NCBI GenBank assembly: GCA_009379735.1
Contig: WHTB01000015.1
Span: 1 to 33,297 of the forward strand
Source of the DNA: Propionibacteriales bacterium
Lineage (GTDB): Bacteria > Actinomycetota > Actinomycetes > Propionibacteriales > Nocardioidaceae
Direction of reading: 5' to 3'
DNA: 33,297 nt
The notes beneath the pieces are model-generated. The model was not told the DNA's origin and ran no database searches. It saw nothing but the letters and a program-made list of their open reading frames with translations. Made by a program: the position numbers and the translations under genes. Of this stretch, positions 1-33,297 are shown one piece after another (positions within the stretch are counted from its first letter, which is position 1; each line of letters begins with the position of its first letter).

Positions 1-279
1 AAGTGCGACGCGCTGCTGGTCGACCAGATCAGCCGCTCCGACACCTACCCGTACGTCGACGTCCGCGAGGACGACGTGTCGATGGCGCACGAGGCGACGG
101 TGTCCAAGGTCAGTGAGGACCAGCTGTTCTACCTGATGAGCCGGGGCATGGAGGAGGACGAGGCGATGGCGATGATCGTCCGCGGCTTCGTCGAGCCGAT
201 CGCCCGGGAGCTGCCGATGGAGTACGCCCTCGAGCTCAACCGGCTGATCGAGCTGCAGATGGAAGGCGCGGTCGGCTGA
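1..279 (+). CDS. sufB: Fe-S cluster assembly scaffold SufB, C-terminal part (5' truncated by window)
   Basis: The open frame is already running at base 1 and ends at TGA 277-279, giving 92 residues of the C-terminus. It begins KCDALLVDQ; this Cys is in the place of the conserved core cysteine of SufB at the SufB-SufD interface (assignment from memory of the family). The end carries the SufB/SufD signature [14 protein letters not shown], which is repeated in similar form near the end of SufD (DDEQLFYLESRG). SufB is the scaffold of the SufBC2D complex on which clusters are built in the cytoplasm. SufD follows after 48 bases, as in other actinobacterial SUF operons. The N-terminal region and any upstream sufR regulator lie outside the window. 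Confidence 0.95.
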
Positions 280-327
280 TCCGCGCCGCCCGCCCTTCGT
301 CCCCGACCAGAGAGAAAGCGAAGTTCG

Positions 328-1518
328 TTGACTGACACGCTCCCCGCGCAGGCTGTCCAGGACGCCGTCGAGACGGTTGCCAGCCACCTGCACCCCGTCG
401 GGTCGTTCGACCTGGCCGACCACCCCGTGCCCACCGGCCGGGAGGAGATCTGGCGCTTCACCCCGCTGAAGCGGCTCCGCGGAGTGCACCAGGACGCCCC
501 GCTCGACGGAGACCTGGTCAGCGTCAAGGTGCAGGCGGCCGATGGCGTCACCGTCGCCACGGTCGGCGCCGACAACCCGTTGAAGGGCACCAGCGGGTAC
601 GTCCCGTACGAGCGGGTCAGCACACGTGCCTGGCACGCCGCCGACAAGTCCCTCACCGTCACCGTCCCCCAGGACACTGAGGTCGCGGACTCCACCATCG
701 TGACGGTGACCGGCACCGGCACCGAGACGGCGACGGCGGGTCACGCGGTGATCGTCGCCGAGCCGAACAGCAAGGCGACGGTCGTGCTGCAGTTCGAGGG
801 GTCGGCGACGTTCGTCGACAACGTCGAGGTGGTCGTCGGCGACGGCGCGCAGCTCACCGTGGTCAGCGTCCAGGACTGGGCCGACGACGCGGTGCACCAC
901 ACGCACCACCACACCCAGGTGGGCCGGGACGCCCGCTTCCGGCACGTCGCGGTGTCGTTCGGTGGCGACCTGGTCCGGATGAACACCACGGTCGAGTACG
1001 CCGGCCCGGGCGGCGAAGTCGAGCTGCTCGGCCTGTACTTCGCCGACGCCGGCCAGCACCTCGAGCACCGGCTGTTCGTCGACCACAACGCTCCCAAGAC
1101 CAAGAGCAACGTCGACTACAAGGGTGCGCTGCAGGGCAAGGGCGCGCACTCGGTCTGGATCGGTGACGTGCTGATCCGCAAGGCGGCCGAGGGCATCGAG
1201 ACCTACGAGTCCAACCGCAACCTCGTGCTCACCGACGGCTGCCAGGCCGACTCGGTCCCCAACCTGGAGATCGAGACCGGCGAGATCGTCGGCGCGGGCC
1301 ACGCGTCCACGACCGGCCGGTTCGACGACGAGCAGCTGTTCTACCTGGAGAGCCGTGGCGTGCCGGAGCGCGAGGCGCGTCGCCTGGTCGTGCACGGCTT
1401 CTTCCGGGACCTCATCCGGCGCATCGGCGTACCCGAGCTCGAGGAGCGGCTGATGGCCGCCGTCGAGGCAGAGCTCGAGGCAACGGTCGGGCTGGTTCCT
1501 GCGGGAGCCGCCCAATGA
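328..1518 (+). CDS. sufD: Fe-S cluster assembly protein SufD
   Basis: 396 residues, a normal length for SufD, the structural partner of SufB in the SufBC2D complex. A TTG start is used: the purine-rich AGAGAAAG (311-318) lies 9 bases upstream, and no better ATG is present nearby. Family marks are the beta-helix core with VDHNAPKTKSNVDYKG (about residues 251-266), NRNLVLTDGCQADSVPNLEI (about 297-315) and GAGHASTTG with His325, which sits where E. coli SufD has its conserved interface histidine. The C-terminal helix contains DDEQLFYLESRGV like SufB. A His-rich stretch near residues 190-195 (HHTHHH) is a small oddity. The stop overlaps the next start as ATGA, so translation is probably coupled to the Rieske gene. 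Confidence 0.96.
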   Translation: MTDTLPAQAVQDAVETVASHLHPVGSFDLADHPVPTGREEIWRFTPLKRLRGVHQDAPLDGDLVSVKVQAADGVTVATVGADNPLKGTSGYVPYERVSTRAWHAADKSLTVTVPQDTEVADSTIVTVTGTGTETATAGHAVIVAEPNSKATVVLQFEGSATFVDNVEVVVGDGAQLTVVSVQDWADDAVHHTHHHTQVGRDARFRHVAVSFGGDLVRMNTTVEYAGPGGEVELLGLYFADAGQHLEHRLFVDHNAPKTKSNVDYKGALQGKGAHSVWIGDVLIRKAAEGIETYESNRNLVLTDGCQADSVPNLEIETGEIVGAGHASTTGRFDDEQLFYLESRGVPEREARRLVVHGFFRDLIRRIGVPELEERLMAAVEAELEATVGLVPAGAAQ

Positions 1519-1871
1519 CTGAACGAGTGAGCGCGCCGGCGGCCGTGCTGTCCGACGTCCCCGAGGACGGCGCGCTGGCGGTCGAGGTCGACGGCGTCGA
1601 GGTCGCGCTGGTGCGGCAAGGCGAGGAGATCTTCGCGATCCAGGACGAGTGCTCGCACGCCGCCATCCCGCTGTCCGAGGGCGACATTGAGGGCGGCGAG
1701 ATCGAGTGCTGGCTGCACGGGTCCCGCTTCGACCTGCGCACCGGCAAGGCCCTCGGGCTTCCCGCTACGGAGCCCGTCCCCGTCTATCCCTGCACCGTCG
1801 ACGGCGACGCGATCTACGTCGACGTACACAACCCGCTGAGCAACGACAACACAAGCGATACGGAGTCCTGA
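1515..1871 (+). CDS. Rieske [2Fe-2S] ferredoxin of the SUF operon
   Basis: 118 residues. The Rieske cluster-binding pattern C-x-H ... C-x-x-H is complete: Cys46, His48, Cys65 and His68 (ECSHAAIPL and CWLHGS). No oxygenase subunit is nearby, so annotation as a dioxygenase ferredoxin component would only reflect sequence similarity. Its position between sufD and sufC, with ATGA overlap at the front and six bases to sufC, makes it part of the SUF operon. I infer a role in electron supply for cluster assembly, or as a client, but the sequence does not show which. NirD (nitrite reductase small subunit) has the same fold and was considered, but no nirB is present. Confidence 0.93.
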   Translation: MTERVSAPAAVLSDVPEDGALAVEVDGVEVALVRQGEEIFAIQDECSHAAIPLSEGDIEGGEIECWLHGSRFDLRTGKALGLPATEPVPVYPCTVDGDAIYVDVHNPLSNDNTSDTES

Positions 1872-1877
1872 ACAGCT

Positions 1878-2638
<761 letters not shown>

Positions 2639-2639
<1 letters not shown>

Positions 2640-3892
2640 TGACCGACCTGCTCGACGTCGAACGGATCCGGAAGGACTTCCCGATCCTGACGCGACGGCT
2701 GGCCGACGACCATCCGCTGGTCTACCTCGACAGCGCCAACACGTCGCAGAAGCCGCAGCAGGTGCTCGACGTGCTCGACACCCACTACCGGCTGCACAAC
2801 GCGAACGTCGCACGTGCCGTGCACCAGCTCGGTGTGGAGTCGACGGAGGCGTTCGAGGCTGCCCGCGACACGGTCGCCAGCTTCATCGGTGCGCCGAGCC
2901 GCGACGAGGTGATCTTCACCAAGAACTCCTCCGAGGCGCTCAACCTGGTGGCCAACACGCTCGCCTGGGCCACCGGGCCGCTCGCGGTCGGCGCGGGCGA
3001 CGAGGTCGTCATCACCGAGATGGAGCACCACTCCAACATCGTCCCGTGGCAGCTGCTGACCGAGCGCAAGGGCGCGACGCTGCGCTGGTTCGGGTTGACC
3101 GACGAGGGCCGACTCGACCTGACCGACATCGACTCCCTCGTCAACGAGCGCACCAAGGTGGTCTCGCTGGTCTGGGTGTCCAACATGCTCGGCACCGTCA
3201 ACCCGGTCGCCGACATCGTGCGGCGGGCCCACGAGGTGGGTGCGATCGTGGTCGTCGACGCCTCCCAGGCGGTTCCGCAGCTGCCGGTCGACGTGGCGGC
3301 CCTCGGTGCCGACGTCGTCGCGTTCACCGGCCACAAGATGGTCGGCCCGACCGGCATCGGTGTGCTGTGGGGCAGGCGCGAGCTGCTGGAGCAGCTGCCA
3401 CCGTTCCTCGGTGGCGGCGAGATGATCGAGACGGTGGCGATGGCGCGCTCGACGTACGCCGAGATCCCGCACAAGTTCGAGGCCGGCACGCCGCCGATCG
3501 CGCAGGCGATCGGGCTCGGCGCCGCCGTGGACTACCTGCAGAGTGTCGGCATGGAGGCCATCGCCGCCCATGAGCACGAGATCACCGCGTACGCGCTGGA
3601 CCGGCTCACCGAGGTCGGCGGCATCACGGTGCTCGGCCCGACCGAGGCGGTCGACCGGGGCGGCGCGATCAGCTTCGAGCTGGACGGCGTGCACCCGCAC
3701 GACGTCAGCCAGGTGCTCGACTCGCGCGGAGTCGCCGTACGCGCCGGGCACCACTGCGCCAAGCCGGCGCACGCACGGTTCGGTGTGCAGAGCTCGACTC
3801 GGGCGTCGTTCTACCTCTACACGACGCCGCCGGAGGTCGACGCGCTGATCGACGGCCTGCACTACGTGAAGAAGTACTTCCGGGTGGGCTGA
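2639..3892 (+). CDS. sufS: Cysteine desulfurase SufS (class V aminotransferase fold, PLP)
   Basis: 417 residues, usual for SufS. It takes sulfur from L-cysteine as an enzyme persulfide, leaving alanine, and passes it to SufU. The PLP-binding lysine is Lys233 in FTGHKMVGPTG. The persulfide cysteine is Cys373 in RAGHHCAKP, in the short loop typical of SufS (group II) rather than IscS. EMEHHSNIVPW (residues 127-137) and VDASQ (206-210) are further family marks. The start chosen is the ATG that overlaps the sufC stop (ATGA); a longer open frame upstream is only a shadow inside sufC. It overlaps sufU by the same four-base device, so desulfurase and sulfur acceptor are made together. Confidence 0.97.
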
Positions 3893-4362
3893 TGGATCTC
3901 AACGCGCTGTACCAGGAGATCATCCTCGACCACTACAAGAACCCGCTCCACGCGGGTCTCCGGGAGCCGTACGGGGCCGAGGTGCGCCACGTCAACCCGA
4001 CCTGTGGCGACGAGGTGACGTTGCGTGTCCAGCTGGCCGAGTCGGCCGACGGCCCGGTCGTGCACGACGTGTCGTACGACGCGGTCGGCTGCTCGATCTC
4101 GCAGGCCTCGGCGTCGGTGATGGCCGACCTGCTGATCGGCAAGCCGGTGGCCGAGGCCATGTCCGTACACGAAGACTTCCTAGCCCTCATGCAGGGCAAG
4201 GGACAGGTCGTACCCGACGAGGAGCGGCTCGAGGACGGCGTAGCCTTTGCTGGTGTCGCGAAGTTCCCGGCCCGCGTCAAGTGCGCACTGCTCGCGTGGA
4301 TGGCCTGGAAGGACGCGACCGCGCAGGTCACCACCCCGCTGACCGAGGAGGAAGTACGATGA
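3892..4362 (+). CDS. sufU: Zinc-dependent sulfur transfer protein SufU
   Basis: 156 residues with the zinc site of SufU: Cys38 and Asp40 in PTCGDEV, Cys67 in VGCSIS, and Cys131 in RVKCALL. In characterised SufU proteins this zinc site exchanges a ligand with SufS and accepts the persulfide; it is not an IscU-type scaffold. The insert between the second and third cysteines (about residues 80-125) is the part that separates SufU from IscU. ATGA overlap with sufS upstream and again with sufT downstream shows tight coupling. No missing residue was seen. Confidence 0.95.
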   Translation: MDLNALYQEIILDHYKNPLHAGLREPYGAEVRHVNPTCGDEVTLRVQLAESADGPVVHDVSYDAVGCSISQASASVMADLLIGKPVAEAMSVHEDFLALMQGKGQVVPDEERLEDGVAFAGVAKFPARVKCALLAWMAWKDATAQVTTPLTEEEVR

Positions 4363-4706
4363 CCGACCTTCCTGACGTCGACCTGTCCGGCGCGAAGCCG
4401 GTCGACATCGACGACGTGACGGAGGCGATGAAGGACGTCGTCGACCCCGAGCTCGGCATCAACGTCGTGGACCTCGGCCTGGTCTACGGCGTGCATGTCG
4501 ACGACGCGAACAGCGCCGTGATCGACATGACGCTGACCTCGGCCGCGTGCCCGCTGACCGACGTGATCGAGGACCAGACCCGGCAGGCCCTCGAGGGCCT
4601 CGTCAACGACTTCAGCATCAACTGGGTGTGGATGCCGCCGTGGGGCCCCGACAAGATCACCGACGAGGGCCGCGAGATGCTGCGAGCTCTGGGCTTCAAC
4701 GTCTGA
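4359..4706 (+). CDS. sufT: SufT-type MIP18/DUF59 Fe-S maturation protein
   Basis: 115 residues from the ATG that overlaps the sufU stop. The family signature is clear: VDPELGINVVDLGLVY (about residues 28-43) and TSAACPLTD (about 60-68) with the single conserved cysteine, ending in a Trp/Pro-rich WVWMPPWGPDKIT segment. DUF59 proteins act late in Fe-S maturation, helping clusters reach target proteins. This is the last SUF gene: 129 bases with no gene follow before the pilus operon. The longer upstream frame is rejected because it would overlap most of the sufU C-terminus. Confidence 0.93.
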   Translation: MTDLPDVDLSGAKPVDIDDVTEAMKDVVDPELGINVVDLGLVYGVHVDDANSAVIDMTLTSAACPLTDVIEDQTRQALEGLVNDFSINWVWMPPWGPDKITDEGREMLRALGFNV

Positions 4707-4767
4707 GTACGTAACCCTGTGTGAGATTGAGTAGTTCCCTGGGTACATCTTCGGCCGGGGAACCGCA

Positions 4768-4773
4768 TACAGT
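4768..4773 (+). promoter_or_regulatory. Candidate -10 element (TACAGT) for the Tad pilus operon
   Basis: In the 129-base gap between sufT and the cpaB-like gene, TACAGT fits the actinobacterial TAnnnT -10 consensus and would start RNA near 4780, about 55 bases before the ATG at 4836. No convincing -35 is visible. Just upstream lies an inverted repeat GTTCCC (4734-4739) / GGGAAC (4758-4763), and the octamer ACGTAACC occurs twice (4709-4716 and 4808-4815), either of which could be a regulator site. The call rests on pattern only. Confidence 0.35.
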
Positions 4774-4835
4774 GACTCACGGTGGTCATGACGCCACCTC
4801 CAGCCCGACGTAACCATCCTCCAGGGGGATCCACC

Positions 4836-5594
4836 ATGGCCTCGACCGCGCAAGCCTCACGCCGGGCCGGCGGGCAGTCGACGCAGTCCGGGGGGACCCG
4901 GCTCCCGTCGAGTCGCGAGCGGCGGCCGCTGCTGGCCGTGCTCGCCGTGCTGCTGATCGTCGGCGGCGCGGCGGCCGCAGGCATCGTCGCGCTGCGCCTC
5001 GCCGACCGCACGGAGTACGCCTACCTCGGCGTCGACCTCGGCCGCGGCCAGGAGGTCAAGTCCGGCGACCTGCGGATCATCTCCCTGACCGCCGACGAGG
5101 TGCCGCCGCAAGGCTCCGGCGTCTCCGGCCCCCACCTGGTGACCGTCGAGGAGGCCAACGACTACCTCGGCTGGGTGTCCACCGGCGACTACCCGGCCGG
5201 CACCTTGGCGAACGAGAAGATGTTCAGCAAGGAGAACGAGTTCCCGACCGACACGGCCGAGGTCGGCCTGGTCCTGTCGCGTGAGCAGGTCGTGTCGAAG
5301 GAGCTCGGTATCAACGACCGGATCCAGATCTACTCGACCAGCTCCGACGTCGGCACCGCCGCGACCTCGGTAGGGAGCGGCACCATCGTCGACATCGCCC
5401 GCCCGGGTGCCGACGGCGACCAGCCGGTCGGTGGGCTGTCCGAGGGCATCCACATCACCGTGCGGGTGGCCCAGTCCGAGCTGCCGCAGGTGGCACAGGC
5501 GGCCGGCAACGGCACCGCGTACATCGCCGTCGTCGCCCCCGAGCCGACCGAGCAGCCCGCGGACGAGCAGAGCGGCTCCGAGGAAAAGAACTGA
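4836..5594 (+). CDS. cpaB: CpaB/RcpC-like Tad pilus assembly protein (SAF domain)
   Basis: 252 residues. A basic, Ser-rich N-terminus (1-30) is followed by one membrane segment (about 31-54, LLAVLAVLLIVGGAAAAGIV) and an external part that resembles the SAF domain of CpaB/RcpC (GVDLGRGQEVKSGDLR, then PAGTLANEKMF). The C-terminus is acidic and probably disordered. CpaB-like proteins help Tad pili assemble in the envelope; in Gram-positives, which lack the secretin, the exact role is unclear. The ATG at 4836 has a good ribosome site (AGGGGG, 4823-4828); an upstream GTG in the same frame at 4782 has none. The stop overlaps the next gene as ATGA. Confidence 0.8.
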   Translation: MASTAQASRRAGGQSTQSGGTRLPSSRERRPLLAVLAVLLIVGGAAAAGIVALRLADRTEYAYLGVDLGRGQEVKSGDLRIISLTADEVPPQGSGVSGPHLVTVEEANDYLGWVSTGDYPAGTLANEKMFSKENEFPTDTAEVGLVLSREQVVSKELGINDRIQIYSTSSDVGTAATSVGSGTIVDIARPGADGDQPVGGLSEGIHITVRVAQSELPQVAQAAGNGTAYIAVVAPEPTEQPADEQSGSEEKN

Positions 5595-6484
5595 TGGCGC
5601 TCGTCGCGATCGCGTCGGCGAAGGGGTCGCCCGGCGCGACCACCACGGCGCTCGTGATGGGCGCCCTGTGGCCCCGCCCCGTGGTCGTGGCCGAGTGTGA
5701 CACTGCGGGCAGCGACATCGCCGTCCGCATGCCGGCCGCCGACGGCGGCGTCCTCGACGGTGACCGTGGCCTGGTGACGCTGGCCGCCGCCGGCCGCCGC
5801 GGCCTGCGCTCCGACCTGGTCCTGAGCAACACCCAGCAGGCTCTCGGCGGGCTCGACGTGCTGCTCGGCCTGCGTACGCCGGAGCAGGCGTCCGGCGTCG
5901 GCACGATGTGGCCGCAGTTCGGCGCCGTGTTCGACGGGCTCGAGGGCTACGACGTGATCGCCGACCTCGGCCGCTGCGGTGCACAGACGCCGCAGAACGC
6001 CCTGATGCGCTCGGCCCGCCTGCTGATCATGGTCTGCCGGGCGGAGCCGTCGAGCGTCGTCCACCTGCGCGAGCGGATCAGCGTGCTGGCCGAGGACCTC
6101 GACCCGGCGAACCCGCACGGCACCCCGATCGGCGTGATGGTGGTCGCCGACCCGAAGAAGCGGCGCGACGCGGTGCGTCAGGTCTTCCAGGCAGTCGAAC
6201 AGATGGACGTCCCGGTGGCCTACCGCTGGCACCTGGCCTACGACCCGGAGGGCGCCGCGGTGTTCTCCGGGTCCGTCCGCAACCGTCCCGACCGCTCGGT
6301 CCTGGTGCGCTCGGCGCGTGCGGTGACCGGCGAGGTCGCCCGGGTCGTCGCACCGTTCTTCGTCGAGGCGCAGGTCGGTGCGTACAGCTCCGCGCCGCCC
6401 GAGGACGACGGCGAGCCGGACGGCCTGGCGCCACAGCCGTGGCAGCAGCCGGCCACGAACTCGGGGGCGACGCATGCTGACTGA
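5594..6484 (+). CDS. cpaE: CpaE/TadZ-like ParA/MinD-family protein of the Tad pilus
   Basis: 296 residues. The N-terminus ALVAIASAKGSPGATTTAL is a deviant Walker A of the MinD/ParA type in which the signature Lys10 is kept, but the P-loop lysine is replaced by alanine (GAT), as is usual in CpaE/TadZ proteins. VVVAECD (about residues 30-36) and DVIADLGRCG (about 119-128) correspond to the other nucleotide-site strands. The last 30 residues are Pro/Gln-rich and probably flexible. CpaE/TadZ proteins place the pilus machine in the cell. There is no receiver domain in front, unlike Caulobacter CpaE. The frame overlaps tadA by 11 bases. Confidence 0.82.
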   Translation: MALVAIASAKGSPGATTTALVMGALWPRPVVVAECDTAGSDIAVRMPAADGGVLDGDRGLVTLAAAGRRGLRSDLVLSNTQQALGGLDVLLGLRTPEQASGVGTMWPQFGAVFDGLEGYDVIADLGRCGAQTPQNALMRSARLLIMVCRAEPSSVVHLRERISVLAEDLDPANPHGTPIGVMVVADPKKRRDAVRQVFQAVEQMDVPVAYRWHLAYDPEGAAVFSGSVRNRPDRSVLVRSARAVTGEVARVVAPFFVEAQVGAYSSAPPEDDGEPDGLAPQPWQQPATNSGATHAD

Positions 6485-7784
6485 CCACGATCTCGTCCGC
6501 CAGCTGCGGGTGGGGGTCGCCGAGCGGCTCAACGAGCAGCGTCGTCGCGACCAGCTGAACGGCTACCCCGCTATGACCGTCGAGGACGAGCGCGAGTTCG
6601 CCCGTTCGCTGATCGTGCAGGTGCTGGAGGACCACGCCCGCACCGAGATCGCCTCGGGCCGTACGCCGCCGGACTCCGACGACGAGGCCCTGCTCGCCAC
6701 GGCGGTGCACTCGGCCCTGTTCGGTGTCGGCCGCCTGCAGCCGCTGATCGACGACCCCGAGGTCGAGAACATCGACATCAACGGGTGCGACCAGGTGTTC
6801 GTCCAGTACGGCGACGGCCGGGAGGTGGTGCACCCGCCGGTGGCCGAGTCCGACGAGGAGCTCGTCGACCTGATCCAGGTGCTGGCGGCCCATGCCGGCC
6901 TGTCCAGCCGCCCGTTCGACGCCGCCAACCCGCAGCTCGACCTGCGGCTCCCGGACGGCTCGCGGCTGTCGGCCGTGATGAGCGTCTGCGCGCGGCCCTC
7001 GGTGTCGGTCCGTAAGGCCCGGATGGGCAAGGTCTTCCTGACCGACCTGGTCGCCAACGCGACGATGAGCCAAGACATCGCGTCGTTCCTGCGAGCCGCG
7101 GTCAGTGCCCGCAAGAACATCATGATCGCCGGTGCGACCAACTCCGGTAAGACCACGATCCTGCGGGCGCTGGCCAACGAGATCCCACCGTCGGAGCGGC
7201 TGATCACGGTCGAGCGGGCGCTGGAGCTGGGTCTCGGCGAGTTCCCGGACCTGCACCCCAACGTCGTCGCGTTCGAGGAGCGGCTGGCCAACTCGGAGGG
7301 CAAGGGCGGGGTCGGCATGTCCGGCCTCGTCCGCCGCTCGTTGCGGATGAACCCCAGCCGGGTGATCGTCGGCGAGGTGCTCGGTGACGAGATCGTCACG
7401 ATGCTGAACGCGATGAGCCAGGGCAACGACGGCTCGCTGTCGACCATCCACGCCAACTCGTCGATCGAGGTGTTCAACCGGATCGGCACCTACGCCATCC
7501 AGTCGGTCGAGCGGCTGCCGCTCGAGGCCACGCACATGCTGATCGCCGGCGCCCTCGACTTCGTCGTGTTCATGCGCAAGCGCAACGACTACAGCGAGGG
7601 CGGCGGCCTGAGCCGTGTCGTCGAGAGCGTCCGCGAGGTCACCGGTGTCGACGAGCGGGTGCTGTCGAGCGAGGTCTTCGCCGCGGCTACGGACGGACGC
7701 GCCGTGCCGCACGCGCCGATCGCCTGTATCGCCGAGCTCGAGCAGGCCGGCTACCGGCCGGCCGTGCACGGGGCGTGGGCCTGA
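6474..7784 (+). CDS. tadA: Tad pilus assembly ATPase TadA/CpaF
   Basis: 436 residues, a secretion ATPase of the GspE/VirB11 superfamily and the motor of the pilus. Walker A is GATNSGKTT (residues 220-228, Lys226). The Walker B region is PSRVIVGEVLGDE with Glu301. The His box is GSLSTIHANS with His326. The 'Asp box', usually IEDTxEL in CpaF, reads ITVERALELGL here (244-254), so the usual ED pair is ER. The N-terminal helical part (1-100) ends with DPEVENIDINGCDQVFV, typical of CpaF. The start at 6474 lies within the end of the preceding gene; the stop overlaps tadB as ATGA. Confidence 0.94.
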   Translation: MLTDHDLVRQLRVGVAERLNEQRRRDQLNGYPAMTVEDEREFARSLIVQVLEDHARTEIASGRTPPDSDDEALLATAVHSALFGVGRLQPLIDDPEVENIDINGCDQVFVQYGDGREVVHPPVAESDEELVDLIQVLAAHAGLSSRPFDAANPQLDLRLPDGSRLSAVMSVCARPSVSVRKARMGKVFLTDLVANATMSQDIASFLRAAVSARKNIMIAGATNSGKTTILRALANEIPPSERLITVERALELGLGEFPDLHPNVVAFEERLANSEGKGGVGMSGLVRRSLRMNPSRVIVGEVLGDEIVTMLNAMSQGNDGSLSTIHANSSIEVFNRIGTYAIQSVERLPLEATHMLIAGALDFVVFMRKRNDYSEGGGLSRVVESVREVTGVDERVLSSEVFAAATDGRAVPHAPIACIAELEQAGYRPAVHGAWA

Positions 7785-8692
7785 TGGGTCTGTCCCTCCC
7801 GTTGCTGCTGGTGCTGCTGCTCGGGGCGTTGGTCGGTGGCGGCGTCCTGCTGCTGGTGATGGCGATCCGCGGCGTCGAGCCGCGTGACCCGGCCGAGCCC
7901 AGCTTCTTGAGCTCGCACCAGCGGGCGCTGTCCGAGTCCGGCCGGCGGCTGCTGACCGGGGTGGCGGTCGGCCTGCTGGTCCTGGTCGTCACGGAGTGGA
8001 TCGTGATGGCGTTCGCCCTCGGCTTCCTGGTGGCGATGTGGACCCGCATCTTCGGCGGCGCGTCGAGCGAGCGGGCCCAGATCGCCCGGCTCGACGGGCT
8101 GGCGTCCTGGACCGAGTCGCTGCGCGACACGATCGCGGGTGCGGTCGGCCTCGAGCAGGCGATCCCCGCCACCGCGGTGAACGCGTCCCCGACGATCAAG
8201 CCCCAGCTCAACCTGCTGGTCGACCGGCTGCGCATCCGTGAGCCACTGCATGACGCGCTGATGAAGTTCGCCGACGACCTCGACGACCCGTCGGCCGACC
8301 TGATCGTCGCCGCGCTCATCCTTAACGCCCGGCTGCGCGGTCCCGGCCTCCGTGAGGTGCTGTCGTCGCTGTCGGAGTCGGCCCGTGAGGAGCTCGACCT
8401 GCGCCGCAAGGTGGAGGCGCAGCGCAAGAGCACCCGCCGCAGCGTCCAGGTCGTCGTCGCGATCACGCTCGGGGTGGCCGGCATGCTGGCGATCTTCAAC
8501 GGCGAGTACGTCGAGCCGTACAACTCGTTCACCGGCCAGATCGTGCTGGCCGTCTGCGTGGCCATCTTCGCCGGTGGCATCTTGTGGCTGCGCAAGCTGG
8601 CCGGCATCGAGGTGCCTGAGCGTTTCCTGGTGCAGAGCCGCAAGCAGCGCAGCCAGACCACCGCCGGCGACGTCGTGGAGGTTCGACGATGA
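7784..8692 (+). CDS. tadB: Tad pilus inner-membrane platform protein TadB
   Basis: 302 residues with the T2SSF fold used by pilus platform proteins. Membrane segments are seen at about residues 5-27 and 56-85, with a pair near the C-terminus (about 215-265). Between them lies the cytoplasmic helical domain, beginning LDGLASWTESLRDTIAGAVGLEQAI and including DDLDDPSADLIVAALILN. TadB and TadC together form the platform that TadA acts on. The start is the ATG overlapping the tadA stop (ATGA); a GTG nine bases earlier is in frame but less likely. The end again overlaps tadC as ATGA. Confidence 0.88.
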   Translation: MGLSLPLLLVLLLGALVGGGVLLLVMAIRGVEPRDPAEPSFLSSHQRALSESGRRLLTGVAVGLLVLVVTEWIVMAFALGFLVAMWTRIFGGASSERAQIARLDGLASWTESLRDTIAGAVGLEQAIPATAVNASPTIKPQLNLLVDRLRIREPLHDALMKFADDLDDPSADLIVAALILNARLRGPGLREVLSSLSESAREELDLRRKVEAQRKSTRRSVQVVVAITLGVAGMLAIFNGEYVEPYNSFTGQIVLAVCVAIFAGGILWLRKLAGIEVPERFLVQSRKQRSQTTAGDVVEVRR

Positions 8693-9591
8693 CTCTCGCC
8701 ATCCTGTGCGGCGCCGTCGCCGGTTTCGGGCTGTTCCTGATCGCCCGCCAGTTCGTCCGCAGCGACCCGGGCGTCGCGGCCACGCTGGCCCGCATCGACG
8801 CCGGCCGCCGCGGCCAGCTGGCGGCGACCCGCAGCGCCGTCGACCGGCCGTCGCTGGAGTCGCTGGAACGGCTGCAGAGCGGCCTGGGCGCCCGGCTGGA
8901 GGTCGAGGTCCTCGCCCGGGGCTGGAAGTTCACCAACATCCGGGCCGACCTCGCCGTACTCAACCGGCCGTTCGCCAACCATCTGGCGACGAAGGTGCTG
9001 CTGTCGGTCGCGGGGTTCGTCGTGCTGCCGACGATGATGACGCTGCTCGGCTACGCGACGCTGTCCAGTGTCATCGTCGGCCTGTTCGCCGGCGCGATCC
9101 TGTTCCTGGTACCGGACGCCCGGGTGAAGTCCCGGGCCGAGTCCAGGCGGCGCGACTTCCGGCATGTGATGGGCGCGTTCCTCGACCTGGTCGCGATGAA
9201 CCTCTCCGGTGGACGAGGTCTGCCGGAGGCGCTGATGACCGCCTCCACGATCGGTGACCACTGGGCGATGGCCCGGATCCGGCAGGCGCTGAGCAACGCC
9301 CGGCTGGTCGGCATCACCCCGTGGGAGGGCATCGCCCGGCTCGGCAAGGAGCTCGACATCGAGGAGCTGCGCGACCTCGCCTCCGCGCTCGCGCTGGCCG
9401 GCGACGAGGGAGCCACGATCCGCAGCTCGCTGATGGCGAGGGCCGAGAGCCTGCGCCGCAAGGAGCTGGCGATGGTCGAGGGTGCAGCGGGCGAGCGCTC
9501 GCAGTCGATGCTGGTCGCCCAGCTGATGCTGTGTGGTGCGTTCCTGTTGTTCCTGGCGTACCCCGCAACCACCAAGATCATGGGGACATGA
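8689..9591 (+). CDS. tadC: Tad pilus inner-membrane platform protein TadC
   Basis: 300 residues, the second T2SSF-type platform protein. There is an N-terminal membrane segment (about 3-20), a paired hydrophobic region (about 100-145) and a last one at the C-terminus (MLVAQLMLCGAFLLFLAY). The cytoplasmic domain contains GAFLDLVAMNLSGGRGLPEAL, a clear TadC/T2SSF mark. It starts in an ATGA overlap with tadB. Its stop is followed by a 132-base gap before the pilin gene, the first real break in the operon. Confidence 0.88.
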   Translation: MTLAILCGAVAGFGLFLIARQFVRSDPGVAATLARIDAGRRGQLAATRSAVDRPSLESLERLQSGLGARLEVEVLARGWKFTNIRADLAVLNRPFANHLATKVLLSVAGFVVLPTMMTLLGYATLSSVIVGLFAGAILFLVPDARVKSRAESRRRDFRHVMGAFLDLVAMNLSGGRGLPEALMTASTIGDHWAMARIRQALSNARLVGITPWEGIARLGKELDIEELRDLASALALAGDEGATIRSSLMARAESLRRKELAMVEGAAGERSQSMLVAQLMLCGAFLLFLAYPATTKIMGT

Positions 9592-9596
9592 AAATA

Positions 9597-9637
9597 TGAC
9601 GTCACGAGGTCGAAGCTCGACCGTCTCCCCAGGGAGA
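9597..9637 (+). other. Palindrome and two small hairpins between tadC and the pilin gene
   Basis: The 132-base gap after tadC holds a perfect palindrome TGACGTCA (9597-9604), then GGTCGA-AGC-TCGACC (9608-9622) and TCTCCC-CA-GGGAGA (9624-9637). The octamer could be an operator; the hairpins could be an RNA processing or stability site that sets the pilin apart from tadABC. There is no T-run, so a simple intrinsic terminator is not indicated. Another TGACGT half-site lies at 9672-9677. Confidence 0.4.
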
Positions 9638-9723
9638 TGCCCCCTAGGCGTCGCAGCATGGCCACGGGCTGTGACGTGGCGCCCAGCAGAGCCGGTAGAG
9701 ACCAGACACGAGGGGACTCGACG

Positions 9724-9948
9724 ATGAATAACGAGCTGATGATGGTGCGCACCCTGTGGTGGGTCGCGCGCGGTCGGATGATCGAGGCCAAGCGCACCGA
9801 GGGCAAGAGCCGGGGGGCGTCTGCTCTCGAGTGGGCGATCATCTCGGCGATCCTGGTCACCGCTGCCGTGCTGATCGGCAACGCCGTCTACAACCGGGTG
9901 CAGAAGTCCTCGGGCAACCTGGAGAAGTGCACCAACGCCGTCTGCTGA
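9724..9948 (+). CDS. flp: Flp-type major pilin precursor (Tad pilin)
   Basis: 74 residues. A basic leader of 31 residues ends in KSRG, followed by ASALEWAIISAILVTAAVL: cleavage between Gly31 and Ala32 would leave a 43-residue mature pilin with Glu at +5 (Glu36), as prepilin peptidases of this class need. The Flp motif is normally G/xxxxEY; here the residue after Glu is Trp. The mature C-terminus ends CTNAVC, two cysteines that could form a disulfide. The ATG at 9724 has a strong ribosome site (GAGGGG, 9710-9715). No prepilin peptidase (TadV/CpaA) is in the window. Confidence 0.93.
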   Translation: MNNELMMVRTLWWVARGRMIEAKRTEGKSRGASALEWAIISAILVTAAVLIGNAVYNRVQKSSGNLEKCTNAVC

Positions 9949-9973
9949 GGCAGGCGTGCGTGGGTGAGGAACG

Positions 9974-10393
9974 ATGAGCGTGCGGGGGAGACGCACCCAA
10001 CGCGGCGCGAGCGCGATCGAGCTATCGATCGTGGCGCCGTTCTTCCTGATGCTCATCTTCAGCCTGATCCAGGGCTCGCTGTGGCTGTACGCGCGCAATG
10101 TCGCACTGTCGGCGGCCCGCGAAGGCGCCTCAGACGCGCGGCTGTTCCAACCCGACGAGTACACCGCCGGCGTCGACGCCGGGCTGAAGCAGCAGCTGGT
10201 CAGCTACGTCGCAACGGTCGGCAACAACACGCTGGTCGATACCAAGCCGGAGATCGACTACAACCCCGGCGGCAGCGGCCGGGTGACCGTCACGGTCACC
10301 GGGCACGCGATCGGCCTGACGCCGTTCGACCTCGAGGTGCGACGCTCGGTCGAGATGGAGATCGAGCAGTTCGAGCCGGACCTGGGCCAATGA
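9974..10393 (+). CDS. tadE: TadE-like pseudopilin
   Basis: 139 residues. A short basic leader ending QRG is followed by ASAIELSIVAPFFLMLIF: predicted cleavage is Gly11/Ala12 with Glu16 at +5, then a single hydrophobic helix (about 12-34). The rest is an external domain with LYARNVALSAAREGASDARLF, which matches TadE-like proteins. TadE and TadF are minor pilins needed for pilus assembly. It lies 25 bases after the Flp stop, with GAGGA (9966-9970) as ribosome site, and overlaps the next gene as ATGA. Confidence 0.87.
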   Translation: MSVRGRRTQRGASAIELSIVAPFFLMLIFSLIQGSLWLYARNVALSAAREGASDARLFQPDEYTAGVDAGLKQQLVSYVATVGNNTLVDTKPEIDYNPGGSGRVTVTVTGHAIGLTPFDLEVRRSVEMEIEQFEPDLGQ

Positions 10394-10854
10394 GACGACT
10401 CGACCTGGCCCGGCACGGGCGCAGACGATGCGAGGGCGGCACGCTCTCGCTGGAGCTGTCGATCATCGCGCCGCTGCTGCTGATGATCGGGGTGCTGTTC
10501 ATCGCGTACGGCCGCTACGGCCAGACCACTGGCCTGCTCGAGCAGGGCGTGCGTGACTCGGCCCGCTCGGCGACCCAGACCCGGAGCGAGCAGGACATGG
10601 CCACGGCGATCGAGCGGGTCCGGAAGAAGACCGCGGCGGAGCTGCCGCAGTCGTGCGGTGACTCGCTGAAGGTCTCCGACGTGAAGCTCGAGGGCGGGGG
10701 GAGCACCGACGCGTTCGCCCGCGGGACGTTCGTCACCGTGACGTACTCCTGCCAGCTGACGATGTCCGACCTGCTGCTGCCCGGGTGGTCGGACCGTACG
10801 CTGACCCGGTCGTTCACCAGCCGGCTGGATCCGAACCGAGGGGTGTACCAATGA
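10390..10854 (+). CDS. tadF: TadE/TadF-like pseudopilin (second)
   Basis: 154 residues. The basic N-terminus ends in CEGG, then TLSLELSIIAPLLLMIGVLF: predicted prepilin site Gly17/Thr18 with Glu22 at +5 and one hydrophobic helix. The external part has the TadE-like LLEQGVRDSARSAT and two further cysteines (about residues 89 and 120) that may form a disulfide. It starts at the ATG overlapping the tadE stop; a longer upstream open frame lies over tadE and is rejected. It overlaps the TadG-like gene as ATGA. TadE and TadF cannot be told apart reliably by eye, so the symbol is by position. Confidence 0.8.
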   Translation: MRRLDLARHGRRRCEGGTLSLELSIIAPLLLMIGVLFIAYGRYGQTTGLLEQGVRDSARSATQTRSEQDMATAIERVRKKTAAELPQSCGDSLKVSDVKLEGGGSTDAFARGTFVTVTYSCQLTMSDLLLPGWSDRTLTRSFTSRLDPNRGVYQ

Positions 10855-11993
10855 TGTTCTGGAGCGGTCGCGTCGCCCGCGGCGAGCACGGCTCGCTGGC
10901 GCCGGCAACCGCGGCGATGATCGTCATGCTCTTCCTGCTCGGTGGGCTGATCATCGACGGCGCTCGGGCGCTGGGGGCGCGTGCCCGCGCCGCGTCGTAC
11001 GCCGAGGAGGGTGCGCGGATCGCCGGCCAGGGCGTGTCGTTCGACGAGGGCAACTTCGACGTCGACCCGGAGGCCGTCAACGACAACGCCGCCGGCTACT
11101 GCGCCCGGATCGCCGCCAACGACAAGACCGTCGACGACTGCAGCTCGGCGATCGAGAACGGCGAGATCGTGTTCACGGTCAACGTCACGATCTCGAAGGG
11201 CGTGCTCGGCCTCGCCACACCGGGCGACGGCGACATGACGTTCCCGGGCACCGGACGGGCGATCGCGGAGTTCGGCATCTTCGAGGCCGACTCCGTCTCG
11301 GACAACCAGCTCGACCTCGCTCCGGACTTCGAGGACGGCAACCAGATCGACCTGGACCTGCCCGAGGGGGTCGATGAGGACGGCTGTCCGCGGGGCGAGA
11401 CGTGGGAGGAGGCGCCCGCGACGTTCACCCCGAAGCCGTTCCGGTTCCTCCGCGAGGACCAGGTCGGCAACATGCCGGTGCACTGCCCGCGGCCGCCGGT
11501 GTGCGCCAACGAGGGTCAGCTGATCCCGTACTTCTTCCACTACTACTACCCCGACAAGATCCGCCAGCATGACCGGTGGGAGCCGCTGTTCATCCGCTGC
11601 CCCGTCGCCGAGAAGCTCATCTACGGCCCCTCGCCGGCCAACCCGGACTGCAGCAACGTGGACGGCACGCAGCGGCACCCATGCGGCCCGATCGAGGCGG
11701 CCGACTGCGACACCGGGCAGCAGGGCACCCAGTCGCCCCCGTGCGGTCCGAAGCCCGACCCGACCGACTGCGACCCAGATGAGAGCGGCACCCAGTCACC
11801 ACCGTGCGGCCCGGATCCGGACAAACCAGGCGACTGCGATCCCGACACCCCGACGAAGAACACCCCGCCGTGCGGACCTGACCCCGACCCGATGAAGTGT
11901 GACGGCACGTCCGACCGGCAGAGGCCACCGTGCACGCCGAAGCCGGAGGAGACCAAGACTCCGGCGGCCGAGCCGGCCGGGGCGAGCGGATGA
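10851..11993 (+). CDS. tadG: TadG-like pilus protein with Cys/Pro-rich repeat tail
   Basis: 380 residues. The N-terminus GEHGSLAPATAAMIVMLFLL fits the Tad N-terminal (TadG-like) helix, with Gly14 at the cleavage position but no Glu at +5, so it may stay uncleaved. RARAASYAEEGARIAGQG follows, as in TadG-like proteins. Residues about 150-262 carry several cysteines. From about 264 to 362 there are five short units with two cysteines each (C-x10-11-C, ending mostly PPCGP), followed by a Thr/Pro/Ala tail. Such a tail would be extended and exposed outside the cell. The start is the ATG overlapping tadF; the stop overlaps the lipoprotein gene as ATGA. Confidence 0.8.
   Translation: MMFWSGRVARGEHGSLAPATAAMIVMLFLLGGLIIDGARALGARARAASYAEEGARIAGQGVSFDEGNFDVDPEAVNDNAAGYCARIAANDKTVDDCSSAIENGEIVFTVNVTISKGVLGLATPGDGDMTFPGTGRAIAEFGIFEADSVSDNQLDLAPDFEDGNQIDLDLPEGVDEDGCPRGETWEEAPATFTPKPFRFLREDQVGNMPVHCPRPPVCANEGQLIPYFFHYYYPDKIRQHDRWEPLFIRCPVAEKLIYGPSPANPDCSNVDGTQRHPCGPIEAADCDTGQQGTQSPPCGPKPDPTDCDPDESGTQSPPCGPDPDKPGDCDPDTPTKNTPPCGPDPDPMKCDGTSDRQRPPCTPKPEETKTPAAEPAGASG
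11640..11939 (+). repeat. Five-unit Cys/Pro repeat inside the TadG-like gene
   Basis: The coding sequence holds five imperfect units of about 21 codons, each with the pattern D/K-C-D/S ... G-T-Q-x-P-P-C-G-P-x-P. The first cysteine is Cys267 and the last is Cys361. Units 2 and 3 share GTQSPPCGP exactly; units 1 and 5 are the most diverged. This is a protein-level tandem repeat, with codon drift showing it is not a recent DNA duplication. Confidence 0.8.
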
Positions 11994-12598
11994 GGCGCCT
12001 CACGACCACGCTGAGCGGCGTGCTGCTGGCGGCCGGGCTCGGGGCTGGGCTGGTGGCCGGCTGCGGCGGCGACAGCTCCAGCGGTGCGGCGATCACCGGC
12101 AAGTCCACGGTCGAGAAGGGCGACGAGCCGGCCGGCGGCGATAGCCCGCCGGCGTCGAAGGCGGCGGAGCCGACGACCCAGGCCGTCGGCCTCGGTCCGT
12201 ACGGCGAGAAGCCGGAGGCGAAGGCGGCCGCGACGTTCTACCAGGAGCTGTGGCGGTCGTACCAGACCGGCGCGGTGACCCCGGGAATCACTAAAGTGGC
12301 CACCGAGAACGCGCTCGCCTTCTTCCGGCCGCAGGTCGAGGGGCTGAAGAAGAAGGGCCACACGATCAACAACCTGTCAGCAGCGAGGGTGGTTAAGGTC
12401 AAGTCCGGAGTGGTGACGGTGTGCATGGCGTCGGCGTCGTACCAGACGTTCGACCGGGAGTCGGGCGACCCGATCGACGAGCCCGAGTCGGGGTTCACCG
12501 CCTACACCGTCCGGATGACGAAGGAGAAGTCCGCGTGGAAGGTCGACAACGTGTCCGGCATCTCGGGAATCCAGTGCGGAGAGGCGGCCACCCAATGA
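11990..12598 (+). CDS. Predicted lipoprotein coupled to the Tad operon
   Basis: 202 residues. A lipoprotein signal peptide is clear: basic MRRL, hydrophobic helix, then lipobox LVAGC with Cys25. A Ser/Gly/Asp-rich linker (26-65) leads to a domain of about 130 residues with AKAAATFYQELWRSYQTG and a C-terminal half that looks like a small alpha/beta (NTF2- or SnoaL-like) fold; that fold guess is weak. Two cysteines (about 145 and 197) could pair. The start lies in an ATGA overlap with the TadG-like gene, and the stop overlaps the next gene the same way, so it is made with the pilus. No known function; a role in anchoring or assembly is inference. Confidence 0.8.
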   Translation: MRRLTTTLSGVLLAAGLGAGLVAGCGGDSSSGAAITGKSTVEKGDEPAGGDSPPASKAAEPTTQAVGLGPYGEKPEAKAAATFYQELWRSYQTGAVTPGITKVATENALAFFRPQVEGLKKKGHTINNLSAARVVKVKSGVVTVCMASASYQTFDRESGDPIDEPESGFTAYTVRMTKEKSAWKVDNVSGISGIQCGEAATQ

Positions 12599-13728
12599 AT
12601 GCCACGGTGCCTGCCAACACGACTGGGCGCATGATCCGCCGCGTCCTGCTCGTCCTCGGCGCGGCCATCGCCCTGCTCGGCACCGGGTCGGTCAACCCGG
12701 CCGCCGCCGACTGCGGCCTGGGCGGCTCCTGCAGCGGGGTGCACACGCAGGCGGTCAACACCGGCTACTACTCCCTCGGTGGCACCAGCTGCGGCGCCTA
12801 CGTGTCCGCGAGCGGGTTCGGCGGCACCTGCGCGGCACCCGGCACCTACAGCGGCAACTTCCCGACGCCGCCGACCTGGCAGGAGATCATCAAGATGTCG
12901 CCCGGTCGGACCTTCGACCCGTGCCGCCACCAGCGCATCGACAAGGGGTTCAACAAGCCGGAGCCACCGGCCGACCCGGAGAAGCGGGCCAAGGGCGACG
13001 AGTGGCTGATCCGGATCTGCATGAAGAACTACGACCTGGGCACGACCGACGGTGGCGACAACCTCGAGCTCGTCTTCGACCGGGTGTGGGCGTTCTACGA
13101 GGGCGAGCCGGGCTGGATGGACTACCTGTGGGGCGACGTCGCCGGGTCACAGAGCACGTTCCCGTTCCCGGTGATCGGCTACGGCCCGCATGCGTACCCC
13201 GTGGTCGGCACTCCCACCTTCTTCTGGGCGACCTTCAACGAGCTCAACCCGGACGGCTCCCTGAACGAGCTGACGACCGACGAGGTCGTGCCGCAGTACC
13301 AGGTCCCGCTCGGCACCGACACGAACAAGGGCCTGGATGTCGTGCTCAACGCCCGGCTGGTCCGCTTCAACGTCAACACCGGTGAAGACGAGGGCTCCGC
13401 GGACTGCAGTGACGTGAACGACTGGACCCGGCCGTTCAAGACCGGCCAGGACACCGTCGAGCAGTTCGCCAAGAAGACCAAGTGCCAGTGGACCTACACC
13501 CACTCCAGCGCCGACCAGGGCTTCGGCACCTACACGGTGACCGCGCGGGCCCGTTGGCAGATCGGCTGGAGCTATGTGGACGCCAACGGGCAGACCACGA
13601 CCCAGATGAAGCCGCTGTCCAGCAAGGGCTTCTCCGAGGTGACCACGGAGTCGAGATACAACATCCCGGTCGGTGAGGTGCAGGTGCGCGGCTGCGTGCT
13701 GCAGAACCAGTGCACCCGGCCCGACTAG
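12595..13728 (+). CDS. Secreted Cys-containing protein of unknown function, end of Tad operon
   Basis: 377 residues from the ATG overlapping the lipoprotein stop. A second ATG at 12631 would give a shorter, more typical signal peptide: MIRRVLLVLGAAIALLGTG, with probable cleavage after NPAAA before DCGLGG. The mature protein begins Gly/Cys/Ser-rich (three cysteines in the first 30 residues), has a charged middle (PEKRAKGDEWLIRICMKNYD) and a beta-rich second half with VTARARWQIGWSYVDANG. It ends in GCVLQNQC. I do not recognise a family. Position, coupling and signal peptide suggest an extracellular partner of the pilus. The operon ends here, with a hairpin after the stop. Confidence 0.78.
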   Translation: MNATVPANTTGRMIRRVLLVLGAAIALLGTGSVNPAAADCGLGGSCSGVHTQAVNTGYYSLGGTSCGAYVSASGFGGTCAAPGTYSGNFPTPPTWQEIIKMSPGRTFDPCRHQRIDKGFNKPEPPADPEKRAKGDEWLIRICMKNYDLGTTDGGDNLELVFDRVWAFYEGEPGWMDYLWGDVAGSQSTFPFPVIGYGPHAYPVVGTPTFFWATFNELNPDGSLNELTTDEVVPQYQVPLGTDTNKGLDVVLNARLVRFNVNTGEDEGSADCSDVNDWTRPFKTGQDTVEQFAKKTKCQWTYTHSSADQGFGTYTVTARARWQIGWSYVDANGQTTTQMKPLSSKGFSEVTTESRYNIPVGEVQVRGCVLQNQCTRPD

Positions 13729-13736
13729 GGCACCGG

Positions 13737-13774
13737 CCAGGGGACCGCACAACCACCCGGTGGTGACCCCCTGG
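13737..13774 (+). terminator. Hairpin after the Tad operon
   Basis: Eight bases after the stop, the arms CCAGGGG (13737-13743) and CCCCTGG (13768-13774) enclose an inner stem ACCACC (13752-13757) / GGTGGT (13759-13764). There is no T-run, which is common in high-GC actinobacteria. It could end the Tad transcript before the LysM gene. Confidence 0.55.
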
Positions 13775-13815
13775 CGAGGCAGAATGGGGTGTCCCCGTCT
13801 AGGAGGAGTCTGATC

Positions 13816-16623
13816 GTGGTGAGCCCAACCCAGCCTCGAGCTGCCCGGCTGCCGTCGTACGCGCCGAAGATGGTTCGCCGCTCCGGTGAGCGGCTGCGGG
13901 GCCTGGTCGCCGTGGCGGCGATCCTGGCACTGGTGTTCGCCGTCCCGTGGGCGTTGTGGACGTTCGGCGGCGCGCCGTGGCCGACCAGTGCCCCGAGCAT
14001 GGACTGGCTGACCCAGCCGATCGGCTCCGACGTCGTCCTCAGGGTGCTGTTCTTCGTGCTGTGGGTCGCGTGGCTGCACTTCGTGATCTGCCTGGTGGTC
14101 GAGTTCTTCGCCGAGCGGCGCGGCCACGGCATGACCGCGCAGGTGCCCGGCGGGGGAGTCGGCACCCAGTCGCTGGCCCGCCGCCTCGTCGCCGCCGCCC
14201 TCCTGCTGGTCGGCTCCGCGGCCGTGACCGTACCCGCCGCCAGCGCGGCGACCGGCTCGACCACGAACGAGACGGTGTCCGCGTCGGTGGAGACTAAGGC
14301 GTCGGCTCATGCCGAGTCACGCACGTCCGACGACACGGTCGCCAAGAAGGCCCAGGCCAAGCCGAAGGTCGCCACCGGCGGGCGCATCACCTACACCGTG
14401 CAGCCTCCGCACGGGCGGCACTACGACAGCCTGTGGGACATCTCCGAGCGGTTCCTCGGTGACGGCCGCCGTTACAAGGAGGTCTTCGACCTCAACAAGG
14501 GCAAGCTGCAGGCCGACGGACGCACGCTGCGTGAGGCCGACCTCATCCACCCGGGCTGGGTGCTGACGATGCCCGACGACGCCAAGGGCGCGAGCCTCAC
14601 CATCCGCGAGGAGCAGAGCCGGCCGGGCGGCAGTGGCCGGAGCGGCAGCGCGAGCGGTGGCGAGGGGACCGCCACGGCCGACGGCGGGGCGAGCGACGGC
14701 GGCGCCGGTGGTGCCGGGCTGGGCGCCGGCGGAGGTGCCGGGAGCCAGGTCGGCGGGGGCGCCGGGGCCGCACCACAGGTCGCCGAGAACAACGTCCTTG
14801 TGTACGGCGTCGGCGGTGCCCTGGTGGCAGCCGGGCTGATGGCCGGACTGCTGCGTCGCCGCGGCTGGAACGGCGGCGGCGAGGACGCCCTGACGCCCGA
14901 GGACGAGACCCCGCTGCGGCTGGCCGCCGACGAGGGCCAGGCCCGGTTCGTCGACCGGGCGCTGCGTGGTCTGGCGCACGCGATGCACGAGTCGGGCCGG
15001 CCGATGCCGTCGGTCTACGCCGCCTATGTCGACGACGACGTGTTCACGCTGGCGATCTCGCCGGCGGTCGCCGACGCCCCGCCGGAGGGCTGGTACAGCG
15101 ACGACGACGGCCGGATGTGGACCGTCGACCGGGCCACCGCCGAGGCCCTGGAGGTGCCCCGCGAGGTCCTGGCGCCGTACCCCGGGCTGGTCACGGTCGG
15201 CACGCTCGACGACGGCACGCTCGTCCTTCTCGACCTGGAGACCGCGCCGGGCCTGGTGTCGCTGGGCGGCGACCTCGAGACGGCCCGCGAGGTCGGTGCG
15301 TCGATGGCCGTCGAGCTGGCCACGAACCTGTGGTCCGACGACGTGTCGGTCACCCTGGTCGGCTTCGGCGACGACCTGACCGAGCTGGCTCCGCACCGTA
15401 CCCGCCGGGTCGACAACCTCGACGACGTGCTCGTCGACCTGGAGCAGCACCGGTCGCGCCAGCACAACGTGTGCGTGCGCAGCGGGCTCGACTCGGTGAT
15501 CCGTGGTCGCCAGATGCGCGCCGACCGTGAGCTGTGGAAGCCGCAGTTCCTGGTGCTGAGCGGCGTCCCCAGCCAGGAGCACCTGGCCCGGCTGGGCGAG
15601 CTGGCCGCCGACCCGCGGCACGCGATCGGCGTCGTCACGATCGGCGACGTGGTCAGTGCGCCGTGGCGGATGGTGGTCGGGGCCGACGGTCGGCTCACCA
15701 ACAACCTGCTGGGCCTCGAGGTGACCGCCCAGCGGCTCGGCGTCGCGGCGTACACGAAGGTGGTCGACCTCTTCCGCCGGGCCGACGCCGGCGCCAGGAT
15801 CGACCCGAACGACCTCGAGCCGCTGCCGACGCCCGGTCTTGCCCCGGCGATGCTGGAGCTCGACATCGCCGCGCCGGTCTCGGTGCAGCTGTTCGGTCCG
15901 GTCGTGGTCGACGCACCGGGGCCTATCGACGACGAGCGCCGCGACCTCGCGACCGAGATCGTCGCGTACGTCGGGATGCACCCCGATGGAGTCCACCCCA
16001 GCGTGCTCGACTCGGCCATCTGGCCGCGCGGCGTGACCGACGAGGTCCGCAACGCCGCCATCGGCCACGTGCAGCGCTGGCTCGGCGAGAACGCCGCCGG
16101 CGAGCCGCGTCTCGACCAGGACGAGCAGGGCCGCTGGCGCCTCGACTTGACGTCGGTGCGCGTCGACTGGCACGTGTTCCAAGCCCTGCTCGACCGCGCG
16201 CACCGCGGCGGCGACCCGACCAACGACCTCGCGCTCGCGCTGTCGATGGTGCAAGGGCCGGGGTTCGACCAGCTGCCTGCGCACCGCTACTCATGGTTGG
16301 CCCGCTCGACCCACCTGCGTGACATCAACGTGACCGTCGTCGACGCCACCCGGCAGCTCGCCGACCTGGCCGCCCGCGCCCAGGACCCGGTGTTCGCGCG
16401 GGAGGCGCTGCGCACCGGCCTGCTGGTGGTCCCGGACTGCGAGGAGCTGTGGCGTCAGGGGCTGCGGCTCGCGGCCCGATTCGGCAGCACCGAGGAGACG
16501 GCCGAGGTGGCCGGCGACATGTACGCCGCGATCGCCGAGCACGGGTCACCGCGGGGCGCCTCGGCCGAGACCGACGCGTTGGTCGACGAGCTGCTGCCGG
16601 GCTACCGTCGCCGGGTCGCCTGA
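13816..16623 (+). CDS. Membrane-anchored LysM protein with cytoplasmic SARP/BTAD-like region
   Basis: 935 residues. Order: membrane helices at about 30-50, 74-97 and 124-145; a Thr/Ser linker; a LysM-like domain (about 190-253, YTVQPP...LWDISERFLGD...LIHPGWVLTMP); a Gly/Ser linker (270-320); a fourth helix (327-345) followed by LLRRRG; a middle domain (360-680); and from about 685 a winged-helix and BTAD-like region (VQLFGPVVVDAPG, SVLDSAIWPRGVTDEVRNA, then helical repeats). Positive charges put LysM outside and the SARP-like part inside. The GTG at 13816 follows AGGAGGAG (13801-13808) by seven bases; an earlier GTG at 13789 precedes this ribosome site. It probably senses peptidoglycan near the pilus; DNA binding is unproven. 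Confidence 0.82.
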   Translation: MVSPTQPRAARLPSYAPKMVRRSGERLRGLVAVAAILALVFAVPWALWTFGGAPWPTSAPSMDWLTQPIGSDVVLRVLFFVLWVAWLHFVICLVVEFFAERRGHGMTAQVPGGGVGTQSLARRLVAAALLLVGSAAVTVPAASAATGSTTNETVSASVETKASAHAESRTSDDTVAKKAQAKPKVATGGRITYTVQPPHGRHYDSLWDISERFLGDGRRYKEVFDLNKGKLQADGRTLREADLIHPGWVLTMPDDAKGASLTIREEQSRPGGSGRSGSASGGEGTATADGGASDGGAGGAGLGAGGGAGSQVGGGAGAAPQVAENNVLVYGVGGALVAAGLMAGLLRRRGWNGGGEDALTPEDETPLRLAADEGQARFVDRALRGLAHAMHESGRPMPSVYAAYVDDDVFTLAISPAVADAPPEGWYSDDDGRMWTVDRATAEALEVPREVLAPYPGLVTVGTLDDGTLVLLDLETAPGLVSLGGDLETAREVGASMAVELATNLWSDDVSVTLVGFGDDLTELAPHRTRRVDNLDDVLVDLEQHRSRQHNVCVRSGLDSVIRGRQMRADRELWKPQFLVLSGVPSQEHLARLGELAADPRHAIGVVTIGDVVSAPWRMVVGADGRLTNNLLGLEVTAQRLGVAAYTKVVDLFRRADAGARIDPNDLEPLPTPGLAPAMLELDIAAPVSVQLFGPVVVDAPGPIDDERRDLATEIVAYVGMHPDGVHPSVLDSAIWPRGVTDEVRNAAIGHVQRWLGENAAGEPRLDQDEQGRWRLDLTSVRVDWHVFQALLDRAHRGGDPTNDLALALSMVQGPGFDQLPAHRYSWLARSTHLRDINVTVVDATRQLADLAARAQDPVFAREALRTGLLVVPDCEELWRQGLRLAARFGSTEETAEVAGDMYAAIAEHGSPRGASAETDALVDELLPGYRRRVA

Positions 16624-16628
16624 CCGCG

Positions 16629-17273
16629 GTGACCGGCGCACGCCGGGTCGAGGTCGCGCCCGAGCGGCTGGCGGGATGGATCGAACGGTTCGGTCGCCTG
16701 CACGGAGACGTGCAGGCGACCGGTTCCGCGTCTACGGTCGACCTGGCGGCGGCCGACGGCTCGACCGCCCAGATCTCCGTGCCGTGGCCACCGCTGCCGC
16801 CCGCTGACGGTGACGACGCGGTGGCCGGGCTGCTGGCGCACGTGGCCGCGCGGCGCCGGCTCGCACTGCTGCTGGTACGCCGCGGCGGGTACGCGCTCGG
16901 CCTGCTCGACGGTGACCAGCTGACCGTCAGCAAGGTAGGCAGCCGGTACGTCCAGGGCCGGACCAAGGCGGGCGGGTGGTCCCAGCAGCGGTACGCCAGG
17001 CGTCGGGCCCACCAGGCCAAGGAGGCGTTCGGCGCGGCCGCCGACGTCGCCGCACGGATGTTCCTGCCGGCCTACGAGTCGATCGACGGGTTGGTCACCG
17101 GGGGAGACCGGCAGGCCGTGGCCGACGTGCTGTCGGACCCTCGGCTGCTGCCGTTGGCAGACCTGCCGGTCGGCCCCTTCCTCGCCGTACCCGACCCACG
17201 GAAGAATGTCCTGGAGCAGGCCGCCGTGGCCTGCCGGGCGGTGCGGGTCGAGGTCGCCGACGTGACCCGCTGA
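16629..17273 (+). CDS. acVLRF1-type peptidyl-tRNA hydrolase (ribosome rescue)
   Basis: 214 residues from GTG, five bases after the preceding stop. The segment GSRYVQGRTKAGGWSQQRYA (residues 104-123) with a following Arg-rich helix is the mark of the Vms1/ANKZF1-like release-factor (VLRF1) family; the glutamine in GGWSQQR is the expected catalytic residue, analogous to the GGQ of release factors. Family members free nascent chains from tRNA on stalled large ribosomal subunits. The rest is an RNase-H-like alpha/beta fold: LLLVRRGGYALGLLDGDQL precedes the motif. It has no pilus-specific feature and is probably a housekeeping gene riding with the LysM gene. A hairpin follows its stop. Confidence 0.85.
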   Translation: MTGARRVEVAPERLAGWIERFGRLHGDVQATGSASTVDLAAADGSTAQISVPWPPLPPADGDDAVAGLLAHVAARRRLALLLVRRGGYALGLLDGDQLTVSKVGSRYVQGRTKAGGWSQQRYARRRAHQAKEAFGAAADVAARMFLPAYESIDGLVTGGDRQAVADVLSDPRLLPLADLPVGPFLAVPDPRKNVLEQAAVACRAVRVEVADVTR

Positions 17274-17276
17274 GCG

Positions 17277-17313
17277 CCGGGCCGGTCGGCCTGGGTCGCT
17301 CGGGACGGCCCGG
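17277..17313 (+). terminator. Hairpin after the acVLRF1 gene
   Basis: Perfect eight-base arms CCGGGCCG (17277-17284) and CGGCCCGG (17306-17313) start three bases after the stop codon, with a 21-base loop. It separates this gene from the essC promoter region. No T-run is present. Confidence 0.5.
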
Positions 17314-17318
17314 AAACG

Positions 17319-17324
17319 TAGGCT
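17319..17324 (+). promoter_or_regulatory. Candidate -10 element (TAGGCT) for the essC-like gene
   Basis: TAGGCT fits TAnnnT and lies just after the hairpin. RNA would begin near 17331, leaving a 21-base leader that carries the ribosome site GGGAGG (17339-17344). No clear -35 is seen. This suggests essC is transcribed on its own rather than from the upstream unit. Confidence 0.4.
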
Positions 17325-17351
17325 CGTGCACAAACCTCGGGAGGTACGTCG

Positions 17352-20300
17352 GTGGTCAGGCTGAGCTTCACGGTCGTCGATGCGGCGAACGACGACTCCG
17401 CGAACGTTGTGATGGAGGCGGACGAGGACACCACGATCGGCGTGGTGTCGCACCACCTCGCCTCGCTGTTCCGTGACGTCGACCCGGATGGCGTGGCGTC
17501 CGCCCGGGGGAGCGGCGAGCAGCCCGGTGGTGCCCGACTGCTCGAGCTGGTCACCGAGCGCCGTACGCCGAACGGCACGGCACTGTACGTCGCGGGCATC
17601 CGGCTCGACCCGTCGCTGACCGTGGCCGAGTCGCCGCTGGTCGACGGCTGCATCGTCGGGGTCGCCGACGACGTCGGTGGCATGGGCGACAGCGGCGAGG
17701 ACCTGCTGCAGATCAGGATCGCCGGCGGCCCGACCGCAGGTGCGGTGCACAACATCGGCCCGGGCTCGCACGTGGTCGGGTCCGAGTCGCCGGCAACGCT
17801 GCGTCTCGACGACGCGATGATCCCGGCCGAGGCGCTGCTGGTCGGGGTGTCGGTCGACGGGTCGTGCGAGGTGACACCCCTCGGCGACGTCGTCGTCGGC
17901 ATCGAGGGCGAGCAGATCGAAGGCGCCACGCCGTGGCACGAGACCGAGCAGCTGACTGTGGGCCAGCACCTGCTCGAGTGGCACTTCCCGGCTCCGCCCG
18001 ACGCGGCCCTGCAGCCGTCCGACGACGGGGTGGGTCTGGACTACAACCGGCCGCCGCGGCTGCTGCCGCCGGAGGCCGAGACAGACTTCAAGCTGCCGAG
18101 CTTCCCGAAGGAGCCGGACAAGAAGCCGCTGTCATGGGCCGCGTCGATGATGCCGGTGGTGATGGCGGTGACGATGGCCCTGGTGATGCAGAACCCGCGC
18201 TACATGCTGATCGGCCTGTTCAGCCCGGTGATGATGTTCGCCAACTTCAAGGCGGACAAGAAGCACGGCAAGGCCGCCTACAAGCAGCAGGTCGCCGACT
18301 ACAAGGACCGCAAGAAGCAGATCGAGCAGGACGCGCACGACGCGCTGCAGCTCGACCGTGAGCTGCGTCGCAAGGACTTCCCCGACGCGGCGACCACGCT
18401 GCTGATGGCGGTCGGCCCGTCGAGCCGGCTGTGGGAGCGGCGCCGCACCGACCCCGACTACCTGGTGCTGCGCTTCGGCACCGCCGAGATGCCGTCGGAC
18501 GTGACGCTCGACGACCCCGAGCAGCTCGAGCACCGCCGCAAGATCACCTGGACGATCCCCAACGCACCGGTGACGATCCCAATCAACGCGGCCGGCGTGG
18601 TCGGCATCGCCGGTCGCGGCGACCTGCCGCGTTCGCTGGCCCGTTGGGCCGTTGCGCAGATCACCGCGCTGCACTCGCCGTTCGACGTGCAGGTCGTCGT
18701 GCTCACCGACCAGTCCGGCAAGGACGCCTGGGAGTGGACCCGCTGGCTGCCGCACCTGCGCCCGTCGATGGGCCAGGACACCGTGACGCTGCTCGGCACC
18801 GACGCCGACTCGGTGTCGCGCCGGGTCGCCGAGCTGCAGGCGATCATCGGGGCACGCCGCACCGCCCGTGGCGCCACCCAGGCGGACGCCGTCCCGCCCC
18901 CGGGTGGGGAGATCGTCGTCATCTTGGACGGTGCACGCCGGCTCCGCTCGCTGCCGGGTGTCATCGAGCTGCTGAAGGAGGGTGCCGAGTACGGCGTCTT
19001 CACCATCTGCCTCGACTCCGAGGAGCGGATGCTGCCGGAGGAGTGCCAGGCGGTGGTGATCGAGGAGCACGACGGCGTACGTATCCAGCGCCAGCGCACC
19101 GACGTGGTCCGCGGCGCCCACCCCGACGTGGTCAGCGTCGCCTGGACGGAGCGGCTGGCCCGGCACCTGTCACCGATCCGTGACGTCAGCGGCGGCGAGG
19201 AGGGTGCCAACCTCCCGACGTCGTCCCGGTTGCTCGACGTGCTCCACCTCGACCCGCCCACCGGCGACGCCATCAGCGCCCGGTGGGGCCTGGGCGGCCG
19301 GTCCACCGAGGCCGTCATCGGCGACACGTACGACGGTCCGTTCGCCCTCGACATCCGCCGCGACGGTCCGCACGGCCTGATCGCCGGCACGACCGGGGCC
19401 GGCAAGTCCGAGCTGCTGCAGACCATCGTGGCGGCGCTGGCGGTCGCGAACCGGCCCGACTCGATGACGTTCGTGCTGGTCGACTACAAGGGCGGCAGCG
19501 CGTTCAAGGACTGCGTCGACCTGCCCCACACGGTCGGCATGGTGACCGACCTCGACACCCACCTGGTGGAGCGGGCGCTGGAGTCCCTCGGCGCCGAGCT
19601 GAAGCGGCGCGAGCACATCCTCGCCGAGTCCGGCGCCAAGGACATCGAGGACTACGTCGACCTGCTCGCCAAGCGGCCGGACCTGTCGCCGGTGCCACGG
19701 CTGGCGATCGTCATCGACGAGTTCGCGTCGATGGCCCGCGAGCTGCCCGACTTCGTGTCGGGCCTGGTCAACATCGCCCAGCGCGGTCGGTCGCTCGGCA
19801 TCCACCTGATCCTCGCCACCCAGCGGCCCTCGGGTGTGGTGTCGCCGGAGATCCGGGCCAACACGAACCTCCGGATCGCACTGCGGGTCACCGACCCGGC
19901 GGAGAGCTCCGACGTCATCGACTCGCCCGAAGCCGCTCGCATCCTCAAGTCGACACCCGGTCGTGCGTACGCCCGGCTCGGTCACGCCTCGCTCGTGCCG
20001 TTCCAGGCCGGTCGTGTCGGCGGGCGCGCGCCGGGTGTGAAGGCACAGGTGGTCGTGCCGCCGTGGATCACCGACCTCGACTGGACCCAGCTGGGCCAGT
20101 CGGCGCCGATGCGGCCGAAGGAGAAGGAGGACAAGGGCGACGTCGAGATCACCGACCTGAAGGTGCTGGTCGACGCGATCCGGGGCGCGAACGAGCGGAT
20201 GGCGATCCCGCCGCAGCACAGTCCGTGGCTGGAGGCGTTGCCCGACCTGCTGCTGCTCGACGACGTGCCCGACGGCCAGGCCAAGACCACCCTGCCGAGC

Positions 20301-21836
20301 ATCCCGTTCGGCATCGAGGACATCCCCGGCGACCAGGCCCAGGTGCCTGCCGTCGTCGACCTGGCCGACGCGAGCCACGTCTACTTCGTCGGCGCGCCGC
20401 GCAGCGGCCGCTCGCAGATCCTGCGCACGATCGCCGTGTCGGCCGCACAGCGGATGTCACCGGCCGACCTGCACATCCATGCGATCGACTGCGGCAACGG
20501 CGCGCTGCTGGCCCTGTCGTCGCTCCCGCACTGCGGCGTGGTGGCCGGCCGCACCCAGACCGAGCGGGCGACCCGGATGCTGCACCGGCTCAACACCGAG
20601 GTGGTCCGGCGCCAGGAGCTGCTGGCCGGTGGCGGGTATGCCGACATCACCGAGCAGCGGCAGGGTCAGTCCGACGAGGCACTGCCCCACATCATGGTCC
20701 TGCTCGACCGCTGGGAAGGCTTCACGACCGGGATCGGCGAGCTCGACCACGGCGCGTACATCGACCTGGTGCAGCGGCTGATGCGGGAGGGCTCCAGCGT
20801 CGGGGTGCACTTCCTGGTCACTGGTGACCGCACCCTGTCGTCCTCGCGGATGGGTCAGCTCACCGAGGACAAGTTCGCGATGCGGCTGGTGGACAAGGGC
20901 GACTACTCGATCTTCGGCATCAACCCGCGCAAGGTCCCGGACGAGATGGCGGCCGGCCGGATGTTCCGGGCCGAGAAGCTCACCGAGGTCCAGGTCGCCG
21001 TACTCGGCGAGGACCTGTCGGGGCAGGGCCAGGCCGCCCGGATCTCCGCGGTCGGCGCGGAGCTGACCGAGCGCTACGCCGACCTGCCACGGTCGGCGCG
21101 GCCGTTCCGGGTCGAGCTGCTGCCCAAGACGATCAGCTACGCCGACGCGTTGCAGCGGCTCGACATCGACCAGCCAGCGCCGATGTGGGCGATGCTCGGG
21201 GTCGGGGGCGACGACGTCTCGGCGCTCGGGCCGGACCTCGGGACGAGTGCCTGCTCGTTCGTGATCGGCGGCGCCCCCAAGTCGGGGCGGAGCACTGCCC
21301 TGCTGACGCTGGGCGTGTCGTTCCTGTCCCGCGGCGCCCACCTGATCTTGGTCACGCCGCGCTCCTCGCCGCTGCGGACGCTCGCCGAGCACCCGGGTGT
21401 GGTCCGCTCGTACGAGGGCACCGCGATCCCAGAGCTGGAGTTCGTGTCGGTGGTGAAGAAGGCGCCGACGCCGTGCGTGCTGATGATCGACGACGCCGAG
21501 ACGCTCAAGGACGCCGACATCGGCACGACCCTGCGCAACCTGCTGAAGACCGGCGGCGACACCGGACACGCCGTGGTGGCGGCCGGTGCCGGGGAGGACC
21601 TGGCGGGCGGGTTCAGCGGCTGGATCCCCGACATGCGCCGTGGCCGTCTCGGTGCGCTGCTGTCGCCGCAGAACGCCGCCGAGGCGGACATCCTCGGGGT
21701 ACGGATGAGCCGCAGCTCGTTCGGCGGGACTGTCATCCCCGGCCGGGCGCTGGTGCATCTCGGCGACGGTCAGGTGATCACGGCCCAGATCCCGCTGACC
21801 ACGCTCGGCGACGCCCCCACCCCGGCGCCCGACTGA
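17352..21836 (+). CDS. essC: EssC-like type VII secretion ATPase (FtsK/SpoIIIE family)
   Basis: 1494 residues, the length of Firmicute EssC/YukBA rather than of mycobacterial EccC (about 1,330-1,390). Order: an N-terminal small domain (1-100), an FHA-like domain (about 118-215), two membrane helices (about 260-300), a charged helix, a linker domain, then three FtsK/SpoIIIE ATPase modules. Module 1 is canonical: GTTGAGKS (679-686, Lys685) and LAIVIDEF (Asp789, Glu790). In module 2 the P-loop is GAPRSGRS (1014-1021) and in module 3 GAPKSGRS (1307-1314), both with Arg for the catalytic Lys, so only module 1 should hydrolyse ATP fully, as known for EccC/EssC. The protein drives export of WXG100-type substrates across the membrane. 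GTG start after GGGAGG. No EccB, EccD, EccE or mycosin is in the window. Confidence 0.9.
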   Translation: MVRLSFTVVDAANDDSANVVMEADEDTTIGVVSHHLASLFRDVDPDGVASARGSGEQPGGARLLELVTERRTPNGTALYVAGIRLDPSLTVAESPLVDGCIVGVADDVGGMGDSGEDLLQIRIAGGPTAGAVHNIGPGSHVVGSESPATLRLDDAMIPAEALLVGVSVDGSCEVTPLGDVVVGIEGEQIEGATPWHETEQLTVGQHLLEWHFPAPPDAALQPSDDGVGLDYNRPPRLLPPEAETDFKLPSFPKEPDKKPLSWAASMMPVVMAVTMALVMQNPRYMLIGLFSPVMMFANFKADKKHGKAAYKQQVADYKDRKKQIEQDAHDALQLDRELRRKDFPDAATTLLMAVGPSSRLWERRRTDPDYLVLRFGTAEMPSDVTLDDPEQLEHRRKITWTIPNAPVTIPINAAGVVGIAGRGDLPRSLARWAVAQITALHSPFDVQVVVLTDQSGKDAWEWTRWLPHLRPSMGQDTVTLLGTDADSVSRRVAELQAIIGARRTARGATQADAVPPPGGEIVVILDGARRLRSLPGVIELLKEGAEYGVFTICLDSEERMLPEECQAVVIEEHDGVRIQRQRTDVVRGAHPDVVSVAWTERLARHLSPIRDVSGGEEGANLPTSSRLLDVLHLDPPTGDAISARWGLGGRSTEAVIGDTYDGPFALDIRRDGPHGLIAGTTGAGKSELLQTIVAALAVANRPDSMTFVLVDYKGGSAFKDCVDLPHTVGMVTDLDTHLVERALESLGAELKRREHILAESGAKDIEDYVDLLAKRPDLSPVPRLAIVIDEFASMARELPDFVSGLVNIAQRGRSLGIHLILATQRPSGVVSPEIRANTNLRIALRVTDPAESSDVIDSPEAARILKSTPGRAYARLGHASLVPFQAGRVGGRAPGVKAQVVVPPWITDLDWTQLGQSAPMRPKEKEDKGDVEITDLKVLVDAIRGANERMAIPPQHSPWLEALPDLLLLDDVPDGQAKTTLPSIPFGIEDIPGDQAQVPAVVDLADASHVYFVGAPRSGRSQILRTIAVSAAQRMSPADLHIHAIDCGNGALLALSSLPHCGVVAGRTQTERATRMLHRLNTEVVRRQELLAGGGYADITEQRQGQSDEALPHIMVLLDRWEGFTTGIGELDHGAYIDLVQRLMREGSSVGVHFLVTGDRTLSSSRMGQLTEDKFAMRLVDKGDYSIFGINPRKVPDEMAAGRMFRAEKLTEVQVAVLGEDLSGQGQAARISAVGAELTERYADLPRSARPFRVELLPKTISYADALQRLDIDQPAPMWAMLGVGGDDVSALGPDLGTSACSFVIGGAPKSGRSTALLTLGVSFLSRGAHLILVTPRSSPLRTLAEHPGVVRSYEGTAIPELEFVSVVKKAPTPCVLMIDDAETLKDADIGTTLRNLLKTGGDTGHAVVAAGAGEDLAGGFSGWIPDMRRGRLGALLSPQNAAEADILGVRMSRSSFGGTVIPGRALVHLGDGQVITAQIPLTTLGDAPTPAPD

Positions 21837-21866
21837 GGCACAGCGCCCGATCCGGGTGGACAACGA

Positions 21867-21909
21867 CGCCGACGGCGGCCCGGGCCTGAGCCCGGTGCCG
21901 CCGTCGGCG
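21867..21909. terminator. Very strong bidirectional hairpin between essC and the WXG100 gene
   Basis: The arms CGCCGACGGCGG (21867-21878) and CCGCCGTCGGCG (21898-21909) pair perfectly over 12 bases. Inside, CCGGGC (21880-21885) pairs with GCCCGG (21890-21895) around a four-base loop, CTGA; C21879 can pair with G21897, leaving T21896 as a single bulge. It lies 30 bases from each of the two converging stop codons and can serve both. Confidence 0.85.
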
Positions 21910-21938
21910 ACTGCTGCTGTGCGTGAGTCCGGAGACCG

Positions 21939-22235
21939 TCAGCCGGCGACCTGCGAGGCGAGCGAGTCGTCGAGGCCGGTGAAGCCCTCGACCGCGCCCT
22001 CGAGCCAGGTGGCCATGCCCTCCATGCCGTCCAGCGCCGTCTTGGTGCCGGTGGTGAACTGCTCGTAGGAGGTGTTGAACGCGCCCGACGAGGACGGCGT
22101 GATGAACTCGTTGTCGGTGGTGGCCTGGACCTTCGACTTCATCTGGTCCATCTGGTTGAGCAGGTCCTGGTGGGTGCTCTTCAGCTGGTTGGCCAGGTTG
22201 GTCATCTCGGACAGTTCAAGCTTCATGCTGGACAT
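21939..22235 (-). CDS. WXG100-like (ESAT-6 superfamily) protein, candidate type VII substrate
   Basis: 98 residues, the classic length, mostly helical: helix 1 about 5-40 (LSEMTNLANQLKSTHQDLL), a turn near DNEFITPSSSGAF, helix 2 about 52-85. The WxG of the turn is not present; Phe44 stands near its place and the only Trp is at 77. No signal peptide. There is a strong ribosome site, AAGGAG, seven bases before the ATG. The gene converges on essC, whose product is the likely motor for its export. A partner WXG100 gene was not found, so it may act as a homodimer. Family assignment is by length, helical pattern and context. Confidence 0.78.
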   Translation of the reverse strand: MSSMKLELSEMTNLANQLKSTHQDLLNQMDQMKSKVQATTDNEFITPSSSGAFNTSYEQFTTGTKTALDGMEGMATWLEGAVEGFTGLDDSLASQVAG

Positions 22236-22262
22236 CTCGGTGCTCCTTGTCTCGGTCGGTGG

Positions 22263-22376
22263 CTAGGACGCGGCGCTGGCCACGTCGAGAGTGACGAAGC
22301 GGACCATGCCCGTCACGGCGTCGAACAGGTCGAGGAACTTGTCCACGAGAGCCAGGCTAAGACGGGAGAGGGTCAC
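22263..22376 (-). CDS. Possible 37-residue peptide upstream of the WXG100-like gene
   Basis: A GTG-started frame of 38 codons ends at TAG 27 bases before the WXG100-like start. GGAAAGG lies eight bases before the GTG. Third codon positions are almost all G or C, as in the real genes around it. The peptide is a hydrophobic, probably amphipathic helix (LSLALVDKFLDLFDAVTGMV). A longer frame from a GTG at 22505 exists but its extra part is low-complexity Gly/Arg and lacks a ribosome site. No family recognised; it could equally be a leader peptide or chance. Confidence 0.4.
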   Translation of the reverse strand: MTLSRLSLALVDKFLDLFDAVTGMVRFVTLDVASAAS

Positions 22377-22532
22377 CCTGGCAACCTTTCCGTCCCGCCG
22401 ACCGGTCCCGCCGAGACGGCCCACCTGCGCGCCTCCCACCCACGCGCCAGCGCCCGAGTCGGCCCTGTCCTGTGCATCGGACACGCTACGACCGGCGAGG
22501 GTCACCGGCGGTGGGGTCTGGCGTGAGAGGGC

Positions 22533-23483
22533 TCAGACCCGGTCGACGGCGAAGGTGTCGCAGGCCTCCATCGAGCCCTCCTCCATGCCGACCAGGAACC
22601 ACCGCTTGCGCATCTCGGCGGAGCCGTGCGTCCACGTCTCGGGGTTGACCTGACCCTGCGTCTTGCTCTGGATCCGGTCGTCGCCCACGGTCTCGGCGGC
22701 GTCGATGGCGTTGTTGATGTCCTCGTCGGTGAGCTCTTCGATGAAGACGTTGCCGTCGGCGTCCTCGACCGTGGTGGCGTACTTGGTCCACATGCCGGCG
22801 TAGCAGTCGGCCTGCAGCTCCAGCCGTACGGCGTCACTCTGCTCACCTTGCCGGGTCTGCATCTGGTTCATCGTGCCGGTGAGGTCCTGGATGTGGTGGC
22901 CGTACTCGTGCGCCACGACGTACGCCTGGGCGAACGGACCGCCCTCCGCGCCGAGCTGACCCTCGAGCATCACGTCGAAGAACGTCAGGTCGAGGTAGAT
23001 GCTGTCGTCGACCGGGCAGTAGAACGGCCCCACCTGGCTGGTCGCGCCGCCGCAGCCGGTCTGCACCTGGTCGGTGAACAGGTTGGTCACGGTCATCTCA
23101 TAGCTGGTGCCGGCCTGGTCCGGGAGGGCCTGCTCCCAGAACGCCTGGATCGTGTTGACGGTGGCCACCATCGCGCAGTCGGGGTTGTTGTTGGCGTCCT
23201 CGCCGGTCTGGCACTGGCCGGAGAGGTCGACACCGGCGTCGCTGCCGCTGACCTGGTTGAGGTCGAACGGGAAGCCGGTCGCGGACGTGCCGCCACCGCC
23301 TCCGCCGCTGCCACCGAGCACCTGGGTCACGATGTAGAAGAGCAGCACCAGCAGCAGGCCGCCGATGCCTCCGCCGGCCACCTTGCCGCCGCGGCGGCGT
23401 CCGCCCGGCATCCCTGAGCCGCCGGAACCGCCGCGCCGTGTCACCTGCGAGGGGTCGAGACGAGCCTTCGGGTTGAACCGCAT
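22533..23483 (-). CDS. Neutral zinc metallopeptidase (YpfJ-type, membrane-anchored)
   Basis: 316 residues. A Gly/Arg-rich cytoplasmic start (1-36) is followed by one membrane helix (about 39-57, GGGIGGLLLVLLFYIVTQVL), a poly-Gly spacer and an external catalytic domain. The zinc site is HEYGH (192-196) with Glu193 as base, and the likely third ligand is Glu222 in RLELQADCYAG. Four cysteines (91, 103, 144, 156) may form disulfides. The substrate is unknown. I chose the ATG at 23483 because GAAGGGAAG lies just before it; an ATG nine codons earlier lacks a ribosome site. The gene diverges from the ABC-F gene. Confidence 0.88.
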   Translation of the reverse strand: MRFNPKARLDPSQVTRRGGSGGSGMPGGRRRGGKVAGGGIGGLLLVLLFYIVTQVLGGSGGGGGGTSATGFPFDLNQVSGSDAGVDLSGQCQTGEDANNNPDCAMVATVNTIQAFWEQALPDQAGTSYEMTVTNLFTDQVQTGCGGATSQVGPFYCPVDDSIYLDLTFFDVMLEGQLGAEGGPFAQAYVVAHEYGHHIQDLTGTMNQMQTRQGEQSDAVRLELQADCYAGMWTKYATTVEDADGNVFIEELTDEDINNAIDAAETVGDDRIQSKTQGQVNPETWTHGSAEMRKRWFLVGMEEGSMEACDTFAVDRV

Positions 23484-23539
23484 GCGCTTCCCTTCGACCG
23501 GGTGCCGCACCTCAGGCGGCAGTCGTGGCCCTCCCGCCG

Positions 23540-23546
23540 TAGACTA
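23540..23546. promoter_or_regulatory. Symmetric TAGACTA element, candidate bidirectional -10
   Basis: Read rightwards it gives TAGACT (23540-23545), placing the RNA start at 23553, exactly on the ATG of the 10-codon upstream ORF. Read leftwards it gives TAGTCT (23546-23541), placing the start near 23533, about 50 bases before the metallopeptidase ATG. Both fit TAnnnT. No -35 is clear on either side. Confidence 0.5.
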
Positions 23547-23552
23547 GCGCCC

Positions 23553-23585
23553 ATGCAGCCCCGGACGGTCGCACTGACGGCGTAG
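23553..23585 (+). CDS. 10-codon upstream ORF (leader peptide candidate) before the ABC-F gene
   Basis: ATG at 23553 to TAG 23583-23585 encodes MQPRTVALTA. There is no ribosome site, but the ATG would be the first transcribed base given the -10 at 23540-23545, so it would be read as a leaderless message. It ends 61 bases before the ABC-F start and its stop adjoins a hairpin. Short leader ORFs commonly control ABC-F genes through ribosome stalling; that role here is inference. Confidence 0.45.
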   Translation: MQPRTVALTA

Positions 23586-23610
23586 ACGCACCGACGTCAT
23601 CGTCGGCGTC
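23585..23610 (+). promoter_or_regulatory. Hairpin in the ABC-F leader (possible attenuator)
   Basis: CCGACG (23591-23596) pairs with CGTCGG (23601-23606) around the loop TCAT, extended by GACG (23585-23588) with CGTC (23607-23610) and a two-base bulge, CA. It begins at the last base of the upstream ORF stop codon, so a ribosome at that stop would cover its base. Confidence 0.45.
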
Positions 23611-23646
23611 TGCCCACCCGTCCATCCCCGCCTCCCGGAGCCTGCC

Positions 23647-25245
<1,599 letters not shown>

Positions 25246-25255
25246 TCTCGTCCGC

Positions 25256-26053
25256 ATGGCTGCGATGGATCCCGCCCTGCTCGCCGACGGTGGACTGCGC
25301 CTCGAGGTCGACGGCCCGGTCGCGACGGTCGTGCTCGACCGCCCGGAGGCGCGCAACGCGCAGACGCCGGCGACCTGGGCGGCGCTGGCCGCAGTCGGCG
25401 ACACGCTCGACCCGTCCGTTCGGGTCGTCGTCGTGCGTGGTGAGGGGCCGTCTTTCTGTGCCGGCATTGACCGGCGGATGCTGACGCCGGAGGGCGTGCC
25501 AGGGGGTACGTCGTTCGCGCGGTTGCTAGAGCTCGACGACGACGCGCTGGCCGACCGCATTGCGGAGTTCCAGCGCGGCTTCTCGTGGTGGCGGCGGCCC
25601 GAACGGGTGACGATCGCCGCGGTGCACGGCCACGCGATCGGTGCCGGTTTCCAGCTGGCGCTGGCCTGCGACCTGCGGATCATGGCCGACGACGCGCAGC
25701 TGTGCATGCGGGAGCCCGCTCTGGGGCTGGTGCCCGACCTCGGCGGCACCCAGCCGCTGGTCGAGATCGTGGGCTACTCCCGGGCCCTGGAGATGGTCGC
25801 GACCACGCGGTTCGTCGGCGCCGACGAGGCCGCAGAACTCGGGCTGGCCACCGCCGTCGTACCCGGTTCTGACCTGCTGGACGCCGTCCGCGACCTCGCC
25901 GCGGCGCTCGTTGCGCCTCCGCATGGAGCCGTGTCGGCGACCAAGGAGCTGCTGCTGGCCGCCGGCCGGCGCTCGTATGACGAGCAGCTGCGGGCGGAGC
26001 GGCTGGCCCAGGTCGGGCGGCTGCGTGCGATGGGGGCGGGAACAACTGTCTGA
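25256..26053 (+). CDS. Enoyl-CoA hydratase/isomerase (crotonase) family protein
   Basis: 265 residues, a full crotonase fold. Oxyanion-hole strands are FCAGID (68-72) and GHAIGAGFQLALACD (125-139). Compared with rat enoyl-CoA hydratase, the first catalytic glutamate position is Gln133 here (GAGFQLA), while the second is kept as Glu153 (REPALGLVPDLGG). With only one of the two, classic hydration is doubtful and an isomerase or other crotonase reaction is more likely. The ATG at 25256 is 10 bases after the ABC-F stop; an in-frame ATG at 25265 is the alternative. In M. tuberculosis, as I recall, echA12 and an ABC-F gene are neighbours too (Rv1472 and Rv1473). Confidence 0.88.
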   Translation: MAAMDPALLADGGLRLEVDGPVATVVLDRPEARNAQTPATWAALAAVGDTLDPSVRVVVVRGEGPSFCAGIDRRMLTPEGVPGGTSFARLLELDDDALADRIAEFQRGFSWWRRPERVTIAAVHGHAIGAGFQLALACDLRIMADDAQLCMREPALGLVPDLGGTQPLVEIVGYSRALEMVATTRFVGADEAAELGLATAVVPGSDLLDAVRDLAAALVAPPHGAVSATKELLLAAGRRSYDEQLRAERLAQVGRLRAMGAGTTV

Positions 26054-26075
26054 CCTGCGCTGTTGAATTGCGGTG

Positions 26076-27944
26076 ATGAGTAGTTCGATGGGCGCCAACT
26101 GGCGCATGCTGCGGACGCTCGGCGACGAGGACGCGAGGTCCCGCAAGCTGGGCCGCGGCACGCTGCGCCGGATCGCCGGGTTCGCCAAGCCGTACACCGG
26201 GACCATCGTCTGGTTCCTCGTCCTGGTCGTCGTCGACTCGATGCTCGTCGTCGCGACGCCGCTGTTGTTCAAGAAGATCGTCGACGACGGCGTCTACAAG
26301 GGCGACTCGGGTCTGGTGACCTGGCTGGCCCTGCTGGTCGCACTGATCGCGTTGCTCGAGGCCGGTCTGACCCTGGCGCAGCGCTACTTCTCGTCCCGGA
26401 TCGGTGAGGGTCTGATCTACGACCTGCGCACCCGGGTCTTCTCCCACGTGCAGCGGTTGCCGCTGGCGTTCTTCACCCGCACGCAGACCGGGGCGCTGGT
26501 GTCGCGGCTCAACAACGACGTGATCGGCGCGCAGCGTGCCTTCACGTCGACGCTGTCGGGCGTGGTCTCCAACGTGATCAGCCTGGTGCTGGTCAGCATC
26601 GCGATGGTCGTACTGTCGTGGCAGATCACCCTGCTCGCGGTCGTCATGCTGCCGCTGTTCCTGCTGCCCGCCCGCTGGGCCGGGCGCAAGCTGGCCGGGC
26701 TGTCGCACGAGCAGATGGAGGTCAACGCGGGCATCTCGTCGACCATGACCGAGCGGTTCAACGTCGGCGGTGCGCTGCTGGGCAAGCTGTTCGGCCGCGC
26801 CGCCGACGACGACCGGGAGTTCGCCGGGCGCGCCGACCAGGTGCGCGGGCTGGGCATCCGGATCGCGATGATCAGCCGGATCTTCTTCTCCGCACTCACC
26901 CTGGTCGCGGCGCTGGCGACGGCCCTGGTCTACGGGCTGGGCGGGCACCTCGCGGTGGCCGGCACGCTGTCGGTCGGCACGCTGGTGGCGCTGGCGGCGC
27001 TGATGGGTCGGCTGTACGGTCCGCTGACCGCGCTGTCCAACGTGCAGGTCGACGTGATGACCGCGCTGGTCAGCTTCGAGCGAGTGTTCGAGGTGCTCGA
27101 CCTCGAGCCGATGGTCAAGGACCGGCCGGCCGCGGTGACGCTCCCGCCGCATGCCGCCCGGGTCGAGTTCGACCAGGTGGCGTTCCGCTACCCGACCGCG
27201 AGCGACGTCTCGCTGGCCAGCCTGGAGACGGTCGCCGTGCTCGACGCCAAGGTCGGCGACGAGGTGCTGCGCGAGGTCAGCTTCGTGGCCGAACCCGGCC
27301 AGATGGTCGCGCTGGTAGGCCCGTCGGGGGCCGGCAAGACGACGATCACGCACCTGGTGGCCCGGCTGTACGACGTGACCGGTGGGGCGGTCCGCGTCGG
27401 CGGCCACGACGTACGCGACGTCACCCAGGAGTCACTGCACGCGGCGGTCGGCTACGTCACGCAGGACGCGCACATGTTCCACGACACGATCCGGGCCAAC
27501 CTGCTGTACGCCCGCCCCGACGCGACCGAGCAGCAGATGGTCTCCGTGCTGCGCGCCGCCCACGTCTGGGACCTCGTCGCGTCCCTCCCGGACGGTCTCG
27601 ACACCGTGGTGGGCGACCGCGGCTACCGGCTGTCCGGCGGTGAGCGACAGCGGCTGGCGATCGCCCGGCTGCTGCTGAAGAGCCCCGGGATCGTGGTGCT
27701 CGACGAGGCCACGGCGCACCTCGACTCCGAGTCCGAGGTGGCCGTGCAGCGGGCGTTGGACAGCGCGCTGCACGGGCGCACCTCGCTGGTGATCGCGCAC
27801 CGGTTGTCGACGGTCCGGGGCGCCGACCAGATCCTGGTGGTCGACCAGGGCCGGATCGTGGAGCGCGGCACCCACGAGGAGCTGCTGGCCGGTGGCGGGC
27901 TTTACAGGGCGCTCTACCAGACCCAGTTCGCGCCCGCTGTCTGA
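26076..27944 (+). CDS. ABC exporter half-transporter (membrane and ATPase domains fused)
   Basis: 622 residues. The membrane domain (about 30-345) shows six hydrophobic stretches, starting TGTIVWFLVLVVVDSMLVV and including the ABCB-type VFSHVQRLPLAFFTRTQTGA coupling region. The ATPase domain has GPSGAGKTT (415-423), LSGGERQRLA (519-528), VVLDEATAHLD (Asp543, Glu544) and AHRLST. One gene with no partner nearby suggests a homodimer. The substrate is not evident; lipids, peptides or drugs are all possible in this family. GTG at 26073 and ATG at 26076 are both in frame and neither has a strong ribosome site; I took the ATG. The gene meets the GH15 gene tail to tail, nine bases apart. Confidence 0.9.
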   Translation: MSSSMGANWRMLRTLGDEDARSRKLGRGTLRRIAGFAKPYTGTIVWFLVLVVVDSMLVVATPLLFKKIVDDGVYKGDSGLVTWLALLVALIALLEAGLTLAQRYFSSRIGEGLIYDLRTRVFSHVQRLPLAFFTRTQTGALVSRLNNDVIGAQRAFTSTLSGVVSNVISLVLVSIAMVVLSWQITLLAVVMLPLFLLPARWAGRKLAGLSHEQMEVNAGISSTMTERFNVGGALLGKLFGRAADDDREFAGRADQVRGLGIRIAMISRIFFSALTLVAALATALVYGLGGHLAVAGTLSVGTLVALAALMGRLYGPLTALSNVQVDVMTALVSFERVFEVLDLEPMVKDRPAAVTLPPHAARVEFDQVAFRYPTASDVSLASLETVAVLDAKVGDEVLREVSFVAEPGQMVALVGPSGAGKTTITHLVARLYDVTGGAVRVGGHDVRDVTQESLHAAVGYVTQDAHMFHDTIRANLLYARPDATEQQMVSVLRAAHVWDLVASLPDGLDTVVGDRGYRLSGGERQRLAIARLLLKSPGIVVLDEATAHLDSESEVAVQRALDSALHGRTSLVIAHRLSTVRGADQILVVDQGRIVERGTHEELLAGGGLYRALYQTQFAPAV

Positions 27945-27953
27945 CGCCGCGGG

Positions 27954-29723
27954 TCAGCGGTTGTTGAGCAGGTAGGCCGAGTTGACCAGGCCGATGTGGC
28001 TGAAGGCCTGCGGGAAGTTGCCGACCTGGCGGCCGAGTTTCACGTCGTACTCCTCCGCCAGCAGACCGACGTCGTTGCGCAGGTCGAGCAGCCGCTCGAA
28101 CAGGTCCCGCGCCCGCGCCGGCCGGCCGGTGTAGTGCAGCGCCGACGCCAGCCAGAACGAGCAGGCCAGGAACGACCCCTCGTCACCGGACAACCCGTCG
28201 ACGTTGTGGCGGCGCTCGGGGTCGGTGTCGTAGCGATGCACCATCCCGTCGTGGCTCAGCTCGCGCTCGATCACGTCGACCGTGCTCACCACCCGCGGGT
28301 CGTCGCCAGGCAGGAACCCGACCCGCGGGATCATCAGCACCGCGGCGTCGAGCCGGTCGCTGCCGTACGCCTGCATGAACGCGCCGCGGCGCTCGCTCCA
28401 GGCCTGCTCGCACACGTCGCGGTGGACCTGGTCGGCGATCGCCCGCCAGCGCTTCGCCGGACCGTTGCGGCCCTGCTCCTCGACCGCCCGCGCGGCGCGG
28501 TCGAACGCCACCCAGGCCATCACCTTCGAGTGGGTGAACTGCTGGCGCGGTCCCCGTACCTCCCAGATGCCCTCGTCGGGCTGGTCCCAGATCGTCGCCA
28601 GGTGGTCGACCAGCGCCCGCTGCAGGTTCCAGGCCACCGCCTTCGACTCCACCCCACGGGCCCGGGAGATCCACAGCGCGTCCATCACCTCGCCGAACAC
28701 GTCGAGCTGCAGCTGACCGGCGGCGGCATTGCCGATCCGCACCGGCCGGGACTGCTCGTACCCGGTCAGCCAGTCCGCCTCGTACTCGGGGAGGCGTCGC
28801 TCACCGGCGACGCCGTACATGATCTGCAGGTCCTGCGGCGAGCCGGCGATGGCGCGCAGCAGCCAGTTCTTCCACGCGGCCGCCTCCTCGGTGAAGCCGG
28901 CGTTGAGCATGCACTCGAGGGTCAAGGTGGCGTCGCGCAGCCAGCAGTAGCGATAGTCCCAGTTGCGCTCGCCGCCGATGTCCTCGGGCAACGACGTGGT
29001 CGGTGCGGCGACGATGCCACCGGTCGGGGAGTACGTGAGTGCCTTCAGCGTGAGCAGCGAACGGGTGACCGCGTCGCGGTACGCCTCGACCGGGTGACAG
29101 TCCTCCGCCCAGTCGGACCAGAACGACTCGGTCGCGTCGAGGTGGACGTCGGCGTCGATCGGCGTCGGCGCCGGCTCGTGCGACGGGTGCCAGGTGAGCA
29201 CGAAGCGGACCCGGTCACCCGCACTGACCCGGAAGTCGGCAACGGTGGAGAAGTCCTCGCCGTGATGGGGTACGTCGGAACGCAGGTAGACCGAGTCCGG
29301 ACCGGCCACCGCCGCGACCTGGCCGTGCACCCGGTGCACCCACGGCACCAGCTGACCGTAGTCGAACCGCAGCTTGAGCACGCTGCGCATCGCCACCGAG
29401 CCGGACACGCCCTCCACGATCCGCACGATGTCGGGTGCCTGGTCTCGCGGCGGCATCAGGTCGACCAGGCGTACGGTCCCCTCGGTGCTCTCCCAGGTGG
29501 TCTCGAGGACGAGCGTGTCGCCGCGGTAGCGCCGCCGGCTGCTGACCCGCCCGTCGGCCGGGCCGATGATCCAGCGGCCGTTGTCCGAGTCACCGAGCAG
29601 CGCGGCGAAGCAGGCCGCCGAGTCGAAGCGGGGCAGGCACAACCAGTCGATCGACCCGTCGCGACCCACCAGCGCCGCGGTCTGGGTGTCGCCGATCAGT
29701 GCGTAGTCCTCAATCCGCGCCAT
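27954..29723 (-). CDS. Glycoside hydrolase family 15 protein (trehalase/glucoamylase-like)
   Basis: 589 residues. The N-terminal beta domain starts IEDYALIGDTQTAALVGRDG, typical of actinobacterial GH15 trehalases and related enzymes. The (alpha/alpha)6 domain has NWDYRYCWLRDA (254-265), the acidic cluster DEGIWE (383-388) followed by THSKVMAWVAFDRA, and EEYD (557-560) followed by GNFPQAFSHIGLVNSAYLL; the two acidic clusters hold the expected acid and base. No signal peptide, so it is cytoplasmic. It may hydrolyse trehalose; glucoamylase activity cannot be excluded. ATG at 29723; a GTG six bases earlier is possible. It lies 10 bases after the SURF1 stop, so the two are probably co-transcribed. 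Confidence 0.9.
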   Translation of the reverse strand: MARIEDYALIGDTQTAALVGRDGSIDWLCLPRFDSAACFAALLGDSDNGRWIIGPADGRVSSRRRYRGDTLVLETTWESTEGTVRLVDLMPPRDQAPDIVRIVEGVSGSVAMRSVLKLRFDYGQLVPWVHRVHGQVAAVAGPDSVYLRSDVPHHGEDFSTVADFRVSAGDRVRFVLTWHPSHEPAPTPIDADVHLDATESFWSDWAEDCHPVEAYRDAVTRSLLTLKALTYSPTGGIVAAPTTSLPEDIGGERNWDYRYCWLRDATLTLECMLNAGFTEEAAAWKNWLLRAIAGSPQDLQIMYGVAGERRLPEYEADWLTGYEQSRPVRIGNAAAGQLQLDVFGEVMDALWISRARGVESKAVAWNLQRALVDHLATIWDQPDEGIWEVRGPRQQFTHSKVMAWVAFDRAARAVEEQGRNGPAKRWRAIADQVHRDVCEQAWSERRGAFMQAYGSDRLDAAVLMIPRVGFLPGDDPRVVSTVDVIERELSHDGMVHRYDTDPERRHNVDGLSGDEGSFLACSFWLASALHYTGRPARARDLFERLLDLRNDVGLLAEEYDVKLGRQVGNFPQAFSHIGLVNSAYLLNNR

Positions 29724-29733
29724 GACCACAGGT

Positions 29734-30474
29734 CTACCGTGCGCGCCGCCGGTCTTTCGCCTCGACCCACGCGAAGTAGCCGAACCCGCCGACCGCGAGC
29801 GCCCCGAAGAACCACCACTGCAGCCCGTAGAAGAAGTGCGGTCCGGAGTCGATCTCGGGCATCTCCGGCCCCGCCGTCAGCGCCTCAGCGGCCTCCGGAG
29901 TCTCCTCGTCCAGGCTGACGTAGCCGCCAAGCAGCCGGTCGGGGAGTACGTCGCTGAAGCCGGTGCTGCTGATCAGCCGCACCTGCCCGTCCTCAGGCGT
30001 GATCGCGGTGTCGTCGCCGTCCTGGTCGGGCCGCGCCCAGCCGGTGAGCGTGACCACTCCGTCCGGAGGCGCCGGTGCATCGACGTCGGCCGACCCGCTG
30101 TTGGGTGCGGTGACCCAGCCACGCTCGACCAGCACGGTCGAGCCGTCGTCCAGGACGATCGGCGTGACCACGGTCGCGCCGGGCTGACCGTCGCGGGTCT
30201 GGTACCGCACCACGACCTGGTCGTCCACCGCGTACTCACCGGTCAGCGAGACCCGGCGCCACTGCTGCTCGGCGGGCAGACCGCGCTCGGCCGTCATCAC
30301 CTGGCGTACGTCGACCGGCTCGGCGTCGATGTTGCGCTCGATGATCGCGTTGCGGTCCCGCCGCTCGTCGAGGCGGTGGAACTGCCACTCGCCGAGCCGC
30401 CAGCACGCGATGCCGAGGACGGCGACGAACAGGCCGAACAACACCCATCGCCGGGACAGCAGGAAGCCGAACAC
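29734..30474 (-). CDS. SURF1-family cytochrome oxidase biogenesis protein
   Basis: 246 residues with the SURF1 layout: N-terminal membrane helix within FLLSRRWVLFGLFVAVLGIA, then CWRLGEWQFHRLDER, an external domain with VVRYQTRDGQPGATVVTPIV and VLVERGWVTAP, and a C-terminal helix (FYGLQWWFFGALAVGGFGYF) with a basic tail. SURF1 proteins help insert heme or assemble cytochrome c oxidase at the membrane. The GTG start at 30474 gives the usual MFxFLLSxRW beginning; a longer open frame runs back through the opposite strand of moaA and is rejected. A -10-like TACGGT lies seven bases upstream, so the message may be leaderless. Confidence 0.9.
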   Translation of the reverse strand: MFGFLLSRRWVLFGLFVAVLGIACWRLGEWQFHRLDERRDRNAIIERNIDAEPVDVRQVMTAERGLPAEQQWRRVSLTGEYAVDDQVVVRYQTRDGQPGATVVTPIVLDDGSTVLVERGWVTAPNSGSADVDAPAPPDGVVTLTGWARPDQDGDDTAITPEDGQVRLISSTGFSDVLPDRLLGGYVSLDEETPEAAEALTAGPEMPEIDSGPHFFYGLQWWFFGALAVGGFGYFAWVEAKDRRRAR

Positions 30475-30481
30475 GACTCCG

Positions 30482-30487
30482 ACCGTA
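30482..30487 (-). promoter_or_regulatory. Candidate -10 (TACGGT) for leaderless SURF1 transcript
   Basis: On the minus strand TACGGT is followed by seven bases and then the SURF1 GTG at 30474. The start codon has GGAG only two bases away, too close to be a useful ribosome site, which favours a leaderless message. Confidence 0.45.
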
Positions 30488-30505
30488 ACCGGCTTGCCGA
30501 CGACG

Positions 30506-30511
30506 TAGGGT
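30506..30511 (+). promoter_or_regulatory. Candidate -10 (TAGGGT) for leaderless moaA transcript
   Basis: TAGGGT is six bases before the moaA GTG at 30518. It lies 18 bases from the opposite-facing SURF1 element, so the two divergent genes share a 43-base control region. The GGAGG at 30512-30516 is too close to the GTG to act normally. Confidence 0.45.
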
Positions 30512-30517
30512 GGAGGG

Positions 30518-31516
30518 GTGAGCGCTGAAATGTTGCGGGACCGGTTCGGCCGGCAGGCCACTGACCTGCGGGTGTCGTTGACCGACCGCTGCAACCTCCG
30601 CTGCCAGTACTGCATGCCCGCCGAGGGCCTCGCCTGGCTGCCTGCCGACGAGACCCTGAGCGACGTCGAGATCATCCGGCTGATCCGCGTCGCCGTGACC
30701 CGGCTGGGGGTCGAGGACGTGCGGTTCACCGGTGGCGAGCCGATGATCCGGCCCGGCCTGGTCGACATCGTCGCGAGCACGGCCGCGCTGCAACCTCGTC
30801 CGCGGATCGCGATCACCACCAACGGGCTCGGCCTGGAGAAGAAGGCCGCGGCGCTGCGCGACGCCGGCCTCGACCGGGTCAACGTCAGCCTCGACACCCT
30901 GCGGCACGACCGGTTCGTCGAGATCACCCGCCGCGACCGGCTCGACGACGTACTGGCTGGGCTCCGGGCAGCGGCCGATGCCGGCCTGACGCCGGTCAAG
31001 GTCAACGCCGTACTCCTGCGCGACATCAACGACGACGAGGCGCCAGACCTGGTCGCGTGGGCGGTCGAGCACGGGTACGAGCTGAGGTTCATCGAGCAGA
31101 TGCCGCTCGACGCGCAGCACAGCTGGCGGCGCGACACGATGATCACTGCGGACGAGATCTTCGAGCGGCTTGCCGCCCGGTTCGTCCTGACGCCGAGCGA
31201 GGAGCAGCGGGGGAGTGCACCGGCCGAGAAGTTCCTGGTCGACGGCGGGCCGGCGACGGTGGGCGTGATCGCCTCGGTGACCCGGCCGTTCTGCGGCGAC
31301 TGCGACCGCGTGCGGCTGACCGCCGACGGCCAGATCCGCAACTGCCTGTTCGCCCGCGAGGAGTCCGACCTGCGCACCGCGATGCGCGACGGCGCGAGCG
31401 ACGACGAGCTGGTACGACGGTGGCAGGCGGCGGTGGAGACCAAGCGGGCCGGCCACGGCATCGACGACCCGAGCTTCCTGCAGCCGACCCGCCCGATGTC
31501 GGCGATCGGTGGCTGA
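30518..31516 (+). CDS. moaA: GTP 3',8-cyclase MoaA (molybdenum cofactor biosynthesis, radical SAM)
   Basis: 332 residues. The radical-SAM cluster motif is CNLRCQYC (Cys25, Cys29, Cys32). The second cluster is bound by Cys259, Cys262 and Cys276 (PFCGDCDRVRLT ... RNCLF). FTGGEP (70-75) and the C-terminal Gly-Gly (SAIGG), both characteristic of MoaA, are present. It turns GTP into 3',8-cyclo-GTP, the first step of cofactor synthesis. No other moa gene is in the window. The GTG at 30518 is used; an in-frame ATG at 30530 is the alternative and would still keep all motifs. Both of its clusters depend on Fe-S assembly such as the SUF system at the start of the window. Confidence 0.96.
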   Translation: MSAEMLRDRFGRQATDLRVSLTDRCNLRCQYCMPAEGLAWLPADETLSDVEIIRLIRVAVTRLGVEDVRFTGGEPMIRPGLVDIVASTAALQPRPRIAITTNGLGLEKKAAALRDAGLDRVNVSLDTLRHDRFVEITRRDRLDDVLAGLRAAADAGLTPVKVNAVLLRDINDDEAPDLVAWAVEHGYELRFIEQMPLDAQHSWRRDTMITADEIFERLAARFVLTPSEEQRGSAPAEKFLVDGGPATVGVIASVTRPFCGDCDRVRLTADGQIRNCLFAREESDLRTAMRDGASDDELVRRWQAAVETKRAGHGIDDPSFLQPTRPMSAIGG

Positions 31517-31574
31517 CTGACGCCGCTCGTCGACATCCGCGGAACCGGCGCGGGCCCAGGCGCGTCGAATCGCC

Positions 31575-32456
31575 ATGATGGCGACGAGGGGAAGGCTGCT
31601 GGCGGTCGGTGTTCTGCCCTTGGTGCTGCTCCTGGTGCTGGTGTCGTGCGGGGTGGTGAGCGAGGCGGTGAGCGGGCCGTCCGATGAGCCTGGCGACGCG
31701 CCGCCGGCGGTCACGGTACGAAGCGGTGACTCATCGGTCGACCTGCCGGCACGCACGTACTGCTACCGGTCGTCGTGCGTCGACGGCGTGCCGCCCGAGA
31801 CGCTGCCGGTCATCGCCGCGTCGGACACGCTCGAGGTCGGCTTCCCGTTGGACAACTGGACGTTCGAGGCGACGTTCGTGCCCGCCGGCAAGCAGTGCGG
31901 TGGCCGGGAGGAGACGGTCGAGCTCGAGCGGACCGGGGACACGACGTTAGTCCTCGAGCCCCCTGGCGAGCCCGCTACGTACGACGTGACCCTGTCCGGT
32001 CGGGGCGACGGCGACCTGTTCGTGGACTTCCGCTGGACGACGACCGCCGCCGGCGGGCACGCGGCACCCACCGCGACGCTCGCGGTGCTGGCCGACAACG
32101 ACGGCGACGTGGACAGCTACGGCGTCGAGATGGCGGTGACGCACCTGGCTGAGGAACCGGCGCGGGCGACGGCCCAGGTCACCGTCACGGCCACGAACGG
32201 TCGGTCACTGACGTTCGAGCCGGCGCCGATGAAGGACCGGTGCACCCCGGCCGGCACCATCGTGTGGAGAGGGCCGGGCGCCGCGGGTCAGTCGGCGAAG
32301 GAGCTCGGCCCGGCGCCGTTCACGTACCAGGTCGAGCTGGTCCTCGACGGCGTCCGGCACGTGGCGAAGGCCAAGTGGCCGGCAGACCAGATCGTCGGCA
32401 ACGAGCCCTCCGTCGCCCTCACGTTCATGCCGGCCCTGCCTATTCGTCGGCGGTGA
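31575..32456 (+). CDS. Predicted lipoprotein of unknown function
   Basis: 293 residues. The signal peptide has a basic start (MMATRGR), a Leu/Val core and a lipobox ending LVSC with Cys25. The mature part is beta-rich and acidic, with YCYRSSCVDG (about residues 63-72), KQCGGREE (about 107-114) and a later Cys in KDRCTPAG. LDG-like hydrophobic strands and the lack of catalytic motifs suggest a binding or structural protein. I do not recognise a family. Two ATGs three bases apart begin the frame and no ribosome site is strong. The 3' end overlaps the opposite-strand zinc-protein gene by 17 bases. Confidence 0.75.
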   Translation: MMATRGRLLAVGVLPLVLLLVLVSCGVVSEAVSGPSDEPGDAPPAVTVRSGDSSVDLPARTYCYRSSCVDGVPPETLPVIAASDTLEVGFPLDNWTFEATFVPAGKQCGGREETVELERTGDTTLVLEPPGEPATYDVTLSGRGDGDLFVDFRWTTTAAGGHAAPTATLAVLADNDGDVDSYGVEMAVTHLAEEPARATAQVTVTATNGRSLTFEPAPMKDRCTPAGTIVWRGPGAAGQSAKELGPAPFTYQVELVLDGVRHVAKAKWPADQIVGNEPSVALTFMPALPIRRR

Positions 32457-32661
32457 ACGGCTCGGTGTCGCGCAGGAAGCCGCGCGCCGCCAGGAAGTCA
32501 CCCAGACTGCTGCGATGCTCGTCGCAGGCCAGCCAGATCTTGCGCCGGTCAGGCGTGTGCAGCTTGGGGTTGTTCCACACCAGCTGCCAGGTGGCGGTCT
32601 CACGGCAGCCGCGGGCCGAGCAGGTCGGCTCGGGTGCGGCGTTGGTCGCCTCGGTCGTCAT
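32440..32661 (-). CDS. Small putative zinc-binding protein (actinobacterial conserved type)
   Basis: 73 residues. Four likely metal ligands are seen: Cys14 and Cys19 (CSARGC), then Cys46 and His48 (ACDEH) after WQLVWNNPKLHTPDRRKIW. Similar small proteins are common in actinobacteria and are sometimes named 'acetone carboxylase' in databases, a name the sequence gives no reason to accept. Its function is unknown. It overlaps the end of the lipoprotein gene by 17 bases on the opposite strand. Two hairpins lie upstream, separating it from the DUF3099 gene. Confidence 0.75.
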   Translation of the reverse strand: MTTEATNAAPEPTCSARGCRETATWQLVWNNPKLHTPDRRKIWLACDEHRSSLGDFLAARGFLRDTEPFTADE

Positions 32662-32695
32662 CGCGGCCTCGCGTTACGGGGGCGGACAGGAGCAA

Positions 32696-32727
32696 GGCCG
32701 AACAGCCACGGGGGGAGCCGTCCGGCC
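32696..32727 (-). terminator. Hairpin in the minus-strand gap after the DUF3099 gene
   Basis: In minus-strand RNA, GGCCGGACGGC (32727-32717) pairs with GCUGUUCGGCC (32706-32696) over 11 positions with three G-U pairs and a ten-base loop. The G-U pairs work only in the minus direction, matching the direction of DUF3099 transcription. It could also lie in the leader of the small zinc protein. Confidence 0.55.
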
Positions 32728-32737
32728 TCGCACCAGG

Positions 32738-32760
32738 CTTCCCGAACCACGGCCGGGAAG
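32738..32760. terminator. Second hairpin downstream of the DUF3099 gene
   Basis: CTTCCCG (32738-32744) and CGGGAAG (32754-32760) pair perfectly over seven bases with a nine-base loop, 20 bases after the DUF3099 stop. With the neighbouring hairpin it forms a tandem pair; no T-run follows. Confidence 0.5.
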
Positions 32761-32779
32761 CGCGCCTGCAGTGTGACAC

Positions 32780-33070
32780 TCAAGGTGGCGTCTTGCCAGG
32801 CGGCAGCATCGGGCGCGAGTCGTCGAAGAAGGCCTCCGGGCCGTTGGGGTCGGCGGCGGAGCCGGCGTTGGCGACCACGACGGCGATGTACGGCAGGCAG
32901 ACCGCACACACGACGAACGCCCAGCGCAGCGGCCCGTCGGTCACCACGGCGAGCACGAAGCACACCGTCCGGATGGACATCGAGATGAGGTAGCGTCGCT
33001 GGCGCCCACGGACGTCGTCACTGTGGCTGGTGCGTGCACTGGTGATGTGCACCGCGTGCCGGTCAGCCAT
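32780..33070 (-). CDS. DUF3099 family membrane protein
   Basis: 96 residues. It starts MADRHAVHITSARTSHSDDV, the usual DUF3099 opening, followed by RYLISMSIRTVCFVLAVV (first membrane helix, about 29-48) and WAFVVCAVCLPYIAVVVANAG (second, about 53-73). The function of the family is unknown. The ATG at 33070 has GGAG six bases before it; a longer frame upstream has no ribosome site and would run into dodecin. Divergent from dodecin, with TACGCT (33107-33102 on the minus strand) as a possible -10. Confidence 0.88.
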   Translation of the reverse strand: MADRHAVHITSARTSHSDDVRGRQRRYLISMSIRTVCFVLAVVTDGPLRWAFVVCAVCLPYIAVVVANAGSAADPNGPEAFFDDSRPMLPPGKTPP

Positions 33071-33160
33071 CGTCGTCTCCTCACCCGTCCTGCCTGCTCT
33101 CAGCGTACGCCGCTGCCATGATGAGCAAGACAGCGGTGAACACCGACGAAGGGCCTCACG

Positions 33161-33297
33161 ATGAGCAACCGCACGTACCGGGTGACCGAGATCGTCGGCA
33201 CCTCGCCGGACGGCGTCGACCAGGCGGTCAGGAACGGCCTCGACCGGGCCAGCCGGACGCTGCGCCATCTCGACTGGTTCGAGGTGACGCAGACCCG
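33161..33297 (+). CDS. Dodecin (flavin-storage protein), 3' truncated by window
   Basis: The first 45 residues are present, and the frame runs off the end without a stop. MSNRTYRVTEIVGTSPDGVD and LDWFEVTQTR are typical dodecin segments; the Trp in LDWFEV is the one that stacks on flavin in characterised dodecins. Dodecins form dodecamers that bind riboflavin, FMN or coenzyme A. GAAGGG (33148-33153) lies seven bases before the ATG. About 25 residues are missing beyond the window, judged from the usual family length near 70. Confidence 0.93.
   Translation, partial: MSNRTYRVTEIVGTSPDGVDQAVRNGLDRASRTLRHLDWFEVTQT

Follow-up and report, generated by a model that had tools for sequence, protein, structure and literature searches.

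A lipoprotein and a secreted cysteine-rich protein encoded as a pair at the end of an actinobacterial Tad pilus operon

Two genes that close a Tad pilus operon in a Propionibacteriales bacterium encode a lipoprotein (LP) and a secreted protein with ten cysteines (SCP). Both the link of these genes to Tad loci and the pairing of one with the other are well supported. We give an even chance to the reading that the two proteins are co-produced envelope components, which would belong to a scaffold in the membrane/wall zone of the Tad pilus machine of an actinobacterial class marked by RcpC and LysM proteins. A description of the pair was not found in the open-access literature, to which the search was confined. 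It is the pair that is new and not the presence of RcpC, because Micrococcus luteus and Rhodococcus equi already have CpaB. The window (the whole stretch of DNA analyzed, 33,297 nucleotides of contig WHTB01000015.1) contains the following Tad locus.

4782 to 5594, forward strand: putative CpaB/RcpC homologue, named from a profile-to-PDB match (start uncertain, 4782 or about 4938)
5594 to 6484, forward strand: CpaE/TadZ-like protein, named by position and relatives (no Pfam match)
6474 to 7784, forward strand: TadA/CpaF ATPase (PF00437)
7775 to 8692, forward strand: TadB (PF00482)
8689 to 9591, forward strand: TadC (PF00482)
9724 to 9948, forward strand: Flp-like pilin, named by position, size and relatives (no Pfam match)
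9974 to 10393, forward strand: TadE-like minor pilin 1 (PF07811)
10390 to 10854, forward strand: TadE-like minor pilin 2 (PF07811)
10851 to 11993, forward strand: TadG-like protein with a Cys/Pro/Asp-rich tail (PF13400), ATGA junction with LP
11990 to 12598, forward strand: LP, lipoprotein with lipobox LVAGC and a predicted NTF2/VirB8-like domain
12595 to 13728, forward strand: SCP, secreted beta-rich protein with ten cysteines and a possible PKD-like C-terminal part
13789 to 16623, forward strand: LysM membrane protein with a large C-terminal region, named from a LysM-type match and hydrophobic segments (start uncertain)

The order from 5' to 3' is CpaB/RcpC, CpaE, TadA, TadB, TadC, Flp, TadE, TadE, TadG, LP, SCP and LysM. 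TadA, two T2SSF proteins, Flp (assigned by position and relatives) and TadE/TadG-like proteins in one operon identify the system as Tad (type IVc). As the first-pass annotation had reported, LP and SCP are chained by ATGA overlaps to the TadG-like gene and to each other, which can be read directly from the DNA: the TadG-like stop TGA occupies 11991-11993 and the LP start ATG begins at 11990, while the LP stop TGA occupies 12596-12598 and the SCP start ATG begins at 12595. The chain of 4-base overlaps is longer than had been noted, running through TadE1, TadE2, TadG, LP and SCP. The LysM gene follows 60-140 bases 3' of SCP, depending on its start. A scan for sigma-70-type sites found no consensus promoter in 4600-17500. 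In the nearest relative read (L019/L036) the gene order is identical, with 43% identity for SCP and 33% for LP. Other genes follow the Tad locus. An acVLRF1 family peptidyl-tRNA hydrolase gene lies at 16449-17273 (+), an EssC/EccC-type ATPase of type VII secretion at 17352-21836 (+) and a WXG100 protein, just below the Pfam cut-off, at 21942-22235 (-). At L071, L078 and L106, too, WXG and/or EssC-like genes come 3' of the LysM gene. A neutral zinc metallopeptidase (PF04228; 22533-23381, -) is a conserved neighbor in Kribbella-type loci.

LP has the marks of a bacterial lipoprotein. Its lipobox LVAGC ends at Cys25, two further cysteines are found at positions 145 and 196, and all three are invariant among 47 aligned sequences. 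A low-complexity linker of about 45 residues precedes the folded domain, which was predicted by AF2 with pLDDT mostly above 90. The best Foldseek match of this domain was Tim44 (E 1e-3). The VIA-align matches span about 101-120 residues and have Z between 12.5 and 8.2, led by ARC6/PARC6 (12.5), Tim44 (10.1), the VirB8 domain of PrgL (9.6), TraH (9.3) and TraM (9.1). The prediction of an NTF2/cystatin-type, VirB8-like fold for this domain is a confident one. Pfam gave no match that would place LP in VirB8 at the sequence level, and the likeness is one of fold only. Folds of the NTF2/cystatin type serve as binding or assembly domains in many machines.

SCP carries a Sec-type signal peptide, and its ten cysteines are all located after it. 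Invariant residues are scattered over the entire length of the protein in the alignment of its relatives. The AF2 model has a mean pLDDT of 80 and gave no Foldseek match at E<=0.001. The first seven VIA-align rows are all PKD domains with Z 7.0-5.7, under 8 and in the range that the tool calls common; the best of them (Z 7.0, rmsd 2.1) covers 84 of 85 residues, and Pfam and Foldseek agree in showing no PKD match. These matches are only suggestive of a PKD-like structure. Searches of Pfam, NCBIfam and PDB sequences gave nothing above any cut-off for either protein, and membership in a known sequence family was therefore rejected for both.

Linkage to Tad was followed in 80 loci (L036-L115) fetched with the TadA of the window, which contain 67 SCP and 75 LP ORFs at E<1e-3. 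In the first 37 of these (L036-L072, mostly Propionibacteriales), SCP lies 3' of TadG and in the same orientation in 31 of the 31 loci with enough DNA; the other six are cut, L039 and L049 after LP, and L058, L066, L068 and L070 before it. Two opposite-strand genes stand between TadG and LP in L061 and L063 (Aeromicrobium), and L056 has SCP without LP. In the 43 loci L073-L115, mostly from Streptomyces, the pair is absent from the Tad operon. SCP was found elsewhere in the DNA read in 26 of them, mostly on the other strand, and was not found in the DNA read of 17, several of which are cut.

An even draw of 246 genomes of the phylum gave SCP at 37 places in 26 genomes, and the surroundings of all were read. 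Of these places, 19 are at Tad loci, where SCP is arranged in one of three ways. In one it lies between TadG and LysM (the window, L138, L148 and L149). In another the order is LP-SCP-CpaB-CpaE-TadA, with or without a detected LP (L034, L125, L137, L139-L147 and L150). In the last, at loci of Streptomyces type, it is on the opposite strand (L135 and L136). As a rough yardstick, in a 4-Mb genome with three TadA-like genes a place picked at random would have a chance of about 1.5% of lying within 10 kb of one of them. That the linkage takes three different forms argues against a neighborhood that was merely inherited. The remaining 18 places are unlinked to Tad in the DNA read, some having flanks cut by a contig end. 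The genome of the window has three Tad loci with SCP. Apart from the locus in the window these are the RcpC-type loci L034 (G000:C168) and L146 (G000:C431), both with SCP at the 5' end.

At several Tad loci of the RcpC/LysM class the DNA read contained no pair (L078, L106, L103, several Streptomyces loci, L151, L170, L171, L173, L174, L176, L178 and L180), and L152 is cut on the side of interest. Several of the genomes with such loci keep the pair elsewhere, while none was found in G023 and G140. Genomes of Streptomyces and Kribbella have additional unlinked pairs or relatives of SCP. The earlier description of the two genes as welded to the Tad operon thus overstates the case outside Propionibacteriales. 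Neither SCP nor the LysM gene was detected at the 17 sampled TadA loci of other Tad classes, a label that covers loci picked by hand from the phylum TadA list together with Streptomyces loci. Genes were called by a simple script, and some loci of lower GC were read by six-frame HMM search.

The first-pass annotation had named a lack of co-occurrence with Tad genes as one finding that would refute it; the association proved strong at the level of genomes as well as loci. Among 58 relatives, SCP was present in 23 of 25 TadA-positive genomes and in 6 of 33 others (Fisher 2e-8, with kinship ignored). In the phylum sample the figures were 14 of 16 and 12 of 230, again with kinship ignored. TadA was scored at <=1e-75 for the relatives and <=1e-65 for the phylum, thresholds that were chosen post hoc. 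Reading of the loci shifts three genomes toward the association: G011 had been scored as lacking SCP but has it at its Tad locus (L177), and the two genomes G004 and G022 had been scored as lacking Tad but carry Tad loci (L182 and L183).

Pairing was assessed on 115 SCP ORFs gathered by HMM. As lipoproteins can give inflated matches through their signal and linker regions, the LP model was rebuilt from the folded domain only; counting with a full-length HMM was dropped, since its match at L169 rested on signal and linker. With the domain model, an LP similar in the NTF2 domain (E<=1e-3) lies directly upstream of 92 of the 115. One of the others has a weak LP, seven show N-terminal (signal/linker) similarity only, and 15 have no LP, some being at contig ends. 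The 4-base overlap of start and stop is common at LP/SCP junctions (47 of 81) and was counted at 8 of 38 TadG/LP, 4 of 35 SCP/LysM and 3 of 12 SCP/CpaB junctions, with possible double counting of a few ORF pairs from the same locus. The coupling of LP to SCP is therefore the conserved one, whereas the overlap of TadG with LP is mostly local. Upstream pairing and the frequent overlap make LP and SCP a unit, and they are probably made in a fixed ratio. In plasmid records the window SCP found no relative, and a Streptomyces SCP found two distant matches.

Other proteins of the locus may also act outside the membrane. The CpaB-like family profile matches RcpC of PDB entry 9gzr (E 1.3e-4); 9 of 25 members match RcpC and 19 of 25 match SAF, while the window member itself has no match. 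On this profile evidence the window protein is classed as an RcpC homologue, which puts the locus in the RcpC/CpaB class of Tad systems. The protein encoded at 13789..16623, for which BTAD is a tentative label, has a LysM-type match (PRK11198, residues 212-263, E 2.7e-5) that is below the curated cut-off. It is a candidate wall anchor at least as good as LP or SCP. The TadG-like protein has a CGP/DCDP-type repeat tail and 16 cysteines in all. Long TadG tails are a feature of Propionibacteriales and not of Streptomyces, and the 5'-type loci have a short TadG; the idea that the tail is an obligate partner for LP and SCP was therefore rejected. RcpC is a periplasmic dodecamer in Pseudomonas aeruginosa (PMC12307814). 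The late-stage Tad parts that monoderms lack include, according to a review, RcpC, TadD and the secretin (PMC6916266). The earlier statement that Gram-positive Tad systems lack outer parts needs qualifying, as the present locus encodes a LysM membrane protein as well as an RcpC/CpaB homologue.

A parallel was found in another Tad class of Streptomyces, reached through L169 (2680-4597; also L185-L194). Here Flp and TadG are followed by a lipoprotein and then by a secreted OmpA-family protein (PF00691, E 4e-15). The likeness to the window is that a lipoprotein and then a secreted protein come directly after TadG; the difference is that the OmpA-family protein takes the place of SCP, and the lipoprotein is unrelated to LP, lacking its domain and resembling it in signal and linker only. 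The OmpA-family protein was present in 41 of 41 Streptomyces genomes searched, as was the matching TadA. All ten stretches read have a gene in the lipoprotein's place before it, and in eight the called start includes a lipobox. OmpA-type domains bind peptidoglycan. Two unrelated pairs of this kind in one slot suggest a common requirement in the zone between membrane and wall. The first-pass annotation had put LP and SCP forward as candidates for an envelope anchor or for wall passage. Their place in the envelope is supported by the lipobox, the signal peptide, the conserved cysteines and the NTF2/VirB8-like prediction, while for the anchoring or passage role itself the lipoprotein and OmpA-family pair gives indirect support only.

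Comparison with described systems shows partial likeness. The tad-1 and tad-2 loci of M. luteus share with the window the order tadA-tadB-tadC-flp-tadE-tadG and a distal TadG-like gene, but the part of the account available mentions no lipoprotein or secreted partner after TadG (PMC4322843), where the window has LP and SCP. The window also has RcpC/CpaB inside the operon and a LysM gene following, whereas cpaB of M. luteus sits at another locus (PMC8467076). In the rpl pilus island of R. equi, a putative lipoprotein, RplD, comes just before CpaB and CpaE as in the 5' arrangement; the excerpt of this source lists nine genes without a secreted partner (PMC2947987), and RplD was compared by position only. 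The NTF2 domains of PrgL, TraH and TraM, which are VirB8-like, share with LP the predicted fold, a membrane-tethered extracytoplasmic setting and a Gram-positive export machine. However, identity is about 10%, only LP is a lipoprotein, and a shared fold shows no function.

Under the scaffold reading, LP would carry a lipid that anchors it to the outer face of the cytoplasmic membrane, and its flexible linker would put the NTF2/VirB8-like domain into the zone between membrane and wall. There the domain may bind SCP, a secreted, disulfide-stabilized and possibly PKD-like partner. LP, SCP, the RcpC/CpaB homologue, the TadG tail and the LysM protein would contact the pilus machine and together form an outer scaffold that may hold or guide the pilus through the wall.

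The main rival, which we hold to be somewhat unlikely, is that SCP is a surface protein borne on the pilus, either an adhesin or a cargo docked on a TadE/TadG tip, with LP as a membrane tether or pre-loading chaperone and the tandem or unlinked pairs as a set of interchangeable surface proteins. Surface proteins commonly contain PKD-like domains, and the frequent presence in Streptomyces of at least two pairs near Tad (L081, L083, L085, L089, L096, L099 and L114), with others unlinked, slightly favors it. The interchangeable Tad tips and the secreted protein docked on the pilus tip in Vibrio, described in PMC12075869, count in the same direction. After correction for TadA/B/C, the distances of SCP covary most with those of TadG (partial r 0.57, against 0.43 with LP), a confounded signal and, like all mirror-tree signals here, a weak one because the distances are not independent. 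On the other hand, mean identity at 16 Kribbella-type loci is 64% for SCP and 66% for CpaB, without sign of a hypervariable adhesin; variation about equal to that of CpaB slightly disfavors an adhesin, and the invariant residues along the whole length of SCP speak against any such surface protein. A different possibility is that the pair has an envelope function of its own, for instance in sensing the cell wall or as a secreted protein and receptor, and shares only regulation or ancestry with Tad. The unlinked half of the SCP places in the phylum sample counts for it, as does genome G219, in which all four pairs found lie away from its Tad locus L170, but it is opposed by the three linkage arrangements, by the genome-level co-occurrence and by the lack of SCP at the sampled loci of other Tad classes, and we regard it as quite unlikely.

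Gram-negative Tad loci also combine a lipoprotein, the pilotin TadD, with an exported envelope protein, the secretin RcpA. LP could replace the pilotin and SCP the secretin, with SCP as the actual pore or collar through the wall. Position, the combination of lipoprotein and secreted partner, and the presence of an RcpC homologue, dodecameric in P. aeruginosa (PMC12307814), agree with it. Against it, no likeness of LP or SCP to pilotin or secretin was found in any sequence or fold search, although absence from a list of folds excludes nothing, and we consider the idea highly improbable. A broader proposal, which we find unlikely, keeps the counterpart and gives up the kinship: LP and SCP, with the RcpC homologue and the LysM protein, could build a dedicated conduit across the wall for the Tad pili of monoderms, matching in function the tunnel of secretin, pilotin and RcpC but made from unrelated parts. 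The lipoprotein and OmpA-family pair would then be an independently recruited version in the other Streptomyces class. With a conserved two-gene module at the Tad loci of Kribbella, Aeromicrobium, Mumia and Streptomyces, the way in which Tad pili of thick-walled bacteria cross the wall or are held in it becomes testable.

Follow-up and report, generated by a model that had tools for sequence, protein, structure and literature searches.

The window (the whole stretch of DNA that was analysed, 33,297 nucleotides of contig WHTB01000015.1 from a Propionibacteriales bacterium) carries a complete Tad (Flp) pilus operon at 4836-13728, in which genes for RcpC/SAF, TadZ, TadA, TadB, TadC, Flp, two TadE proteins and TadG are followed by two linked genes. 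The operon precedes an open reading frame, beginning at 13816, for a large membrane protein that is referred to here as the LysM-SARP protein, and genes related to type VII secretion (T7SS) lie beyond it:

4836..5594, + strand: RcpC/CpaB-like SAF-domain protein, assigned from position, annotated plasmid operons and relatives at the same place (no NCBIfam match)
5594..6484, + strand: TadZ/CpaE-like protein, assigned from position and relatives at the same place (no NCBIfam match)
6474..7784, + strand: TadA ATPase
7775..8692, + strand: TadB
8689..9591, + strand: TadC
9724..9948, + strand: Flp-type pilin
9974..11993, + strand: TadE, TadE and TadG-like minor pilins
11990..13728, + strand: lipoprotein-like ORF of 202 aa and exported ORF of 377 aa, Tad-linked in close relatives (no Pfam match)
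13816..16623, + strand: membrane protein of 935 aa with LysM, FtsK-like and SARP-like parts, encoded by the final gene of the Tad operon
17352..21836, + strand: EccC/EssC-type T7SS ATPase, 1494 aa, a recurrent Tad neighbour (best NCBIfam score EssC, below cut-off)
21939..22235, - strand: small protein of the WXG100 family, 98 aa (scores under the curated cut-offs of Pfam and NCBIfam)

No prepilin peptidase was recognised in the Tad operon of the window (4836-17273); an A24 peptidase gene follows the LysM gene on a Microbacterium plasmid. A suf Fe-S cluster operon lies directly upstream of the Tad operon, at 328-4706, and suf genes also adjoin Tad/T7SS loci in two other genomes (G020 and G003); in another (G014) they adjoin an EccC/EccD-like pair whose contig has no Tad genes. 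The window's own genome holds a second TadA, 55% identical, at a contig end (G000:C168:17-1114, L174). Between the LysM-SARP and EccC genes is an acVLRF1-type release-factor-like gene (16623-17273). This gene and that for EccC were considered as parts of a core unit with the LysM-SARP gene and rejected, since the former is retained in only a few close relatives and linkage of the latter is not universal. A conserved non-coding block with the 12-nt core GCCATTACGGTA was seen upstream of RcpC and the tad operon in 15 Kribbella-type loci (L052-L102) and is a candidate promoter or operator; inspection of this block by eye showed no direct repeat of the 11-nt AfsR type.

The GTG at 13816 is preferred as the start codon of the LysM-SARP ORF because an RLP motif that is conserved in homologues precedes the next ATG, at 13870; comparison with the N-termini of homologues also backs the GTG. 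The protein is laid out as follows:

13882..13968, + strand: TM1, aa 23-51, N-terminus predicted to be cytoplasmic (AF2 model, K+R counts)
14026..14118, + strand: TM2, aa 71-101 (AF2 model, K+R counts)
14164..14250, + strand: TM3, aa 117-137, then a signal-peptidase-I-like ASA|A site (AF2 model, K+R counts)
14377..14610, + strand: LysM domain, aa 188-265, predicted to lie outside (profile match, AF2 model, K+R counts)
14803..14862, + strand: TM4, aa 330-349, out to in (AF2 model, K+R counts)
14896..15789, + strand: FtsK/TcpA/EccC-like alpha/beta domain, aa 361-658, without Walker A in 57 of 57 homologues (AF2 model, Foldseek)
15871..16164, + strand: winged helix of the SARP/OmpR type, aa 686-783, acidic, with most DNA-contact residues replaced (Foldseek, hhalign)
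16165..16617, + strand: BTAD (TPR-like) helical domain, aa 784-934 (Pfam in homologues, AF2 model, Foldseek)

Searched as a single sequence, the window protein matched no Pfam family and had no useful match in the PDB. The LysM domain was matched by NCBIfam PRK11198 (E=2.7e-5, residues 203-254), and Pfam LysM matched 14 of 23 homologues, the best at E=1.2e-14. The full-length AF2 model shows the beta-alpha-alpha-beta LysM fold at residues 190-264 (pLDDT about 81-96), disorder at 137-185 and 267-328, and the fourth helix at 335-349. Fold, profile match and a predicted position outside the membrane are thus all those of a LysM domain. The mean number of lysines plus arginines per segment, taken over 53 homologues, was 5.2 in the N-terminal tail, 0.8 in loop 1, 3.4 in loop 2 and 5.2 after TM4, a distribution that places the N-terminus inside, the LysM domain outside and the C-terminus inside. 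The preliminary description had proposed, from four predicted helices and the positive-inside rule, that the LysM domain faces outwards and the winged helix inwards, and the AF2 model and the charge counts predict the same arrangement. An AxA motif follows helix 3 in most homologues (ASA|A at 142-145 in the window protein); it is a possible signal-peptidase site, at which, judging from the motif, the protein may be cleaved.

Between helix 4 and the SARP part lies a domain of ~300 residues that is absent from the preliminary description, which likewise does not mention the possible signal-peptidase site or the EccC and WXG100 genes downstream. An AF2 model of residues 345-935 was built from 57 sequences (mean pLDDT 92.4, pTM 0.85); the cytoplasmic domains are folded at high model confidence and contain many residues that are invariant across families. 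When compared with the PDB by Foldseek, residues 361-658 matched the ATPase folds of FtsK, TcpA and EccC (TcpA 6o1y, E=2.7e-7; EccCb1-D2 9jv8, TMt 0.57), and the middle domain therefore has the RecA-like fold of FtsK/HerA/EccC ATPases. Foldseek matches were assigned to residues 361-658 or 686-935 by length, secondary structure and sequence comparison, and both the FtsK/EccC-type and the SARP matches were obtained again with the full-length model. The Walker A P-loop (GxxxxGK[ST]) is absent from the middle domain in all 57 homologues, which marks it as ATPase-like but degenerate. No single EccC domain is put forward as its relative, as hhalign comparisons with the EccC DUF, D1, D2 and D3 domains were weak (best P 0.004-0.008).

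The remainder of the cytoplasmic half, residues 686-935, matched SARPs in Foldseek (EmbR 2fez, E=1.5e-6; AfsR 8hvr, E=3.9e-6, TMt 0.64), and hhalign of the winged helix and BTAD against AfsR/EmbR gave P=1e-8. Pfam BTAD was found in 6 of 23 homologues; when the cytoplasmic half was searched as a profile, TPR proteins were the sole matches with significant E-values. The region therefore has both the wHTH and BTAD folds and the sequence homology of AfsR/EmbR-type SARPs. A LysM domain and a C-terminal winged-helix, SARP/BTAD-like region had earlier been read into one membrane protein placed right after the pilus operon, and profiles, predicted structure and gene order all agree with that reading.

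The DNA-contacting surface of the SARP module was examined by alignment. AfsR contacts DNA through S46, Q48, W74, P79, R87, T88, S91, R92, R94 and K95 (PMC10936776), and the numbering of these contacts agrees with the AfsR sequence used in the alignment. R87, T88, S91, R92, R94 and K95 correspond to N, A, G, H, Q and R in the window protein, which consequently does not have the conserved recognition helix of SARPs, judged at positions 94, 92, 88 and 95. Position 94 is arginine in all 25 SARP controls (23 bona fide SARPs of related genomes, AfsR and EmbR) and R/K in 31 of 57 family members. Aspartate or glutamate occupies position 87 in 46 of the 57 and position 95 in 23. The window protein also lacks the neutral-to-basic DNA-binding domain of SARPs: the net charge of its wHTH is -6, and the average is -2.4 in the family and +2.7 in SARPs (family versus SARPs, Mann-Whitney p=1.3e-11, which is nominal as the sequences are related). 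The counterpart of the acidic AfsR loop in contact with sigma R4 reads WPRG and is shorter by three residues. A distant clade at the same operon position has a basic SRLR-type helix (e.g. RRSNMSRLRTWLG) and a wHTH net charge of -1 to +3.

Replacement of the contacts and the acidity of the wHTH make DNA binding in the window clade disfavoured, so far as alignment and model can indicate. Loss of the DNA-contacting surface had been named in advance as an outcome that would speak against a one-protein link from peptidoglycan to a transcription-factor-like domain, and such a loss is what the sequences and the model suggest for the window clade. The topology, the LysM domain, the SARP/BTAD homology and the Tad linkage on which that link was built have held; its regulatory reading is weakened in this clade.

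The linkage to Tad genes was surveyed in related genomes. Tad genes lay upstream of the LysM-SARP homologue, on the same strand, in all of the first 20 loci found by tblastn of the window genes. A scan of contigs, with one genome per species, then gave 462 confirmed relatives, and the best 80 of the 462, all from Actinobacteria, were kept; among these, TadA, TadB and TadC were upstream in 67 of the 72 loci with at least 8 kb of upstream DNA. At three of the other five loci (L066, L086 and L122) the Tad genes are farther upstream, with other genes between them and the LysM gene, and at two (L113 and L124) no TadA-C was found within the fetched DNA. Across 39 related genomes, the LysM-SARP protein was present in all 24 that have a TadA of at least 200 bits and absent from 13 of the 15 without TadA, the two exceptions being fragmented MAGs that hold pieces of it. 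The same gene order occurs in independently annotated plasmids from three orders (Rhodococcus pRHL2, Streptomyces nojiriensis and Microbacterium sp. No. 7), where the LysM gene is the last Tad structural gene and is annotated as a LysM peptidoglycan-binding domain-containing protein. Distances between LysM-SARP proteins correlated with those of TadA (r=0.96, 59 loci), TadC (r=0.96) and TadB (r=0.95), values to which species history contributes. The fixed position and the co-occurrence with tadZABC-flp-tadE are those of a Tad component. The proposed linkage of this architecture to Tad loci is thus near-absolute (67/72 loci, 24/24 genomes): the actinobacterial Tad operon almost always ends with a LysM / dead-motor-like / SARP-like membrane protein, which behaves as an obligate, co-evolving member of the operon.

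T7SS genes recur in the same neighbourhood. EccC matches were present in the fetched flanks of 35 of the 80 loci, with WXG100-like ORFs beside EccC in several. Among 198 class-sampled genomes, for which counts rest on TadA and EccC, 36 had a strong TadA locus, and EccC was within 25 kb of TadA in 26 of these (26 of 27 that were testable), although the genomes are phylogenetically clustered and the counts are not independent. The other ten comprise seven genomes of one family (f17) without a close EccC, two with EccC on another contig and one in which it is distant. EccC is found downstream on the same strand, often directly after the LysM gene, or upstream and divergent; in Kribbella-type second loci it is upstream on the same strand. 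An ESX-type EccC lies divergently upstream in G005, G008 and G020, where an EccD-like gene opens the run leading into tad, and EccD was confirmed by profile upstream of Tad in G008 (L164). Same-strand runs of an EccD-like gene, a MinD/ParA-like ATPase gene and a gene for a small protein into tad were seen at L164:14543-17549, L161:8812-11862 and L163:1867-4917. T7SS_signal or RHS-deaminase proteins are encoded before the LysM-SARP gene at Streptomyces loci (L122:2763-5658 and L124:2767-7305). The gene calls of the 33 kb window include no recognised member of the T7SSa (ESX) set EccB/EccD/EccE/MycP.

Parts of the LysM-SARP protein were also found alone. The second Tad locus of G008 (G008:C1:885321) has no LysM protein; it has a stand-alone SARP-like ORF of 227 aa (L173:12789-13472, hhalign P=3.8e-15). 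Directly before the EccC gene of G034 and G031 lies a gene for a membrane protein of 348-361 aa that matches the first half of the middle domain (P=6.9e-9); such half-domain proteins lie between a sigma-factor-like gene and EccC at L165:8269-9354 and L166:8124-9170. The window protein therefore unites modules that occur apart at other loci, one beside Tad and the other beside EccC.

To our knowledge, the means by which Gram-positive Tad pili, which have no outer-membrane secretin, are held in the thick wall has not been established. What was computed for the LysM-SARP protein is its domain order, predicted topology, Tad linkage, co-occurrence, correlated divergence, absence of Walker A and contact replacement. 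The explanation favoured here, to which about an even chance is given, is that actinobacterial Tad (Flp) pilus machines contain it as an obligate subunit, anchored to the wall, with a structural or docking role. The LysM domain would bind peptidoglycan next to the membrane and would fix the Tad machine in a thick wall, the cell having no outer-membrane secretin. The dead FtsK/EccC-type domain and the SARP-derived wHTH-BTAD would form a docking platform for Tad ATPases or scaffolds (TadA, TadZ), on which the neighbouring EccC ATPase, where present, may also dock; the cytoplasmic half would then serve docking and would not bind DNA as an activator. If cleaved after helix 3, the LysM-SARP protein could become single-pass, with the LysM domain outside and the docking domain inside. 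Several observations count against a Tad subunit. Operon membership and co-evolution would also fit a dedicated regulator travelling with the operon, the winged-helix fold is conserved and roughly half of the members keep R92/R94-type arginines, a distant clade has the basic SRLR-like helix, and the G008:C1:885321 Tad locus does without the LysM protein.

Several of these points would suit a membrane-tethered SARP regulator, comparable to ToxR or CadC, in which the LysM domain senses the state of the wall or pilus and the SARP module controls tad or other genes. SARP homology in both sequence and fold, the predicted LysM-out / SARP-in topology, the basic helix retained by the distant clade and the conserved GCCATTACGGTA block upstream of 15 Kribbella-type tad operons are consistent with such a function. 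It is nevertheless rather improbable, as the window clade has lost most of the DNA-contact residues and of the positive charge, the acidic sigma-contact loop is replaced, the Kribbella block shows by eye no repeat of the AfsR type, and obligate co-occurrence suits a machine part better than a switch. That the cytoplasmic half is a mere relic of a LysM wall protein, present in the operon by chance, would accord with the lack of a Pfam family in the window copy; high-confidence folded domains with many invariant residues across families, and near-absolute linkage on chromosomes and plasmids, make this very improbable indeed.

The T7SS genes allow another function, in which the dead FtsK/EccC-like domain pairs with EccC/EssC and the pilus and T7 secretion are built or fired together, for example in contact-dependent delivery. 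The proximity of EccC to TadA in 26 of 36 class-sampled genomes argues for such coupling, as do its several orientations, its frequent position right after the LysM gene, the WXG100 ORFs at several loci, the stand-alone middle domain that adjoins EccC, and the T7SS_signal and RHS-deaminase genes before the LysM gene in two Streptomyces loci. However, the seven f17 genomes have a Tad locus and lack a close EccC, other families contain many close EccC copies without Tad linkage, similarity of the middle domain to EccC domains is weak (hhalign P about 0.004-0.008), and the common neighbourhood may be ancestral synteny near suf genes; a coupling protein is accordingly thought unlikely. Equally tentative is a wider proposal, that the protein physically couples Tad with EccC/WXG100 so that wall contact or pilus state gates T7 secretion, with the distant clade perhaps remaining a tethered SARP regulator.

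As a wall-anchored Tad subunit, the LysM-SARP protein would be a strong candidate for both the missing wall anchor and the cytoplasmic hub of Gram-positive Tad pili. It occurs in several hundred genomes under the name of LysM protein, and it holds a transcription-factor fold that has apparently been stripped of its DNA surface inside a machine part. With FtsK, TcpA and EccC/EssC ATPases it shares a RecA/HerA-type alpha/beta fold (Foldseek), although it has one such domain, without Walker A in 57 members. With AfsR and EmbR it shares the fold, the order of wHTH then BTAD and detectable sequence homology; the module is, in contrast, C-terminal in a LysM membrane protein, with contacts mostly replaced, an acidic wHTH and an altered sigma-contact loop. 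CadC and ToxR have an OmpR-type winged helix that is tethered to the membrane and joined to an outside domain, with the wHTH N-terminal and one TM helix. The tethered winged helix and outside domain are common to the window protein, in which the wHTH is C-terminal, after four helices.

No functional study of the LysM-SARP protein was found in the open-licence literature. PAGK_2369, from the Tad locus of the P. acnes plasmid pIMPLE-HL096PA1, is given with Pfam LysM and BTAD, as a TadB homologue, in Table 2 of PMC3666418. It has LysM and BTAD inside a Tad locus in common with the window protein; in the available portion of that source it carries the TadB-homologue label, the middle domain is not reported and no interpretation was found. 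The T7SSg and T7SSh systems of Bacillota always have their ATPase and WXG100 genes next to Tad genes, and the meaning of this was left open by the authors (PMC11217815). The actinobacterial Tad-EccC-WXG100 neighbourhood extends that colocation, and its recurrence in several actinobacterial families bears on the question, which is testable in culturable actinobacteria such as Kribbella. Both cases share the adjacency of T7SS ATPase, WXG100 and Tad genes; the window case differs in belonging to Actinomycetota, in spanning several families and arrangements, in its EssC-scoring ATPase and in its LysM-SARP protein, which is not mentioned in PMC11217815.
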